Shown here piece after piece: positions 1-64,000 of a stretch of DNA of 64,000 nucleotides (its first letter is position 1; each line of letters begins with the position of its first letter). Origin of the DNA: Phreatobacter aquaticus (GTDB lineage Bacteria; Pseudomonadota; Alphaproteobacteria; Rhizobiales; Phreatobacteraceae); the NCBI RefSeq assembly GCF_005160265.1, contig NZ_CP039865.1:4875001-4939000 (forward strand). Reading direction: 5' to 3'. Under the pieces are notes generated by a model, which saw only the letters and a list, made by a program, of their open reading frames with translations, had not been told where the DNA came from and made no database searches. A program made the translations under genes and the position numbers.

Positions 1-173
1 AGGGGTTTCCACAGGGGGTGTCCCGATTTGCAGGTCCCGTCCCGGCGCGATGTCGCTTATGACGGCTGACCCTTCGATTTCCCTCGTCGACCCCGTCCGG
101 ACAGCCCAACTGTGCCAGAACGGCACGGAAACGGCTTGGCACCCGGCTTGCTGGTTCAAGGCCAGGCCCTGCG

Positions 174-192
174 TTTACCTTCGCTTAAGCAT
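174..192 (+). promoter_or_regulatory. CtrA-box-like site upstream of rcdA
   Basis: The pattern is TTTA, seven bases, then TTAAGCAT, ending 58 bp before the rcdA start. It is close to the CtrA consensus TTAA-N7-TTAA, with one mismatch in the left half. A site of the same form lies before the diguanylate cyclase at 6667-6685. CtrA binding is inferred. Confidence 0.45.
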
Positions 193-250
193 TGTCTTTA
201 CAGCGAGGGCCAACGTCGGCAGTGATTTGATCCTCAGGAGTTTCCGCGTC

Positions 251-775
251 ATGTCGAACGAACCCGTGCTGTCCGCCGCCGCCCCCACCTTCGCCTTCGG
301 TGCTAGGCTTGCGGCATCGCCGGCCTTCAAGGAGCTGTTCCGCGATGGCATGGGACTGGTGGAAGAGACCGCGGCCTATCTCGACGGCGCAGGCCGCGAG
401 GAGAGCAAGGGGCTGGAGCGCGGCGCGGCGCTGGCCTATGCCACCGAGAGCATGCGTCTGACCACCCGCCTGATGCAGCTGGCCTCCTGGCTCCTCCTGC
501 AGCGCGCCGTCAACGAGGGCGAGCTGACCCAGGAACAGGCCGCCCAGGAAAAGTCGAAGGTCCGGCTGTCGTCGGTCGGCGCACCGACGCCCAGCGCAAC
601 GCTCGTCGAACTGCCGCAGTCGCTGCAGGATCTGGTCGCCAAGGCGATGCGGCTGCAGGAGCGCGTGGTTCACATGGACCGCCTGCTGTTCGGCTCGCTG
701 GAAGCCCCGCTCGAGCAGGCAAGCCCCCTCGCCGGCCAGATGGACCGCCTGGCGGCCGCCTTCGGACGCCGCTGA
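251..775 (+). CDS. rcdA: DUF1465 family protein, RcdA-like regulator of CtrA degradation
   Basis: A predicted cytoplasmic, helix-rich protein of 174 residues. In Caulobacter, RcdA (DUF1465) is an adaptor in the ClpXP pathway that destroys the cell-cycle regulator CtrA. The core FAFGARLAASPAFKELFRDGM and the helical region with ATESMRLTTRLMQLASWLL fit this family. The ATG at 251 is chosen over an upstream in-frame start at 50 because it follows AGGAG (236-240) and gives the usual family length; the upstream stretch has no family character. A CtrA-like box sits 58 bp upstream, so it may be part of a CtrA feedback loop. The role is inferred by family. Confidence 0.8.
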   Translation: MSNEPVLSAAAPTFAFGARLAASPAFKELFRDGMGLVEETAAYLDGAGREESKGLERGAALAYATESMRLTTRLMQLASWLLLQRAVNEGELTQEQAAQEKSKVRLSSVGAPTPSATLVELPQSLQDLVAKAMRLQERVVHMDRLLFGSLEAPLEQASPLAGQMDRLAAAFGRR

Positions 776-907
776 ACGGCCTCCCTTTATTTCAGGCGAG
801 CCCCCGCCTATAAGACCGCCGACTTGCAAGCCGGTCTCGCGCGGCGCTTGATCCCAAGCGCTGCCAAGGCGGCTGTTGAACGCCAAGAGGCGCGACGAGG
901 GGCGGAC

Positions 908-1654
908 ATGGCCGGACATTCACAGTTCAAGAACATCATGCATCGCAAGGGCCGCCAGGATGCGGTCCGCTCGAAGCTGTTTGGCAAGCTGTCGCGGGAA
1001 ATCACCGTCGCGGCCAAGATGGGCCAGCCGGATCCGGCCTTCAATCCGCGCCTGCGTGCCGCCATTCTCGCCGCCCGCGCCGAGAACATGACCAAGGACA
1101 CGATCGAGCGCGCCATCAAGAAGGCGGCCGGTGGTGATGCCGAAAACTACGAAGAGATCCGCTACGAGGGCTATGGTCCGGGCGGCGTTGCCGTCATCGT
1201 CGAGGCGCTGACCGACAACCGCAACCGCACCGCCTCCGAAGTCCGCTCCTATTTCACCAAGTCCGGCGGCAATCTCGGCGAAACCGGCTCGGTCGCCTTC
1301 ATGTTCGACCGCGTCGGCGTGGTGGAATTCGATGCCGGAAAGGCCTCGGCCGATGCCATGCTGGATGCGGCCATCGAGGCCGGCGCCGATGATGTCCAGT
1401 CGTCCGAGAGCGGCCACGAGGTGACCATGTCGGTGGAAGCGCTGGCGGAGGTCTCCAAGGCGCTCGAAGCCAAGTTCGGCGAGCCGCGCAAGTCGGCGCT
1501 GACATGGAAGCCGCAGAACGCCATCGCGGTCGACGACGAGACCGGCGAGAAGCTCATGCGCCTGATGGACAATCTCCACGACAATGACGACGTGCAGAAT
1601 GTCTTCTCCAATTTCGAGCTGTCGGACGCCCTCGTCGCCAAGATGAGCGCCTGA
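908..1654 (+). CDS. yebC: YebC/PmpR family protein
   Basis: A 248-residue protein, the normal length for the YebC/TACO1 family. The signature N-terminus [18 protein letters not shown] and the block [16 protein letters not shown] are both present. Family members have been described as DNA-binding regulators (PmpR) and more recently as factors that relieve ribosome stalling, so the exact role is open. The start at 908 matches the conserved MAGHS and replaces a longer reading frame beginning at 824. It follows rcdA by 132 bp on the same strand and may have its own promoter. Confidence 0.93.
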
Positions 1655-2011
1655 TCCAGGCTGACAATTCAGGACTGCGGACGGCCGATCACTGGACCCG
1701 TCGCTGCGCCAGCGCGCGCGGGGCAGTCGGCCTGCGCGTGCCGCACGAGGGCATTCGGACTTTCCCCAAGTGTTGCCGTCACACCGTCGAACGCCCGGTC
1801 CGCCGGAAAGCACCTTCCGCGTGCAACGCGCGAGCTTTGCCGACTATAGATTGCCTTTCCAGTGCCACGGTTACGCAATCATCCGGCTGACTCGCCGCCA
1901 GTAACGCGATATCCCGTCTTTTGTTTCATGCGCCGTTCATCGCGGTGCTGGAATAGTTAACAGGACCTGAGCGCCCACGGGAAACATGGTGGGCCGGGTG
2001 GAGGGGTTTCT
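1655..2011. other. Intergenic region without a recognisable gene
   Basis: These 357 bp separate yebC from a secreted-protein gene. I see no conserved ORF, RNA gene or strong hairpin. The part after about 1840 is slightly richer in AT and probably holds the promoter of the gene at 2012. Confidence 0.4.
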
Positions 2012-3103
2012 ATGTTGAAGACGGTTGCATCGGCGACAATCGCCGTTCTGGCATTGACGGGCGCAGCGCTCGCACAATCGGCACCCGGCAATGCCGTGGT
2101 CTTTGCCGTCTTCGAGAATCCGGAACCGCAGCACGGCTGCATCGTCTCCGAGCGCGACCGCGACGGCGGTTATGACAAGCTGGTCATCGGCCGCTGCGAC
2201 AGCCCGGCCGCATTGTTCGTCTTCGACGAGCGCGCGAAGCGCATCCGGCCGGCCAATCGTCCCAGTCTCTGCATGGGCGACACGACCGGTGCGGGCGACG
2301 CGCCTTTCGATGCCATCGCGCGGGATTGCGCTCCCAATGGCCTCGGCCAGTTCTACACCTACAACCGCGGCTCGAAGCGCATCGTCGCCCTGACCGAGGA
2401 CAACCGCGAAGAGCGCGACGGCTTCTGCCTCTACGTGGGCCCGCAGCGCAACCGCCGCGAGCCGATCTATGCCGAGCCGTGCAACAGCCGCCGGCTGCGG
2501 ACCGCGCAGATCAACTTCTTCATCACGCCGGCCAACGCCATCGCGCGTGGGCCCTCCGCCATGCCGGCGCCGTCGATGCCTTCGCCGGCTATGGGCGCGC
2601 CGGGCATGCCGAGGTCGGGCATGGGCGCTCCGGGTATGGGCGCGCCTGGCGGCGCCATGCCAGCGCAGGGGCCGGCCGGGCTCATGCGCTCGCCATGGGG
2701 CCGGTCTGGCTCCTGGACGATCGATTCCTCCCGCACCCAGTCGGGCTTCAGCGCCTGCCGCGCGGTTGGCATGAGCAATAGCGGCGAGATCCGCGTCGGC
2801 CTCAACGCCCAGCTCGACATGACCATGTCGGTGCCCGCCGACGCCGCCATGGCGCCTCCCGGCACCCGCGCCAGCGTGACGCTGCGCGCCGGCAGCGACC
2901 GCGAGAGCGTGCCCGGATCGGTCAATGCCGAGGGACGCCTCGGCTTCACCGTCCCGCCGCCGGTCGCCCGCACCATGGTCGAGCGCCCCTTGCGCGAGAT
3001 GTTCGTCGAAGCGCCCGATGGCATGTCGTCGGTGCCGATGGCCGGCTTCCGCGCGCTCTGGGACGAGCTGAACGCCTGCGTCAGTGCCCAGGGACAGCGC
3101 TGA
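2012..3103 (+). CDS. Secreted protein of unknown function with Met/Pro/Gly-rich linker
   Basis: A 363-residue protein with a clear signal peptide (residues 1-21, ending ALAQS), so probably periplasmic or exported. Residues about 25-175 form an acidic and basic domain with several Cys. A low-complexity linker with repeats of the type MGAPGM spans roughly 185-220. A second domain, from about 225, contains SWTIDSSRTQSGFSACRAV and resembles a small beta-rich domain. I do not recognise the family. Codon use matches the neighbours. Followed by a hairpin shared with the convergent TauE-like gene. Confidence 0.75.
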   Translation: MLKTVASATIAVLALTGAALAQSAPGNAVVFAVFENPEPQHGCIVSERDRDGGYDKLVIGRCDSPAALFVFDERAKRIRPANRPSLCMGDTTGAGDAPFDAIARDCAPNGLGQFYTYNRGSKRIVALTEDNREERDGFCLYVGPQRNRREPIYAEPCNSRRLRTAQINFFITPANAIARGPSAMPAPSMPSPAMGAPGMPRSGMGAPGMGAPGGAMPAQGPAGLMRSPWGRSGSWTIDSSRTQSGFSACRAVGMSNSGEIRVGLNAQLDMTMSVPADAAMAPPGTRASVTLRAGSDRESVPGSVNAEGRLGFTVPPPVARTMVERPLREMFVEAPDGMSSVPMAGFRALWDELNACVSAQGQR

Positions 3104-3120
3104 CCTCTGAACGAACCTGC

Positions 3121-3150
3121 GAGAGGCCGGGCGGGCAACCGTCCGGCCTC
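3121..3150. terminator. Hairpin between convergent genes
   Basis: GAGGCCGG (3123-3130) pairs with CCGGCCTC (3143-3150). It lies between convergent genes ending at 3103 and 3158, so it could stop transcription from both sides. The flanking T run is weak. Confidence 0.45.
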
Positions 3151-3157
3151 TTCGCGT

Positions 3158-3916
3158 CTAGCGCAGGAGCCTGTCGAACAAGGGCAGGCTCGTGACGGCC
3201 GCCGTCGCGATCACGCCGAAGGCGAAGGGCCGGAAGAGCCGGGGATCGGCCCGGCCGAACAGCATCGAGCCCAGCCCGATGCCGATCGCATAGGGGCCGA
3301 CGGTGAAGGCGGAGAGGCGGAAGACCTCGGCGGTAAACAGGCCGTTCGCCCAGATCAGTGTCCCGGAAATCACCGATGCCGGGATGAAGAAGGCGACCGT
3401 TGAGCCGCGCACCGCCTCGTTGCGCGAGGGACCGGCGAGCCAGAACAGCGACAGGATCATGCCGCCGAGGCTTGCGACCCCCGATATCAGGCCCGAGGTC
3501 AGTCCGGTGGCGATCGTCACGGGCAGGTTGGGCGAGGCCTCGATCCGCTTGATCGACAGGAGCAGGGTGAGCACGGTCGCGATCGACAGCGAGGTCACCC
3601 AGCGGATCGGCGTCGGATCGGCGGTAACGAGGATGTACATGCCGATCGGCAGGCCGACGACATAGCCGATGAACAGCGGTCCGATCTCGCCCCAGCGGGC
3701 ATAGCGCCAGGACGAGCGCACCATGCCGAGCTGAAGCGCGAAATCGACCAGCCACATGATGCCGATGGCGGTGGTCGGCCCGAGATAGGCGCCGGCCACC
3801 GGCATGAAGATCATGGCCGAGCCGAAGCCCGTATAGCCGCGCACCACGCCGGCCATCAGGGCTGCGACGAGAAGCGGAACGGGCGGGGGTGCCCCGAGGC
3901 TGGCAAGAAATTCCAT
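3158..3916 (-). CDS. TauE/SafE family sulfite/organosulfonate exporter-like membrane protein
   Basis: A 252-residue inner-membrane protein with about eight hydrophobic segments. The N-terminal half has GVVRGYTGFGSAMIFMP and the second half TSGLISGVASLGGMI, the two related G-rich segments typical of TauE/SafE permeases, which move small anions such as sulfite, taurine breakdown products or sulfoacetate. The start at 3916 (MEFLASLG) is preferred; upstream in-frame starts lack membrane character. No sulfur-metabolism genes are adjacent, so the substrate is unknown. Divergent from the DMT transporter at 4095. Confidence 0.85.
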   Translation of the reverse strand: MEFLASLGAPPPVPLLVAALMAGVVRGYTGFGSAMIFMPVAGAYLGPTTAIGIMWLVDFALQLGMVRSSWRYARWGEIGPLFIGYVVGLPIGMYILVTADPTPIRWVTSLSIATVLTLLLSIKRIEASPNLPVTIATGLTSGLISGVASLGGMILSLFWLAGPSRNEAVRGSTVAFFIPASVISGTLIWANGLFTAEVFRLSAFTVGPYAIGIGLGSMLFGRADPRLFRPFAFGVIATAAVTSLPLFDRLLR

Positions 3917-4094
3917 GGTTCTTCGCCAATAGAGACAAATGTTCCGGCGAGAAAGGTGTGGCTTGCGAGGGCTGGTCTGCTCTCGCACTGCGGGATGAAG
4001 AGGGCTTTGCGGCTGGCAGCACTGCCCTGCACGCCCTCGACCTTGACCGCGTCCGCCACGCCCTGCGAAAGCTTGAGGCTCGCAAGGAAACGCC

Positions 4095-4988
4095 ATGTTC
4101 GCTCTGCCAGGCCTGTGGGCCATCTTCACCGTGGTCGCGGCCGCCGCCCAGACCGCCCGCAACGCCATGCAGCGCAACCTGATCGCCACGCTCGGCACGA
4201 TCGGCGCCACCCATGTGCGCTTCCTCTACGGCTTTCCCTTCGCGCTGATCTTCCTCGGCATCGTCAATGCGGCGGTGCCCGGCGCGGCGCCGAAGATCCA
4301 CGGCAGCTTTCTCCTCTGGACTACCTTCGGCGCCATCGCCCAGATCGGCGCAACCGCCCTGATGCTGGCGGCGATGAAGGAGCGCTCCTTCGTCGTCACC
4401 ACCGCCTATATGAAGACCGAGCCGGTGCTGGTGGCGCTCGTCGGCGTCTTCGTGCTGGGCGACCATCTTGCCGCCACCGCCTGGGTGGCGATCATCATCG
4501 CCACCGCCGGCATCGTGCTGATGTCGTGGAAGCCGGGCGCCGAAATGGCGGTCAGGCCGGCGATCCTCGGCATTGCCTCGGCAGCCCTGTTCGGGCTGGC
4601 CGCGGTGGGTTTTCGCGGCGCGATCCGCTCGCTCGAGGCCGAGAGCTTCATCACGGCGGCCACCACCACGCTCGCCTGGGGCCTCGGCATCCAGACGCTG
4701 ATCCTGACCACCTATCTCCTGGTCACCGACCGCGCCGGGCTGATGGCGATCTTCCGCGCCTGGCGACCGTCCATCGGCGCGGGGTTCCTGGGGGCCTTCG
4801 CCTCGCAGTTCTGGTTCCTCGCCTTCGCGCTGGAAACGGTCGCCAAGGTGCGCACGCTGGCGCTCATCGAGGTTCTGTTCGCAGGCCTCGTCTCGGGCGC
4901 CATCATCAAGCAGGCGACGAGCCCGCGCGACGCCGCCGGTATCGTGCTGATCGTCATCGGCGTCGGCGTTCTGGTCAGCCTGGGCTGA
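4095..4988 (+). CDS. EamA/DMT family transporter
   Basis: A 297-residue inner-membrane protein with ten predicted hydrophobic segments in two EamA-type halves (about 1-140 and 150-297). The first half ends with the family pattern TEPVLVALVGVFVLGDHL; the second has ALIEVLFAGLVSG. DMT transporters export metabolites or amino acids, and the substrate cannot be told from sequence. An AAGGAA element lies just before the ATG. The 3' end overlaps the convergent purK stop by 14 bp. Confidence 0.9.
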   Translation: MFALPGLWAIFTVVAAAAQTARNAMQRNLIATLGTIGATHVRFLYGFPFALIFLGIVNAAVPGAAPKIHGSFLLWTTFGAIAQIGATALMLAAMKERSFVVTTAYMKTEPVLVALVGVFVLGDHLAATAWVAIIIATAGIVLMSWKPGAEMAVRPAILGIASAALFGLAAVGFRGAIRSLEAESFITAATTTLAWGLGIQTLILTTYLLVTDRAGLMAIFRAWRPSIGAGFLGAFASQFWFLAFALETVAKVRTLALIEVLFAGLVSGAIIKQATSPRDAAGIVLIVIGVGVLVSLG

Positions 4989-6060
4989 GCGGCAACAGCC
5001 GCGTCACATGGCCCATCTTGCGGCCCTCGCGCTGGTCGCGCTTGCCGTAGAGATGCAGCACCGCGCCCTCTTCCGCCGCGATGTCGCTCCAGGCTTCCAC
5101 GTCCGCGCCGATCAGGTTCTGCATGACGGCGTCCGAATGGCGCTTCGTCGAGCCGAGCGGCAGGCCGGCGACCGCGCGCATGTGGTTCTCGAACTGCGAG
5201 CAATGGCAGGCGGCTTCCGTCCAATGGCCGGAATTGTGCACGCGCGGCGCCATCTCGTTGACCATCAGCCGGCCATCGGCGGTGACGAACAGCTCCACCG
5301 CAAGAACGCCGACATAGTCGAGCTTCTCGGCCAGCGTCTCGCCCATGCGGGCGGCTTCGGCGGCAAGCTCGGGCGTGATCCGGGCCGGCACGGTGGATGT
5401 GCGCAGGATGCCGCCGGAATGGACGTTCTCGACTGGATCGTAATGGCGGATCTCGCCATCGGCGCCGCGCACCACGATGACCGAGATTTCGCGCACGAAG
5501 GGCACGAAGGCCTCGAGGATCGCCGGCTGGCGGCCGATGGATGAGAAGGCCGAGGCGGCATCGTCGCCCTCGCGGATCACCGCCTGGCCCTTGCCGTCAT
5601 AGCCGAAGCGGCGGGTCTTCAGCACGGCCGGGCGGCCGAGCCGCGCCAGCGCGCGCTCCAGCCCGTCCAGATCGTCGACGGGCGCGAAATCCGGCACGGA
5701 AAGCCCGCAATCCCGGGCGAAGGTCTTCTCGATCACCCGGTCCTGCGACACGGCCAGCGCCCGCGGACCCGGCCTGACGATCAGCCGGCTCGACAGGAAG
5801 CGCGCCGCCTTGTCGGGCACGTTCTCGAATTCATAGGTGACGATGTCGACATCCTCGGCGAAGCGCGCCAGCGCCACTTCGTCGGAATAGTCCGCCTGGG
5901 TCACCCGGCGCACCACGTCGAAGGCCGGGCTTTCCGGCTCCGGCGCGAGGACCTGGCAGCGCAGGCCAAGCCGCGCCCCCGCCATGGCCAGCATGCGGCC
6001 CAATTGGCCGCCACCGAGAATGCCGACGATCGGCTGAGGACCCGCCGAACGCTCAGACAT
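4975..6060 (-). CDS. purK: N5-carboxyaminoimidazole ribonucleotide synthase
   Basis: Converts AIR, bicarbonate and ATP to N5-CAIR in de novo purine synthesis, in the cytosol. The 361-residue ATP-grasp protein has the N-terminal [12 protein letters not shown], the ATP-grasp segment [15 protein letters not shown], and the metal and substrate segment [17 protein letters not shown]. The start at 6060 (MSERSAG) overlaps the purE stop by 8 bp, indicating translational coupling; a reading frame extended upstream would run into purE. The order purE-purK is the usual one. Confidence 0.96.
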
Positions 6061-6559
6061 CGCTGGGACGCTCGGCGATCGCCGCGGTCTGCTTGGCACG
6101 GTAGGCGTCGAGACGGGTGGCCAGCGCCTCGTCGGTCAGCGCCAGGACGGCGGCGGCCAGCAGGCCGGCATTGATCGCGCCGGGCTTGCCGATGGCCAGC
6201 GTACCGACCGGAATGCCGCCGGGCATCTGGACAATGGAATGCAGGCTGTCGACGCCGGACAGCGCCTTGCTCTCCACCGGCACGCCGAACACAGGCAGCG
6301 GTGTCAGCGCGGCGGTCATGCCCGGCAGGTGGGCAGCGCCGCCGGCACCCGCGATGATGATCTTGAAGCCGCGCGCCTTGGCCGATTTGGCGAAGTCCCA
6401 GAGGCGGTCGGGGGTGCGATGGGCCGAGACGATCAACGCCTCGTGGCCAATTCCCAGCGCCTCCAGCGTCTCCGCTGCATGGCGCATGGTGGCCCAGTCG
6501 GACTGGGACCCCATGATGATGGCGACCGGTACGGTTCCGCCCGCTGCACGATCCGGCAT
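6053..6559 (-). CDS. purE: 5-(carboxyamino)imidazole ribonucleotide mutase
   Basis: Isomerises N5-CAIR to CAIR, the step after PurK in purine synthesis. The 168-residue protein shows the class I PurE signature [12 protein letters not shown], then SAHRTPDRL and the glycine-rich [11 protein letters not shown]. The ATG at 6559 (MPDRAAGG) gives the normal length of about 165-170; an upstream in-frame start at 6619 would add an unlikely arginine-rich tail. Cotranscribed with purK. Confidence 0.96.
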
Positions 6560-6666
6560 GCGACGCCCCCTCAAGGCCGCTCGACGTGAGAGCGGCGGCG
6601 CGAAAGAAGCGGCGGACAATACGCAGCCGCCCCCCTTGCGGCAAGGCCGGGCGGAGCGAACTTTCG

Positions 6667-6685
6667 TTTACCTGGACTTAACCAT
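6667..6685 (+). promoter_or_regulatory. CtrA-box-like site upstream of the diguanylate cyclase
   Basis: The pattern is TTTA, seven bases, then TTAACCAT, 39 bp before the ATG at 6725. It matches the alphaproteobacterial CtrA consensus with one mismatch in the left half and is nearly the same as the site before rcdA. Regulation by CtrA is inferred. Confidence 0.5.
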
Positions 6686-6724
6686 AACCAGTGAAGGCTA
6701 TCGGGTCAGGAGCTGTCCCCCGCA

Positions 6725-7387
6725 ATGACCAAATCCGCGGAAATCCTTCCCTTCGCACCGGCCGCCGCCCGCTCGCGCCGCGCCCGTGCGGCGAGCAGTG
6801 CGGCGTTGAACCAGGACGCCATGCAGCGCCAACTCGTCAGCGAGATCGAACGGCTGAGCCGCGAGCTCGAGGATTCCCGGCTGATCATGCGCGAGATGGA
6901 AGCGCGCGCCGAAACCGATGCCCTCTGCGACGTGCTGAATCGCCGCGGCTTCGAGCGCGAATTGACCCGCGCTCTGAAGCATGTCGAGCGCTATGGCGGC
7001 ACGATCGGCCTGGCCATGATCGACCTCGACAATTTCAAGCCGGTCAATGACATCCACGGCCATGCAGCCGGCGATGCCGTGCTGCGCATGGTCTCAGCCA
7101 CCCTGATCTCGGAAGTCCGTGCCTCCGACCGCGTCGCGCGGCTTGGCGGCGACGAGTTCGCCGTCATCCTCTGGAACATCGACAAAACCCATGCATCCGC
7201 AAAGGCTTGGGCGCTGGAAGCGGCGATCGCCGCGGCATCGGTGGAGGCCAGCGGCGAACACCTGTCGATCGGTGCGTCCTGCGGCATCGCGATCGCGCAG
7301 AAGGGCGAGAGCGTGGATGCTGTGATCGCCCAGGCCGACGCCGCCATGTATGCGCGCAAGCTGGAGCGGCGCGCCGTCAGGCGATGA
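6725..7387 (+). CDS. GGDEF-domain diguanylate cyclase
   Basis: A soluble 220-residue protein made of a short, likely coiled N-terminal region (about 25-60) and one GGDEF domain (about 62-215). Such enzymes make cyclic di-GMP from two GTP. The active loop GGDEF is intact at 141-145, and an RxxD inhibitory site (RASD, 132-135) lies five residues before it, so product feedback is expected. There is no transmembrane or sensor domain, so activation probably depends on the N-terminal helix. The CtrA-like box upstream suggests cell-cycle control. The 3' end overlaps the convergent DUF465 gene by 11 bp. Confidence 0.93.
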   Translation: MTKSAEILPFAPAAARSRRARAASSAALNQDAMQRQLVSEIERLSRELEDSRLIMREMEARAETDALCDVLNRRGFERELTRALKHVERYGGTIGLAMIDLDNFKPVNDIHGHAAGDAVLRMVSATLISEVRASDRVARLGGDEFAVILWNIDKTHASAKAWALEAAIAAASVEASGEHLSIGASCGIAIAQKGESVDAVIAQADAAMYARKLERRAVRR

Positions 7388-7589
7388 TGTCGGGGGTCAT
7401 CAGATCCTCGAGATAGGAAATGCGGTCGCGCAGCGCGAGCTTGCGCTTCTTCAGCCGCTGCAGCTGCAGGCGATCGGCCACAACGAGGTTGGCGAGCGCC
7501 TCGATCGCCGTGTCGAGGTCGCGATGCTCCTGCCTCAACCGTTCCAGTTCGAGCGAGAAGTCCCGCTCTTCGTCCTCGGTCAAGGGCAT
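7377..7589 (-). CDS. DUF465 (YdcH family) small coiled-coil protein
   Basis: A 70-residue acidic and basic helical protein. The C-terminal part DRLQLQRLKKRKLALRDRI is the typical DUF465 core (xxLKKxKLxLKDxI). Function in the family is unknown. The start at 7589 (MPLTEDEE) is preferred over an upstream in-frame start at 7772, which adds a Cys-rich stretch without family character. It converges on the GGDEF gene. A second DUF465 gene lies 260 bp away on the other strand. Confidence 0.85.
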   Translation of the reverse strand: MPLTEDEERDFSLELERLRQEHRDLDTAIEALANLVVADRLQLQRLKKRKLALRDRISYLEDLMTPDIIA

Positions 7590-7849
7590 CTGCACACCAG
7601 GCTCATCGGAATCGGCGCCGCCGCATTTCGCACAAGTGAGACTATCGCCCCGGCCACCGCCGAGGGCAAGAACCAAGCCTCGATGTCGCAGATCGGACAG
7701 CCCGAATTTCACCCATTCCGGCTGTGACTCGTAACACTCCGTGACTTTACTTCCGCAGGGACGGGCGCACACTCATCAATGTCCGAAGCGTTCGGGCCTA
7801 GTCCGAACGGTGATCGGCGCGTCCCATTCTCGTGAACGAGGAGCAATGG

Positions 7850-8032
7850 ATGAGCATGCAATCCCACCTGATGGAACTGGAACGGCGTCACCAGGCGCTG
7901 GACCGACAACTGGCCGATGTTGTTCAGCGGCCGTCGTCCGATGATCGCGAAATCTCCGAACTGAAGCGACGGAAACTGGTCCTGAAGGATGAAATCACGC
8001 GGCTGAAGTCTGCCGCACCGAGTGTGCACTGA
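7850..8032 (+). CDS. DUF465 (YdcH family) small coiled-coil protein
   Basis: A 60-residue helical protein with the DUF465 core ELKRRKLVLKDEITRL near the C-terminus. The ATG at 7850 is chosen because GAGGAG (7838-7843) is correctly spaced; a GTG at 7832 in the same frame would put that ribosome site inside the gene. It is a divergent paralogue of the gene at 7377-7589. Function unknown. A strong terminator follows. Confidence 0.85.
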   Translation: MSMQSHLMELERRHQALDRQLADVVQRPSSDDREISELKRRKLVLKDEITRLKSAAPSVH

Positions 8033-8085
8033 AGGATGAGCCACCGGATCATGGTCGCGCACGGCGCGGCCGAGCTGCCTTAGCG

Positions 8086-8125
8086 AACCGCCGGAGACCC
8101 AGAAGGTCTCCGGCGGTTTCGTTTT
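8086..8125 (+). terminator. Rho-independent terminator after the DUF465 gene
   Basis: A 14-bp perfect stem, AACCGCCGGAGACC (8086-8099) with its complement at 8105-8118, a 5-base loop, then TCGTTTT. It ends the transcript of the gene at 7850-8032. Confidence 0.9.
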
Positions 8126-8148
8126 ATCCGGGGTCTGACCTCAAACGA

Positions 8149-8703
8149 TCAGGACAACCACATCCGGCGGAACACGCCGTCGCGCTTGATCACGAGATGC
8201 ATCATCGCGCCGCCGATATGGGCGAAGACCAGAAGCGTCATCAGGCCGGCCATGCCGAAATGCACCTTGTAGATCGCACTGCAGGTGGCCTCGGCGCCCG
8301 AGAAGGGCAATGTGACCGGCACGGTCCAGAACAGTTTCACCGGCCCGTAGCACATCGAGGTCGCGAGCCAGCCGGCGAACGGAACCGCGAAAATGAGGAT
8401 GTAGAGCAGGTGGTGGACCGACGAGGAGGCGATCCGCTCGATCGTCGTCAAGGTTGGGACCGGCGCCGGCACGCCCTTGATCAGGCGCACGACCACCCGC
8501 AGCGCCGCCAGCAGGAAGATGATGATGCCGAAGGACTTGTGCCATTCGTAGAGGCTGTCCTTCAGCGCCGGATTGGCGGCCGGATTGGGCGGATAGGGTA
8601 TGTTGGTCATGTAGATGCCAACCGGCACCATGGCGATGATCAGAAGCGCCATGACCCAGTGGATGATGCGATGCGGCGTCGAATAGACGGTCGGGTCAGA
8701 CAT
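8149..8703 (-). CDS. Cytochrome b561 family membrane protein
   Basis: A 184-residue inner-membrane protein with four hydrophobic segments. Histidines at the expected places (TPHRIIHWVM near the N-terminus, LYEWHKSFG, KVHFGM and FAHIGGAMMH) fit two b-type haems. Such proteins pass electrons from ubiquinol to periplasmic acceptors, for example in superoxide oxidation. The start overlaps the stop of the RibD-like gene by 8 bp, so the two are probably cotranscribed. Confidence 0.88.
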   Translation of the reverse strand: MSDPTVYSTPHRIIHWVMALLIIAMVPVGIYMTNIPYPPNPAANPALKDSLYEWHKSFGIIIFLLAALRVVVRLIKGVPAPVPTLTTIERIASSSVHHLLYILIFAVPFAGWLATSMCYGPVKLFWTVPVTLPFSGAEATCSAIYKVHFGMAGLMTLLVFAHIGGAMMHLVIKRDGVFRRMWLS

Positions 8704-9529
8704 GCTCGCTCTCTCCGCTCACGGCCAGCCGGAGATCGCAGTCGAACAGCACGTCGCCATCGGCGAGCAGATGAACCCGCGTCACCGGACGCAGCGCATC
8801 GTCGACGACGGCGATCGGCGGCAGTTCGATGCCCGGTACGCCCGAACCGATGATCATCGGCGCAACCAGAACATGCAAGCGGTCGACGGCGCCATGCTGG
8901 AGAAAGATCGAGATCGTCCGGGCGCCGCCCTCGATCAGCAGGCGCCGGTAGCCGGCGGCAAACAGCGTCTCGACGATGGAACGCGGGCAGAGGCCGCCAT
9001 CGGCGGCGGTTGCGACCAGGATTTCCTGCACGCCCGGCGGCACCGGCCGGCTCGTCGCGCGCAGCACGATCCGCGCGACCCCGTCATCGACCAGGCATTT
9101 CGCGTCCTGGGGCAGCCGGCCATTGGCATCGATGATCACGCGCGCGGGACTGCGACCTTTCACTCGGCGAACCGTCAATTGCGGATCGTCGGCAACCACC
9201 GTCCCCACCCCCACCACGACCGCGTCGACATGGGCGCGCAGCCGATGCAGGTGCTCCAGCGCGGCGAAACGGTTGATGTAGCGGGAATGGCCGCTGAGCG
9301 TCGCGATCCGGCCGTCCAGGGATTGGCCAAGCTGGGCCACCACGAATGGCCGGTCGGTTGGCGCCGCTGCGATCGCCGCGAAGGCTGCCTCGCAAGGCTG
9401 ATCCGATCCCCCCTCGCTTCCGTAACTGTCGCTGTGTAACATCGGCGTCAGGTCCGTTCCGGCAGCAGGATGTGGCACGGGAGCCCCCAGGATCGGATCT
9501 TGAGCGCCGTTGGCGCGCTTGATCGTCAT
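8696..9529 (-). CDS. RibD C-terminal-type pyrimidine/dihydrofolate reductase-like protein
   Basis: A 277-residue protein with only the reductase half of RibD. It starts its domain at about residue 60 with PFVVAQLGQSLDGRIA, then VGVGTVVADDPQLTVR, and later RRLLIEGGARTISIFL, the NADPH and substrate-binding segments of this fold. The zinc deaminase half is absent. The gene is divergent from ribA (62 bp apart), which suggests a flavin or pterin-like pathway. The first 55 residues look unstructured, so a shorter start is possible. Specific substrate unknown. Confidence 0.85.
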   Translation of the reverse strand: MTIKRANGAQDPILGAPVPHPAAGTDLTPMLHSDSYGSEGGSDQPCEAAFAAIAAAPTDRPFVVAQLGQSLDGRIATLSGHSRYINRFAALEHLHRLRAHVDAVVVGVGTVVADDPQLTVRRVKGRSPARVIIDANGRLPQDAKCLVDDGVARIVLRATSRPVPPGVQEILVATAADGGLCPRSIVETLFAAGYRRLLIEGGARTISIFLQHGAVDRLHVLVAPMIIGSGVPGIELPPIAVVDDALRPVTRVHLLADGDVLFDCDLRLAVSGESEHV

Positions 9530-9591
9530 GCGGAAGCTCCTATCTGTGGCTGTCCCCGGTGAATGCCGGACCCAGGCGTGAAAGCACTTCT

Positions 9592-10716
9592 ATGGCGGAT
9601 GTCACCGGGTTTCCAGAGTTTCAGTCCGGCATGAGCCTGACCAGCGTCGAACGTGCGGTCTCCGAGTTCCGCGCAGCCCGCCCGGTTCTCGTCCTGTGCC
9701 GCGACACCGCGGTGCTGGTCGCCGGCGTCGAAGGGCTCGAAGCGCCGCTCGCGGCTGCTCTCTCTCATGCCGCGATCGCCACGCCAAGGCTGGTCCTGCC
9801 GGCCGCGCGCCTGCGCCGGCTTGGCCTGGAGCGCACCACACCAGGCAGCGTTGCCTTGCCGACCATCGACCTCAAGCGGATCGAGCAGCTCGCCCTGCAG
9901 ATCGAGGCCAAGGTCGATGCGCCCGTCGCGCCCGTCGTCCCGCTCGACGAGACGGCGCTCGAACTCGCCCGCATCGCACTGACCGTGCCGGCCGTGCTGG
10001 TGGTGCCGGTCAATCCGGCCGACCCGGCGCTTGGCTTCATCGAGCGGGTGCAGGCGGTTGATGTCGCGTCTTTCCGCAGCCAGGCGGCGAAGCACCTGCG
10101 CATTGTCGGCCGTGCCCCGGTGCCGCTGGAAGGCGCGCCGGAGACCGAGTTCGTCGTGTTTCGCGGCGGCGAGGGTCTGCGCGACCAGGTGGCGATCATG
10201 ATCGGCAAACCCGACGTGAGCGCGCCGGTTCCCGTCCGCCTCCATTCGGCCTGCCTGACGGGAGACCTGTTCGGCTCGCTGAAATGTGATTGCGGCGACC
10301 AGCTGCGCGACACGGTCGAGTGGATGGCCAAGAACGGCGGCGGAATCCTGCTCTATCTCGACCAGGAAGGCCGCGGCAACGGCATCGCCAACAAGATGCG
10401 CGCCTACAAGCTGCAGTCTCAAGGCTGGGACACCTATGACGCCGACGAGGTGCTCGGCTTCGATCTCGACCAGCGCCGCTTCGACTTCGCCGCCGAGATG
10501 CTGAAGCAGCTCGGCATCACCAATGTCGACATCATGACCAACAATCCGGTCAAGATCGCCGCCATGCGCGAGGCCGGACTGCATGTCGTCTCCGAGCGCC
10601 GCGTCATCGGCCGCCCGACCCGCGAGAATGTCCGCTATCTCGCCTCCAAGCGCGAGCGCGCCGGCCATTTCATCGATACCGACGCGCTGGTCGCGAGGTT
10701 GACCGCCGGCGAGTGA
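9592..10716 (+). CDS. ribA: GTP cyclohydrolase II
   Basis: Opens GTP to 2,5-diamino-6-ribosylamino-pyrimidinone phosphate, the first step of riboflavin synthesis. The zinc site is seen in HSACLTGDLFGSLKCDCG and the catalytic region in LLYLDQEGRGNGIANKM; NNPVKIAAM binds the substrate. The catalytic domain covers about residues 190-370, preceded by a 190-residue domain found in alphaproteobacterial RibA proteins and distinct from RibB. Start uncertain: 9592 is used, but GTG 9559 and ATG 9631 are in frame. Confidence 0.93.
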   Translation: MADVTGFPEFQSGMSLTSVERAVSEFRAARPVLVLCRDTAVLVAGVEGLEAPLAAALSHAAIATPRLVLPAARLRRLGLERTTPGSVALPTIDLKRIEQLALQIEAKVDAPVAPVVPLDETALELARIALTVPAVLVVPVNPADPALGFIERVQAVDVASFRSQAAKHLRIVGRAPVPLEGAPETEFVVFRGGEGLRDQVAIMIGKPDVSAPVPVRLHSACLTGDLFGSLKCDCGDQLRDTVEWMAKNGGGILLYLDQEGRGNGIANKMRAYKLQSQGWDTYDADEVLGFDLDQRRFDFAAEMLKQLGITNVDIMTNNPVKIAAMREAGLHVVSERRVIGRPTRENVRYLASKRERAGHFIDTDALVARLTAGE

Positions 10717-10742
10717 TGGGCGGTCGCAGCCAGCGCGATCCT

Positions 10743-10767
10743 CACCTCTCCCCCTCGGGGAGAGGTG
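10743..10767. repeat. Perfect 11-bp-stem hairpin between convergent genes
   Basis: CACCTCTCCCC (10743-10753), a three-base loop, and its exact complement. It lies between the ends of ribA and the HTH-citrate synthase gene. No T tract follows. Hairpins of this sequence type are frequent between genes in Hyphomicrobiales; it may act as a weak bidirectional terminator. Confidence 0.5.
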
Positions 10768-10824
10768 AACCATGGACCCGGCCATCCCTCCGAGCCATTT
10801 GGCTGATGGGCCTCCTCGGCTCAG

Positions 10825-11979
10825 TCACGCCTCCACCGGCGGCCCGACATAGTGCCCGCGTGGGCGGATCAGCGAGCCCTGCGCGCCCTGTTCCATGGCA
10901 TGGGCAAGCCAGCCGACCACCCGCCCCATCGAGAACAGCTGGAACGCCGTGCCGCCCGGCAGGCCGAACCGCTCGGCCAGCGCCACCAGCGCGAAATCGA
11001 CATTGGGCGCGATCCCCGTGGCCGCCACCACGGCGGCCATGAGGTCGCGGTGGATATCCGGCAGGCCGAACCGTTCGATCAGGGCTGCCGCCCGCGGGTC
11101 GCCGTCCGGATAGAGCGGATGGCCGAAACCCGGCACGCGCCGGCCGGTTGTGAGATAGGGCTCGATCACCCGCGCCACCGAGAGGCGGCGGGCATCTTCC
11201 GCCAGTGCTTCGACATTCGCCGTGGCATAGCCGTGGAGCGGCCCCTGCAGGGTCGAGAAACCGGCCAGCACGCAGGCCGCCAGCGGCGCACCGGTGGAGG
11301 CCGCCACCCTAGTGGCGAAGGCCGAGGCATTGAGCTCGTGCTCGGCCTGCAGCACCAGCGCCCAGCGCACGAAGTCCGCGGCATCGCCCGAAAGCGACCA
11401 GGCCTCAGCCACCCGCTGGTGCAACGCGACGCCTGAGGTCGACGGCACCTGATAGGCCGCCGCAAGCCGCGCAACCAGCGCGGCCCCTTCCGCCCTCAAA
11501 ACCTCGGGCCTCCGGCCAAGGCTCGGCGGTGCTTCGGCAGCGGCCAGCGCCAGCGTCGAGAAGGCGCGCACCTGCACCGACCGGCTGTCGGCGGCGGCAA
11601 GGCCCGCATCGGCCAGGAAGACGACCGGCCCGGGCGCTTCCCAGAGCAGCGCCGCCACCTCCTCCAGACTGGCCGAGGCGGCAAGCGTCACCGCATCCCG
11701 GCCGCGATAGAACAGGCGGCCATGGGCCACCGTCGAAATGCCGGTCTCGATGATCGGTTCGCCCCAGGCAATGGCGCTGGCGGCGATCGCCTGGGGGCGC
11801 TTTCCGCGCGCCCGCCGCCCGACCAGGCCTGCAATGTCGTCGGCGGAATATTGGCTCCGGCGCGGATCGGCCTCGTCGGGCCGCGTGCCCACCCGGCCCC
11901 GGCTGACATAGGCGTAGAGCGTCTGCGGCCTGACCTTCAGCCGGTGCAAAGCCTCTTCCCGCGTGATCCAGCCGGCCAT
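10825..11979 (-). CDS. Citrate synthase family protein with N-terminal helix-turn-helix
   Basis: A 384-residue protein. Residues 1-55 (WITREEALHRLKVRPQTLYAYVSRG) form a MerR/excisionase-like HTH; the rest is a citrate synthase fold with LHGYATANVEAL, GFGHPLYPDGDPR and the C-terminal FSMGRVVGWLAHAMEQ. His of LHG and GFGH is kept, so catalysis is possible. Joined to a DNA-binding domain, it may be a metabolite-sensing regulator or an enzyme that controls its own locus. It is divergent from a second citrate synthase gene, and the 90-bp gap holds phased repeats. Known family, function not settled. Confidence 0.88.
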   Translation of the reverse strand: MAGWITREEALHRLKVRPQTLYAYVSRGRVGTRPDEADPRRSQYSADDIAGLVGRRARGKRPQAIAASAIAWGEPIIETGISTVAHGRLFYRGRDAVTLAASASLEEVAALLWEAPGPVVFLADAGLAAADSRSVQVRAFSTLALAAAEAPPSLGRRPEVLRAEGAALVARLAAAYQVPSTSGVALHQRVAEAWSLSGDAADFVRWALVLQAEHELNASAFATRVAASTGAPLAACVLAGFSTLQGPLHGYATANVEALAEDARRLSVARVIEPYLTTGRRVPGFGHPLYPDGDPRAAALIERFGLPDIHRDLMAAVVAATGIAPNVDFALVALAERFGLPGGTAFQLFSMGRVVGWLAHAMEQGAQGSLIRPRGHYVGPPVEA

Positions 11980-11993
11980 GGGGCTCTCTTATA

Positions 11994-12020
11994 TTGATTC
12001 AGTTGATCAAGATTGATTCA
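11994..12020. promoter_or_regulatory. Three phased TTGAT repeats between divergent citrate synthase genes
   Basis: TTGATTCA at 11994, the palindrome TTGATCAA at 12003 and TTGATTCA at 12013 are spaced 9 and 10 bp apart, about one helical turn each. They sit in the AT-rich gap between the two genes. A candidate operator for the HTH domain of the neighbouring citrate synthase protein, by inference. Confidence 0.5.
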
Positions 12021-12069
12021 TCGTGAGCCGCAGTCATATCAGAAGGCGGAACACGAAGGGAGACCCGCC

Positions 12070-13152
12070 ATGAGCAATGGACTGGACGATGTGATCGCCG
12101 CCGAAACCGTGCTGTCGGACGTCAACGGCCTGGAGGGCCGCCTGACCATCCGCGGGCATTCGGTGGCGGAGCTTGCCGGGCGCACCCGCTTCGAGGATCT
12201 GGTGGCGCTGCTGTTCGACGGCTTCTTCGAGAATGCGCCGGATGCGGCGGCGGTCGCGAAGGGCCTCGCCCAGGCGCGCGCCGAGATCTTCCAGCGGCTG
12301 GTGGCAGCGGGCCTCGATGCCGAGGGCTCGATCTATGACGCCATGCGCGCCGGCACCGCCCGCATCGCCGATGGCGACGACCTCGCGACCGCCTATCGCC
12401 TGCTGGCAGCCCCCGCCGTGCTGACGCCGGCGCTGATCCGGGTGAAGCGCGGGCTTGAACCCGTGGCGCCCCTGCCCGGCCTCGGCCATGCCGCCGATAT
12501 CATCCGCATGCTGCAGGGCGCGGAGAAGGCCGACCTCGCGGCGGCCCTCGACACCTATCTGGTGACGGTCTCCGACCACGGCCTCAACGCCTCGACCTTC
12601 GCCACCCGGGTCGTCGCCTCGACGCGCGCGGGCCTCATGTCGGCGGTGCTGGCCGGGCTCGGCGCGCTCAAAGGTCCGCTCCATGGCGGTGCGCCCGGCC
12701 CGGTCATCGAGATGCTCGACGCAATCGGCGAGGTTGCCCAGGCCCGCCCCTGGCTGTCGGGGGCGGTGAAGCGCGGCGACCGGCTGATGGGCTTCGGCCA
12801 CCGCATCTACAAGGTGCGCGATCCCCGCGCCGACGCGCTGAAGGCCGCCGTCCGCAAGCTCGCCGCCAAGGGCACCGGCGATGGCCGCATCGCCTTCGCC
12901 GAAGCGGTCGAACAGGCAGCGCTCGACGTGCTGCGCACCGAGAAGCCCGGCCGCTCGCTCGACACCAATGTCGAATTCTACACGGCCCTGCTGCTGGAGG
13001 CGCTGGGCTTCCCGCCCGAGGCCTTCACCTGCGTCTTCGCCATGGGCCGCACCGCCGGCTGGATCGCGCACGCCCGCGAACAGCTCGCCTCCGGCCGGCT
13101 GATCCGGCCGCAATCGGTCTATGTCGGTCCGAAGCCGGAGCTCGCCGCCTGA
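12070..13152 (+). CDS. Citrate synthase/2-methylcitrate synthase family protein
   Basis: A 360-residue cytosolic enzyme of the citrate synthase superfamily, which condenses an acyl-CoA (acetyl- or propionyl-CoA) with oxaloacetate. Seen: the substrate loop region SDHGLNASTFATRVVASTR, the catalytic His segments GPLHGGAPG and GFGHRIYKVRDPRAD, and the C-terminal VEFYTALLLEALG. The start at 12070 follows GAAGGGAG; a frame beginning at 12013 would cover the repeats. It is shorter than the housekeeping GltA (about 430 residues), so a secondary role beside its divergent HTH-bearing paralogue is likely. Confidence 0.9.
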   Translation: MSNGLDDVIAAETVLSDVNGLEGRLTIRGHSVAELAGRTRFEDLVALLFDGFFENAPDAAAVAKGLAQARAEIFQRLVAAGLDAEGSIYDAMRAGTARIADGDDLATAYRLLAAPAVLTPALIRVKRGLEPVAPLPGLGHAADIIRMLQGAEKADLAAALDTYLVTVSDHGLNASTFATRVVASTRAGLMSAVLAGLGALKGPLHGGAPGPVIEMLDAIGEVAQARPWLSGAVKRGDRLMGFGHRIYKVRDPRADALKAAVRKLAAKGTGDGRIAFAEAVEQAALDVLRTEKPGRSLDTNVEFYTALLLEALGFPPEAFTCVFAMGRTAGWIAHAREQLASGRLIRPQSVYVGPKPELAA

Positions 13153-13235
13153 CCCTTGACGTAAGGTCTGCGCTGGTCATGCTTGATCCATCATTTGCCG
13201 TCACACTGGCGCGGGAATGAGGGAGCAGGATCTCC

Positions 13236-13901
13236 ATGACGACGCATGACGGCCGGCCGCATGGTATGAACTGGCGCTATGATCGCGCCGAACTGATTGC
13301 CGACGGCACTGTGCACATCCTCGGCGCCGTGGCGGCTGTTGCCGCCGCCACCGCCATGATCGTGATCGCGACCATTCGCGCCGAGGCCAGCATCATCGCC
13401 TCGGTGGCGATCTATGCGGCGTCCCTGGTGCTCGGTATCGGCATTTCCGCCGCCTACAACATGTGGCCGGTGTCGCGCACCAAGTGGCTGCTCCGGCGCT
13501 TCGACCATGCGGCGATCTATTTCCTGATCGCCGGCACCTATACGCCGTTCATGATCCATGCCGGCTCGACGCTGACCTACATGGTTCTCGGCTTTGTCTG
13601 GACCGTCGCCATTGTCGGCGCGGCTGTGAAGCTGCTGGCACCCGGCCGCTATGACGGTCTCGCCGTCGGCCTCTATCTGGGTCTCAGCTGGAGCGGCATC
13701 CTGGTCGCCCACGAGGTGTTCCACGTCATCTCGCTCTCCTCCGCCATCATGCTGGTGGTCGGCGGGCTGATCTATTCCGGCGGTGTCGTGTTCCATCTCT
13801 GGCAGAGCCTGAGGTTCCAGAACGCCATCTGGCACGCCTTCGTGCTGGTGGCGGCTGGCTTCCAGTATGGCGCCGTGTTCGGTGGAGTGGTTCTGGCGTG
13901 A
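13236..13901 (+). CDS. Hemolysin III/TrhA family membrane protein (PAQR superfamily)
   Basis: A 221-residue inner-membrane protein with seven hydrophobic segments. It has the family signatures ADGTVHILGA, SAAYNMWPVS, RFDHAAIYFLIAGTYTPF and FQNAIWHAFVLVAA; the conserved His and Asp residues suggest a metal site in the membrane. Bacterial members have been linked to membrane fluidity control; the name hemolysin is historical. GGAGCAGGA lies just before the start. Confidence 0.92.
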   Translation: MTTHDGRPHGMNWRYDRAELIADGTVHILGAVAAVAAATAMIVIATIRAEASIIASVAIYAASLVLGIGISAAYNMWPVSRTKWLLRRFDHAAIYFLIAGTYTPFMIHAGSTLTYMVLGFVWTVAIVGAAVKLLAPGRYDGLAVGLYLGLSWSGILVAHEVFHVISLSSAIMLVVGGLIYSGGVVFHLWQSLRFQNAIWHAFVLVAAGFQYGAVFGGVVLA

Positions 13902-13950
13902 GGCCGAGTAGCGGCCGGTCTTGTCTCTGTTCAAGCATCGGCCCCTCCTT

Positions 13951-14069
13951 TCCTCATCCTGAGGTGCGAGATCGCGCAGCGAGCGAGCCTCGAAGGACCA
14001 ATCTCCGCCAGCGGTCACGTTAAAAGGGTCCTTCGAGGCTCGGCTCCGCCTCGCTCCTCAGGATGAGGT
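13951..14069. repeat. Inverted pair of a REP-like palindromic repeat (family A)
   Basis: One arm at 13951-13999 runs from CCTCATCCTGAGGTGCGAG to AGCCTCGAAGGACC. The other, at 14027-14069, is the same element in the opposite direction. Each arm is partly palindromic. The pair fills much of the 322-bp gap between the hemolysin III and YfhO-like genes. The same family occurs at 16507-16639 and 30488-30663. Confidence 0.85.
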
Positions 14070-14223
14070 ACGGAGAGGGAGCCCCCGTCCGGTCAGGGCG
14101 CCCGTCCCCTTCCCATCTCCACCAATCCTCCGTTCATTCCCGGCACAAACTCCGATCTTTTTCATTCATTCTGCCGCAACGCCGAACCGGCTATGGTGAC
14201 CGCCTTCGGCAACCCGGCGCGCC

Positions 14224-16479
14224 ATGTCAGCATCCCCTCCCCGTTCGTTTCCGCTCACTGTCACGCTCGGCCTCTTCGCCGTCGCCTGGTTCGTGCTGGC
14301 CGGCCCCTGGCTGATCGGCAGCGTCACCATCCCCTGGGATGCCAAGGCGCATTGGTACCCACATCTGGGCTTTGCCGCCCGCGCCATCCATTCCGCCGCC
14401 GGTTTCGCCTGGACGCCGAACATCTTTGCAGGATCGCCGGAAATTGCCGATCCGCAATCCGTCCTGTTCTCGCTGCCGCTGCTGGCGCTGGCGCTGTTCA
14501 ACGGCCAGCCATCGCTCACCGCCATGGACTGGGCGACCTATCTCATGCTGTTCGCCGGCGGCGCCGGCTGCATCCTGATCTTCCGTGATCGCGGCTGGCA
14601 CTGGGGGGGCGGACTGGTCGCGGCCATTGCCTTTGCCTTCGGGGCCTCCGCCGCCTGGCGCGTGCAGCATCTGAGCCAGGTCTTCTCGCTCTGCTGGTTC
14701 CCCATCGTCTGGTGGCTGCTCACCCGCGCGCTGGACCGCTCGTCGCTTCGCTATGGCCTGGCCGCAGGCCTGGCCGCAGGCCTCATGATGCTGGGACGCG
14801 ACCAGGTGGCGCTGATCCTCGCCTATATCCTGGCTGGCGCCGTGCTGAACCACTGGCTCACCGCCGAGGATCGTGGGCTCGCCTTCCGCCGGAGCCTCAA
14901 GCCGCTGATCGCGGCAGCCCTGGTCGGCGCGGTCATCGTGACGCTGCCCGTCGTCATGTCGGCGCTGTGGGGCGCGCAGTCGAACCGCATCGTCATCGAC
15001 ATGGAGGGCGCGGGCCGCGGCTCGCTGCACCCGGCCCATCTCCTCACCTGGGTGATCGGCAACATCTATGGCGCCGCCGGCCCCCTCGCCAACCATTGGG
15101 GGCCGCCGAGCCCGACCTGGGGCGATACCGGCCTGTTCCTCGCCCGCAACATGGGCGTGCTCTATTCCGGCGCGATCCCGCTGTTCCTGGTGCTCGCGGC
15201 GCTCCGCTCAGGCGCAGCCTTCGATCGCGAGATCCGCTTCGTCACGATCGCGCTGGCGGCAGCCCTCGTCTTCACGCTCGGCCGCTACACACCGGCGCTG
15301 CATCTCTTCTGGTACCTGCCGGGCATCGACCTGTTCCGCCGCCCGGCCGATGGCACCTTCATCATCGGCGGGCTGTTCGCCCTTCTTGCCGGCTATGCCG
15401 CCCACCGGCTGATCACCCGCACCCTCGATACCGACTGGATCGTCGAGACCGGTCTCGTCTTCCTGATGGTGATCATTGCGATCATGCTGATCATGATCAA
15501 GGAAGCGCCGATCTCGGCCTGGACAGCGGTGATCACTGGCGTGGTCACGCTGGTCCTGTCGCTGGGCCTCCTGTCGACCGCGCGGCACATCAAGTCGGTA
15601 CTGCTGTCGTTGGCGCTGGCGGCGGTCCTCGTCCAGGACCTCGCCTTCACCAATGGGCCGAGCGAATCCACCGCTCTGCCCCTCGCGAGCTATGAGGTGC
15701 TGACGCCCCAGAGCCGCAACGCGACGCTCGCCGCGATCCGCCCGCGCATTGTCCAGAACGAAACACGCCGCGACCGGGTCGAACTCCTCGGCCTCGGCTA
15801 CCAATGGCAGAACGCCGCCATGGTCCACGGCCTCGACGACGTGCTGGGCTTCAATCCCGTCCGCTCGGGCGCCTATGCTAATCTGGTCGGCGCCGAGGAC
15901 ATCGCGGCCCTGCCGGGCCAGCGGCGCTTTCCGCCGGGCTTCCCGTCCTACCGCTCGGTGCTGGCCGACATTCTCGGCCTGCGCTTCGTGGTGACCGGGG
16001 TGCCCGTGGCCGAGATCGACAAGGCGCTGCCGCCCGGCGCGCTGACTCTCGTGCAGCAGACCGACGAGGCCTTCATCTACGAGAATGTCAGGGCTATGCC
16101 GCGCGTCTGGATCGCCCGCGTCGCCGAGCAGACACCGCCGAATCTCGCGACCTCAGGCTACCGGCTCGATCTCGACCCCGCGACCGTCGTGCAGCTGGAA
16201 GGTGCCTTGCCGCCGCCGCGCGAGACGGGCGGCACCGCGCGGATCGTCAGCTATGGCAATACGGCCGTGGAGATCGAAACCGAGACCGTCTCGGGCGGCG
16301 TTCTGGTTCTCGCCGATGCCTGGCATCCCTGGTGGCGCGCCAGCGTCAATAACGCAGAGACACCGATCCGCCGCGCCTATGGCCTGGTCCGCGCCGTGGA
16401 AGTGCCGGCCGGCAAGGCGAGTGTGAGGTTCACATTCGAGCCGGTGCGCGGAGCGCTTGCGCAGGTTCTGGGGCGCTGA
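14224..16479 (+). CDS. YfhO-like polytopic membrane protein
   Basis: A 751-residue inner-membrane protein with about 11-12 hydrophobic segments (residues 10-500) and a large soluble C-terminal region (500-751). The early loop WDAKAHWYPHLGFAARAI, the later IDLFRRPADGTFIIGG and the C-terminal block GGVLVLADAWHPWWRASVNN with VPAGKASVRFTFEP fit the YfhO family, related to GT-C glycosyltransferases that modify cell-surface polymers. No donor or acceptor can be deduced, and no polysaccharide genes are adjacent. Flanked on both sides by REP pairs, which may mark it as a moved unit. Confidence 0.8.
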   Translation: MSASPPRSFPLTVTLGLFAVAWFVLAGPWLIGSVTIPWDAKAHWYPHLGFAARAIHSAAGFAWTPNIFAGSPEIADPQSVLFSLPLLALALFNGQPSLTAMDWATYLMLFAGGAGCILIFRDRGWHWGGGLVAAIAFAFGASAAWRVQHLSQVFSLCWFPIVWWLLTRALDRSSLRYGLAAGLAAGLMMLGRDQVALILAYILAGAVLNHWLTAEDRGLAFRRSLKPLIAAALVGAVIVTLPVVMSALWGAQSNRIVIDMEGAGRGSLHPAHLLTWVIGNIYGAAGPLANHWGPPSPTWGDTGLFLARNMGVLYSGAIPLFLVLAALRSGAAFDREIRFVTIALAAALVFTLGRYTPALHLFWYLPGIDLFRRPADGTFIIGGLFALLAGYAAHRLITRTLDTDWIVETGLVFLMVIIAIMLIMIKEAPISAWTAVITGVVTLVLSLGLLSTARHIKSVLLSLALAAVLVQDLAFTNGPSESTALPLASYEVLTPQSRNATLAAIRPRIVQNETRRDRVELLGLGYQWQNAAMVHGLDDVLGFNPVRSGAYANLVGAEDIAALPGQRRFPPGFPSYRSVLADILGLRFVVTGVPVAEIDKALPPGALTLVQQTDEAFIYENVRAMPRVWIARVAEQTPPNLATSGYRLDLDPATVVQLEGALPPPRETGGTARIVSYGNTAVEIETETVSGGVLVLADAWHPWWRASVNNAETPIRRAYGLVRAVEVPAGKASVRFTFEPVRGALAQVLGR

Positions 16480-16506
16480 GGATTAGGTCTGTGGGCGAGG
16501 AGAAGA

Positions 16507-16639
16507 GGTCCTTCGAGGCTCGCTAACGCTCGCACCTCAGGATGAGGAAAGGAAAGATCCCGCTCGCGCACTCGCGTCGTCGGGCTCGCTCTCTCCACCC
16601 TCATCCTGAGGTGCGAGCGAAGCGAGCCTCGAAGGATCC
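16507..16639. repeat. Inverted pair of REP-like repeat (family A)
   Basis: Arms at 16507-16547 and 16599-16639, in opposite directions, carry the same core as the pair at 13951-14069. They lie between the convergent YfhO-like gene and pxpA, where the hairpins could act as a bidirectional transcription stop. Confidence 0.85.
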
Positions 16640-16662
16640 CTTTCCCTCCTGAAGAGGCAGGC

Positions 16663-17430
16663 TCACGCCACCTTGAACGGCTTCACCGTCACGCCGGCCT
16701 TTTCCAGCGTGTCGCGCACCGTGCGCGCCATGGCCACCGCTGCCGGGTTATCCCCATGCACGCAGATCGTGTCGATCTTCACCTTGATGATCTTGCCGGA
16801 GGTGGAAACGATCGCACCATCCTCCACCATGCGCAGCACGCGCTCAGCCGCCATCGGAGCGTCATGGATGACCGCGCCGGGCTTGGAGCGCGAGGTCAGC
16901 TGGCCATTGTCCTCATAGGTGCGGTCGGCGAAGACTTCCAGGGCCTGCGGCAGGCCGAGCTTCTCGGCGGCTCGCTCGGTGGCGAGCCCCGGCATGGTCA
17001 CATAGACCAGCGCCGGGTCGATCGCCTTGATCGCGCGGCCAACCGCCAGCGCCATCTCGTCGTCGTCATTGCACATGTTGCCGAGCGCGCCATGGGTCTT
17101 CACATGGGTGACCTTGTGGCCGGCCAGCGCTGCGCAGGCCTGCATGGCGCCGATCTGATAGGCCATCTGCTTTTCCAGATCGCTCATGCTGTCGCCGCGG
17201 ATCACCCGGCGGCCGAAGCCCCAGAGATCGCCAAAGCCCGGATGGGCGCCGATCGACACGCCCTTGGCCTTCGCGATCTCGGCGGTGCGGTGCATGATGA
17301 TGGGATCGCCGGCATGCCAGCCGCAGGCGATGTTGGCCGAGGACACGATGTCGAGCATCGCGGCATCGTCGCCCATCTTCCAGGGCCCGAAACCCTCGCC
17401 CATGTCGGAATTCAGATCGACCGATGCCAT
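16663..17430 (-). CDS. pxpA: 5-oxoprolinase subunit A (LamB/YcsF family)
   Basis: A 255-residue cytosolic protein with the LamB/YcsF signature [14 protein letters not shown], the segment [11 protein letters not shown] and [10 protein letters not shown]. With PxpB and PxpC it forms the ATP-dependent prokaryotic 5-oxoprolinase, which opens 5-oxoproline (pyroglutamate) to glutamate. It is the last gene of dctPQM-pxpBCA, 80 bp after pxpC, with a palindromic repeat in that gap. Confidence 0.94.
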
Positions 17431-17447
17431 GGCATGCCTCCCCTCAA

Positions 17448-17494
17448 AAGCATTTTCAAGCGAAGTGGATACCGGTTCGCGTGAAGAAAATGCG
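17448..17494. repeat. Intergenic palindromic repeat between pxpC and pxpA (family B)
   Basis: An imperfect palindrome with ends AGCATTTTC and GAAAATGCG enclosing GAAGTGGATACCGGTTCGCG. Elements of this sequence type are, from memory, common between genes of Hyphomicrobiales. It is the only copy in this window and splits pxpC from pxpA inside an operon. Confidence 0.6.
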
Positions 17495-17510
17495 TCACAA
17501 CAACGAGACT

Positions 17511-18533
17511 CTACAGGATTGCCTCTTCAGCCTGGGCGCTGACCCAGCCATCGACCAGATTGAGCGACAGGAGCCGCCCGGAATCGAGGCCGCCGCCGAC
17601 GGGCTGGAGGCCGGCCTTGACGGCCTGGAGCATGGCAGCCTGCTCGCGCGCGGCCTGGATCGCCTCGTCGCGGCCAACCACCATGAAGCGCACCTCGCTG
17701 CCCGGCCGCTGCTGAACGAAGCGCGGCAGGTCGGCCGAGATCAGGGTGGCAATCTTCGGATAGCCGCCGGTCGTGCCGCAATCGGCGAGCAGCACGATCG
17801 GCTCGCCCGAACCCGGCACCTGGATCGCGCCGGTCGGAATGCCGTCGGAGACGATGTTGAAGCCCTTGGCGTGTTCGACGGCAGGGCCGCTCAGCCGGTA
17901 GCCCATGCGGTCGGCCTGGGCGGAGATCGTGTAGGCCTGACTGGTCAGCGTGGCGATGCCGGCCTCGGTGAAGTAATCGTCCTGCGGCCCCAGAACGACA
18001 CGATAGGCGCCGGCATGGACCTTGGGCGCAACGGTCGCCATGAGATCCGGGCCGACCGGCCCGCCGAGCACATGCAGCGTCTGCCCCGCCTTGACCGGCC
18101 CGCGCTCGACGCCGCCGAGGCCTGCGCGCAGATGGAACGACTGGCTGCCGAGATCGGGCTTCAGGTCGAAGCCGCCGGCCACCGCCAGCACCATGAACGT
18201 GCCGAGCCGCGCGGGCGCAATCGATATGACCTGGCCGGCCTTGACGGTGACGGAGGTCAGCGGCGCCACCGGCTCGCCATCGATCTTCATCTCCGCCATG
18301 GCGCCGGCCAGCGCCACCCGGATATCGCCGCCCTCGACCTCGAACTGGCCGCCGAACACCGCGAACTCGATGGCCCCCGTGCCCGGTTCATTGCCCACCA
18401 GCATGTTGGCCACCGCCAGCGCGACGCGGTCCATGGCACCGGCGGGACCGACGCCATAGCGGCGGTAGCCGAACCGGCCACCGTCCTGGATGGAAGTTCC
18501 GGCGCCGCAATCCCTGACTGTCAGCGCGGTCAT
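17511..18533 (-). CDS. pxpC: 5-oxoprolinase subunit C (biotin-dependent carboxyltransferase-like)
   Basis: A 340-residue protein of the KipA/AHS2 family: N-terminal [20 protein letters not shown], then [17 protein letters not shown] and the late segment [19 protein letters not shown]. It works with PxpA and PxpB in 5-oxoproline hydrolysis. It overlaps the pxpB stop by 4 bp (ATGA), so the two are translated together. Length is normal. Confidence 0.94.
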
Positions 18534-19255
18534 GGCGAGATGATCTCCGCCACCGGTTCGCCGGCCGCGGCTTGCGCGTCCAATGCATCCCAGCGCGAGG
18601 CGTCGATCGGCTGGAACACCACCTCCTCGCCGGCGCCAACCAGAAAGACCGGGTCGCGGTCGGGCATGAAATTGCGCACCGGTGTGCGGCCGAGCAGATG
18701 CCAGCCCGACGGCGCCTCCACGGACGCAAACAGCGCCTGGATGCCGCCGATCGACACCGAACCTGCCGGTGTCTTCAGCCGCGGATCGACCCGGCGCGGC
18801 AAGGCGATCGTTTGATCGGCATTGGAGAGATAGGCAAAGCCCGGCAGGAAGCCGAGCATGGCGACCGGGTAGATCCGCTCGGAATGGCGGCGGATCACCT
18901 CGTTGGGGGTCAGACCGTGCTTGGCCGCGACATCCTCGAGATCGATGCCGAACTCGCCGCCATAGACCACCGGAATGCGCCAGCGTTTGCGCTTGGCCGA
19001 GGCCTGTTCAAGCCCCGCCAGCACCTGCAGCACCCGCGCCTCGAACCCCGCCATGTCGATGGTGAGCGGATCGACCTGCACCATCACCGAGCGATAGGTC
19101 GGCAAGGTTTCCACGACGCCTGGAATGGCGGCATCCGCCAGCGCCTGATCGAAGGCGAGGCAGAGCGCGTTCACCTCGTCGTCGATCTCGGTGCCGAATT
19201 CCACCGTGACGGCGGTGTCGCCGCACGGCAGGAATTTGGGGCGGATGGTGGGCAT
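18530..19255 (-). CDS. pxpB: 5-oxoprolinase subunit B (KipI/AHS1 family)
   Basis: A 241-residue protein with the AHS1 signatures CGDTAVTVEFG near the N-terminus, YGGEFGIDLEDVA in the middle, and MLGFLPGFAYLS and GSVSIGGIQ toward the end. It is the second subunit of the 5-oxoprolinase complex. It starts 9 bp after the dctM stop, in one transcript with the TRAP transporter, so import and hydrolysis of the substrate are probably linked. Confidence 0.94.
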   Translation of the reverse strand: MPTIRPKFLPCGDTAVTVEFGTEIDDEVNALCLAFDQALADAAIPGVVETLPTYRSVMVQVDPLTIDMAGFEARVLQVLAGLEQASAKRKRWRIPVVYGGEFGIDLEDVAAKHGLTPNEVIRRHSERIYPVAMLGFLPGFAYLSNADQTIALPRRVDPRLKTPAGSVSIGGIQALFASVEAPSGWHLLGRTPVRNFMPDRDPVFLVGAGEEVVFQPIDASRWDALDAQAAAGEPVAEIISP

Positions 19256-19264
19256 GGACCGTCC

Positions 19265-20569
19265 TTAGCCGGCAAGCAGGTTTGGCATGAACATCACGAT
19301 GCCCGGGAACAGGACCAGCGCCATGGTGAACAGGATCATGATGATCAGATAGGGCATCGTCACCTTGGCGAGATAGGAGAGACTGTCCCCGGTAATGCCC
19401 TGGATGACGAACAGGTTGAACCCGACCGGCGGCGTGATCTGCGCCATTTCCACCACCAGCACGATGAACACGCCGAACCAGATCGGGTCGAACCCCGCCT
19501 GCTTGATGATCGGCAGTGCGATCGGCAGCGTCATGACGATCATCGAGAAGCCGTCGAGGAAGCAGCCGAGGATCAGGTAGAACACGATAAGGGCGATCAT
19601 CAGCTGGAACGGCGACAGGCCGAGGCTCTGGACGAAAGCCGCCGCCTTGGCGGGAATGCCGAGGAAGGCTGCCGCCGAGCCGAGGATCGAGGCACCGAGC
19701 AGGATCATCGCGATCATCGAGCAGGTCACGACCGAACCGATGGCGATCTCGCGTGCCGCAGCCCGGTCAAGTGACCCCTGGACAAAGGCGACGATGGCGG
19801 CGCCCAGCACACCGACGGCGGCGGCTTCCGACGGCGTCGCGATGCCGCCATACATGGAGCCGAGCACGCAGGCGATGAGGAAGATGGCCGGTGCCAGGTC
19901 CTTCAGCGCCGCGAACCGCTCGCCCCACGACACCTTGCTCAGCTCGCGCTCCGAGGCGGGCACCAGGTCCTTGCGGATCGTGGTGTGGATCATCACCCAG
20001 GCCATGAAGCAGCCGGCGAGCAGGAAGCCCGGAATGAAGCCGGCGGTGAACAGCTTGAGGATGGAGACATCCGCCAGCACGCCGTAGATGATCATGATGT
20101 TGGAGGGCGGGATGAGGAAGCCGAGCGTTCCGGCGCCGGCCAGCGAGCCGATGGCGATGTCGCGCGAGTAGCCGCGCTTCAGCAATTCCGAGAGCGAGAT
20201 CCGGCCGACCACCTGGGTGGTGGCGGCCGACGAGCCGGAAATCGCCGCGAAGATCGTGCAACCCACCACATTGACGTGGAGCAGACGGCCAGGCAGCAGG
20301 CCGGCCCAGGGCGCCAGCCCCTTGAACAGCGACTTCGACAGATGGGTGCGGAACAGGAGCTCGCCCATCAGGATGAACAGCGGCAGCGACAGCAGTTCCT
20401 GGGTGGTCAGGATGTTCCAGGAATATTGCGGAATGAGCCGGTGCAGCGGGATATCGCGAAACAGGAACAGCAGAACCGTGCCGGTAACGCCAAGGGTGAG
20501 GCCGATCCACAGGCCGCCGGCGAGCAGCCCGAACAGGATCGCGAACATGACTAGGACTTCGACGGCCAT
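19265..20569 (-). CDS. dctM: TRAP transporter large permease subunit (DctM family)
   Basis: A 434-residue inner-membrane protein with about 12 segments, the ion-coupled channel of a tripartite TRAP carboxylate importer. Seen are LFILMGELLFRTHLSKSLF, GSLAGAGTLGFLIPPSNIMIIYG (the conserved PPS loop) and GCFLDGFSMIVMT. It follows dctQ by 40 bp and precedes pxpB by 9 bp. The substrate inferred from context is 5-oxoproline or a related lactam carboxylate. Confidence 0.95.
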   Translation of the reverse strand: MAVEVLVMFAILFGLLAGGLWIGLTLGVTGTVLLFLFRDIPLHRLIPQYSWNILTTQELLSLPLFILMGELLFRTHLSKSLFKGLAPWAGLLPGRLLHVNVVGCTIFAAISGSSAATTQVVGRISLSELLKRGYSRDIAIGSLAGAGTLGFLIPPSNIMIIYGVLADVSILKLFTAGFIPGFLLAGCFMAWVMIHTTIRKDLVPASERELSKVSWGERFAALKDLAPAIFLIACVLGSMYGGIATPSEAAAVGVLGAAIVAFVQGSLDRAAAREIAIGSVVTCSMIAMILLGASILGSAAAFLGIPAKAAAFVQSLGLSPFQLMIALIVFYLILGCFLDGFSMIVMTLPIALPIIKQAGFDPIWFGVFIVLVVEMAQITPPVGFNLFVIQGITGDSLSYLAKVTMPYLIIMILFTMALVLFPGIVMFMPNLLAG

Positions 20570-20609
20570 CGAGGCCTCCGCAAACAGGAGATAAAGGACT
20601 GGATGGCTG

Positions 20610-21194
20610 CTATTCGACCGGGTTTGACGCCCGCATGGTCGGATCTTCCAGCGGCAGGTCGTAAACGGCGCGGATCGCCCGGCCGAGGAACTGCAGCGAC
20701 AGCAGGGCCATGCCGAAGGTGACGACCACCATGGGCGGCCAGACTGCGGTACCCGAGGAAATCGAGACCTGCCCCCGCGAGTAGGACGCCCAGGTGAACA
20801 TCGTCATGGCGACCGAGAGGTAGCCCATGGCGAGGAAGGCCAGCGTGGACGAGAAGACCTCGACCACGCGCTTGAACAGCGGGCCGAAATTGTTGAGCAG
20901 CAGCGTCACGCGGATATGGCCGCCACCGCGCAGCGTCATGGCGGCGCCGAAGGTGAAGGCGGCCGCCATGAGATAGGACGAATATTCCCAGGCATTGGGC
21001 ACCGTGCCGGGCCCGATGCCGAGGAAATTCGAGGCTGCCCGAGCAATGATTTCGGACAGCATGAGCAGGGTCAGCGCCAGCAGACAGCCGGCGCCGATCC
21101 AGCCGTCCAGACGGCCGAGGCCGTCGATGGCCTGGAGGAAAGGCCGGATACCCGCCGGCGCCCCGGCATTGAGATCAAGATGCGGGGACGCCAT
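20610..21194 (-). CDS. dctQ: TRAP transporter small permease subunit (DctQ family)
   Basis: A 194-residue protein with four hydrophobic segments and the DctQ pattern NAWEYSSYLMAAAFTFGAAMTLRGGGHIRVTLL seen in pieces at about residues 84-118. It is the small membrane partner of DctM. Located between dctP and dctM in the usual order. The ATG at 21194 follows a plausible ribosome site. Confidence 0.93.
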   Translation of the reverse strand: MASPHLDLNAGAPAGIRPFLQAIDGLGRLDGWIGAGCLLALTLLMLSEIIARAASNFLGIGPGTVPNAWEYSSYLMAAAFTFGAAMTLRGGGHIRVTLLLNNFGPLFKRVVEVFSSTLAFLAMGYLSVAMTMFTWASYSRGQVSISSGTAVWPPMVVVTFGMALLSLQFLGRAIRAVYDLPLEDPTMRASNPVE

Positions 21195-21210
21195 CGGTTT
21201 CAGTTCCTTC

Positions 21211-22203
21211 TCAGGCGCGCTTGACTTCGGCGAGGTAGGCGTCGATCGCCGGCTTGGCCGCCGGGACGCGCTTGACGAAATCCTGCACCGCAGAAGCCGT
21301 CTTCTGGCGCATGTCGGCCATCATCGGCGCCGGAATGTCGACCACTTCCATGCCACCCTGCTTCAGGCGCGCAAGGCTGTCGGCATCGGCCTTGATCGAG
21401 GAAGCCCAGAACTCCGGCTCCAGCTTCTTGGCAACGCCTTCGATGGCGGTGCGCTGGGCAGGCGTCAGCTTGTTCCAGGTGTCGAGGTTCACATTGACCA
21501 TCTGGCACGACCAGACGTGATTGGTCGGGTAGATGAACTTCAGGAACTCCCAGAACTTGCCGTCGACGCCAGAGACGGCCGAGGTCGACACGCCCTGCAC
21601 CGCGCCAGAGGCGAGCGCCGGGATGGTTTCACCCCAGGGAATGACCACGCCGGTCAGGCCGAGCGCATTGACCATGTCCTGTGCGCCGCGATCCGGGCAG
21701 CGGACCTTCACGCCGGCAAGGCCGGCAAGCGTGTCAGCCTTCTTGTTGAGGTGGAGGTACTGCGTCGGCCAGGGAACCATGTAGAGGTTCTTCTGGTTGT
21801 TGCGCATGACCGTCGCCTCGAAGACCGGGCGGATATACTTGTGATAGATGCGGAGCTCGTCGATCGAGCCAACGAGGAACGGAACGCCCTCGGCGCCCAG
21901 CACCGGCTCGTCGCCGATCTGCTGGATGTTCAGAACGTCAGCGATCGGCACGAGGCCGTCACGCACGGCGCGCAGGTGCTCCGGGCCCTTGAAGCCGAGC
22001 TGGCCGCCGCCCTTGACCGTGATGTTCACCGCGCCGTTCGTGGCGGCCTTGACCTCGGCTGCGAAGCGATTGGCGTTGACCGTGTGGAAATTGGCGTCCG
22101 GCCAGACGGTGGAAAGGTCCCAGCTGACGGCCTGGGCGCGGGCGAGAGACGGCGCGGCGAGCGTTGCGGCACCGGCCAAGAGAATCTGACGGCGATCGAT
22201 CAT
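21211..22203 (-). CDS. dctP: TRAP transporter solute-binding protein (DctP family)
   Basis: A 330-residue periplasmic protein. The N-terminus MIDRRQILLAGAATLAAP has a twin-arginine-like signal ending ARAQ. The mature part has the DctP segments VKVRCPDRGAQDMVNALG (with the conserved Arg that grips the ligand carboxylate) and VIPWGETIPALASGAVQG. The start at 22203 is chosen because it gives a normal signal peptide; an upstream in-frame start at 22341 adds 46 atypical residues. First gene of dctPQM-pxpBCA; a dyad operator lies at 22431-22458. Confidence 0.94.
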   Translation of the reverse strand: MIDRRQILLAGAATLAAPSLARAQAVSWDLSTVWPDANFHTVNANRFAAEVKAATNGAVNITVKGGGQLGFKGPEHLRAVRDGLVPIADVLNIQQIGDEPVLGAEGVPFLVGSIDELRIYHKYIRPVFEATVMRNNQKNLYMVPWPTQYLHLNKKADTLAGLAGVKVRCPDRGAQDMVNALGLTGVVIPWGETIPALASGAVQGVSTSAVSGVDGKFWEFLKFIYPTNHVWSCQMVNVNLDTWNKLTPAQRTAIEGVAKKLEPEFWASSIKADADSLARLKQGGMEVVDIPAPMMADMRQKTASAVQDFVKRVPAAKPAIDAYLAEVKRA

Positions 22204-22430
22204 CTGTGTGGACTCCTGTTCCCTGAACTCTGGAATTCCCGCCGTTTGCCGGCGTTGAGGCTTGCGCCCTTGGGGCGTGATTGGACTGCCCTTTCCCGCC
22301 AATGACAAGACCCTCGGTTGCATTGCGGTGCACGACGGCACGCAGGCTTTCGCGGGGCTTGGCGCTCGGGGTGGACGATCATGTCGGCGGACTTGGAGAT
22401 TATCGGAGAGATTCCTCTTGTCAACATAAC

Positions 22431-22458
22431 GTCAACAAAATGTCGCTGTTTTGTCGAC
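22431..22458. promoter_or_regulatory. Dyad operator between dctP and the MarR-like regulator
   Basis: GTCAACAAAA (22431-22440), eight bases, then TTTTGTCGAC (22449-22458): an inverted repeat with one mismatch per arm. An extra half-site TTGTCAACAT is at 22419-22428. It matches 21 of 28 positions, without gaps, in the site upstream of hyuA (27591-27618). The likely regulator is the product of the gene at 22528. Confidence 0.7.
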
Positions 22459-22527
22459 TTGATTTCACGAACAAGTCGAGGCTGAATGTTCGGCCCGCCT
22501 CCGCCGCACTCTTCTCCGGAGACCGCC

Positions 22528-23043
22528 ATGACGCCGCGTCCCCTCGGGCCTATCGTTTCGTCCGCCCATCTGGCTGCCGGAGAGATGCCGGCCCTGTCCG
22601 AGTTCGAGTTCGGCATGATGATGGTGAGCCACGCCTTCCACCGCTGGACGGTGCGCTGCGCGGCGGCGGCCGGCGCGCCCGGTCTCTCCGCGCTGGAGAA
22701 CATGATCCTGCACACGGTCTATCATCGCGGCCGGCCGAAGCGGCTGGCCGACATCGCGCTGGTGCTCAATGTGGAAGACACCCACCTCGTCACCTATGCG
22801 GTGAAGAAGCTGGAAGCTGCCGGCTTGGTGAAGGGCGAGAAGATCGGCAAGGAAAAGGCGGTCTCGATCACCAAGAAAGGCGCCGATATCTGCGCCCGCT
22901 ACCACGAGATCCGCGAGGCCCTGCTGATCCAGGCGGTGAAGGCCTTCGGCACCGAGCCCGGCGTCCTGTCGAAGATCGCTACCGAGATGCGGGCGCTGTC
23001 CGGGCTTTATGATCAGGCGGCGCGGTCGGCGGCGAGCTTGTGA
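22528..23043 (+). CDS. MarR-like winged-helix transcriptional regulator
   Basis: A 171-residue predicted DNA-binding protein. The winged-helix region spans about residues 55-125: RPKRLADIALVLNVEDTHLV (HTH) and GEKIGKEKAVSITKKG (wing and following segment). It resembles the COG5631-type MarR regulators. The start at 22528 follows GGAGA; an in-frame ATG at 22486 is less well placed. Divergent from dctP, with the dyad operator between the starts, so it probably controls the 5-oxoproline genes; whether it is repressor or activator cannot be seen. Confidence 0.85.
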   Translation: MTPRPLGPIVSSAHLAAGEMPALSEFEFGMMMVSHAFHRWTVRCAAAAGAPGLSALENMILHTVYHRGRPKRLADIALVLNVEDTHLVTYAVKKLEAAGLVKGEKIGKEKAVSITKKGADICARYHEIREALLIQAVKAFGTEPGVLSKIATEMRALSGLYDQAARSAASL

Positions 23044-23052
23044 TCCCCAAGT

Positions 23053-23066
23053 GTGTATTCATACAC
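23053..23066. promoter_or_regulatory. Palindrome in the hicAB promoter
   Basis: GTGTAT-TC-ATACAC is a perfect inverted repeat with a two-base spacer, and GTGTAT recurs at 23087. A possible promoter, TTGTAG (23068) and TATAAA (23090) 17 bp apart, follows directly. HicB antitoxins repress their own operon, so this is a candidate HicB operator. Confidence 0.5.
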
Positions 23067-23100
23067 TTGTAGGCTGACGCTATCGTGTGTATAAATGTGC

Positions 23101-23289
23101 ATGCGCAGTCGCGAGGTGATCGCCCGGCTGGAGGTTGATGGCTGGGTCAAAGTCGCCCAGGCTGGCAGCCATGTTCAGTTCAAGCATCCCGCGCGACCGG
23201 GCCGTGTGACGGTCCCCCACCCGAAGACCGATCTCCCGCTCGGCACGCTGCGCAGCATCGAGAAGCAGTCGGGACTGAAGCTGAGATAA
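23101..23289 (+). CDS. hicA: HicA-type toxin (mRNA interferase)
   Basis: A 62-residue basic protein with the dsRNA-binding-like HicA fold: MRSREVIARLEVDGWVKV, then AQAGSHVQFKHP with the catalytic His, and the end PLGTLRSIEKQSGLK. HicA toxins cut mRNA on the ribosome. ATG 23101 is favoured because the family begins MxSREV; ATG 23095 overlaps the probable -10 box. The gene shares one base with hicB (TAATG). A type II toxin-antitoxin pair inserted between the oxoproline operons. Confidence 0.9.
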   Translation: MRSREVIARLEVDGWVKVAQAGSHVQFKHPARPGRVTVPHPKTDLPLGTLRSIEKQSGLKLR

Positions 23290-23687
23290 TGGCCATGCGC
23301 AATTATGTCGCCCTGATCCACAAGGACCCGGAGAGCGATTTCGGCGTCTCGTTTCCCGATTTTCCGGGCTGCGTCTCGGCCGGCGCCACCCTCGACGAGG
23401 CTCGCGACGGCGCGGCCGAAGCGCTGGCGCTCCACATCGACGGCATGATCGCGGATGGTGACGCCATTCCGCTGCCGTCCTCGCTCGACGTCATCATGGC
23501 CGATCCGGAAAACCGCGACGGCGTCGCGATTCTCGTGGCTGCCCCGGCGCGCGCGACGCGCAGCGTGCGCTTCAACGTCACCATGCCGGAAGACGTGCTG
23601 GGCGACATCGACCGCTATGCCGAGGCCAATGGCTTCACGCGTTCAGGCTTCCTCGCGGCAGCGGCCAAGAAGGTGATGGCCGCCTGA
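23289..23687 (+). CDS. hicB: HicB-type antitoxin
   Basis: A 132-residue protein: an N-terminal HicB degraded RNase H-like fold (residues 5-60, FGVSFPDFPGCVSAGATLDEA seen in parts) and a C-terminal ribbon-helix-helix DNA-binding domain (about 95-130, VRFNVTMPEDVLGDIDRYA). It neutralises HicA and should repress the operon. The 3' end is 18 bp from the convergent hyuB stop. Confidence 0.92.
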   Translation: MAMRNYVALIHKDPESDFGVSFPDFPGCVSAGATLDEARDGAAEALALHIDGMIADGDAIPLPSSLDVIMADPENRDGVAILVAAPARATRSVRFNVTMPEDVLGDIDRYAEANGFTRSGFLAAAAKKVMAA

Positions 23688-23705
23688 GGCGAACCCCAGG
23701 CCCCC

Positions 23706-25346
23706 TCACCCGCCGTAAGCCTTGGCGCCCTTCTTCGACACCAACCCCTCGGCCAGATCCTTCTCGATCAGCGCCTTGTCGCGGGTCTTCGGGTCGCCGA
23801 TGCCGCCGCCGCCGGGGGTCATCACGATCAGCCGGTCATCGGGCGGAATGAGCTGGAAGCCCTTGCCCTTCAGCACCTGGCCGGACTTCAGCGACACCGC
23901 GCCTGCCCCGCCATTGTGACCGCCGTCGCGACCCCGCGGCGGATGGTCGATGCGGTCATAGGCGGCGAGCAGATCGAACGGCTTGCCGATGCGGCTGCCC
24001 ACCTCGATCACCTGACCGAGGCCACCGCGCGTCTTGCCGGCCCCGCCGGAATCCTCGCGGAATTCCTTGCGCCAGAAGATCAGCGGCGTGATCGATTCCG
24101 CGATCTCTACCGGCGTGCCCTTGACGCCTGAGGGATAGGCGGTGGCCGAGAGGCCATCCTTCATCGGGCGCGCGCCGGTGCCGCCGTTCGAAGTGACCGC
24201 CATCATGAACCCGTAATTGCCCAGGCCCGCCTCGTCGGTCTCGCCGCGCACGTTCAGGTTCCACAGGCATGAGGTGCCCTCGGCCGGAACGCGCTCGGGG
24301 ATCGCCTGGCGCAGCGCGCCGAACACCACGTCCGGCAGCATCTGCCCGATGATGTGGCGCGACGCCACGGGCTTGGGTTTAAGCGCATTGACGATCGTGT
24401 TCTCCGGCGCCGACACCGTCAGCGGCCCGAGCGACCCGGCATTGTTCGGAATGTCCTTACCGACCACGCAGGCCAGACCGAACACCGTATAGGCGGTCGT
24501 ATAGGCCAGCGGCACGTTGATGCCGCGCTTCGAGGCCGGTCCCGTGCCGGAATAATCGACGTGGATGCCCTTCTTGGAGACATCCACCGTGCAGGTCAGC
24601 GTGACGGGCTCGTCATAGCCGTCCACCGTCATGCTGTTCGACCAGCGGCCCTGGGGCAGCCGGGCGATCTCGGCCATCACCGCCTCACGCGAGCGGGTGA
24701 GGATGTGCTTCGACAGGACATCGAGATTGTCGAGATTGAACTCGGTCATCATCTCGGACAGGCGCTCGCAGCCGACATCGTTACAGGCGGCGAGTGAATA
24801 GACGTCGCCCTCGGTGTCGATCGGCAGGCGCGTGTTCGCCCGGATCATCGCCATCAGCGTGTGGTTGAGCTTGCCGCGGTCCGCGAGCTGGAGCAGCGGG
24901 ATATAGAGCCCTTCCATGAACACGTCGGTACCATCCGGCCCGAAGCCGATGCCGCCGATATCCATGAGATGGCTGGTGCAGGAGAACAGGCCGACAAGCT
25001 TGCCCTTGTGGAAAGCCGGCGTGGTCAGGACGAAATCGTTGAGATGGCCCGTGCCCATCCACGGGTCGTTGGTGATGTAGATGTCACCCTTCTTCATCGT
25101 CTCCACCGGGAACTCCCGGATGAAGTGCTTGACGCTCTCGGCCATGGAATTGACGTGGCCGGGCGTGCCGGTCACGGCCTGGGCCAGCATGTTGCCCTCC
25201 CGGTCGAACACGCCGGCGGAGAGATCGCCCGCCTCGCGGACGATCGGCGAGAAGGCGGTGCGCAGCAGCACCTGCGCCTGCTCTTCCACCACCGCGATCA
25301 GGCGGTTCCACATGACCTGAAGGTCGATATCGCTGAGCTTTGCCAT
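23706..25346 (-). CDS. hyuB: Hydantoinase/oxoprolinase B family subunit
   Basis: A 546-residue cytosolic subunit of the HyuB family, found in ATP-dependent N-methylhydantoinase, 5-oxoprolinase and acetophenone-type carboxylases. It shows AFSPIVREAGDLSAGVFDREG, NDPWMGTGHLNDF and the late GGGGIGDPKTRD. ATG 25346 follows GAAGGAG; a GTG at 25367 overlaps the hyuA stop. With hyuA it forms a complete enzyme. The shared operator with the dctP-pxp operon favours 5-oxoproline or a related cyclic amide as substrate. Confidence 0.9.
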   Translation of the reverse strand: MAKLSDIDLQVMWNRLIAVVEEQAQVLLRTAFSPIVREAGDLSAGVFDREGNMLAQAVTGTPGHVNSMAESVKHFIREFPVETMKKGDIYITNDPWMGTGHLNDFVLTTPAFHKGKLVGLFSCTSHLMDIGGIGFGPDGTDVFMEGLYIPLLQLADRGKLNHTLMAMIRANTRLPIDTEGDVYSLAACNDVGCERLSEMMTEFNLDNLDVLSKHILTRSREAVMAEIARLPQGRWSNSMTVDGYDEPVTLTCTVDVSKKGIHVDYSGTGPASKRGINVPLAYTTAYTVFGLACVVGKDIPNNAGSLGPLTVSAPENTIVNALKPKPVASRHIIGQMLPDVVFGALRQAIPERVPAEGTSCLWNLNVRGETDEAGLGNYGFMMAVTSNGGTGARPMKDGLSATAYPSGVKGTPVEIAESITPLIFWRKEFREDSGGAGKTRGGLGQVIEVGSRIGKPFDLLAAYDRIDHPPRGRDGGHNGGAGAVSLKSGQVLKGKGFQLIPPDDRLIVMTPGGGGIGDPKTRDKALIEKDLAEGLVSKKGAKAYGG

Positions 25347-25363
25347 ATTGTCGCTCCTTCTGG

Positions 25364-27445
25364 TCACTTCTTGGCGGTCAGGACCAGGCCGAAGCCTGCA
25401 TCGACATGGGCATCGAACGTGCCGGTCACGAAGGTCGAGGTGCCGGCCTCCACGATGATCGCGGGACCGGAGACCACGGCGCCCGGGGTCATCTCGGTGC
25501 GGTCATACATCGGCACCTTCACAACCTTGCCCGCCTTGGCGTCGAAGACCGGCCGCATCTCGATCGGCTTCGGACCCGCCTTGCGGCGCGGCGTCTTCAG
25601 AACCGGCGGCCTGGCCGTGTCGGTGGTCACCAGCAGAGCCCAGGACAGGACCTCGATCGCGGCGCCGGGAATGTGGCGGGCGAACAGCTGGCGATAGCCC
25701 GTCTCGAACCGGTCGCGCATCTGCGCCACGTCCTTGGCGGTCAGCGCGCGGTTTGGCAGCGACACCGCGATCTCGTGGCCCTGGCCGGAATAGCGCATGA
25801 AGGCGGTGCGCGTTTCGGTCAGCTTGCGGTTGCCCGCGGCCGCCTTGGCGAGACCCGTCGCCTCCCCGCTCATGCCCGACAGCAGACGGTTGGCTTCGGC
25901 GAGCTCAAACTTGTCGAGCCGCATGTATTTCGAGTGGACCAGTTCATAGGCCGCCGGCGCGCGCAGGAAGCCGATGGCCGAGCCGACGCCCGCATCGGCG
26001 GGGATCAGCAGACGCTTGATGCCGAGCTTCTCGGCAAGGCGCGCGGCGTGAAGCGGCGCAGCGCCACCGAAGGCCACCATCGTGTGCTCCGACACGATCA
26101 CGCCGCGCTCCACCGAATGGACGCGGGCCGCATTGGCCATGTTCTCGTCGACGATCTCGGCGACGCCATGGGCCGCCATGTCGGTCTTGAGCGACAGGGG
26201 CTTGCCGACCGCGGCGTCGAGCGCCGTGCCGGCCTTGGCCGGATAGAGCGTGATCGCGCCACCGGCGAAACGGGCCGGATCGATCTTGCCCAGCGCCACA
26301 TCGGCATCGGTGACGGTCGGGTTCGCGCCGCCACGGCCATAGCAGGCCGGCCCCGGCACGGAGGCGGCCGAATCCGGGCCGACCGTGATGCGCTTCAGGG
26401 CATCGACCCGGGCGATCGAGCCACCGCCGGCGCCGATCTCGACCATCTCGATGACCGGGATGCGGACCGGCAGGCCCGAGCCCTTCATGAAGCGCGACTG
26501 GCGGTCCACCTCAAAGGTGCGCGCCTTGTAGGGCGTCGCGTCGTGGATGAGGCAGATCTTGGCGGTCGTGCCGCCCATGTCGAAGGAGAGCACCTTCTTC
26601 TCGTCGCGCTCGGCGGCGACATAGGCGGCGAGGATCGCGCCGCCGGCCGGACCGGACTCGACGAGACGGATCGGGAAGCGCGCGGCGGTCTCGAGCGTGG
26701 CCAGCGACCCGCCGGACGTCATCAGATGGATCGGCTTGGTATAGCCCTCGGCCGCGAAGCGCTCTTTCAGGCGGCCGAGATAACCCGCCATCAGCGGCTG
26801 GACATAGGCATTGGCGATGGCCGTGGAGGTGCGCTCATATTCGCGCATTTCCGGGCAGACTTCGCTGGACAGCGTGATGCTGACGCCCGGCAGTTCCTCG
26901 GCCAGAACCTCGCCGGCACGGCGCTCGTGCACGCCATTGGCATAGGAATGGATGAAGGCAACGGCGACCGCCTCGACGCGCTCCTTCTTCAGAACCTTCG
27001 CGATGGCGCGCAGCGCCGCCTCGTCGAGCGGCACCCAGACCTTGCCCATCACGTCGATGCGCTCCGGCACGGTGTAGCGGAGCTGGCGCGGCACCAGCTG
27101 GCGCGGCTTGTCGATGAACACGTCGTACTGGTCGTAGCGGCCCTCGTCGGCGATCTCGATCACATCGCGGAAGCCGTCGGTGGCGATCAGGGCGGTCTTG
27201 GCGCCCTTGCGCTCGATCACCGCATTGGTGGCAAGCGTCGTGCCATGGACGAACACGTCGAGATCGGCGAAGGCGAGGCCCGCCTCGCCCAGCACCTGCC
27301 GCGTCCCGTCCACCACCGCCTCTTCCGGGGCGGATGGCGTGGTCAGCACCTTGGTGGTGAAGCGCTGCTCGCCGCGTTCGACCACGATGTCGGTGAAGGT
27401 TCCGCCAATATCGGTGGCAAGGCGGATCGTCTCGGACTTCTTCAT
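25364..27445 (-). CDS. hyuA: Hydantoinase/oxoprolinase A family subunit
   Basis: A 693-residue ATP-binding subunit of the actin-like fold: phosphate loop RLATDIGGTFTDIVVE at the N-terminus, second loop FDMGGTTAKICLI near residue 290, and GAGGGSIARVD. It pairs with HyuB for ATP-driven opening of a lactam or hydantoin ring. The start at 27445 places the phosphate loop near the N-terminus as usual; the upstream in-frame start at 27583 adds atypical sequence. The operator-like dyad at 27591-27618 lies 146 bp upstream. Confidence 0.91.
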   Translation of the reverse strand: MKKSETIRLATDIGGTFTDIVVERGEQRFTTKVLTTPSAPEEAVVDGTRQVLGEAGLAFADLDVFVHGTTLATNAVIERKGAKTALIATDGFRDVIEIADEGRYDQYDVFIDKPRQLVPRQLRYTVPERIDVMGKVWVPLDEAALRAIAKVLKKERVEAVAVAFIHSYANGVHERRAGEVLAEELPGVSITLSSEVCPEMREYERTSTAIANAYVQPLMAGYLGRLKERFAAEGYTKPIHLMTSGGSLATLETAARFPIRLVESGPAGGAILAAYVAAERDEKKVLSFDMGGTTAKICLIHDATPYKARTFEVDRQSRFMKGSGLPVRIPVIEMVEIGAGGGSIARVDALKRITVGPDSAASVPGPACYGRGGANPTVTDADVALGKIDPARFAGGAITLYPAKAGTALDAAVGKPLSLKTDMAAHGVAEIVDENMANAARVHSVERGVIVSEHTMVAFGGAAPLHAARLAEKLGIKRLLIPADAGVGSAIGFLRAPAAYELVHSKYMRLDKFELAEANRLLSGMSGEATGLAKAAAGNRKLTETRTAFMRYSGQGHEIAVSLPNRALTAKDVAQMRDRFETGYRQLFARHIPGAAIEVLSWALLVTTDTARPPVLKTPRRKAGPKPIEMRPVFDAKAGKVVKVPMYDRTEMTPGAVVSGPAIIVEAGTSTFVTGTFDAHVDAGFGLVLTAKK

Positions 27446-27590
27446 GCGCGACACTCGTTCGGACCGGGGCTCGGGCGACTGTGTCACGCACCGGGCACCG
27501 AGGCCACAGCACAGCAGACATTCGCGCGAGACCGCCAGCGAAATGGCTGAAATCGGCTTGGTCGCGACCATCGCGTGGCCCAAAATTCAT

Positions 27591-27618
27591 GTCAACAATT
27601 CATCGACGTTTTGTCGTC
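27591..27618. promoter_or_regulatory. Dyad operator upstream of hyuAB
   Basis: GTCAACAATT, eight bases, then TTTTGTCGTC. Aligned without gaps, it agrees with 22431-22458 at 21 of 28 positions, including GTCAACAA, the central TCG and GTTTTGTCG. It suggests joint control of hyuAB and dctPQM-pxpBCA. Confidence 0.65.
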
Positions 27619-27780
27619 GTTTTGTAATTTCGCATTACGGGACGGCGCGCGGCGCATAGGTCACAGGCGCCTGCATGGCAGCAGATCTGGCTATCCACAG
27701 GATTCTCTGGAGGGCTGAATTGTGATGCCGGACAGCCCGTGAAATCACTGCCGCGCCGGCCGGGAAATCGGCCGTGGAGC

Positions 27781-29454
27781 ATGAACATGGCATTGACGTT
27801 ACGTAAGAAATCCAGCGCGCGGCACAGCGCATTGGCCCTCGCGACCCTGGCCGGCGGCCTGGTTCTCGCCCATCCCGCCACAGCCCAGCAGACCAATCGC
27901 GAATGGCGCGGCACCCTCGACGGGCTGACCGTCGATCTCTCCACCGGCCTGCTCAACGGTCACGGCCGGGAATATGTCCTCAACCCGGACGGCTCGTCCG
28001 TCAGCATGCTGCGCTGGAACATGCGCAATGTCCTGATGTTCAACGCGGCCATTGCCTATCGTCCAGCGGACTGGCTGAAGCTCGAGATGCGCGGCTCGAC
28101 CAACTTCACCGGCATGTCGCATATGGACGATTACGACTGGAACATTCCGGGCTGCCCGGCCTCGCCCACCGGCACCTATTGCGAATCGAACCACCCCGAC
28201 ACGGTCCTGCGCAACGCCATCCTGTTCGACAGTTTTGCCGCCGCGCGCTTCCTGACCCTCGGCCCGGTGCAGCTGAGCGCGGTCGCCGGCTACAAGTTCG
28301 ACTTCTATCGCTGGCAGGGCTCGGGCGGCACGTCCAACTATGCCCCCTTCCCGCCCGGCAGCGGCATTTCCTATGACCAGACCTGGCGCGCGCCCTATCT
28401 CGGCCTCGCGATGGAGGCAGAGCATGGCCCCTGGTCGCTCCGTGGCCGCCTGATCGGCTCGGTCTGGGCGCTCGGCACCGGCCGCGACCTCCATCACCTC
28501 AGGTCGACCCTGTTCACCGACCGCCTCGGTCCCGGCCAGATGATGGCCGCCGAGATCGGGCTCGGCTACCAGATCCGCCCCGGCATGACGCTCACCGCCG
28601 ACTACCGCTACCAGGCCTGGCGGATCGCCCAGGGGCCAGCCGACTCGCAGGCCCTCGGCGGCGCGCTGACCAGCTTCCCGGGCAAGGGCGGCGGCGGCAG
28701 CAACACCTCGCACATGGTGTCGCTCGGCCTGCGCATCCGTCCGGGCGAAGCCGTCCGAATGGCGCAGGGCGCGCCGACCGCACCGGTGTCGCTGGCTGGC
28801 TTCCATGCCGGCGTCGATATCGGAGCCGCCTGGCAGAATGCCGGCTGGACGACCAATTCCATGGGCGGCACGCCGGGACGGCTGGTCCCCGAAACCGCCG
28901 CAGCCCGGCTTGGTTCGGGCGCTCCGCGCGTCGGCTTCTTCGCAGGCTACGGCCGCCAGGTCGGCGCCTGGATCGTCGGCGCGGAAGCCGATATCGGCCT
29001 GGCCAATGCCAACCGGACGATCGTCGGCGTGCCGGGAGCCCTCGATGCAACCGCCATCGTCTCGGCAACCGACGGCGTCCGCATGACCAGGCTCTGGGAC
29101 GCCAGCCTGCGCGCTCGGTTCGGCTACGAGGTGAAGCCCGGCCTTGCGCTCTACGCCACGGGCGGCCTCGCCATGGCGGCCAGCCAGCTGCGCGTCGGCT
29201 GCAACAATGGCGCAAGCTGCGTCGGCGGCACCAGCCTCGACCAGAGCGTGACGTCGACCCGCCTCGGCTGGACCCTCGGCGCGGGCGCCGAGGCGGCTCT
29301 CGCCGGTCCCTGGTTCGCACGGGCGGAATATCGCTATTCGGCCTATGCTGCGGTGAACCCGACCTTCTTCGCCACCGTCCCGGCCGACACGATCAGGTCG
29401 ACCGTGTCACTGAATGACCATCGCGCCAGCGTGGCGCTCGGCTATCGTTACTGA
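27781..29454 (+). CDS. Outer-membrane protein: omptin-like protease barrel fused to an Omp25/RopB-like barrel
   Basis: A 557-residue secreted protein with a signal peptide (ending ATAQQ, about residue 36). Residues 45-330 resemble omptin surface proteases: the catalytic aspartate pair in MDDYDW (Asp117, Asp119), SNHPDT (137-141), and Asp236-x-His238 where omptins have the Asp-His pair. Residues 340-557 look like a separate Omp25/Opa-type porin barrel ending in tyrosine (LGYRY). Two complete barrels in one chain is unusual. The start at 27781 follows GGAG; ATG 27787 is possible. Protease activity is inferred from kept residues. Confidence 0.75.
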   Translation: MNMALTLRKKSSARHSALALATLAGGLVLAHPATAQQTNREWRGTLDGLTVDLSTGLLNGHGREYVLNPDGSSVSMLRWNMRNVLMFNAAIAYRPADWLKLEMRGSTNFTGMSHMDDYDWNIPGCPASPTGTYCESNHPDTVLRNAILFDSFAAARFLTLGPVQLSAVAGYKFDFYRWQGSGGTSNYAPFPPGSGISYDQTWRAPYLGLAMEAEHGPWSLRGRLIGSVWALGTGRDLHHLRSTLFTDRLGPGQMMAAEIGLGYQIRPGMTLTADYRYQAWRIAQGPADSQALGGALTSFPGKGGGGSNTSHMVSLGLRIRPGEAVRMAQGAPTAPVSLAGFHAGVDIGAAWQNAGWTTNSMGGTPGRLVPETAAARLGSGAPRVGFFAGYGRQVGAWIVGAEADIGLANANRTIVGVPGALDATAIVSATDGVRMTRLWDASLRARFGYEVKPGLALYATGGLAMAASQLRVGCNNGASCVGGTSLDQSVTSTRLGWTLGAGAEAALAGPWFARAEYRYSAYAAVNPTFFATVPADTIRSTVSLNDHRASVALGYRY

Positions 29455-29517
29455 CCATCGCGCCGCCGGTTGCCGTTTCGGTGCCGGCGGCGCCTCGACC
29501 GCCTGAGGGAGGACAGC

Positions 29518-30282
29518 ATGCCCACCATTGTCGAATGGTCGAAGCTCACCGCGCCCGAACTCAACGCGCTGGCCGGCGCCGATGCGACGGTCGTCCTGCC
29601 GGTCGCCTCGACTGAGCAGCACGGCCCCCATCTCGGCACTGGCGTCGACGCGATCCTCTGCGGCACGGTGTGCCGGCTCGCCGCCGAGAAGGCGTCAGCC
29701 CAGCGCGCCGTCGTCGTGGCGCCGACGCTCTGGGTCGGCATGGCCGAGCACCACATGGAGCATGGCGGCACCTTCACGCTGGATATCCCGACCTATCGGG
29801 CGGTGCTGCTGTGCCTCATCCAGTCGGTGAAGCGCCACGGCTTCACCCGCGTGCTGATCGTCAACGGCCATGGCGGCAACATGACCGCGCTCAACGCCTT
29901 CCTGCCGGATCTCTCCCGCGAGACCGGGCTGGCGGTGGCAGCCACGACCTATTTCGAGCTCGCCCAGCCGGCGTTTGCGCCGCTGCTGGAAGACCAGACC
30001 GGCGTGCTGCATGCCTGCGAGGCTGAGACCTCGATGATGATGGTGGCCGCCCCCGACGCGGTGCGCGCGGACAAGTTCGCCGAGGCCTATGGCCCGCAAT
30101 TTTCCGATCCCCGCGCCGTGCTGGCGCCACCCGTGCAGCGCTTCCGCTCGTTCAAGGGCCTGACGCCCTCGGGGGTGCTCGGCGATGCAAGGCGGGCGAC
30201 CAGGGCCAAGGGCGAGGCGCTTCAGGCCGCGGCGGTGGATGCGTTGGCCGAGGTTCTGGTGGCCGGCACGCCCTGGGGGTGA
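29518..30282 (+). CDS. Creatininase family amidohydrolase
   Basis: A 254-residue metal-dependent hydrolase. It carries the metal and catalytic segments STEQHGPHLGTGVD, MEHGGTFTLD, VNGHGGNMTALN and HACEAETSMM typical of creatininase and related amidases (such as those cutting formamidopyrimidine or lactam substrates). The start at 29518 follows GAGGGAGG. It stands 63 bp after the double-barrel gene and ends before a block of palindromic repeats. The substrate is unknown; the nearby lactam-hydrolysis genes make a cyclic amide plausible. Confidence 0.9.
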   Translation: MPTIVEWSKLTAPELNALAGADATVVLPVASTEQHGPHLGTGVDAILCGTVCRLAAEKASAQRAVVVAPTLWVGMAEHHMEHGGTFTLDIPTYRAVLLCLIQSVKRHGFTRVLIVNGHGGNMTALNAFLPDLSRETGLAVAATTYFELAQPAFAPLLEDQTGVLHACEAETSMMMVAAPDAVRADKFAEAYGPQFSDPRAVLAPPVQRFRSFKGLTPSGVLGDARRATRAKGEALQAAAVDALAEVLVAGTPWG

Positions 30283-30328
30283 GCGACGCAACGAGCAGGG
30301 AACAACGCCCCCTCCCAATCAGCTCATC

Positions 30329-30442
30329 CGTCACCCCCGGCGAGCCCGCAGGGCGAGGGAAGGGGGCCCAGGAATCACCGAATCGCGCAAGAAGGATTCA
30401 AGTCTGGATCCCCTTCCCTCGCTTCGCTCGCCGGGGATGACG
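30329..30442. repeat. Inverted pair of a second palindromic repeat (family C)
   Basis: Arms at 30329-30371 (from CGTCACCCCCGGCGAG to GAGGGAAGGGG) and 30403-30442 (from CTGGATCCCCTTCCCTCG to CGCCGGGGATGACG) are inverted copies of one element. It differs from the CCTCATCCTGAGG family and lies directly before a pair of that family. Confidence 0.8.
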
Positions 30443-30487
30443 AGTGAGTATAGCCAACCAGAACGCGCTGCTCCGGTCAGCTATATG

Positions 30488-30663
30488 GGTCCTTCGAGGC
30501 TCGGCCAAAGCTTCGAGAGAACGCGAGATGCGTTCGCATCTCACTATGGCCTCGCACCTCAGGATGAGGGTGCAGAGAGCTGAGCCCAGGTTTCAACCGA
30601 CCAGCGAGAGGGACCTATCCCTACCTCATCCTGAGGTGCGAGCGGAGCGAGCCTCGAAGGACC
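30488..30663. repeat. Inverted pair of REP-like repeat (family A), one arm enlarged
   Basis: The arm at 30624-30663 is a standard copy. The arm at 30488-30569 has the usual ends GGTCCTTCGAGGCTCGGC and CTCGCACCTCAGGATGAGG but about 40 bp of extra, partly self-complementary sequence in the middle. With the family C pair it fills the 408-bp gap between the convergent creatininase and acetamidase genes. Confidence 0.8.
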
Positions 30664-30690
30664 TTGTTCTAGGCGAAGGCCCCCCTCCCC

Positions 30691-31638
30691 TCAGCGGATC
30701 TTCTTCAGCCACTTCTTGTCGAGCACGACGTGAATGCCCTTGTTGCCGTTGACCACCTGGGTCACGCGCAGGTCGGCCACCAGCGACATCAGCGCATAGG
30801 CCTCGTCCCGGTCGAGGCCGGATTTCTCGACAACGAGATCGATCATCGAGCGCAGCGCGATCTGCACGGCGGCATCGAGATCGGGATCGAAGGCCATGGT
30901 GATGACCTCCGTCGGCGTTTCCGCCATCGGCCAGACGAGGCTCATGTCGTCGCGCACGGTGAGCTTGAACGTGCCGATCAGCCCGGTCTCGATCGCCGTG
31001 ATGCAGACCTCGCCGTCGCCCTGCGCGCCATGGGCGTCACCCACCGAGAAATTGGCGCCGTCGACAAAGACCGGCAGATAAAGCGTCGTGCCGGCCACGA
31101 GCTCCTTGTTGTCGAGATTGCCGCCATTGCGGCGCGGCGGCAGCGTGTTGACCCGGCCCCATTCCTTCGGCGGCGCCACCGCCATCACGCCGAAGAACGG
31201 CCGGTCGAGCGGGATCTCGTGGCCCCAGGGCATGGTGGCGATCTTGCTTGCCCGGTCGATGCGCGAATGGAACAGGCGGAGTGCCTTCACATCATCCGGC
31301 AGCGCGCCGGCAAGCGGCCTGACAAGCGTGTAGCCCCAGTCATAGTGCAGATCGATCGCCTCGATATCGACCTGCAGCACGCTGCCCGCTTTCGCGCCTT
31401 CGACCGCCACCGGCCCGGTGCAGATATGGCCCGGCAGGGTCGGCCCGCCGAACTTCGCATGGATCGCCGGAAGCGCCGGCGGAATGCCCCAGCTTGCATC
31501 GGGCAATTGGTCTGGGGCCGCGGAGACCGTCGAAATGGTCACCCGTTCGCCGGACTTCACCGTCAGGCGGGGCGCAAGGGTCGCGTCGAAATAGCCCCAA
31601 TGGGCATTGTCGGCGGAGGCGTCGAGGCGATGGGTCAT
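30691..31638 (-). CDS. Acetamidase/formamidase family protein
   Basis: A 315-residue amidohydrolase of the FmdA/AmdA family, releasing ammonia from short amides. Visible segments: an N-terminal HWGYFDATLAPRLTVKSG, the metal-binding GPTLPGHICTGPVAVEGA, FFGVMAVAPP and SVGDAHGAQGDGEVCITA. It is the last gene of a probable operon with a TAXI binding protein and a fused TRAP permease, spaced 22 bp from the permease gene, so the transporter may import its amide substrate. Confidence 0.93.
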   Translation of the reverse strand: MTHRLDASADNAHWGYFDATLAPRLTVKSGERVTISTVSAAPDQLPDASWGIPPALPAIHAKFGGPTLPGHICTGPVAVEGAKAGSVLQVDIEAIDLHYDWGYTLVRPLAGALPDDVKALRLFHSRIDRASKIATMPWGHEIPLDRPFFGVMAVAPPKEWGRVNTLPPRRNGGNLDNKELVAGTTLYLPVFVDGANFSVGDAHGAQGDGEVCITAIETGLIGTFKLTVRDDMSLVWPMAETPTEVITMAFDPDLDAAVQIALRSMIDLVVEKSGLDRDEAYALMSLVADLRVTQVVNGNKGIHVVLDKKWLKKIR

Positions 31639-31660
31639 GATCTCAAGGGTCCCAGATCGG

Positions 31661-34108
31661 TCAGGCGGGTGTCGGGGCTTCGGTCCGCTTCACCCGGAGC
31701 CAATGCAAGATCAGGCCCAGACCGAGGAAGACGAGACCTGCCGCGTCGGCATAGGTGTTGGTGGCGAGCAGCAGGCCGCCACCGATGAAGCAGAGCACGC
31801 GCTCGACCCAATTGGCCTGGGCCAGCGCATAGCCGGTGAACATGACGCAGAGCCCGACCAGCGCGAGACAGCCGGTGACGGTCGCCCAGATCACCGAGGC
31901 CCAGGCGAGCACGGTGGTTGGCGCGCCATAGGTGATGGCGCCGGCCGCATTGACGCCATTCGGTACCAGCATGAGCAGTTCCGCGCCCTGCGGCGTCAGG
32001 CAGAACATGAACGGCACGATGAAGGCCGGCAGCGTGTATTTCCACGCCTGCATCGTCGTCTTGAACGGATCGCCGCCGGTGATGGCGGAGGCCGCGAAGG
32101 GCGCGAGCGCTGTCGGCGGCGACACGTCGGCGAGCACCGCATAGTAGAACATGAACATGTGGGCGGCTGGCGGCGGCACACCGACCTTGACCAGTGCCGG
32201 CACCAGCATGACCGCGGCAATGATGTAGCTCGCGGTCACCGGCACAGAGAGGCCGAGGACCCACATCGCCAGCGCCGCCATCAGGAGGATCAGGAACACG
32301 TTGGATCCGCCGGCCGAGATGATGATGCCGGAAATGGTCAGGCCAAGTCCGGTGAGATTGACCACCGACACGATGACGCCGGCACAGGCGCAGGTCGCCA
32401 CGATGCCGAGCGTCGAGCGCGTGCCGTCCATCAGGGCGTCGACCATGCCGGTGCCGCCAGCCGGCGCCGCCTGCCCCGCACGATTGGCCAGAATGCTCTG
32501 GATGCCCGACACGATCACAGCAGCCGTCATGCCCCAGAAGCACGCCACAGAGACGCGGCTGTCGAACAGCTCATGCAGGCCGAATGCACGCGGTATGTCG
32601 CTCATGCCGAAGAGCCAGGCAGCGACCGCCGCCACGCAACCCACGGCAAAGCCGGGGCGGGTGACCAGCTGATTGTCCCGATTGGCCATGGACAGCACGA
32701 AGGCCACCACGATCGACCAGTAGACCGCCATGAACGACGAGAAGCCGAGCACGAGGAACACGGCGATCGCGCCAAGCGAGAGGAAATGATAGCCGCCGGC
32801 CTTGGTCAGTGCCCACAGCGAGGCGTCGGACGTGCGCACAGACTTGACGTTCATCCGGCGGGAATCCGCTTCCGTCATCAGCCAGCAGGAGACGTAATAG
32901 AGGATGGTCGGGATCGTCGCGTAGACCAGGATCTGCAGGTAATCGACGTCCAGAAACTCCGCGATGATGAAGGCAGCAGCACCAAGCGTCGGCGGTGACA
33001 GCGTTGCCCCGATACCGGCCGCCGACAGCATGCCGCCGGCCACTTCCGGCGAATAGCCAGAGCGCTTGAGCATCGGCCAGGCGAGCGAGGAGACCGTCAC
33101 CGTCGTGGCCACGCCTGATCCGGAGACCGTGCCAAGCAGAAAACCGGACGCCACCACCGCACGGCCGGGCGCCGAGGGCGAGGCATTCTTGCCGAACAGC
33201 GCGAAGGCCCAGTCGATGAAGAACTTGCCGGCGCCGCCGCGATCGAGCACCGCGCCATAGATCGTGAACAGGATGATGAAGGTGGCAGCCACATCCAGCG
33301 GCGTCGTGAAGACGCCTTCGAGTGTCAGCAGGTTCTGGCCGATGATGCGGTTCGGCGTGAAGCCGCGATGTTCGAAGACATCCGGGATGAGCCAGCCGGA
33401 CCCGGCATAGCAATAGATCAGGAAGACCGCCGCAATGGCCGGCAGCACCCAGCCGACGGTGCGCCTGGTCGCCTCCATTACCAGCACGATCAGCACAAGG
33501 CCGAGCACCAGTTCCTCTGGCGAGGGCCGCATCGCGCGGTTTTTGTAGAGCTCGATATTGGTCGAGATGTAGAAGGCGACATAGAGGCCGACCGCCGCGA
33601 AGATCCAGTCGGCCGGCTGGTAGCGCGCGAGCGTCTTGTTGCTGATCAGGAAGGGATAGGCAGCGAAACAGGCGACCACCACCAGCCCCAGCACATAGGC
33701 GCCGGTCGACCGGCCATAGATGGCGAATTGCGGGTTCGGGTGGTGCAGCAGGTAGAGGATCAGCGCGATCGACAGGCCGGCGAACAGGAGTTCGTCGAAA
33801 CGCGGGCGCCGCGCCTCGGGGCGCCCGTCCTTGGCCGTCCTGGTCAGGGGGAAAAGGATGAACACCAGCGCCAGGCACACCGCCAGGAAGGTCGACCGGT
33901 AGACCGTGGTGTTGATGGCGAACTGCGTCCAGTAGAGCGCATAGGCGCCGACGAACAGCGACACCGCACCGGTGAGCCAGCCGAGCCAGCCGGTGACGCG
34001 CCTGGCCGGACCGCCTTCGGAATCGGCCGACAGCGCCTCGATCTCCTCGGCCGTCAGTTGGCGTTCCGCCGTCTGGGCCTGACTGCCTGCCGTTGCCTGC
34101 GCTGCCAT
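31661..34108 (-). CDS. TRAP transporter fused permease (DctQM-type, TAXI system)
   Basis: An 815-residue inner-membrane protein. The first 200 residues hold four segments of the DctQ-like part; the rest is the DctM-like channel, with SGVATTVTVSSLAWPMLKRSG and AAGIGATLSPPTLGAAAF (the PP loop), and later VLADVSPPTALAPFAASAI. Fused permeases of this kind work with TAXI binding proteins. It follows the TAXI gene by 161 bp and precedes the acetamidase gene. Confidence 0.94.
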   Translation of the reverse strand: MAAQATAGSQAQTAERQLTAEEIEALSADSEGGPARRVTGWLGWLTGAVSLFVGAYALYWTQFAINTTVYRSTFLAVCLALVFILFPLTRTAKDGRPEARRPRFDELLFAGLSIALILYLLHHPNPQFAIYGRSTGAYVLGLVVVACFAAYPFLISNKTLARYQPADWIFAAVGLYVAFYISTNIELYKNRAMRPSPEELVLGLVLIVLVMEATRRTVGWVLPAIAAVFLIYCYAGSGWLIPDVFEHRGFTPNRIIGQNLLTLEGVFTTPLDVAATFIILFTIYGAVLDRGGAGKFFIDWAFALFGKNASPSAPGRAVVASGFLLGTVSGSGVATTVTVSSLAWPMLKRSGYSPEVAGGMLSAAGIGATLSPPTLGAAAFIIAEFLDVDYLQILVYATIPTILYYVSCWLMTEADSRRMNVKSVRTSDASLWALTKAGGYHFLSLGAIAVFLVLGFSSFMAVYWSIVVAFVLSMANRDNQLVTRPGFAVGCVAAVAAWLFGMSDIPRAFGLHELFDSRVSVACFWGMTAAVIVSGIQSILANRAGQAAPAGGTGMVDALMDGTRSTLGIVATCACAGVIVSVVNLTGLGLTISGIIISAGGSNVFLILLMAALAMWVLGLSVPVTASYIIAAVMLVPALVKVGVPPPAAHMFMFYYAVLADVSPPTALAPFAASAITGGDPFKTTMQAWKYTLPAFIVPFMFCLTPQGAELLMLVPNGVNAAGAITYGAPTTVLAWASVIWATVTGCLALVGLCVMFTGYALAQANWVERVLCFIGGGLLLATNTYADAAGLVFLGLGLILHWLRVKRTEAPTPA

Positions 34109-34269
34109 GGACGTCCCCTCGAAACCCTGCAGGACGGGCCCATCTGACGGAGCCTCTTGTCCCTTTCACCCCGCGCCGGCCGTGACCTGCCGCGGGCAAA
34201 CAAACAGCCGGCACGGTCCCCCGCGCCGGCTGGTCCTGAATAGCAGCCCGGCCGCGCCGGACCAGTCCG

Positions 34270-35238
34270 TTACATTGCGACGCCGCGCGCCTTGTAGAAG
34301 GCCTCCGCCGCCGGATGGAAGGCGACGGCGGTCTTGGTGGCGGCGCTCTGCAGGTTGAGCTTGCGCGCCTCCGGATGGATCGCCTGCATGTCGGTCAGGT
34401 TGTTGAAGATGCCTTCCAGCATCATCGTCACCAGTGCGGCCGGCGCCTTGCCGTCGACGACCATCACATTGGCAACGCCCACGCCCGAAACAGGCTGGGT
34501 CTGGCCGGCATAGGAATTCGGCGGCATCACCGAGGAGCGGTAGAGACCCGGATATTTCCGGTCGAGGGCGACCAGTTCCTTGTCCGAATTGAGCAGCTTC
34601 ATCGGCGTGCGGCCGCCCTGGGCGAGGTCGCGCACCGCCGCGGTCGGCACGCCACCGCCCCAGAAGAAGCCGGCGATCTTGCCGTCGGCGAGCGCATTGG
34701 CGCATTCGGCAACGCCCAGATTGTCGCGCGTGATATCGGTCTTCGGATTGAGGCCGGCGGCCTCCAGCATGCGGTCAGCCCAGCCCTCGGTGGAGGATCC
34801 GGCCGAGCCGACGCCGATGCGCTTGCCCTTCATGTCGGCGATCGAATTGAGCGACGGCTGGCCGACCACGTGCATGACGTTGTCATAGAGCACGGCCACG
34901 ACCTTCACGTCGCGCTTGCCGCCTTGGGTGTAGGCCGCAACGCCGTTCAGCGCATCGACCACCGAATCGAGCGTGGAGAAGCCGAGATCGGCATCGCCCG
35001 AGGTGACGAGGTTGATGTTGTCGACCGAACCGCCGGTGACCTGAGCGGTGACCTGGGTGTTCGGCAGCTTCTCGGTGAGCACGCGGGCAAGACCGCCGCC
35101 ATAGACGAAATAGACGCCGCCGGTGCCGCCGGTGGCAACCGTGAGACGGCGACGTGACTGGGCGAGAGCCGGGCTGCCAAGGGTGGCGAGGCCGGCGCCA
35201 GCGATGAGCGCGGTGCGGCGGGTGATGAAACCGGACAT
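34270..35238 (-). CDS. TAXI family TRAP solute-binding protein
   Basis: A 322-residue periplasmic protein. Signal region SGFITRRTALIAGAGLATL with a twin-arginine-like pair, cleaved near ALAQS. The mature start LTVATGGTGGVYFVYGG and later KGKRIGVGSAGSSTEGWADRML are TAXI signatures. The start at 35238 follows AGGAGGA (35246-35252), a strong ribosome site, and is preferred to an in-frame start at 35274. It delivers ligand to the fused permease; glutamate-like or amide ligands are possible. Confidence 0.94.
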   Translation of the reverse strand: MSGFITRRTALIAGAGLATLGSPALAQSRRRLTVATGGTGGVYFVYGGGLARVLTEKLPNTQVTAQVTGGSVDNINLVTSGDADLGFSTLDSVVDALNGVAAYTQGGKRDVKVVAVLYDNVMHVVGQPSLNSIADMKGKRIGVGSAGSSTEGWADRMLEAAGLNPKTDITRDNLGVAECANALADGKIAGFFWGGGVPTAAVRDLAQGGRTPMKLLNSDKELVALDRKYPGLYRSSVMPPNSYAGQTQPVSGVGVANVMVVDGKAPAALVTMMLEGIFNNLTDMQAIHPEARKLNLQSAATKTAVAFHPAAEAFYKARGVAM

Positions 35239-35324
35239 GAACTGTTCCTCCTGAGAAAACCACGCCGGCTTCACACCGGGCTTTTCCCGACTATAGCCGA
35301 GTTATCGCCGCCGATAAGGGGGCA

Positions 35325-36014
35325 TCACCCCTCGAACGGAAAACGCGCCAGGATCGTGAATTGCCGGTCGCGCGCCTCCTGCCGGAACAGCACCAGCGCA
35401 TCGACGCGAAACGGCGCGGCGATCGGGCGGTAGCGCGCGGCGAGTGCCGCGGCGACGGGCGCGCGCCGCTCTTCCGGCAGCGAGCCGGTCAGCGTCATGT
35501 GGTAGCGGAAATCGTCGAACACATAGGGATAGCCCCATTGATCGAGTTGGGCGATCTGCCGCTCGGTGAGCGGGCTCTTCAGCCGCCGCGCCCGGTCGGC
35601 CTCCGAGGTCGGCGCACGGAACCCGTCGAAGACCCGAACGCAATCATCAGCCAAAGCGTGGAGATCATCCGACCGTTCGGCCGGCACCAGCGCGACGAAG
35701 GACTTCAGCGACACGACCTCGAGCGCCTTGACCGTGAAGGCCGGCCGGCGCTCGGCAAACAGCATGGCGGCTTCCATCAGATCCGCCTCGCCGAAGCCAT
35801 CTGCCAGCGCGAAGGGCGCCTTCAGCGTGCCGTGAAAGCCATAGCGACGGGGATCATCCGTGAGCGCCGCCCAGTCTGGCGCGTCGAAGGGGGCACCCGA
35901 TGGAAAGGCCAGGGCCCGCGCAGTGGCGGCGTCATAGCCGATCGTGTCGCTGCCGAAGCTCCAGAGCGGATCGTCGGGCGGCGGGGCGGCATAGAGGGCG
36001 TAGCGAACGGTCAT
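35325..36014 (-). CDS. DUF1045 family protein (2H phosphoesterase-like)
   Basis: A 229-residue protein with two HxT motifs, HGTLKAPF (about residue 62) and HMTLTGSL (about 172), as in 2H phosphoesterases and RNA ligase-like proteins. DUF1045 genes are often found with phosphonate-use operons, but none is present here. The start at 36014 (MTVRYALYA) fits the family; a longer reading frame reaching 36707 overlaps the opposite gene and is rejected. Confidence 0.88.
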   Translation of the reverse strand: MTVRYALYAAPPPDDPLWSFGSDTIGYDAATARALAFPSGAPFDAPDWAALTDDPRRYGFHGTLKAPFALADGFGEADLMEAAMLFAERRPAFTVKALEVVSLKSFVALVPAERSDDLHALADDCVRVFDGFRAPTSEADRARRLKSPLTERQIAQLDQWGYPYVFDDFRYHMTLTGSLPEERRAPVAAALAARYRPIAAPFRVDALVLFRQEARDRQFTILARFPFEG

Positions 36015-36221
36015 GGCGCATGGCCTTAGCCGATCGACGATGACATCGCCAAGTCGGGGGTCAAGTCGAGGCCAAGTCGCGCCCGGCTTCCACGCCCTAC
36101 ACCCGGCTCTTGCAGGGACAGTCATGCCGAATTGCGCCATTGCATTGCGACGCAACACGATCAGAATGCTACAAAATGACCGGCGGAGAGAATATCCGCC
36201 CCTTCGATGTGGAGTGATGCA

Positions 36222-36995
36222 ATGGCAAGGCCCGTTGTCGGCGTGATCGGCAATGCGCACATGGTCGAGAACCGCTTCTCGGCCCAGCTGGTCGGCGAGC
36301 GCAACATGCGCGCTGTTGCCGATGTCGCAGGCGCCCTGCCGCTGATGTTCGCCGGCTCGCCCGAGATCACCGATGTGGGCGCCCTGCTCGATGTCGTCGA
36401 CGGCATCCTGCTCACCGGCGCCCGCGCCAATGTCCACCCTTCCCGCTTCAACACCGAGCCGCACCCGGCCCACGAACCCTATGATCCCGAGCGCGACTGC
36501 GTGGCGCTGGCGCTCTGCGAGGCTTGCGTCGAGCGCGGCATTCCGATCTTCGGCATCTGCCGCGGCTTCCAGGAGATGAACGTCGCATTCGGCGGCTCGC
36601 TCCACCCGGAGATCCGCGAGCTTCCCGGCCGGATGAACCACCGCATGCCGCGCCTGCCGACCGGCGAGATCCATCCCGATCCCCAGGTGGTCTTCGCCGA
36701 CCGCCACGATGTCAGCCTGGTGCCGAATGGCACTTTTGCCCGCCTGTTCGGCCGCGACACGATCCGCGTCAATTCGCTACACGGCCAGGGCATCCTGGAG
36801 CCGGGCAGCCGCGTCGTCATCGAGGGCATTGCCGAGGACGGCACGGCGGAGGCGATCCGCATCGCGGAGGCCCCCTCCTTCGCGCTCGGCGTCCAGTGGC
36901 ACGCGGAATATGACCCGCACTGCAATCCGGTGAACCGCGCCCTGTTCGAGGCCTTCGGCCAGGCGCTGAAGACAAGGGCGAAGGTGGCGGCTTAG
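36222..36995 (+). CDS. Class I glutamine amidotransferase-like hydrolase (peptidase C26, PuuD type)
   Basis: A 257-residue cytosolic enzyme with the nucleophile Cys113 in IFGICRGFQEMN and the catalytic His in GVQWHAEYDP near the C-terminus. The family splits gamma-glutamyl-GABA or other gamma-glutamyl amides. The start at 36222 follows GGAG. No putrescine genes surround it, so the substrate is uncertain. Transcribed away from the DUF1045 gene. Confidence 0.9.
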   Translation: MARPVVGVIGNAHMVENRFSAQLVGERNMRAVADVAGALPLMFAGSPEITDVGALLDVVDGILLTGARANVHPSRFNTEPHPAHEPYDPERDCVALALCEACVERGIPIFGICRGFQEMNVAFGGSLHPEIRELPGRMNHRMPRLPTGEIHPDPQVVFADRHDVSLVPNGTFARLFGRDTIRVNSLHGQGILEPGSRVVIEGIAEDGTAEAIRIAEAPSFALGVQWHAEYDPHCNPVNRALFEAFGQALKTRAKVAA

Positions 36996-37116
36996 AGGGC
37001 ATACCAATCGCCGGGCGCGCGGCCGGACGCACGCTGGCCCGACCTGTCGCAATGCCCCCGACCGCGCCCAGCCGATAAGTCCTTTGCATGGGTGAGACTC
37101 AGATCGAGGCCATCAG

Positions 37117-37401
37117 ATGAACCAGGACAGCACCGGCCCAGCCAAGGGCCGACGCATGAGCGGCAGGCTGAAGCTGATCCTGGCCGTGCCGGTCGCCGCC
37201 GCCGGCTACTTCATCGGCACATCGCTCTTTGCCCACCCGGCTCTCGGCGATGGCACCCGCTGGCTCATCGGTGCCGCCACGGCCGGTATCCTGCTGCTTG
37301 GCCTGTTTGGCCGCATCCAGGGCAATGGCGATGCTGATGGACCGGTCGACGGCGGAGGCGGCGACGGCGGAGGCGATGGCGGCGGAGGCGGCGGCGACTG
37401 A
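37117..37401 (+). CDS. Small membrane protein with Gly/Asp-rich tail
   Basis: A 94-residue protein with two hydrophobic segments (about residues 18-40 and 50-66) and a C-terminal tail of repeated Gly and Asp (from about 74). Function unknown. Whether the tail binds metal or is simple low complexity cannot be told. It lies 105 bp before mnmA on the same strand. Confidence 0.6.
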   Translation: MNQDSTGPAKGRRMSGRLKLILAVPVAAAGYFIGTSLFAHPALGDGTRWLIGAATAGILLLGLFGRIQGNGDADGPVDGGGGDGGGDGGGGGGD

Positions 37402-37505
37402 TGCGCCACACGCGAAATGGTGCCGGCTTCGCCTGACCCTTTCGCCCTTTGCGGCCCGCCCGCTTGGCCCTATATAGCGTTGCACCCTGAGGGACCCCGC
37501 CGCCG

Positions 37506-38675
37506 ATGCTGAACAGCCTCGACATCGCCAAGCCGCCGCACGCGACACGCGTGGTGGTTGCCATGTCGGGTGGCGTGGATTCCTCCGTCGTCGCAGCGCT
37601 GATGGCGGAAGAGGGCTATGACGTCATCGGCGTGACGCTGCAGCTCTACGACCATGGCGCGGCAATCCACCGCAAGGGCGCCTGCTGCGCCGGCCAGGAC
37701 ATCAACGACGCGCGCCGCGTCGCCGAGCGGCTGGGCATTCCCCATTACGTGCTCGACTACGAGGAGCGGTTCAAGGCCGCCGTCATCGACCGCTTCGCCC
37801 AGTCCTATGCCGATGGCGAGACGCCGATCCCCTGCGTCGACTGCAACCGCCATGTGAAATTCGCCGATCTCCTGCAGACCGCGCGCGACCTCGGCGCTGA
37901 TGTTCTGGCCACCGGCCATTATGTCGCGAGCGGCGCGCTCGCCGACGGCCGCCGCGCGATGTACCGCCCGGTCGATGCCGACCGCGACCAGAGCTATTTC
38001 CTGTTCGCCACCACGCCCGACCAGCTCGACCTGCTGCGCTTTCCGCTCGGCCGCATGACCAAGCCGGAAGTGCGCGAGCATGCCCGCCGCTTCGATCTCT
38101 CGGTCGCCGACAAGGCCGACAGCCAGGACATCTGCTTCGTGCCCTCGGGCAAGTACACGGCCATCGTCGAGAAGCTGAAGCCGGAAGCCGCAGAGTCGGG
38201 CGACATCGTCCATGTCGACGGCCGCGTGCTTGGCCGCCATGACGGCATCATGCGCTTCACCATCGGCCAGCGCCGCGGCATCGGCGTTGCCGCCCGCGAG
38301 CCGCTCTATGTCGTCGGCCTCGACGCCGCCACCCGCCAGGTGGTGGTCGGCCCGAAGGAGGCGCTCGCCACCCGTGCCATCGGCCTGCGCGATCTCAACT
38401 GGCTCGGCGACCGGCCGCTCCAGCCCGGCGAGACGCTCGACTGTTTCGCCAAGGTGCGCTCCACCCGCCCGCCCAAGGCGGCGATCCTGCGCGCCACCGC
38501 GGACGGCGCCGAGATCGAGCTGCTCGACGGCGAGGACGGCGTTGCGCCCGGCCAGGCCTGCGTGCTCTATGACGCTGCGGAAGGGTCGTCGCGCGTCCTT
38601 GGCGGCGGCTTCATCCGCCGCCTTCCCGACACCACCCGGCTTGCCCCCGCAAGCGCCCTCCACGCCGCGTTCTGA
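37506..38675 (+). CDS. mnmA: tRNA-specific 2-thiouridylase
   Basis: Thiolates U34 of tRNA-Lys, -Glu and -Gln. The 389-residue protein has the PP-loop [16 protein letters not shown], the catalytic Cys in [13 protein letters not shown], and the sulfur-carrying Cys in [22 protein letters not shown] follows. The second Cys pair in [11 protein letters not shown] is usual for alphaproteobacteria. Length is normal for the class. Confidence 0.97.
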
Positions 38676-38702
38676 CGCGCGCCGTTCAGCGGATCTTGGT
38701 CA

Positions 38703-39332
38703 ATGGCAGCAGCCGAGCTTGATACCCAGTCGATCCAGAAGGCCTATGCCCGCTGGGCGCCGATCTATGACGCGCTCTTCGGGTCGATCACCACCACCGG
38801 CCGGCGCGCGGCAGCGGCTGCCGCCACCAAGGTCGGCGGGCGCGTGCTGGAAGTCGGCGTCGGCACCGGCATCGCGCTGCCCGATTATGGCCAGAACTGC
38901 CGGGTGATCGGTCTCGATCTCTCCTTCGACATGCTGAAAATCGCCCGCAAACGCGTCGACGATGGTCTGCCCCATGTCGAGGGCATCCTGCAGATGGATG
39001 CCGGCCGCCTCGCCTTCCCCGATGCCGCCTTCGACTGCGTGGTGGCCATGTACCTCATCACCGTCGTGCCCGACCCGGAAGGCGTGATGCGCGAGCTCAA
39101 CCGCGTCTGCAAGCCGGGCGGCGAAGTGATCCTGGTCAACCATTTCGCCGCCGAGAGCGGCATCCGCGCCTGGGTTGAGAAGGCTGCCGCCCCCTTCGGC
39201 GACAAGCTCGGCTGGCACCCGGACTTCCCGTTCTCCCGCGTCATGGGCGAGGCCGACCTCACCATGGTGGAGAAGCGACCGGCCGGCTTCGGCGGGCTGT
39301 TCACGCTGGTGCGGTTCAAGAAGGCCGGCTGA
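38703..39332 (+). CDS. SAM-dependent methyltransferase, PmtA-like
   Basis: A 209-residue class I methyltransferase. N-terminal YARWAPIYDALFG, SAM-binding loop RVLEVGVGTGIALPDYG, LDLSFDMLKIARKR and the catalytic-region segment VVAMYLITVVPDPEGVM resemble the Rhodobacter-type phosphatidylethanolamine N-methyltransferase (PmtA), which makes phosphatidylcholine at the membrane. A UbiE-like role is the alternative. It follows mnmA by 27 bp and may be cotranscribed. Confidence 0.88.
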   Translation: MAAAELDTQSIQKAYARWAPIYDALFGSITTTGRRAAAAAATKVGGRVLEVGVGTGIALPDYGQNCRVIGLDLSFDMLKIARKRVDDGLPHVEGILQMDAGRLAFPDAAFDCVVAMYLITVVPDPEGVMRELNRVCKPGGEVILVNHFAAESGIRAWVEKAAAPFGDKLGWHPDFPFSRVMGEADLTMVEKRPAGFGGLFTLVRFKKAG

Positions 39333-39335
39333 ACT

Positions 39336-39686
39336 CTATCGGCGCTGCGGGCGCCGCTGCAGCCACAGGAGATAGGCGACCACATCCTGCTTCTCGTTTT
39401 CGAACAGCCGGAAGGTTGTCATCGGGAAATGGTCCTCGTGCAGGAAGCGGGAGAAATAGGCCTCGTCCCGCCCCGGCAGCCGCACGATCGTCTCATAGGC
39501 CGGCGCCATGCCCTGGCGCGGGGGCTGCCCGGCCCTGAGATGGCAGAGACGGCACCATTCATCGACCACGCGGCGGCCGCGCAGGGCTGACGAGCCCGCC
39601 TCCTGGGCGCCGGCCTCCGTCCAGGGCAACAGGGCCAGCAACATCAGAAGCGGCATCGCCGCCCATCCCGCCCGCATGCGTGTCAT
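39336..39686 (-). CDS. Small exported mono-haem cytochrome c-like protein
   Basis: A 116-residue protein with a signal peptide (cleaved near EAGAQ, residue 28) and a CxxCH haem site at Cys45-Cys48-His49 (EWCRLCHL). PMTTF around Met89 could supply the distal ligand, and DVVAYLLWLQ is the usual C-terminal helix. Probably a periplasmic electron carrier. It is the only visible gene pointing left between the methyltransferase and the tRNA. Partner unknown. Confidence 0.8.
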   Translation of the reverse strand: MTRMRAGWAAMPLLMLLALLPWTEAGAQEAGSSALRGRRVVDEWCRLCHLRAGQPPRQGMAPAYETIVRLPGRDEAYFSRFLHEDHFPMTTFRLFENEKQDVVAYLLWLQRRPQRR

Positions 39687-39846
39687 GGCCCGTTCCCGAT
39701 TGATCAGGCCCTGAACCTAGACGGGACAGCCGCGCGGCGGCTTGCGCCCGGTCAAAATGAGGACGCCCCGCGCGACGGAAAGCCTCACGCCCGCGACGGG
39801 AGCTGCGGTCGCTTGCCGGATAGACACCATCAGCGCAGTCTTTGCC

Positions 39847-39875
39847 TTGACACTGCTTCCGCTCAAACCTTATAT
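39847..39875 (+). promoter_or_regulatory. Promoter of tRNA-Met
   Basis: TTGACA (39847-39852), 17 bases, then TTATAT (39870-39875), near-consensus sigma-70 elements 38 bp before the tRNA. Position and strength fit a stable RNA promoter. Confidence 0.75.
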
Positions 39876-39913
39876 CCGCGCTCTCCGAACCGGTCCGCCG
39901 GACGGACCCCTGT

Positions 39914-39990
39914 GGCGGGGTAGCTCAGTTGGTGAGAGCGCAGGATTCATAACCCTGAGGTCGGCAGTTCAATTCTGCCTCCCGCTACCA
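39914..39990 (+). tRNA. tRNA-Met (elongator, anticodon CAT)
   Basis: A 77-nt cloverleaf: acceptor GGCGGGG paired with TCCCGCT (two G-U pairs), D arm AGCTCAGTTGGTGAGAGC, anticodon loop TTCATAA, T arm GGCAG-TTCAATT-CTGCC, and encoded CCA. The 3' part is the attachment site of the island that follows. Confidence 0.95.
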
Positions 39991-40318
39991 TTCTTTTGGC
40001 TAGCTCTTTTTCCATCAAAGCCGAGATGTGGCTCTTGATTTCGATAAGGGGCGGCTTGTGCGGCAAGCCCGACCTTGAGACCACGCGAGAGATCAACTCG
40101 CGCAGTGCAACTCCTCCTCCTTGTTCGGTAAACTGCAGGTCCCTCAGATCAACGGCCAGATGCTCGCACGATTGAGGGCGAGCAAGAGCTGGAGCACCGA
40201 CAACGACGGCATTTGATGCATTCAGCTCGGCGCGAATTCTGTCTCTGGCGTCCTGGAGCTCATCGGCCGTCGACTTGATCGATTGACGCAGTGCCTGGCC
40301 CTCAGCGGGTCGGTTGCC
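39947..40318 (-). pseudogene. Decayed C-terminal fragment resembling a serine recombinase
   Basis: An open frame of about 123 codons without a start, running from a stop at 40319-40321 to a stop inside the tRNA-Met gene. The end contains ALRELISRVVSRSG and PPLIEIKSHISALM, like the C-terminal part of large serine recombinases (pattern ALRxLIxxVV ... IEIxGxLAALL). No catalytic N-terminal domain remains. Its place at the island edge, reading toward the tRNA, fits a former integrase. The match is by eye and weak, so other origins are possible. Confidence 0.4.
39978..39994. other. Island left attachment site (attL) in the tRNA-Met 3' end
   Basis: CCTCCCGCTACCATTCT, the last 13 bases of the tRNA plus four more, is repeated exactly at 56291-56307 and, over 15 bases, at 56391-56405. 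It marks the left border of a 16.3-kb island. Confidence 0.8.
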
Positions 40319-40331
40319 TCATTCCAGAGTT

Positions 40332-40344
40332 GGCTCACAGAGCA
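40332..40344. promoter_or_regulatory. Island palindrome, copy 1 (upstream of kinase 1)
   Basis: GGCTCACAGAGCA, 44 bp before the kinase start at 40389, matches the island motif TGCTCA-n-TGAGCA in 10 of the 12 fixed positions. A candidate MarR operator. It overlaps the region just before the recombinase remnant. Confidence 0.45.
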
Positions 40345-40388
40345 GTTTTCTGATTTGATCACGCCGACCCAAGCTCGATGGCTACCTG

Positions 40389-42665
40389 ATGAAGATCGAT
40401 TTCTGGAAACGGCGACTGGCTATCGCACTTGCCAGCCTCCTGGGATTGGCAGCGACTTTGGTCGCAGATCCCGCACGCGCCCGGTCCAGCGCCTTCGTCG
40501 GTCCAAATGCAGACTTCGCGATCGATATCGCGGGCCAATGGACGATCGAGGACATGGCCGGACCGGAAGGAGCCACTCGCTTCATCCGTGCCGACGGTGT
40601 GAGAGCCGCAAACTATGGTGCAGCGCATGGCCCGCAGGCCGCGATGTGGTTGCGCGTGGTGGTGCCGACCGACCTCACCACAGCGGGCGGTGTCGTCGTT
40701 CTGACTGTCCGGGAATCGCGAATTCGCACATTGGAGGTCTATCGGCACCAGGCCGGCGGTTTCGACACGCAAACCTGGCGCCTGGGAGTACCCTTGGACA
40801 CGGCCCGGCTTGCCACTCGCTACCCTTCGATCGCCTTGCCAGAAAGCGCGAAGGGCGAAACCATTTTCATTCGCTTCCATACGCCATCATCGATGCGGGC
40901 ATCAGTATGGCTGCAGAATGAGACCAGCTATTTGAAGACATATGTCTTCGAAATGATGTTTTTCGGCGTTCTATTCGGCGTCCTGCTTGCCCTGCTCATC
41001 TATTTTACGTCCGCAGCAGTTGCAAGCAGAGACCCGACGACAGGCGCCCTGGCCTTTCTTGTATTGTGTTTCGGATGCCACATCATCGGCGACCAGGCAT
41101 TTTTCGAAACATTCATCGTGCCAGGAGCCGTAAATGCTTCGAGGATATTGTCAATCACTGCGACTGCATTCATCTATGCGATTTCTCTCTACTATGCACT
41201 GCAGTCGCTGCGCGCGCGAGAGAACTTCCCGACATTTGGACGTGCCTTACACTATTGCGTCTGGTTCTTGGCCGCATTTGCTATTGCCGTCGCTGTTGAA
41301 ACGACAGCTGGCGGGGTCATGCTTCGTCGGCTCAGCCCAATCGTCGGGCTTTTCACCATCAGCACGGTCCTTGGGTTGGTGCTTGCCACCGCAACAAGAC
41401 AGCCTCGGCGTGCAATCGACTACATCTTGTGTTGGGGACCGGCCATGGCGACAGGTGTTGCCCGACTGATCCCTGACGTCGTGCCCCATGACGGATTCAA
41501 TCCAGTCCTCATCAATCTTCTCTACCCGGCCTTTGCGTTGTCTCTGCTGCTTGCCGGCATTTCGGCCGCAGGCGACATCAGACGCCGAGAACGCGCGCTC
41601 ACCTCGGCAGCAGCCGAGAACGCCGAGCGCTTGAGGGCCTTTGCCGAAAGCGCCTCCGACAGCTTCTGGGAAACGAACGGTGCGGGTCAGATCGTCTTCG
41701 CGTCTGGACCTGCCTCGTCCATAGCCGGCCTGGCGGTCGGAAAATCGGTTCATTCGGTGCTCGAGGCAGATCCCGGTGTCCACCTGAAGCCCGGGCAGGC
41801 CGTGTCGAGGGCACCTTTGCAGCGCGACGATGGCCATTCTGGCCATCGACACCTCCGCCTCTCGGCAGTGCCCATCGCGGGCGGCGGATGGCGCGGGATC
41901 GTCTCTGACGTCACGGATGAAGTAGCGGAAGCCGAGCGCAGCAGCCGGCAAAGCCGAATGGCGGCCATTGGCCAGATGGCCGGCGGCGTTGCCCATGAGA
42001 TCAACAATCTCCTTCATCCGGTCATCAATCTAACCCGTCGCACGAGCGAGTCCTTTGGAGAAGATGACGAGCGGCGACGCTGGCTGGATGTTGTGCGGAC
42101 CTCCGGAATGCGCGCCGCCGAAATCGTGGCCGCTCTCCTCACCTCGGTGCGTCCGATCCCCGACGACGGCCGCCGCGCGCCACTCGGCGATGCGCTCAAA
42201 GAGATCGCGGAGGAAGTGCGCGCGCTGGTTCCAGGCTCCACTCGCCTGGAGACGCGCTTCGAGCTGCAGGGAGGCCCGGTCGTTCCTGTAACCGAGGTTT
42301 TTCAGGTTGTGGCCAATCTGGTGATCAACGCGGTCCATGCCACCCGCGGCGGATCGGTTGTCCTGACCTATGGCCCAGCTGGAAACATCGCCGGCGAGTG
42401 TCTTGAACTGACCGTGGAAGATGACGGCATAGGGATGGACCAGACAACATTGCGCCGAGCGTCGGAGCCCTTCTTTTCAACAAAGCCCCAGGGAGAAGGC
42501 ACCGGCCTGGGGCTCTCCATTGTCCAAGGCATTGCCTCCCAATGGGGAGGTGAACTCAAGATCACGTCCGCTTTGGGAAAGGGGACCCGGGTCACGATTT
42601 CCCTGCCGCTCTCATTGCACAACGCGCCTGGCGAGCAAGTCACGAGACAGAGGTCCGTCGGGTGA
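40389..42665 (+). CDS. 7TM-DISM sensor histidine kinase 1
   Basis: A 758-residue membrane kinase. Order: signal peptide (1-32), periplasmic 7TMR-DISMED2-like domain (about 35-180), seven membrane segments (187-400), PAS-like domain (420-520), dimerisation domain with phosphorylated His536 in AHEINNLLHP, and ATPase domain with NLVINAVHA, DDGIGM and GEGTGLGLSIV. All catalytic boxes are intact. DISMED2 modules are thought to bind extracellular ligands such as sugars. No receiver gene adjoins it, but a paralogous kinase-receiver pair lies 8 kb away in the same island, sharing RLRxFAESASDSFWE and the His box. First gene of the island. Confidence 0.9.
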   Translation: MKIDFWKRRLAIALASLLGLAATLVADPARARSSAFVGPNADFAIDIAGQWTIEDMAGPEGATRFIRADGVRAANYGAAHGPQAAMWLRVVVPTDLTTAGGVVVLTVRESRIRTLEVYRHQAGGFDTQTWRLGVPLDTARLATRYPSIALPESAKGETIFIRFHTPSSMRASVWLQNETSYLKTYVFEMMFFGVLFGVLLALLIYFTSAAVASRDPTTGALAFLVLCFGCHIIGDQAFFETFIVPGAVNASRILSITATAFIYAISLYYALQSLRARENFPTFGRALHYCVWFLAAFAIAVAVETTAGGVMLRRLSPIVGLFTISTVLGLVLATATRQPRRAIDYILCWGPAMATGVARLIPDVVPHDGFNPVLINLLYPAFALSLLLAGISAAGDIRRRERALTSAAAENAERLRAFAESASDSFWETNGAGQIVFASGPASSIAGLAVGKSVHSVLEADPGVHLKPGQAVSRAPLQRDDGHSGHRHLRLSAVPIAGGGWRGIVSDVTDEVAEAERSSRQSRMAAIGQMAGGVAHEINNLLHPVINLTRRTSESFGEDDERRRWLDVVRTSGMRAAEIVAALLTSVRPIPDDGRRAPLGDALKEIAEEVRALVPGSTRLETRFELQGGPVVPVTEVFQVVANLVINAVHATRGGSVVLTYGPAGNIAGECLELTVEDDGIGMDQTTLRRASEPFFSTKPQGEGTGLGLSIVQGIASQWGGELKITSALGKGTRVTISLPLSLHNAPGEQVTRQRSVG

Positions 42666-42678
42666 TGCGGATCGAGAA

Positions 42679-42695
42679 GGGCGCGCAACGCGCCC
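42679..42695. terminator. Short GC hairpin between convergent genes
   Basis: GGGCGCG-CAA-CGCGCCC follows the kinase stop by 13 bp. No T run follows, so its strength as a terminator is doubtful. It sits between the convergent kinase and TPR genes. Confidence 0.35.
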
Positions 42696-42851
42696 CATGA
42701 CCCCTTGGGCAGACCGCCCGGCCGGCACTGGCCGACAGGTGCGACCAGGATTGCTGGCACAGGCAGCGAACTCAGTCAGCCCGACCAGTGCCAGAGATCG
42801 GCGCAGCCATCTCTGCACCTGACCACACGTGCCGGTTCTCGGCTGCTCCGC

Positions 42852-44564
42852 CTACCAGGGCAATGTGATCGGTGCGGCGCAGCAGGCGCGCGGCGCGCTG
42901 TTCGGCGAAAAATTGGCCAGGATGAAGCCGATCGAAGTGCCTGCGGAGCTGAAGGCTTCCTCGCTTACGGTGAATGCCAGTTCGTACCGGCGCCCCTCGC
43001 CAAAGTACTCCGCGACCACCATCCGCAGCCGGGGCCGATTGCCCATCGGAGATGTCATGGTGGCCACATAGAGATGGACCGGCCCTGCCGGGAGCACAAC
43101 GAGGGACCTTTGCTCCAGGCTGAAGTCGCGAAATGCGGACCGATCGGCTGTTGCGACCTGGGCTGCCGGGCTTCGAGCGGCGGATTGGGCGCTGGCACCG
43201 GGGGCCGATGGCGCGACCTTGAGCGACACCTGGAACAGCGCACCGGGATGATCGAGAAAGAGCTCTGACCCGGCATCCGCCGTCTGATTGAATTCAGCCG
43301 GGTATGAGACGGTGAAGGGCTTGTCGCGCATCAGTCCACGGACCGTCTCAATCCCAGTCGATGGCGCATGGGAGGGGGTTGAGGGAGCGCTCCCCTGAGC
43401 CAACTGCCTGAGATTGGGCTGGCCCGATTGGACCGGAGCTGACGCCGCCAATTGGGCGCGCGCCTTGTCTCGGCCTTCCGCTGCCGCCCGGTTGTCAGGC
43501 TCGACCGCTAGAGCCGCCTCGAAATCCTCGGCAGCCCGGCGGTGATCATTGCGCTCAGCGCGCAGACGGGCCCGCTCGACGAGGGCCTCGGCAAAGCGCG
43601 GCTCTGCCTGCATGGTTCGGTCCAGCTCGGCCAAGGCGCGATCCCCATCGCGTTGGCGCAGAAAGACGCGCGCCCGCTCAAGGCGCGCCCAGATGTTGTT
43701 GTCGATCGCAAGGGCCCGGTCGAGGGCGGAATGGGCATCCGCAAAGCGCTCGAGTTGGCTCAGAACACGCCCACGATTGACGTGTGCGACGGAGTAGCCA
43801 GGTTCGCGCGCGATCGCGCGGTCATAATCCTCCAGGGCGGCACGCAGGTTGCCTGAACGCTCCTGGGCGTGGCCCCGGTTGTTGACTGCAATCGCATAAT
43901 TGTTGGCCTCGTCGGGGTGGACGAGAACGGCGTTGCAACCAGCGATCTGGCGCTGGGCATCACCGTCGTCAGCGCAATCTTCACGCAACTGCGCATAGCT
44001 TCTCTGAGGCACGGCCGCTGCCTGCACGGCGCCCTGGATCACCCGTTGCCCACGCGCGAGGAGGGCTGGCCCGTTGTTCAAGGGCGCGAGCAAGACGAGC
44101 GTACGGGTGCGCTGTTCGTCTTGAACGGCATAGAGAACCACCTGGACCGCCTGAACTTGCCCACCGTCGCAACGCAGATCAAAGGCTCCGCGCTTGCCGT
44201 CTGGCGAAGCTCCCATGGCAATGGGGCGATGGTTGCAGAACCGGTCCGGCCGGGTCAGCCCACGCATGAACTCGGTGGCGGTTCGGTCCGGCGACAGCGG
44301 TGGTGTCTGATCTATCCAGATCAGCCGGAAAGCCGGCAGGGCCGATTCCTGTGTACGGGCCAGGAGAAGACCGGCGGCTCCACCGGGGGCAAGGGTGACC
44401 CCTTCAAGTCCGGCGCCCAGGGCCCTTTGGGTGAAGTCGATCAGCGGACAATTGGACGTATCAGTGCAGCCTGGCAAAGGCTCCCCGGGACGGCTGGGCG
44501 CTTGCGCAGAGACAACAGCCGGAATCGCGATGGCCAATATCGTCGTGAGAACGCGGGCAATCAT
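42852..44564 (-). CDS. Secreted TPR protein with island-specific N and C domains
   Basis: A 570-residue exported protein: signal peptide (1-20, ending VVSAQ), domain N (about 32-187, with NCPLIDFTQRALGAGLEGVT and NNGPALLARGQRVI), four to five TPR units (221-367), a Ser/Pro/Gln linker, and domain C (404-570, VRGLMRDKPFTVSYP to the Cys-pair end). Domain N recurs twice in the protein at 52668 and once at 54682; domain C recurs at 52668 with the same ending CC-x-xP-x-x-LPW. The start at 44564 follows GGAGAGG. Function unknown; TPRs suggest binding of a protein partner. Confidence 0.8.
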   Translation of the reverse strand: MIARVLTTILAIAIPAVVSAQAPSRPGEPLPGCTDTSNCPLIDFTQRALGAGLEGVTLAPGGAAGLLLARTQESALPAFRLIWIDQTPPLSPDRTATEFMRGLTRPDRFCNHRPIAMGASPDGKRGAFDLRCDGGQVQAVQVVLYAVQDEQRTRTLVLLAPLNNGPALLARGQRVIQGAVQAAAVPQRSYAQLREDCADDGDAQRQIAGCNAVLVHPDEANNYAIAVNNRGHAQERSGNLRAALEDYDRAIAREPGYSVAHVNRGRVLSQLERFADAHSALDRALAIDNNIWARLERARVFLRQRDGDRALAELDRTMQAEPRFAEALVERARLRAERNDHRRAAEDFEAALAVEPDNRAAAEGRDKARAQLAASAPVQSGQPNLRQLAQGSAPSTPSHAPSTGIETVRGLMRDKPFTVSYPAEFNQTADAGSELFLDHPGALFQVSLKVAPSAPGASAQSAARSPAAQVATADRSAFRDFSLEQRSLVVLPAGPVHLYVATMTSPMGNRPRLRMVVAEYFGEGRRYELAFTVSEEAFSSAGTSIGFILANFSPNSAPRACCAAPITLPW

Positions 44565-44837
44565 GGATGCCTCTCCTGGACGTGACCCAATGATGCGCAA
44601 TGGGCGCCTAAACCCGGAGACGTATCGGCCGTCTTGAGCCGCCGCGCATCCATCGCAGCCCCCCGTCCAGACTGCGAAAAGGCATCGACCCACGCCGACC
44701 GACGAGCTGCGCCGTCACGATAAGCGCCAACTCCAGAGGCGCCGGGTTCGGCCTGCCAATGTTGTCAGAGAGCCCGGGGCATGGTTGCGCAATGCCCCCG
44801 CTCCGCTTCAACAGCGGCGGAGCGGCCGCGGCAGGCG

Positions 44838-45113
44838 TCAGGGGTGAACGACGTCGATCTCGTAGAACGCGCGAAGATTGCGCAGCGTCGGATCGCGGCT
44901 CGACTGATCCTGGCTCGGGAGAACCGGCAGAATGAAGTAGGACAGTCGGGACTGACCGCGAACATTTGCGATGGTGCGGGCCGCAATTGCGAGGGCTGGG
45001 TTGACACAGGTTCCCTCTCGCGTCCGACCCTCGGGGCACACGGTCTGCGCCGAAGCGGCGGTTGGAACGGCAAGCAGCGCGGACACGATGGCAATCTTTG
45101 CAAGGCGGTTCAT
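44838..45113 (-). CDS. Small secreted protein of unknown function
   Basis: A 91-residue protein with a typical signal peptide (1-22, ending ASAQT). The mature part has two Cys early (TVCPEGRTREGTCVNPA) and no recognised domain. It ends the gene series starting with the small secreted gene at 47382 and lies 12 bp after the barrel gene, so cotranscription is likely. Island-specific as far as can be seen. Confidence 0.7.
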   Translation of the reverse strand: MNRLAKIAIVSALLAVPTAASAQTVCPEGRTREGTCVNPALAIAARTIANVRGQSRLSYFILPVLPSQDQSSRDPTLRNLRAFYEIDVVHP

Positions 45114-45125
45114 GGCTCTACTCGC

Positions 45126-46460
45126 TTAGAAGGTGATGTTGCCGCCAAGCGACAGCGTCCAGCCTGTGAAGGAAAGGGCGGGAATGGAAGTGCCCGGAAT
45201 GATGCCACCGAAGTCGATATCGGGCCTGCTGGCCTGATTGACCCAGAAATGTTCGGCGCGAACGGTGATCGCCGAGTTCGGCGCAACCTGATAGCGGGCA
45301 GATCCTCCGAGCGCCAATTTGGTCTTCGCAGGAATGAACTGGAAGGCGGTCGGCACATAAGCGTTGGAGTCACGGTGGAACCAGCTGCCGAACATCCCCA
45401 ATGTCCATTGCGGAGTGATCCGCCACGCATGGTCAAGGCGAAGGCGCAAGGCATTGCTGTTGGAGTTGAAAGCCTCGCGCTGGAACTGATTGACGGCAAG
45501 GATGAAATTCGCATTCGAGCGCGTGTGATTGAATGCGGTGGTGAACGTCGTCACGTGCTCCGGGTTCCACGTGTAGGCCGCGGTACCGGTCAGAGCGAAG
45601 GCGTCACCCTGAATGACAGCCAAGCCGCCGTCGATCCGCGTGGCGCTCGTATAGGTGTAGGTCACGGCCGCACGAAGCAGCAGGGCCCCCATGATATGGG
45701 CCAGCTGGGCGGTACCCGACGTCGATGCGCCCGGTTCAATGCGGGTGTCGAGCCCACCGAAAATGTCAGTGGGATCGCGGGTAAAGGCGCCGCGGTGCGT
45801 GTGGCTGACGCTCACGGTTGCCAATGAATTCTGGCCGATCGGTATGTTACCGCCCAGAGTGGCTCCCAAATTGAAGCCCTCACCAAATGTGGGAACTTCG
45901 ACCAGATCCGGGTCGGACCGGGCGAAGGCCTGGGTACCGGCGAGGTTGGCCCTTCCGGTCGGCAGATTGGCGTTGAGCGCGAGGAAGGGCTGGAAGCCCG
46001 GCGTTCCAAGCCAGGTCGCAGTCGCCGAGACGACCGTATCTGTCATCGTCGAGACATGGCCGACCAGACCACCGCCTGCATTCTGGCGGGCGTCGACGTA
46101 GCCGGTTCGGGCGAGCAATTCCAGCTTCACGTCCGAACCGACCAGGCCGGTCGCGGCGAAAGCAAGCGGCACATAGAATTGCGAGCCGCGGGCCGGAGTT
46201 CCCAAAGCAAAATTGTTGGGAAAGCCGCGCGGACCGCTCCAGCTCGTGTAGCGGGCTTCACTGTCGAAGACCAACGTCCAGCCAGACGAAACCGTGACCG
46301 ACGATGCCGGCGGGATGGCCACATCAGCAGCTGCCGCCGGCGTGGCCAAGGCGACCAGGCTCGCAATAACTGCACCCAAGGTCCCCGCCAAGACCGGGAA
46401 TGCCGCCGGTCGGGCGGTCCGATTCACGTTCACACTTGTATTCTTGAGCATTGGTGTCAC
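45126..46460 (-). CDS. Outer-membrane beta-barrel protein (transporter-like)
   Basis: A 444-residue protein with a long signal region (ending PAAAADV, about residue 46), then alternating polar and apolar strands to a terminal phenylalanine (GGNITF), the classic outer-membrane barrel signal. The pattern resembles MetA/phenol-degradation-type or FadL-like barrels, but the family is not certain. ATG 46460 is used; ATG 46451 is also possible. It follows the small secreted genes in the same direction and may carry or anchor their products. Confidence 0.75.
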   Translation of the reverse strand: MTPMLKNTSVNVNRTARPAAFPVLAGTLGAVIASLVALATPAAAADVAIPPASSVTVSSGWTLVFDSEARYTSWSGPRGFPNNFALGTPARGSQFYVPLAFAATGLVGSDVKLELLARTGYVDARQNAGGGLVGHVSTMTDTVVSATATWLGTPGFQPFLALNANLPTGRANLAGTQAFARSDPDLVEVPTFGEGFNLGATLGGNIPIGQNSLATVSVSHTHRGAFTRDPTDIFGGLDTRIEPGASTSGTAQLAHIMGALLLRAAVTYTYTSATRIDGGLAVIQGDAFALTGTAAYTWNPEHVTTFTTAFNHTRSNANFILAVNQFQREAFNSNSNALRLRLDHAWRITPQWTLGMFGSWFHRDSNAYVPTAFQFIPAKTKLALGGSARYQVAPNSAITVRAEHFWVNQASRPDIDFGGIIPGTSIPALSFTGWTLSLGGNITF

Positions 46461-46527
46461 TTCGGCGGCGGTGCTGACTTGAGATGGCGGATGGTGCTGC
46501 GGTGGAATGAGCGCCTTTGCTGCGGCT

Positions 46528-46878
46528 TCAGCGCCTCAGAGGGCCACGTGCCCCCAAGCCATTGTCCGATATCAACCCGCCGCCCCTGTCCGAAATCAGA
46601 GCGTTCCGGTTGTTGCTCATCAGGGCATTCGGTGGCGGGGTGATCGTGCGCGGAGGGGGGCTTCCAATGGATGTTCTGACCGGCTGCAACGTCGTGCGCG
46701 CCGTCTGCGGCGCGACATAACCAGGCGCTCCGGGCATGCGGCGCGGATTGTTGTCCCAAGGGGCACAGCCTGAAACAAACATGTTCACGTAGCCACCGCA
46801 CCCTGCGGCGAAGCTCTTCTCGGCCGACAATGTCAGCGTCGCCGCCAACAATGCGCACAATGATACTGCACGATGCAT
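46528..46878 (-). CDS. Small secreted protein, island family 1 (copy a)
   Basis: A 116-residue protein: signal peptide (1-24), then AGCGGYVNMFV and SGCAPWDNNPRRMPGAPGY, and a variable tail with Pro-rich and ISDRGGGLISDNG segments. Three paralogues (46972-47382, 51093-51449, 51470-51820) share the mature N-terminus almost residue for residue, including two Cys 11 apart, while the tails diverge. I know no named family. The start at 46878 is fixed by the signal peptide; an upstream extension is unlikely. Probably in one operon with the copy at 46972. Confidence 0.8.
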   Translation of the reverse strand: MHRAVSLCALLAATLTLSAEKSFAAGCGGYVNMFVSGCAPWDNNPRRMPGAPGYVAPQTARTTLQPVRTSIGSPPPRTITPPPNALMSNNRNALISDRGGGLISDNGLGARGPLRR

Positions 46879-46971
46879 GATGTTGCCCCCACCGATCGAT
46901 GTCGCCAGAAGTGCGGATGCCGCCGGCGCAATCGCGGCGGCACCCACCTCGGACGCGTATTCGCGCGTGCC

Positions 46972-47382
46972 TTAGCGACGATTGCCAGAGAACCCAGCAC
47001 TGTCGTTGCCGATCAGGCCAGGATTGCGATTTCCAGGGCTCAGCAATCCTGGATTGCGGTTCCCGGGGCTCAACAGGGTTGAGCCATCATTACCAATCAA
47101 CCGCGAAGGCGGCTGAACGATTCGTGTCGGCGGCTGAACGATTCGTGTCGGCGGCTGAACGATTCGTGTCGGCGGCAAACCGACGGGAGGGGATGGACGC
47201 GGAGCAACGTAACCCGGCGCACCAGGCATCCGGCGGGGATTGTTATCCCAAGGAGCACAGCCGGAGACCCAGACGTTCACGTAGCCGCCGCAGCCCGCAG
47301 CCTGGGCAGGTGACGATACGAAAAGGGCACTTCCTGCCGTAAGGGCAGTAACAAAGAATGAAACGCTGGCTGCTGCTCGCAT
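46972..47382 (-). CDS. Small secreted protein, island family 1 (copy b)
   Basis: A 136-residue protein: signal peptide (1-29), then AGCGGYVNVWV and SGCAPWDNNPRRMPGAPGY, followed by three exact seven-residue repeats of the type PTRIVQP, coded by a 21-bp tandem repeat at 47108-47170, and two copies of a NPGL-x-SPGNR type unit. The tail probably grows and shrinks by slippage. First gene of a leftward series; the perfect island palindrome lies 44 bp upstream. Confidence 0.82.
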   Translation of the reverse strand: MRAAASVSFFVTALTAGSALFVSSPAQAAGCGGYVNVWVSGCAPWDNNPRRMPGAPGYVAPRPSPPVGLPPTRIVQPPTRIVQPPTRIVQPPSRLIGNDGSTLLSPGNRNPGLLSPGNRNPGLIGNDSAGFSGNRR

Positions 47383-47425
47383 CGTGACTCTCCAGACATG
47401 AACAAAACTGAACAATTTCTAAAAT

Positions 47426-47438
47426 TGCTCAGTGAGCA
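47426..47438. promoter_or_regulatory. Island palindrome, copy 2 (perfect), between small secreted gene and marR
   Basis: TGCTCAGTGAGCA is a perfect 13-bp palindrome in the 178-bp gap between the small secreted gene (start 47382) and the divergent MarR gene (start 47561). The best candidate operator for the MarR protein, which would then control both directions. Confidence 0.65.
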
Positions 47439-47560
47439 TGTCAAGTGTCGTTTACCTCCTGCGGCGGCCTCTCAGTGACAGAGGAGGCTGTCTTGTGCAT
47501 TGTCGCAAACTGAGAGAAGCCGCATGATTCGGCGGTGGGATATCGCGAACTTCAAACACC

Positions 47561-48007
47561 ATGGCGCCAAAATCGATCAGAACTGACGTATTAGCGCGTC
47601 TCTTCGAGCAATCGACCCGTGCGCTGCACTCGTCCGGCCATAGCCACGGCCTGTTCCCCGCTCAATGGACCGCGCTGCGCTATTTCTCGACAGCCGATCG
47701 CCCACAATGCACGGCGATGAGCCTTGCTCGCTTTCAGGGAATGGCGTTCGGCCCAGTGTCCCGTACTGTCCGGACGCTCATCTCCAAGGGCTTGCTGCGC
47801 AAGGCCGGCTCCGCCGGAAAGGGACGAGCCGAACTTCTCGAGGTCTCGGACGAAGGTCGGTTGATTCTGGAGCAGGATCCGCTGGTGAGCGTGGTCGATG
47901 CACTGGCGATGTCGGATGACGCCGAGCGTGAAGCCCTTGCAAAGGCTCTGGAGCGCGTCTTGATGGCCCTTCAGTCGAAAGTCGGGCCAGATCTCGAAGC
48001 GGAATGA
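47561..48007 (+). CDS. MarR family transcriptional regulator
   Basis: A 148-residue winged-helix protein: LFPAQWTALRYFSTADRPQ before the HTH (AMSLARFQGMAFGPVSRTV), recognition region RTLISKGLLRKAGS and wing KGRAELLEVSDEGR. Helical ends for dimerisation are present. Divergent from the small secreted operon with a perfect palindrome between, so it likely regulates itself, that operon and the other island genes bearing this palindrome. The effector is unknown. Convergent with the response-regulator gene. Confidence 0.88.
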   Translation: MAPKSIRTDVLARLFEQSTRALHSSGHSHGLFPAQWTALRYFSTADRPQCTAMSLARFQGMAFGPVSRTVRTLISKGLLRKAGSAGKGRAELLEVSDEGRLILEQDPLVSVVDALAMSDDAEREALAKALERVLMALQSKVGPDLEAE

Positions 48008-48017
48008 CGCGTCCGAG

Positions 48018-48407
48018 CTAATGCGGTTGCTTGGCTACAATTGCGTCGATCGTCTGGATGAGAAGGTCTTCGTCGAAGGGTTTCACGAAGACACGCTCGG
48101 CGCCCCAAACCTCGGCGAGGGAGCCTGCGGTTTCTATCGTTAGGCGCGGACCACCTCCTGTCATGGCCAGGATGGGGAGATCGCGATTGCTTTCTCGTAT
48201 CATTTTGATCAGCTTGAGACCGTCGATGTCTGCCATCCAGATGTCAGTCACGGCGACAGCGAACCTCTTGTGGGCAAGCGCCGCAAGCGCATCGCTTCCC
48301 GAGCCTACACATGTCGGCGCATAGCCCGCGGCGGAAAGCGCCTCGAACAGTGATGCACGCACCGCTTCAACATCATCGACGACCAGAATCTCAGCCTTGA
48401 TTGACAT
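48018..48407 (-). CDS. Single-domain response regulator (CheY-like receiver)
   Basis: A 129-residue receiver with no output domain. Asp11 and Asp12 (VVDDVE) bind metal, Asp55 (VTDIWM) is the phosphoacceptor, with Thr83 and Lys109 in place. The start at 48407 overlaps the end of kinase 2 by 17 bp, so both are made together; an upstream in-frame start at 48437 is less likely. It may act as a phosphate relay or sink for both island kinases, or bind a target protein. Confidence 0.92.
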   Translation of the reverse strand: MSIKAEILVVDDVEAVRASLFEALSAAGYAPTCVGSGSDALAALAHKRFAVAVTDIWMADIDGLKLIKMIRESNRDLPILAMTGGGPRLTIETAGSLAEVWGAERVFVKPFDEDLLIQTIDAIVAKQPH

Positions 48408-50760
48408 GGGCGGTTTCCGTGTTGCGCAGAGTGACACTGGGAATGACGACGGTTATGCGGGTTCCGACACCAGGTTCCGACTGGATATCGATTGCCGCGT
48501 TCCAGGATCGGGCAATGCCGTAGACAATAGGCAGGCCAAGTCCGGTGCCTTGGCCCGGCTTCTTGGTGGTAAAGAACGGTTCCATCGCGCGAAGGCGCGT
48601 ATTCTCGTCCATGCCCTCACCATCATCCTCGACCGAGAGTGTGAACCCTACGGCAGCCGAGCCGGTAAACCGAACATCGATCCGACCACCACCTCGAGTA
48701 GCATAAATTGAATTTGCGACAAGATTGGCCAAAACTTGGAATGCCTCGTTGGCATCGACCAAAGGGCCAGGTTCCGCATAATTTTCGAAGCTGAGAATAA
48801 CCTGCTCCGGAAGCATGGTGCGCAGATTGCGAATAGCGGCCGACAAGGCCTTGTCCAAATGCGCCCTGGAATCGCCAGGCGTGGGTCTCACGCTTGTGAG
48901 CAACCCGGCCACGATCGCCGTTGCCCGAGCTCCCGAATCCGAGACGATATCCAGCAGCCGCCTTCGTTCATCATTCACCGGGATTGCCCGCGCAACGCGC
49001 CGCGAGAGGTTGACGATGGGGTGAAGCAGATTGTTGATCTCGTGAGCGACGCCGCCCGCCAATTGGCCGATAGCCGCCATCTTGCGTTGCTGAGCCACTC
49101 GCTCTTCGGCCGCGACTTCCTCAGTCATGTCCGAAACGATACCGCAAAGACCAAGTGAACCGGCCACCGGTCGAGCGCGAAAGCGGATCAAACGATAGTC
49201 CAGACGGCCTGGATCAAGGCGCAGGGTCGTAGAGGCGCGAAACTCGGCCCGATTGGAGAGGCTGGCAGCCAGCGCAGCTCTCGCGTCGGAATCGCCCCCT
49301 GATTGCTCATGGGCAAGAAGATCGCCAAGCCGAACGCCGGGGACCAGACCGATTCTTGTGCAGGTCGGGCCGGAGGCGAAGGTGACGACGCCAGACGCAT
49401 CGCATTCCCAAAAGCTGTCAGATGCACTTTCGGCAAAAGTCCGCAACCGATTGGCGCCATCCTCGGCAGCACGGCGCGCCGCACGTTCGCGGCTCTGAAG
49501 GTCAATTGCATTGGCAATTCCCGACAACAGCAGAGAAGTGCAGGACGCAAAGTAGGTAATATTGATGGCGGTAGGATCCGCTCCAATGGAGGGGATGATA
49601 TCGTGAAGCATCCTGAGCACTGCGCCCATAAACGTCGGACTCCAGCAAATCAGAAAGACCAATGCACGGCGAGGCTCCCTTGGAACCGCAGTGGCGACGA
49701 GGAAGAAGTAGCAAACGATGGCGCACATTCCGATTGGCGCCACAAACTGACGGAAAGACTGAGCCTCGACGACAACCGAAATCATCGCGGCAATCGACGT
49801 CAGGAACATTGCCCCGGCGGCCCATCCCACCAGTCGAGCGACGCGCGGATAGTGTCGGCTTGTCCGTAGAAAGAGAGGCGCATAGACCAGCATCGTACCG
49901 AAGATCAGGAACGTTCCGCCCAGAGACATCAGGCGCGCCGCCACGAGAGCTCCGGGCGCGATGATCGAGCCGACAAATGCCTGGTCGCCCAGGACGTAGC
50001 AGAGGTAGCTCAGAACCAGCGTGGCCAGAACGGCGGACACAGGATCTCGGGCAGCCAACGCCGCTGAAGCCAGATATATGGTCAAGCCCGCCAGCATGCC
50101 GAAAGCGATCCCGAACAGCAGGTTCTCAAAGGCGTAGCTGCTCAGGAAATCGAAATCGCTATGCAGCCACAACGATGCCCGCATCGATGAGGGGGTCTGA
50201 AAACGCACATAAATGGTTTTCCCGGCGATCTCTTTGCCCGGGACGATGATCACGGGATAGCGCGTAGCGAGATCCGTGGTTGGCGATCCCGCTCCAATGC
50301 GCCACTCCAGAGAGTGCCATCCCTCGCCCGTCGGGATATAGACAGTCATCGTCCGGGCGCGCGGTTCGCGCAACGCCAAGGCCTGGTCACCAGTCCGGTC
50401 GTTGACGATGGATGGCACGACCAGCCGGAGCCAAACAGCCGCAGACCCGGTTGGAGACGGACCGTAATTTGCCGCGTTTCTGCCATCGGCCCTGACGAAC
50501 GCATCTGCATCGCGAGACGCCTCGCCAATGGTCATCTGCCCTGTTGGGTCAATCAGATGATCTGCCAGCGGCCCCACAAATCGCCGGTATTCGGACCCAT
50601 TGGCCTGTGTGGCGAACGCCATTGCGACAAGTGCGAACAGGAGCGCCGCAAAACCATCGCAAACAGATCGACGCCAGGCCGGACGCCGGGCTCTCCTGCG
50701 GCCGCGCTGGCCAGATAATCCAGGCAAACGGCCTGCCCAGCCTTCAATCGACAGAACCAT
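48391..50760 (-). CDS. 7TM-DISM sensor histidine kinase 2
   Basis: A 789-residue paralogue of the kinase at 40389. Basic N-terminus and membrane signal (1-57), DISMED2-like domain (60-205), seven membrane segments (210-420), PAS-like domain, His573 in AHEINNLLHP, and ATPase boxes NLVANSIYA, DDGEGM and GQGTGLGLPIV. Kinase and ATP sites are intact. Coupled to the receiver gene downstream. A degenerate island palindrome lies 65 bp upstream. The two kinases share FHTPSSMRAS/FQTPSSMRAS in the sensor domain, so they may sense related ligands. Confidence 0.9.
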   Translation of the reverse strand: MVLSIEGWAGRLPGLSGQRGRRRARRPAWRRSVCDGFAALLFALVAMAFATQANGSEYRRFVGPLADHLIDPTGQMTIGEASRDADAFVRADGRNAANYGPSPTGSAAVWLRLVVPSIVNDRTGDQALALREPRARTMTVYIPTGEGWHSLEWRIGAGSPTTDLATRYPVIIVPGKEIAGKTIYVRFQTPSSMRASLWLHSDFDFLSSYAFENLLFGIAFGMLAGLTIYLASAALAARDPVSAVLATLVLSYLCYVLGDQAFVGSIIAPGALVAARLMSLGGTFLIFGTMLVYAPLFLRTSRHYPRVARLVGWAAGAMFLTSIAAMISVVVEAQSFRQFVAPIGMCAIVCYFFLVATAVPREPRRALVFLICWSPTFMGAVLRMLHDIIPSIGADPTAINITYFASCTSLLLSGIANAIDLQSRERAARRAAEDGANRLRTFAESASDSFWECDASGVVTFASGPTCTRIGLVPGVRLGDLLAHEQSGGDSDARAALAASLSNRAEFRASTTLRLDPGRLDYRLIRFRARPVAGSLGLCGIVSDMTEEVAAEERVAQQRKMAAIGQLAGGVAHEINNLLHPIVNLSRRVARAIPVNDERRRLLDIVSDSGARATAIVAGLLTSVRPTPGDSRAHLDKALSAAIRNLRTMLPEQVILSFENYAEPGPLVDANEAFQVLANLVANSIYATRGGGRIDVRFTGSAAVGFTLSVEDDGEGMDENTRLRAMEPFFTTKKPGQGTGLGLPIVYGIARSWNAAIDIQSEPGVGTRITVVIPSVTLRNTETAHVNQG

Positions 50761-50824
50761 CTCCTCTCGCCGCGAACGCAGTCATCGAGAGTGAAGCACC
50801 AAACATGGGAATCACCAAGTGAAT

Positions 50825-50837
50825 TGCTCACTGGTCC
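50825..50837. promoter_or_regulatory. Island palindrome, copy 3 (degenerate), upstream of kinase 2
   Basis: TGCTCACTGGTCC keeps the left half TGCTCA of the island motif and part of the right half. The bases before it (GAAT) also resemble the perfect copy. It lies in the 332-bp divergent gap between kinase 2 and the small secreted gene at 51093; that gap shows no further gene. Confidence 0.4.
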
Positions 50838-51060
50838 CTTTATGGTGCGACGTCCTGAGAAGTGGTGCCACCGTTCTGGTTGTGGTCCGTCCTGAGTTCG
50901 CCCCATCGGCTTGGATGGCCCTCTCACGCGGCTGAGCAGCGGAGGCAGAATCCCCCTGCAAGGTGCGGAGCGCCTGATGCCGGAGCGGATGAGACCCGAA
51001 GACCAGCCTGCGAAGTTGCAGTCGCCCGCGTTCTTTCCCTTGCGTTAGTCATTCTTATAT

Positions 51061-51073
51061 GGCTCACTGAGCA
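51061..51073. promoter_or_regulatory. Island palindrome, copy 4, upstream of small secreted genes
   Basis: GGCTCACTGAGCA differs from the perfect palindrome in one fixed position and keeps an 11-bp perfect core. It ends 19 bp before the ATG at 51093, where a bound repressor would block the transcript start. Confidence 0.55.
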
Positions 51074-51092
51074 TTATAAGAAGGAGATTCCC

Positions 51093-51449
51093 ATGAGAGC
51101 TGCAGTTGTGATTGCCGGACTTTGCGCAGGGTTGGCCGTTTCGATGACCGCCTCGCCTGCGAGCGCAGCGGGTTGCGGAGGCTATGTGAACGTCTGGGTT
51201 TCCGGCTGCGCGCCTTGGGACAACAATCCCCGCCGTATGCCGGGCGCTCCAGGCTACGCGCCTCCCCGCGCAACGCCTCCCCGCATAGCAACTCCGGTTT
51301 TTGCACCGCCGCAGCAGCGCATCGTCCAGCCAGGGGTCGGCAACAGGTTCATTTCGGACCAGGGCGGCGGCCTGATCAGCAACAACCGCGGTGGGCTCAT
51401 CAGCAACAACCGCGGCGGCGTGGTCTCCAACGGCGGCCCCTGGCGCTGA
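51093..51449 (+). CDS. Small secreted protein, island family 1 (copy c)
   Basis: A 118-residue protein: signal peptide (1-25, ending ASA), then AGCGGYVNVWV and SGCAPWDNNPRRMPGAPGY, a Pro-rich middle, and a tail with repeats GGLISNNR. AAGGAG lies at a good distance from ATG 51093. It is followed 20 bp later by copy d. The tail motif ISNNRGG also appears in copy d, and ISDRGGG in copy a. Function unknown. Confidence 0.85.
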   Translation: MRAAVVIAGLCAGLAVSMTASPASAAGCGGYVNVWVSGCAPWDNNPRRMPGAPGYAPPRATPPRIATPVFAPPQQRIVQPGVGNRFISDQGGGLISNNRGGLISNNRGGVVSNGGPWR

Positions 51450-51469
51450 AAAGACTGAAAGGTAAGACC

Positions 51470-51820
51470 ATGAAACTGATAGCGGCCTCGGCCCTCCTTG
51501 GTATCGTCATGCTTTCCGCAACTGCATCCCGGCCTGCTGAGGCGGCGGGTTGCGGCGGTTATGTCAATGTTTGGGTTTCCGGTTGTGCGCCCTGGGACAA
51601 CAATCCCCGCCGCATGCCGGGCGCTCCAGGCTACGCCGCGCCGCGCACATCGGCTCCAACGTTTGCCCCGCAGCAACCTCGCATCGTTGTTCAGCCGACG
51701 ACAGGCAACAGGTTCATCAGCACAAACGGGGGCAATCTGATCAGCAACAATCGCGGCAGAATCGTCTCCGACCACGGCGGTGGAATGGTTTCGAACGCCT
51801 CGGGCACCTTGCGCCGATGA
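51470..51820 (+). CDS. Small secreted protein, island family 1 (copy d)
   Basis: A 116-residue paralogue: signal peptide (1-25, ending AEA), AGCGGYVNVWV and SGCAPWDNNPRRMPGAPGY, then FAPQQPRIVVQP, like the tail of copy c, and NLISNNRGRIVSDHGGG. AAAGG lies before the ATG. Copies c and d probably arose by tandem duplication. The stop overlaps the start of the next gene. Confidence 0.85.
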   Translation: MKLIAASALLGIVMLSATASRPAEAAGCGGYVNVWVSGCAPWDNNPRRMPGAPGYAAPRTSAPTFAPQQPRIVVQPTTGNRFISTNGGNLISNNRGRIVSDHGGGMVSNASGTLRR

Positions 51821-52299
51821 TGGAGCCTCATCGGGGCCTGGCACTGACCATGCTGGGCCTCGGCATCCTGGTCTGCGTTCCATCTCCCGCACGGGCCGAG
51901 ACACCCGCGGCGTGCATGCGCTCACTCGACAGAACATTCGAGCAGCTGGACCGATTCAACGCCAATACCAACGCCTTGACTCTCCGCTTCACGCCAGCCA
52001 CGGCCGAGCAGCTCAGAGCCATGTCGGAATCGGAAAGACGCACCTACTTCAACAATTTCAGAGCGTTGTGCCGATCGGGGAGATCGGCCATTCCAATCTT
52101 GAACCGCATTGCGGCACGGGTGCGCTCCCCGGCTTGCAGAGCTGGCTTGACGGCTGAAGCTGCGGCGGCAGGTCAAACCTACGAAGTTCAGCTTGCTTCG
52201 ATAGCCGAAGCCGAGCAGCGGTTCCGGGAACGCATCGCCAGGCTCGACGCATCTTGTCGGGACGCAATGGCTGCAATTCGCAGAATCACGCGCCTCTGA
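51817..52299 (+). CDS. Secreted helical protein of unknown function
   Basis: A 160-residue protein with a signal peptide (ending ARAET, about residue 27). The mature part is mainly helical, with four Cys (ACMRSLDRTF, LCRSGRS, PACRAGL, SCRDAM) that could form two disulfides. It overlaps the stop of copy d by four bases (ATGA), so it is translated together with the family 1 proteins. No known family recognised. Confidence 0.7.
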   Translation: MMEPHRGLALTMLGLGILVCVPSPARAETPAACMRSLDRTFEQLDRFNANTNALTLRFTPATAEQLRAMSESERRTYFNNFRALCRSGRSAIPILNRIAARVRSPACRAGLTAEAAAAGQTYEVQLASIAEAEQRFRERIARLDASCRDAMAAIRRITRL

Positions 52300-52667
52300 A
52301 GAGTGAATCACGCTGTCGGGACGACGTCACCAGGCATTTGTTGGCGATTTTTGAGTTTTGCCAACGCAGCTAGATGCTTACGGCACCGGGAACATACGCA
52401 AGTAGAACGCGTCCTTAGTTCTAGAACTCGAACTGATCTGCCACTGAAGTGTCATCCAGAGGCGGTTAGCGCCTCGGCCGTTGCGTCTCAGCAAGGTCGT
52501 ATCGGCCCATCGGAGCGCTCGCCTCCGGGAATTGGAATCATGCCCAGAGGCGGCCGGGAATCCCACGAGCCTGTTGATCGGCTTTTGCTCTGGTCCAGAC
52601 CGTTTCGAAGCATCCGTCGACCTTCCATCACGTTAGCTTGCGTGAATTCGCGCTCGGAGAGTTAGGC
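52300..52667. other. Intergenic region without a recognisable gene
   Basis: These 368 bp contain TTCTAGAA and a few short weak inverted repeats, but no conserved ORF, RNA or copy of the island palindrome. The promoter of the gene at 52668 is presumably here. Confidence 0.4.
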
Positions 52668-54533
52668 ATGCGACTGCCCCCGTTCGTTCTCGCCCTCTTG
52701 GTCGCGGCCGCCCCGGCTTTCGCGCAGGTGCCCTCCTTCGACCCGCCGACGCTGCCGCAAAACTGCGCGTCGGGTACCGAACCCTGTCCGATGCTCGACT
52801 TCACGCGCCAGGCGCTTGCGCCGGCCCTTGACGGTGTCGTCCTGTCGATCGTGCGCGGGCAGCCGGCGCTGTTCAGCGCAACGAGCCGGGATCCTGCCTT
52901 GCCGTCATTCGTGCTCACCTGGTTTGAGGAACCGAGGCCCATGCCAGCCTCGCAGATCGTCGAAGGCTTCCTGCAGGCGATCCGGCGGCCCGGCGAGACC
53001 TGCGCTCACCGGCCGCACGGCCAGCCGACGGCAGTGGGGCTGATGTTCGTCCTGAGCTGCCGGGTCACGGCGACAGGCGTGGGCCGGCAGCTGTTCTTCT
53101 TCATCGCAAGCGGACGTCAGAGAGCCGGCGGGTTCGCGATCATGGGATCGGTCGACCAAAGCAAGGCCCTGATCGCCCGCGGCGAGCGGATGGCCCAGGC
53201 GCTGACCCAGGTCGCGCTCCGGGTTCAGGGCGGCGGCGGGCAGCCGGTTCAGCCACAGGTCGCACCACCAGTACCGCAGGCTCAGGCCGCCCCGCCGGCA
53301 ACCGTTGTGCCGCCACGGCCGCAGCAGGCGCAGGCGCCCTCTTTCGACCCACCGCCGCTGCCGCCACTCTGCACGGCCGGCACCGAGCCCTGCCCTTTGC
53401 TCGACTTCACGCGCCGGGCGCTGGCGCCCGCCCTGAATGGCGTGACTCTCGTCATCGTCCCCGGACAGGTCGCGCTGTTCGATGCGACGACCACCGATCC
53501 GGCCCTGCCGGACTTCAGTCTGGTCTGGTTCGAGCAATCTCCGCCGATCGCGCCCAACCTGGTGCTTACCCAGACAACCAACGCCATCCGTCAGCCTGGC
53601 GAGTTCTGCGTGGACCGGCCTCACGGCCAGCCGAACGCGATCGGACAGATGTTCGTCATGAGCTGCGCGACCGTCACGTCCGGCGCGGGAAGCCAGTTGT
53701 TCTTCTTCATCGCGGGCGGCCAGCAGCGAACCGGCGGATTTACGTTGCTTGGGACACTCGCCAACGGCCCGGCTCTGATTGCTCGCGGCGAGCGGATGGT
53801 CCAGGCGCTGACCCAGGTCGCGCTTCAGGGTCAGGGCGGCGGCGGGCAGCCGGTTCAGCCCCAGGTCACCCCGCCAAGGCCACAGCAGACGCAGGCCGGC
53901 GGGCAGGTCCCGAATACCGGACGCTTCACGGGCCAGCCGGCGGCTGCCCCGATCGCTCAGGCAACGCCTCAGACTCCGCCCAATGCGCGGCCCGCGGCGC
54001 CAGCCGCATCCGCCAGCCCGCCCCCCGAGGTGCGGATCCAGACTGTGCGCGGGTTGATGCGCGACAAGCCCTTCAGCCTTTCCTATCCGGACGAGTTCCA
54101 GCAGAAGGGTTCCGGATCTGAGCTGTTTCTCGACCATTCGAGGGCGCTGTTTCAGGTTTCGCTGAAGATCGCGCCGGCCGCTGCCGGCGCCAGCGCTCAG
54201 GCAGCGGCGCGCGGTCCCGCCGCCCAGGTCGCAGCAGCCGACAGGGCGGCCTTTGCCGATTTCAGCCTTGAACACCGCTCCCTGGTGATACTGCCGGCAG
54301 GCCCGACGCACATCTATGTCGCGACGATGACATCGCCGATGGGCGACCGGCCGCGGCTGCGCATGGTGGTCGCCGAACTGTTCAGCGAGGGCCGACGCTA
54401 TGAACTGGCCTTCACCACGGGCGAGGATGTCTTTGCGACAGCGGGCAACGCGATCGGCTTCATGCTGGCCAATTTCGCCCCGACCAATGCGCCTCGCACC
54501 TGTTGCGCCGAGCCTGTGTCGCTGCCGTGGTAG
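52668..54533 (+). CDS. Secreted protein with two N domains and one C domain (island family 2)
   Basis: A 621-residue exported protein: signal peptide (1-19), domain N copy 1 (about 21-185), Pro/Gln linker, domain N copy 2 (223-387), second linker, domain C (455-621). The N copies share EPCPxLDFTRxALAPAL, PHGQP, QLFFFIA and ALIARGERMxQALTQVAL. Domain C (VRGLMRDKPFSLSYP to the terminal LPW) is close to that of the TPR protein at 42852. GGAGAG precedes the start. The domains are unknown to me; the layout suggests modular binding proteins of the cell envelope. Confidence 0.8.
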   Translation: MRLPPFVLALLVAAAPAFAQVPSFDPPTLPQNCASGTEPCPMLDFTRQALAPALDGVVLSIVRGQPALFSATSRDPALPSFVLTWFEEPRPMPASQIVEGFLQAIRRPGETCAHRPHGQPTAVGLMFVLSCRVTATGVGRQLFFFIASGRQRAGGFAIMGSVDQSKALIARGERMAQALTQVALRVQGGGGQPVQPQVAPPVPQAQAAPPATVVPPRPQQAQAPSFDPPPLPPLCTAGTEPCPLLDFTRRALAPALNGVTLVIVPGQVALFDATTTDPALPDFSLVWFEQSPPIAPNLVLTQTTNAIRQPGEFCVDRPHGQPNAIGQMFVMSCATVTSGAGSQLFFFIAGGQQRTGGFTLLGTLANGPALIARGERMVQALTQVALQGQGGGGQPVQPQVTPPRPQQTQAGGQVPNTGRFTGQPAAAPIAQATPQTPPNARPAAPAASASPPPEVRIQTVRGLMRDKPFSLSYPDEFQQKGSGSELFLDHSRALFQVSLKIAPAAAGASAQAAARGPAAQVAAADRAAFADFSLEHRSLVILPAGPTHIYVATMTSPMGDRPRLRMVVAELFSEGRRYELAFTTGEDVFATAGNAIGFMLANFAPTNAPRTCCAEPVSLPW

Positions 54534-54681
54534 CGGCCAGGGGGACCATCTGTCCGCCGCTGGACCGGAGCTTTCGCCGACGGCACCTAAAGGCCCGGCC
54601 TTCACGCCTGGATGCTGTCATCCAGAGCCCTTAGGGCTCGTACCCAAATCATGGTCGATGCTTGAAGCGGCAGGAGAATCC

Positions 54682-56091
54682 ATGCGCAAACTCTTCTTTT
54701 GGCTGGCAATGTTCATCCTGGCAGGCCCCGCCGCCGCACAAGGATCCGGCAAGCTGACGCCATTGCCCGGTGGCCCCGCCTTGCTTGATTGGGTGCGCAG
54801 CACCCTGGCCGAGGCGCTCGACGGCGTGACCCAGATCGAGCCGGGGCGCAGTCCTAGCGTGTTCATCGCCCGTACCGGAAGCCCCGACCTGCCGGTGTTC
54901 AATATCAGCGTGGTGGAGCAGATGCCGTCGGAGGCACCTGAAACCATGACGAAGGGATTCATCAGCTCCTTCCGCGCCTCCTGCGGCCCGCTCCGCTTGC
55001 GCGGCCACTTGTCTGAGAATGAGCTCTACTTCGAACACCTCTCCATCGAGTGCCCGGGCATCACCGCGTCCGGACTGTACCTCTGGATCTTGGCCTACAA
55101 GGATAGCGATCGGACACAGCTGATAGCGCTCAGTGGCAGTCTCGCCGCGACCGCGGCAATCAACGCCCGTGGCGAGAAGTTGGCGGCAGCACTCGGTCTC
55201 CGGATTTATCCCACCTCTCGCAGCCTGACCGAAGCCGTGGCGGTAGCCCAGGCCTTCTTTGGCACTCCCGACGACTATGAGCTGTCCGCTTTCACTTCGC
55301 TCGGAGGTGGGCGAGGCCGTCTCCGGGTCAAAGAAATGATCCTGACTGGCAAACCCGGCGCCTGGGAAGTGAATGCGCCGTCCTGCTCTGCCATCCGCGT
55401 GCGAGAAATCGAGGATGGTCCTCCGACCAGCGTGAGTTCGGACAGCACGATCGACCTACAGCGACTTGCCGCTCTGGTGAAGCGGCAAGGTCCCGATCTG
55501 ATCACTAGCGCGGGAGCCTATGGGACGCGCACTATCCTCGCCTCGTCACCCAGACCGGTGACCAGTCCCCTTGCTCTCGAAAGCGGCAGCCTGTCTCCTG
55601 CTTCAGCCAACTATGCACAACTGGATTCGCTCCTTGTCGCATGGGAGCGCTTCTGCGCGTCGGCAACTCCGGTTAAGGCTGAAGCAACGCAAGCGCCGGC
55701 CGGCTCATCGACGGCCACGGCCTCCGCAGCCTCCATGTCTCAGCCCGCGCCGGCAGCACCCGCGCCGTCGCAGGTTGCGCAGGCGGCGCCCGGTCAGCCC
55801 GGTGCCGCACCCCAGCGTGCCTGCGACCGGGAGGGATCGCGCACCAACATCGCGCGTGGCCGCACATCCGGCGTCATCGACGAGCCGTCTAGCGACGCAC
55901 GCGGCCCGTTCTTGAGTGTCGATGCCGCATGGTGGCGGTCGGTGTCCCAGTCGTTCCGCCAGGACATGGCCGATATCGTCCACTGCGCCTCAGGACGCTG
56001 GGGCACGCCGCTCGCACTGCGCATTCTCGACCGGACGACCCGCGCCGAGATCGGCATCTTCGCCGCCGGCAATTACAGAGCAGCGCCTTGA
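54682..56091 (+). CDS. Secreted protein with one N domain (island family 2)
   Basis: A 469-residue exported protein: signal peptide (1-20), a divergent domain N (about 22-180: ALLDWVRSTLAEALDGVT, and INARGEKLAAALG in the place of ARGERM), a middle domain, an Ala/Pro-rich linker (about 330-375), and a C-terminal region with WWRSVSQSFRQDMADIVHC. ATG 54682 follows AGGAG. It is the last gene before the right border of the island. Function unknown. Confidence 0.75.
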   Translation: MRKLFFWLAMFILAGPAAAQGSGKLTPLPGGPALLDWVRSTLAEALDGVTQIEPGRSPSVFIARTGSPDLPVFNISVVEQMPSEAPETMTKGFISSFRASCGPLRLRGHLSENELYFEHLSIECPGITASGLYLWILAYKDSDRTQLIALSGSLAATAAINARGEKLAAALGLRIYPTSRSLTEAVAVAQAFFGTPDDYELSAFTSLGGGRGRLRVKEMILTGKPGAWEVNAPSCSAIRVREIEDGPPTSVSSDSTIDLQRLAALVKRQGPDLITSAGAYGTRTILASSPRPVTSPLALESGSLSPASANYAQLDSLLVAWERFCASATPVKAEATQAPAGSSTATASAASMSQPAPAAPAPSQVAQAAPGQPGAAPQRACDREGSRTNIARGRTSGVIDEPSSDARGPFLSVDAAWWRSVSQSFRQDMADIVHCASGRWGTPLALRILDRTTRAEIGIFAAGNYRAAP

Positions 56092-56245
56092 TGCAATCTG
56101 GATGGCATTGGGACCACCAAAGGCTCACACCCTACTGATGCAGGAACGCCCATAATGGCCGAAGGCACCAAGCGCTTGATCATCATGCCAACAATTGGAG
56201 AGCGATTGCAGATATTACCGAAGCCGCCTCAGGTTCTCAAAATTC

Positions 56246-56307
56246 GTTGGAATATCAAATTCTTGCAGTAGGCCATCAAAGGAGGAACATCCTCCCGCTA
56301 CCATTCT
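56246..56307. other. Island right border 1 (attR1) with adjoining repeat
   Basis: The last 17 bases (56291-56307) equal the tRNA-Met 3' end site at 39978-39994. The preceding GTTGG-x-ATATCAAA segment recurs exactly 100 bp further on. No gene is visible between 56092 and 56448. Confidence 0.75.
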
Positions 56308-56345
56308 AACCTCCAACTTTTGGCCTACGAGGGCCTCACAGTCTG

Positions 56346-56405
56346 GTTGGGATATCAAACTCAATTAGTTGGCGGTTTGCGCAACAACGCCCTCCCGCTA
56401 CCATT
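56346..56405. other. Second right border (attR2) with adjoining repeat
   Basis: CCTCCCGCTACCATT (56391-56405) repeats the tRNA 3' end over 15 bases, and the segment before it resembles 56246-56276. Two border copies suggest two related insertions, or an older one, at the same tRNA. Confidence 0.65.
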
Positions 56406-56448
56406 TCAAATACCACAATCCGCATGCGCCGAACGTGGGCGCAGGTTC

Positions 56449-56616
56449 TCAGCCGTCGTTTGCGGCGTTGAGCTTCTTCGGATCGATCGCGGGCTCCGGG
56501 GGAACGGCGCGCCCGTTGCCGGTCGCCATCTCCTTCTTTTCCCGCTCGGTCGGGCGGACCGGCGGCACGGCGCCGTCATCGCGCGGCACGGGCGCAGTCT
56601 GGTCGGGATCATCCAT
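56449..56616 (-). CDS. Short hydrophilic protein of unknown function
   Basis: A 55-residue ORF starting MDDPDQTAPVPRDDG and ending DPKKLNAANDG, acidic at the front and basic in the middle. GAGGA lies a fitting distance before the ATG at 56616. Codon use looks like backbone genes. Just outside the island border. No family recognised. Confidence 0.5.
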   Translation of the reverse strand: MDDPDQTAPVPRDDGAVPPVRPTEREKKEMATGNGRAVPPEPAIDPKKLNAANDG

Positions 56617-56720
56617 GGCGCGGGGTCCTCGTGGGATTCACGTGGACCATGCGGCGCACAGCCAGAAGTTCCGGGCGCGACCCGCATGGTCGCGCCCCGA
56701 TGTGACGGGCGACATGGCCC

Positions 56721-58199
56721 TCAGGCGGCGACCTTGCCGAGGAAGGCCTCGATCTCGCCGCCAAGCTCGGCGGCAGATGCCTCCACACGCACAGCCGTAT
56801 CAGTCATTGCGGTGGCGGAGCGCTCATTCACAGACATGGTGACGGAGATGTCGCGCACGGAGGCCTCGATCCCTTCGGCAAGGCTTGCCGCCTGATCGAT
56901 GCTGCGGGTGATCTCGGCCGTTGCCGCGTTCTGCTCCTCGATGGCCGCAGCCAGCGCCGCGGTGTTCTGATCGATCTCGCCCATCCGGCGCGCAATGCCG
57001 GCAATGGCGCCAACCGCATTCTGGGTCAGGCCCTGAACCGAACTGATCTGGTCACTGATCTCCTCCGTCGCCTTGGAGGTCTGGACGGCAAGCGACTTCA
57101 CCTCCGACGCAACCACCGCGAAGCCGCGGCCAGCCTCGCCGGCGCGTGCCGCCTCGATGGTCGCATTGAGGGCGAGCAGATTGGTCTGCTCGGCAATGGT
57201 CTGGATGAGGGCGACGACGGCGCCGATCTTCTCGGCGGCGGCTGCGAGATCCGCGATATTGCCGTTGGTCGTCTCGGCATCCTGCGCCGCGGTCCGCACG
57301 ATCGCTGCGGTCTCGCCGACCTTGGTGGCAAATTCCGAGATCGAACCCGACAACTGACCCGTGGCGGCAGCGACCGCGCTGATATTGCTCACCGCGAGAC
57401 GCGAAGCTTCCGCCGCCTCCTCGGTCGTGCGCACGGTGCCGGCGGTCGAGGCCCGCACCGAACTGGAGGTGCCGCCGAGTTCCGCCATGCTGGAGCGTAC
57501 GCCCGACAGGAGACCGGCGACACGGCCCTTGAAGCCGGCAATGGCGGTCTCGACGTCCTTCTGGCGACGCGCCTGGTCCTCGGCTGCCCGGCGCTCCTTG
57601 TCGGCGCCGGCTGCGATCTCGACCTGGGCGAGGCCAGCGGTCGCGACTGCCTCGTCCGACACCCCGAATGCCGTGGCAAGGCTGTGGCAGAGCCAGGACA
57701 GAGCCGCGGCCTGGGCGACAAGGATCACCGCATGAATCACGACGCGGCCGAAGTCGCCGCCATCGGGGAAGACCGCGATGGGGTAGAGCATGTTGAGGCC
57801 GAGATGATGGACCGCGACGACTGCCGTATAGGCCACCACCGCCCTCCAGCAGCACCACAGCGCCAGGACCGCGAGGCCCGCGAAGAAGGCCATGTGCATG
57901 TCCATCTGGTAGCTGGACCGCTCCAGCGCGAGAACGAGGACAGCCACAAGGCCCGCACCCGTCACCGCGGAGGCGAGGCGCGCGCCAAGGTCGATGCGTC
58001 CCTTGCCGAGAGCCAGAAGTCCAAGCCCGGCGCCGCCGATCGCCAGCGCGCTCACCAGCAGCGGGGAACCAGCGCTCCTGAGATTGACGACGGCGATGAT
58101 CACCAGCGCCAGCCCTGCGATCACCAGCCGCATCACCTTGGAAACGGTGCCGCGCAGCACATCGAGCGTCGAATGCGGGGACATGGAGAGACTGGTCAT
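56721..58199 (-). CDS. Methyl-accepting chemotaxis protein with an integral-membrane N-terminus
   Basis: A 492-residue receptor. The first 185 residues form about six membrane segments with no periplasmic domain; then a coiled region and the signalling domain with the hairpin tip [32 protein letters not shown] (seen at about residue 345-377). Ligand sensing is likely inside the membrane or in the cytosol. The start overlaps the upstream small gene by four bases. No cheA or cheW gene is nearby. Confidence 0.92.
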
Positions 58200-58549
58200 C
58201 GGCGCAACTCCGCGGCGAACGAGAAGAGAGGAGACAGGCAGGCCGTCAAGGTGGCGGCATCAAGGACGAGGAGCGCACCTTCGCCATAGAGCCGCGTCAC
58301 GAAATCAGGTTCGGTCGACCGGGCGACCACGATGCGGTGGGTACGGCCAGGAGCGATCAGGTCGCCCTGGGCACGGGCCGCGATGGTGGCGGCGCCACCG
58401 CGATCGGCCGACCAGGCGATGACGGCGACGGGCTGCCCCGACCGCGGCGCCAGCACGGCGGCAGCCGGCGCGACCAGACCAAAGGTCATCGCGAGCACGA
58501 CAAGGGCACGATGCCTAATGGACGTTGCGGGCCTGTGGTTCGCGGTCAT
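58196..58549 (-). CDS. Small exported protein coupled to the chemotaxis receptor gene
   Basis: A 117-residue protein with a signal-like N-terminus (about 15-35, ending PAAAVL), then a small alpha/beta domain ([41 protein letters not shown]). It overlaps the receptor gene start (ATGA), so it may be a periplasmic partner. The start at 58549 is chosen as giving the best signal; an in-frame start at 58645 is possible. Family not recognised. Confidence 0.65.
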
Positions 58550-58733
58550 GCGATCAGTAGCCAGCCAAATGGAAAACAATTGGTGAATGACTCTACGGCA
58601 CTTGGCGCAAAGGAATGCTCGTTCCCGACGATGATGCGAGGCCATGACCGACCGGAGAGCCCTCGGCTTGATTCATGACGTAAGACAATCCGCCATCATC
58701 TGCGGTTTCCTTTGCGGTATCGACAGCCGACGC

Positions 58734-58757
58734 AAAAAGGCCGCCCTGCGGCGGCCT
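58734..58757 (-). terminator. Rho-independent terminator after the second chemotaxis receptor
   Basis: On the minus strand AGGCCGCC, a four-base loop, GGCGGCCT and a run of five T. It lies 30 bp after the stop of the gene at 58787-60472. Confidence 0.85.
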
Positions 58758-58786
58758 CCTTGCGGCATTGGAATGGAGGGGCTGCG

Positions 58787-60472
58787 TCAGGCGGCCCGCA
58801 CCGTCGCCAGGAAGGCATCGACCTGCGACTTGAGCAGGCTGCCCTGCGAGGAGAGTTCCTGCGCCGCCGACAGCACCTGCGCCGAAGCCGAGCCGGTATC
58901 GACGGCGCCGCGGTTGACCTCCGTGATGCTGGACGCGACCTCCGCCGTGCCCTTGGCGGCCTCCTGGACATTGCGGGCGATCTCCTGGGTCGCAGCGCCC
59001 TGCTCCTCGACCGCCGCCGCGATTGCGGTGGCGATATCCGACACTTCCACGATGGTCTGGCCGATCGCCTTGATCGAACCGGCTGCCTCGCGCGTCGCGG
59101 CCTGCATCGAGTTGATCTGCGCGGTGATAGCTTCTGTCGCCTTGGCGGTCTGGCCGGCGAGCTGCTTGACCTCCGATGCCACCACAGCGAAGCCCTTGCC
59201 GGCTTCGCCTGCGCGCGCCGCCTCGATCGTGGCGTTGAGCGCCAAAAGGTTGGTCTGCTCGGCAACGGCGGTGATCAGCTTGACCACCTCGCCAATGCGG
59301 CCGGCGGCATCCAGCAGCGCGGTCACCTGCACATCGGTTTCCCGGGCCTGGCGCACGGCGTCCTGGGCCTTGTGGCTGGAGGCCTGCACCTGACGGCCGA
59401 TCTCGTCGACCGAGGAGGTCATCTCGTCGGTAGCGGCAGCAACCGACTGGACATTGCTGGAGGCCTCTTCCGAGGCTGACGCCACGAAGCCCGCCATCTG
59501 CTGGGTGTTGTCGGCCGTGTGGGTCAGCGTGTTGGCGGCGGCCTCCAGTTCGGTGGATGCCGAGGTCACGGTGCTGATCACTTCGCCCACAGAGCGTTCG
59601 AACTCGGCCACGGCAGAGGCCACCACATTGGCCCGACGCTCCTTGGTCGCGCGCTCCCGATCCTGTTCGGCGGCGTTGCGGCGGTTCTCAGCGAGGTTTT
59701 CCTTGAAGGTTTCCAGCGCACCGGCCAGCTTGCCGATCTCGTCGGCCTGGCCGAGTGAGGGCACCGCGACATCGGTGTCGCCACCGGCGACCTTCAGCAT
59801 GGCCGAGGTCATCGCGTTCAAGGGCCGGGTGACGAACGAGAGGACGATGTAGGCAACCAGGCCGATGCTGAGCACAGCAAAAACGAGGGCGATCAGCATG
59901 CTCAACCTGGCCTGGGCATAGGACTCGGCGGCCGCCCGGCGGCCATCCGCCATGCGGGCCTCGTTGCGCTGCTCATAGGAGCGAAAGACCGCCCTGACCT
60001 GCTCGATCGCCGGCGCGACCGTGTAGGCCAGCTTGCCGGATGTATCGTAATCACCGCTCCGGGCGATCGTCTTGATCTTCTGATGTTCGGCCTCATAGAC
60101 CGCCACCAGCTGCCGGATCTTGTCCATCTCGGCGCGGCCTGTCTCTCCCAAGGCCGCCCGCTGCAGCTGGTCGACCCGGTTCATCAGCCGGCGGTGCTCG
60201 TCGACGGCACCCTTCTCGAAGGCTTCGCGGTCAGACAGCGGCATCTCGATCGGCAGGAATTCGACATTGCGCGCATAGGCCATGAGATTGGCCGTGGCCC
60301 GGCCGGCACTGAACACCCGGACGTTCGCCTCTTCGATCTTGATGATCGCGTTGTTCATGGCGTTGAATTCGTAGAGAGCGAGACCGCCGACCGTCAGCAT
60401 GGTCATGACCAGCAGGCCGATGGCCGAGAAGATCTTGGGGGCAATGGCGAGGTTACGAAACGAGCGGATCAT
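58787..60472 (-). CDS. Methyl-accepting chemotaxis protein with periplasmic four-helix sensor
   Basis: A 561-residue receptor: membrane segment (12-33), periplasmic helical domain (35-188), second membrane segment (190-212), HAMP domain (214-268) and signalling domain with the tip [19 protein letters not shown]. The C-terminal part is intact and ends without a CheR-binding pentapeptide. AT-rich sequence with ACGT-containing inverted segments lies upstream (60540-60580). A strong terminator follows. Confidence 0.95.
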
Positions 60473-60644
60473 GCCAGCCTTCTTGCGAGTTGCGGAACGA
60501 TGTGAAGGGCAACCGCAGGCGGGGTCATGCGGCTTTGATTTGTGATAATTGTACGTGAATTTTACGTATTTTTGCCTGATGAGGCCGAGACGAGCGCCAA
60601 GGCTCGAATTGGATCTCGCCCTGCTGCGTGAAGAATCTGCGTGA

Positions 60645-60920
60645 TCAGGCGAGCTCTGTCAGGGGCGCGTCGTCCTCGACCGGCGGCAGATCCTTCTGAA
60701 CCTCACGCAGGAACTTGATGTTGGCCTCGAACAGCCGGATCGTGGCGGTGCCGACATCGATCATCATGGCGTTGCGCACGGCGGGATCGAAGCCGCAAGC
60801 ATGGAGGCGCGCCTGCTGCGCCTGGATGTCCGACAGGAGCCGGGTGAAGCCGTTGAGGATGGCGTGCGTGCCATCTTCCTCCGGGGCTTTGATGACAGCC
60901 GGAAACGAAATCACGTTCAT
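60645..60920 (-). CDS. Small helical protein of unknown function
   Basis: A 91-residue acidic protein, mostly helical: [20 protein letters not shown] and the middle [20 protein letters not shown]. No signal peptide or known domain. It lies between the chemotaxis receptor and a PAS-HTH gene, all on the same strand; a role in signalling is only a guess from position. Confidence 0.65.
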
Positions 60921-61139
60921 CGAGGCCCCCTGGCAGATGTGAGCAGGGGGGAACCACTGGCTCCGTCACGCCCTACTGACGCTGGGGAATGTGACGGTTT
61001 ACCAGAAAGATTTCGTCAATCAAAAATTCATCTGTGTCACAGGGAAGACAGGCACAGCGCGGGCAAATTTCGCGCGCCGAGAAGGCTATTGAAGATCACA
61101 ATCACAAAATTTGCGCGATCCGGCGGGCCGGCGAGGATC

Positions 61140-62171
61140 TCAAGCGCGGAATTTGCGCGCCTTCTTGGTCACGGCAACACTGGCGTCCGGCATTGCCACG
61201 AAGGCAGCCCCACCTGATTCAACCGCCGTCCTGACGGATGTCCAGGCCGCATCGCTCGAATCCAGCTGACGGGCTTCCTCCATCCGCCTCACCACCGCCG
61301 GTGTGACGCCGGCGCGGGAAGCCAGTTCGCGAACCGACCAATTGAGCAGGCCGCGCGCGGCCCTCAGGTGGTCGCCTCCGATCAACGTGGCAGAACTGGC
61401 TGCGCTGACCGGCCCATCAAGCTGGTCGTCGAGTTCGTGGACATCGACGCAGGCGCCGACCCAGCGCTTCACACTGCCATCCGCGTTCAGCACCGGGGCG
61501 CCACGCGCGATAAACCAGCGGTACTCGCCGGACCGCAAGAGCAGCCGGTGGCGGACCACATAGGCCTCGCGCCGGTCCTGCGCGAGACGCCAGACTTTTG
61601 CAGTGCCGGGCCTGTCGTCAGGATGGATCGCATTGAGCCAGCCATCGGCCGCGCTTTCATGGAGCTGTTGCCCCGTGAGTTCAGACCAGAGCGGCAGGTC
61701 TGCCTTGGGCTCACCGTCAGAAATGCTCCAGAACACACAGTGGATCGCATGAGCCAGTTCCGTCTGGTGGCGGATGGCCTCGCCCGCCCGCTCCTGCGCG
61801 AGACGCGCCGCAGAAATGTCGAAGACCATATGCACGAGATCCAGCGGCTGGCCGGCATCGTCGTGTTTCAACTCGTAGGTGATGCGGACCCAGCGCAGCA
61901 GGCCGTCAGGCCGGATGATCCGGAACTCGCCATGCACGGCCAACTGGCCGGACGGCCCGACGGGGGCCAACTGGGTGCGGAACTGCCCGCGATCGCCCGG
62001 GTGAACGAGCGGCTCGATATCCTCAATGCTGCGCAAACCGGCCCCGTCGCGCAGCACGAGCAGGTCCAGAAGCCCCCGCGAGCAGGCAATCGAACCGTTG
62101 CGCAGGTCTTCCCAGGCGACGCCGAAACGCCCGACGCGCTCGATCACGCCGAGCAGGCCAAGGTGGATCAT
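61140..62171 (-). CDS. PAS-PAS-HTH (XRE-like) sensory DNA-binding protein
   Basis: A 343-residue predicted cytosolic protein: a first PAS/PAC domain (about 15-125, with EFRIIRPDGLLRWVRITYE), a second PAS/PAC (about 140-260, with GEYRWFIARGAPVLNADG) and a C-terminal HTH (about 270-330: LRAARGLLNWSVRELASRAGV, then VRRMEEARQ), similar to rhizobial XRE regulators. Usually PAS domains join kinases or cyclases, so direct fusion to XRE is less common. Start 62171 follows GAGGTG; GTG 62276 is in frame upstream. Ligand unknown; haem or flavin is possible. Confidence 0.8.
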   Translation of the reverse strand: MIHLGLLGVIERVGRFGVAWEDLRNGSIACSRGLLDLLVLRDGAGLRSIEDIEPLVHPGDRGQFRTQLAPVGPSGQLAVHGEFRIIRPDGLLRWVRITYELKHDDAGQPLDLVHMVFDISAARLAQERAGEAIRHQTELAHAIHCVFWSISDGEPKADLPLWSELTGQQLHESAADGWLNAIHPDDRPGTAKVWRLAQDRREAYVVRHRLLLRSGEYRWFIARGAPVLNADGSVKRWVGACVDVHELDDQLDGPVSAASSATLIGGDHLRAARGLLNWSVRELASRAGVTPAVVRRMEEARQLDSSDAAWTSVRTAVESGGAAFVAMPDASVAVTKKARKFRA

Positions 62172-62324
62172 CACCTCAACTTCGGAAGGGATTGCGGCAA
62201 GCACGGCACGACTCACAAAAATGTTATCTGACCCTACGTCATAATGACAAACGATTGCAATTTCTCCCGCGCCCACGCGTGTAACAGGTTGTATTCAGTT
62301 CACCGAGCCTGGGAATCCGCAGCC

Positions 62325-64000
62325 TCATTCGGCCGGCGCGACCAAGGCTCCGGCCTTGCGCCGGGCGAAGCGCCGGCTGACCCGCTCGAGCAGAAGATAG
62401 AGCGCCGGTGTCGTGTAGAGGGTGAGCACCTGCGACACGACGAGGCCGCCGATGATGGTGATGCCGAGCGGTTGGCGCAGTGCCGCGCCCGGTCCCGAGC
62501 CGAAGGCCAGCGGCACGGCCCCGAGCATGGCGGCGAGCGTCGTCATCAGGATCGGCCGGAAGCGCTCGCGGCAGGCCTCCACGATCGCCTCGCGCGGATC
62601 CAGGCCACGGTCGCGCATCGCCTCGATGGCGAAATCGACCAGCATGATGCCGTTCTTCTTCACGATACCGATCAGCAGGATCATGCCGATCATCGCGATC
62701 ATCGACAGTTCCATGCCAGCGCCCCACAGCGCCAGCAGGGCGCCAAGCCCTGCCGAGGGCAGCGTCGACAGGATGGTCAGCGGGTGGATCAGGCTCTCGT
62801 AGAGCACGCCCAGCACGATGTAGATCACCAGGAGCGCCGTGATGATCAGCAACCCCTGCCCGCCCGAATTGTCGGAGAAATCCTTGGCGTCGCCGGCAAA
62901 GCCGGTGCGCAGCGTGCGTGGCGCGCGCAGGTTGTCGATGGCGATGCGGATGGCCCGCGAGGTCTCGTCGATGCTGGCGCCGTCTTCCAGGTTGTAGGTG
63001 ATCGTCACCGCGGGAAAGGGTCCCTGGTGATTCACCACCAATGGTTGCACGCGCGTCTGCGAGCTGACGACGGCCGAGATCGGGATCTGCGCGCCATTGG
63101 CGCCGGGCACATAGAGCCGCCCGATGTCGCTGGGCGAGCGGGCGAAGCGCGGCTCGACCTCCAGGATCACCTTGTACTGGTTGCGCGGGCCGTAGATCGT
63201 CGAGATCTGGCGCTGTGAAAAGGCGCTGGCGAGCGCGGCGTCGATGGCGGTGATGGACACGCCGAGCCGCCGGGCCGCCACCCGGTCGATGGTGAGGTTG
63301 GCCTGCAGGCCACCGCGCTCCTGGTCGGTGGTCACGTCGATGACGCCGGGCACCGCCCTCACCGCTTCCACCATGGGCTGCACCCAGGCCTGCAATTCCT
63401 CGTAATCGGCATTCCACAGCGTGAACTGGTACTGCGACTTGCCCTGCCGGCCGCCGACGCGCAGGTCCTGGGCCGGCACCATGAACACCCGCATGCCCGG
63501 AATATTGGACAATTGGCGTCGCAACCGCCCGATCACCTGGAACGAGGTCATCTGCCGCTCGGCAAAGGGTTTGAGCGAGATGAACAGTCGGCCATTGTTG
63601 ACCGAGCCCCAGCCGGAGCCGCCAACCGAGGACGACGCGCCGGCAACCGCCGGATCCGCCGCAATGATCGCATTCACCCGCGTCTGCAATTCCACCATGG
63701 CGGGAAACGAGATGTCCGGCGCGGCTTCCGTCCAGGCCACGACCAGGCCGGTATCGTCCTGCGGGAAATAGCCCTTGGGCAGTTTCTGGAACAGGAACAC
63801 CGTGCCGGCGACCGTCAGGACAAGGACGAGACTGGTCAGCCCCGGGCGGTTGAGGGCGGGCTTCAGCGAGCGCAGATAGGCGCGCATCAGGCCGTCGAGC
63901 ACCGCGTCGATGGCGCGGCCGATGAAGGTCGGGCCCTTCGCCGGCCGAGCCCGCATGCGCGCCATGATCGCCGGTGTCACGGTGAGCGACACCAGCGCCG
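62325..64000 (-). CDS. RND efflux permease, C-terminal part (5' end outside the window)
   Basis: The frame is open to the window edge. It covers the latter half of an AcrB/MdtB-type inner-membrane pump: LVSLTVTPAIMARMRARP near the edge, the second periplasmic porter domain (about 63250-63750), and the closing membrane segments with GIVKKNGIMLVDFAIEAMRDRG, ERFRPILMTTLAAMLGAVPLA and LTLYTTPALYLLLERV. Such pumps export drugs or metals by proton exchange. Substrate and partners lie beyond the window. Confidence 0.93.
   Translation of the reverse strand, partial: ALVSLTVTPAIMARMRARPAKGPTFIGRAIDAVLDGLMRAYLRSLKPALNRPGLTSLVLVLTVAGTVFLFQKLPKGYFPQDDTGLVVAWTEAAPDISFPAMVELQTRVNAIIAADPAVAGASSSVGGSGWGSVNNGRLFISLKPFAERQMTSFQVIGRLRRQLSNIPGMRVFMVPAQDLRVGGRQGKSQYQFTLWNADYEELQAWVQPMVEAVRAVPGVIDVTTDQERGGLQANLTIDRVAARRLGVSITAIDAALASAFSQRQISTIYGPRNQYKVILEVEPRFARSPSDIGRLYVPGANGAQIPISAVVSSQTRVQPLVVNHQGPFPAVTITYNLEDGASIDETSRAIRIAIDNLRAPRTLRTGFAGDAKDFSDNSGGQGLLIITALLVIYIVLGVLYESLIHPLTILSTLPSAGLGALLALWGAGMELSMIAMIGMILLIGIVKKNGIMLVDFAIEAMRDRGLDPREAIVEACRERFRPILMTTLAAMLGAVPLAFGSGPGAALRQPLGITIIGGLVVSQVLTLYTTPALYLLLERVSRRFARRKAGALVAPAE

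Follow-up and report, generated by a model that had tools for sequence, protein, structure and literature searches.

Variants of one short palindrome lie upstream of several genes in a segment of the Phreatobacter aquaticus chromosome, among them the genes of two sensor kinases, of small secreted-looking proteins and of a MarR-family regulator. The question raised by this locus is whether the palindromes define a self-contained island regulon in which a single regulator governs both the sensors and the secreted products, as an initial annotation made from the letters had proposed. We analyzed a window of 64,000 nucleotides, which corresponds to positions 4875001-4939000 of the host genome (4,974,952 bases in a single contig); the coordinates of features given below are those of the window.

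An island had been assumed in the initial annotation, and its borders could be placed. A tRNA-Met gene (CAT; 39914..39990, + strand, identified with ARAGORN) forms the left border. Repeat comparison revealed a 17-bp direct repeat, CCTCCCGCTACCATTCT, at the 3' end of this gene (attL-like, 39978..39994, + strand) and a second, exact copy at the other border (attR-like, 56291..56307, + strand), which is the arrangement of an element integrated at the 3' end of a tRNA gene and bounded by direct repeats; a further 15-bp copy is found at 56391-56405. The 15-mer of the repeat is present three times in the host genome, always at the island. The GC content of the segment is 62.5%, compared to 66.9 and 65.8% in the flanks. 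DNA of the left flank (mnmA, a methyltransferase gene and the tRNA-Met gene) has matches in all 12 genomes of the genus, and none of ten island proteins (the ssp proteins described below excluded) adjoins the tRNA gene in the stretches fetched from eight relatives. Proteins of the right flank of the window were not found in stretches of up to 20 kb beside the tRNA gene of eight relatives, so that the right border is defined by the direct repeat. No integrase was detected among the island proteins run against Pfam or NCBIfam. These comparisons support the view that a 16.3-kb unit was inserted as an island at the tRNA-Met gene.

The left part of the island begins with kin1, encoding a 7TMR-DISM sensor histidine kinase (40389..42665, + strand, Pfam). 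It is followed on the - strand by the gene of a TPR protein with a signal-like N-terminus by eye (42852..44564), that of a small protein also with a signal-like N-terminus by eye (44838..45113), which has relatives by tblastn and no match in Pfam or NCBIfam, and that of a probable beta-barrel protein (45126..46448). A model of the latter is beta-rich, with a mean pLDDT of only 47.9; at E 1e-10 the gene is confined to the genus among 397 genomes of the order. Next come sspA (46528..46878, - strand) and sspB (46972..47382, - strand), encoding small secreted-looking proteins of a family with the motif AAGCGGYVN (alignment A1). The MarR-family gene marR (47561..48007, + strand) is divergent from sspB and is followed by the genes of a response regulator (48018..48407, - strand, Pfam) and of a second 7TMR-DISM sensor histidine kinase, kin2 (48391..50760, - strand, Pfam). 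The right part, entirely on the + strand, contains sspC (51093..51449) and sspD (51470..51820), both of the sspA family (alignment A1), an open reading frame directly 3' of sspD whose product has a signal-like N-terminus by eye and no Pfam match (51820..52299), a gene for a secreted-looking protein that has its N- and C-terminal parts in common with the TPR protein (52668..54533; with the latter, the common C-terminal part is evident), and a gene whose secreted-looking product belongs to the N-terminal family of the 52668 protein, with relatives in G003 and G007 (54682..56091). As judged from these signal-like N-termini, the island products may be secreted.

The assignment of the regulatory proteins was examined further. 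The winged-helix domain of MarR is recognized by PF12802 with 28.6 bits (cut-off 27), and a structure model (mean pLDDT 74.4) compared by Foldseek resembles MepR (4l9j), 2nnn and MarR (3bpx) with E values of 2.4e-4 to 3.4e-4 and TM scores of 0.53-0.60. Two-component domains are present, HATPase_c and Response_reg both scoring above the Pfam cut-off and HisKA falling just under it (24.5 and 23.8 vs 26.9). The response regulator (139-aa ORF) consists of a receiver domain only, its phosphorylation landmarks being visible by eye and no output or DNA-binding domain of its own being found in Pfam. No match was obtained for MarR in phages, and the ssp profile gave none against solved structures up to E 1 and no confirmed one against viral contigs.

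The island proteins have affinities with two paralogous systems of related genomes, A-type and B-type. The kin1 product is 67-68% identical to B-type kinases of G007 and G003 and 44.5% identical to that of kin2, which itself is 60.5-61.7% identical to four A-type kinases. The receiver is 75-82% identical to A-type and 50% to B-type receivers, and the beta-barrel protein, with 80-82% identity, is closest to B-type proteins (in G003, the type of the barrel was assumed). By these identities the island is a mixture of the two systems, with marR, the receiver and kin2 being A-type and kin1 and the barrel closest to B-type. Since the systems are mixed and a search of the host at E 1e-8 gave no B-type MarR, the B-type parts now appear to be under the A-type MarR.

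Four palindromes had been reported in the initial annotation, and a letter scan of the window recovered all of them: the 13-mer is perfect at 47426 and has one mismatch at 51061, two at 40332 and three at 50825. In terms of the 11-bp core, an exact operator, GCTCAGTGAGC, is located in the divergent sspB/marR region (47427..47437, no strand assigned), 44 bp from sspB (ATG at 47382) and 123 bp from marR, and another, GCTCACTGAGC, lies 20 bp upstream of sspC and 301 bp from kin2 (51062..51072, no strand assigned). Degenerate operators are present 45 bp upstream of kin1 (GCTCACAGAGC, 40333..40343, + strand, one core mismatch) and 65 bp upstream of kin2 (GCTCACTGGTC, 50826..50836, no strand assigned, two core mismatches). 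The distances of 20, 44, 45 and 65 bp agree with the claim that the sites stand 19-65 bp before the kinases and both ssp operons, and the site at 47427 is indeed in the divergent marR promoter region.

The frequency of the motif depends on the stringency applied. In exact form, the core GCTCA[C/G]TGAGC has only two copies among the 4,974,952 bases of the host, both of them in the island before small-secreted-protein genes; an equal frequency across the genome, which would have spoken against the initial proposal, was therefore not observed for the exact core, and in this host it is confined to promoter regions of the proposed regulon. Allowing one mismatch to the 13-mer, 11 sites were found in the host genome vs 3 for a reversed control. 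Eight of the nine near sites other than the two exact ones lie inside ORFs that pass a codon-position GC filter, the ninth (L007) failing it. Up to two mismatches of WGCTCANTGAGCW gave 544 sites in the genome vs 420 for the reversed control, and up to three gave 22 matches in the window vs 29 expected. At three mismatches there is no enrichment, and the loose motif was rejected as evidence.

A matrix trained without host sites, on 18 from relatives, was used to score the window; its core is invariant by construction, because the training sites were found using the core. The four sites occupied ranks 1 to 4 (51062, 28.7; 47427, 27.0; 40333, 15.6; 50826, 11.2), the next being at 57050 with 7.0 and the fifth-best score within the island being 0.4. 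Among 207,483 positions taken irrespective of the motif, no score was at or above 9.

In the genus, the distribution of the operator follows that of marR, with G008 as the one exception. MarR was found in five of 12 genomes (G000, G003, G004, G006 and G007), which also carry ssp; among 397 genomes of the order ssp is restricted to the same five (marR itself was sought in the 12 genus genomes). There are 22 exact cores in the five genomes with marR (2-7 each; two, G006:C317:50882 and G007:C21:92210, are ambiguous in that they overlap small ORFs) and 2 in the seven without, compared to 3 in all 12 for the reversed control. Expressed per genome, an exact core is present in 5/5 marR+ and 1/7 marR- genomes (Fisher p 0.015). 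When flanking A/T and any centre are specified, the numbers are 16 and 4, respectively, and 0 for the reversed control.

The position of the operator is also conserved. In four related genomes it is found at marR/ssp and kinase promoters: it occupies the region that separates marR from the divergent ssp gene, an exact operator lies before A-type kin2 in 4/4 loci (G003, G004, G006, G007), a one-mismatch operator lies before B-type kinases in 2/2 loci (G003, G007), and in G003 the operator also precedes barrel, TPR and related genes. Seven regions upstream of marR (300-500 bp), including that of the host, have a single 11-mer in common, GCTCACTGAGC. It is likewise the only one common to all five kin2 regions; in that comparison the host is represented by its copy at 51062, and the sequence from G004 had been cut around its site. 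In G004 and G007, exact sites are also present before genes outside the system, namely a gene for a secreted-looking protein and a DUF3592 gene. The proposal of a self-contained regulon consequently holds for this host, where the exact core is limited to the island, and not for these two relatives.

Outside the genus the bare motif is uninformative. The exact 11-mer is present in 173 of 285 other genomes of the order, with up to 8 copies, and the reversed control also matches many of these (with the genus added, 179/297 genomes carry the 11-mer, including 6/12 in the genus); counts of this kind were rejected as evidence outside the genus. The pairing of the operator with the MarR recognition helix was examined in 19 MarR loci. 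MarR matches were present in 23 plasmid records, of which 11 were taken non-randomly (the eight best distinct places and three weaker ones). All eight loci with the helix GPV[ST]RTVRTL have an exact core within 4.2 kb, vs 0/11 for other helices; seven of the eight, host included, belong to the genus in which the motif was defined, which leaves Microvirga as the only independent one.

This independent locus is on a plasmid of Microvirga sp. VF16, a member of another family, in which marR (GPVTRTVRTL), a receiver gene (58%) and a 7TMR-DISM kinase gene are found in the same order. An exact operator with a score of 32.5 (the next in the locus being 4.3) lies 65 bp upstream of the kinase ORF; at a distance of 279 bp it also precedes a divergent gene whose product, of 2221 residues, contains glycine-aspartate repeats that resemble those of RTX proteins by eye. 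The operator is absent upstream of marR itself. Azospirillum plasmids (L186, L187, L189) resemble the island in having a MarR that is 43-50% identical, a receiver that is 39-42% identical and a kinase nearby, with marR convergent to both. They differ from it by the helix ASVARTVVTL, the absence of an exact operator and other cargo, and in addition by a MASE1 sensor in L189 and a CHAT-domain gene between marR and the receiver gene in L187.

Combined, these results make it very probable that the island's MarR has its operator in the palindrome and controls the island operons through it. MarR would likely be the protein that binds it, and would likely act as a repressor, as suggested by the proximity of the sites to start codons and by the general practice of MarR proteins. 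In the mechanism that we propose, the 16.3-kb unit inserted at the tRNA-Met gene would have brought in the regulator, two 7TM sensors, the receiver protein and the secreted products. A MarR dimer would bind GCTCA[C/G]TGAGC with A/T-rich flanks at its own promoter and at two putative operons, one comprising sspBA, barrel and TPR genes and the other extending from sspCD onward; binding would be weaker at the two sensor-kinase genes, and repression would be held until a signal releases MarR. Consensus promoters were sought in two regions, 47360-47580 and 50740-51110, and none was found, so that any overlap of the operator with -35/-10 elements is putative. A terminator-like match was observed at 47407-47433.

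Several other explanations were weighed against this mechanism. That the shared word is a repeated element or a product of chance devoid of regulatory role could be argued from its abundance outside the genus and from the chance level of its loose form; such a reading is strongly disfavoured, to the point of being nearly negligible, as the word is kept at the corresponding promoters of relatives, no other 11-mer is common to all seven marR upstream regions, and it recurs at a kinase promoter in another family (Microvirga). It seems quite unlikely, too, that the palindrome is real and bound by another chromosomal regulator, marR being merely another of its target genes. This would account for the Microvirga marR, which lacks an upstream site of its own, for those sites of G004 and G007 that lie at genes far from marR, and for G008, a genome devoid of marR in which one exact site lies within a coding gene and the other, with a matrix score of 23.0, appears to be intergenic. 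It does not fit the fact that sites in the genus mostly track the presence of marR, nor the joint occurrence of recognition helix and operator in 19 loci. Moreover, the secreted-looking gene outside the system is present in 12/12 genomes and has the site only in G004 and G007, both marR+ (it is absent in the three other marR+ genomes). If the island's MarR is the binder, the direction of its effect may be questioned. An operator overlapping the core promoter is the usual geometry of a repressor, and sites 20-65 bp from start codons are near enough for such an overlap, a consensus promoter not having been located in the two regions scanned. MarR proteins can activate or repress depending on the position of the site (PMC9648850), and BhbR2 activates (PMC12016517); that the island's MarR is an activator or a dual regulator is nonetheless improbable.

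A more serious alternative, which retains an appreciable if minor probability, is that only the exact sites at 47427 and 51062 work, those at 40333 and 50826 being fortuitous and the kinases lying outside the regulon in this host. Besides the core mismatches of these two sites, their scores count against them: 5 Mb of first-order Markov sequence should contain 5 sites that match or exceed 40333 and 31 that match or exceed 50826; the two sites therefore rest on their position and on orthologous sites rather than on their letters alone. Degenerate sites also occur at two MarR loci with other helices: in L195 a site with the core GCTCACTGGTC, as at 50826, lies 3.7 kb from marR and scores 17.4, above both 40333 and 50826, and in L196 a site 1.9 kb from marR scores 13.8, above 50826. 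As these score as well or better, the two host sites should not be over-read. Against a chance origin, both stand 45-65 bp before kinase starts, and related kinases have sites, exact for the A-type (4/4) and with one mismatch for the B-type (2/2); read in the same sense, the B-type sites GCTCACGGAGC and GCTCACCGAGC deviate at the same base as GCTCACAGAGC. For 50826, GCTCACTGGT[C/T], the form of its core, recurs upstream of the barrel gene in three relatives (G004, G006 and G007). Accordingly graded, 40333 is probably a true site and 50826 possibly one. The proposal of one regulon joining sensors and secreted products thus finds backing in conservation at promoters of relatives, in the link with marR and in the helix pairing, the part concerning the sensors being weakened by the kin1 and kin2 sites.

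Because marR, an output-less receiver gene and a kinase gene are steadily neighbours, the receiver might act on MarR. We tentatively suggest, as a reading that we hold possible rather than probable, that the three form one module: the kinase would phosphorylate the receiver, the receiver would control MarR as a detached output domain, and the location of the kinase gene under the same operator would create a feedback loop. Such a module would move with islands and plasmids, its sensors (7TMR-DISM, MASE1) and its secreted cargo being exchangeable. New here are the island borders, the two merged paralogous systems and the recurrence of the MarR-receiver-kinase set, a similar one being found in Phreatobacter, Microvirga and Azospirillum. 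If the regulon is as proposed, a single short operator, recognizable from the sequence, governs all of an acquired island. The locus would then allow direct tests of whether a two-component system can have its DNA-binding function in a separate MarR protein, and would provide a first entry into the regulation of the secreted-looking ssp family, seen here in one genus only; the pairing of helix and operator would help to predict MarR targets.

Among the literature matches listed, nothing describes this operator or the MarR-receiver pairing, and three known systems offer partial parallels. EstR of Agrobacterium is encoded beside its target, with palindromic operators in the promoters of regulator and target and a small local regulon (PMC5201249). 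Its operator, GTTATCGCGATAAC (PMC5201249), differs in its letters from that of the island, and the regulon proposed here would also take in the sensor kinases, the receiver and a family of secreted-looking proteins restricted to the genus. RtrC of Caulobacter is likewise alphaproteobacterial, belongs to a two-component network, is connected with an adhesin and has a predicted fold most like MepR; unlike the island's MarR, it is annotated as hypothetical and is largely restricted to Caulobacterales and Rhodospirillales (PMC9648850). The LciRS-LciE island of Legionella also moves horizontally and encodes its own regulatory system together with the product that it controls; its response regulator itself binds DNA (PMC6989116), whereas in the Phreatobacter island MarR is the candidate binder.

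The 16.3-kb island is bounded by copies of the tRNA-Met 3'-end sequence, three in number (39978-39994, 56291-56307 and 56391-56405). The third copy, 100 bp beyond the one at 56291-56307, suggests the remnant of a second insertion. Just ahead of the common 3' end, the host tRNA-Met gene (39914-39990) reads AATTCTG compared to GACTCTG in relatives (8 compared), a difference in sequence that looks as if the 3' end had been replaced by the island.

Within the island, the gene at 52668-54533, encoding a secreted-looking protein, carries an internal duplication (52722-53882) with copies 72-76% identical, and its N-terminal unit is common to the TPR gene (42852-44564, minus strand) and the 54682-56091 gene. 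In the divergent sspB/marR region, an inverted repeat of 12 pairs (47407-47433) overlaps the putative MarR operator at 47427; on the minus strand it was scored as terminator-like, and it may act as an attenuator or supply a second half-site.

Outside the host, a giant repeat protein of 2221 residues is encoded on a plasmid of Microvirga sp. VF16 (L190:324-6989) and shares an operator region with a 7TM kinase. Azospirillum plasmids carry three marR-receiver-kinase loci (L186, L187 and L189), with a CHAT-domain protein encoded in L187 and a MASE1-type sensor in L189. An additional Azospirillum MarR clade (L191-L194) has MarR genes convergent to those of giant Ig-like domain proteins and no receiver gene within the retrieved stretch. 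In Azospirillum thermophilum, a receiver gene adjoins that of a MarR whose recognition helix differs, and the core GCTCACTGGTC (L195:1426; operator matrix score 17.4) lies 3.7 kb from this MarR.
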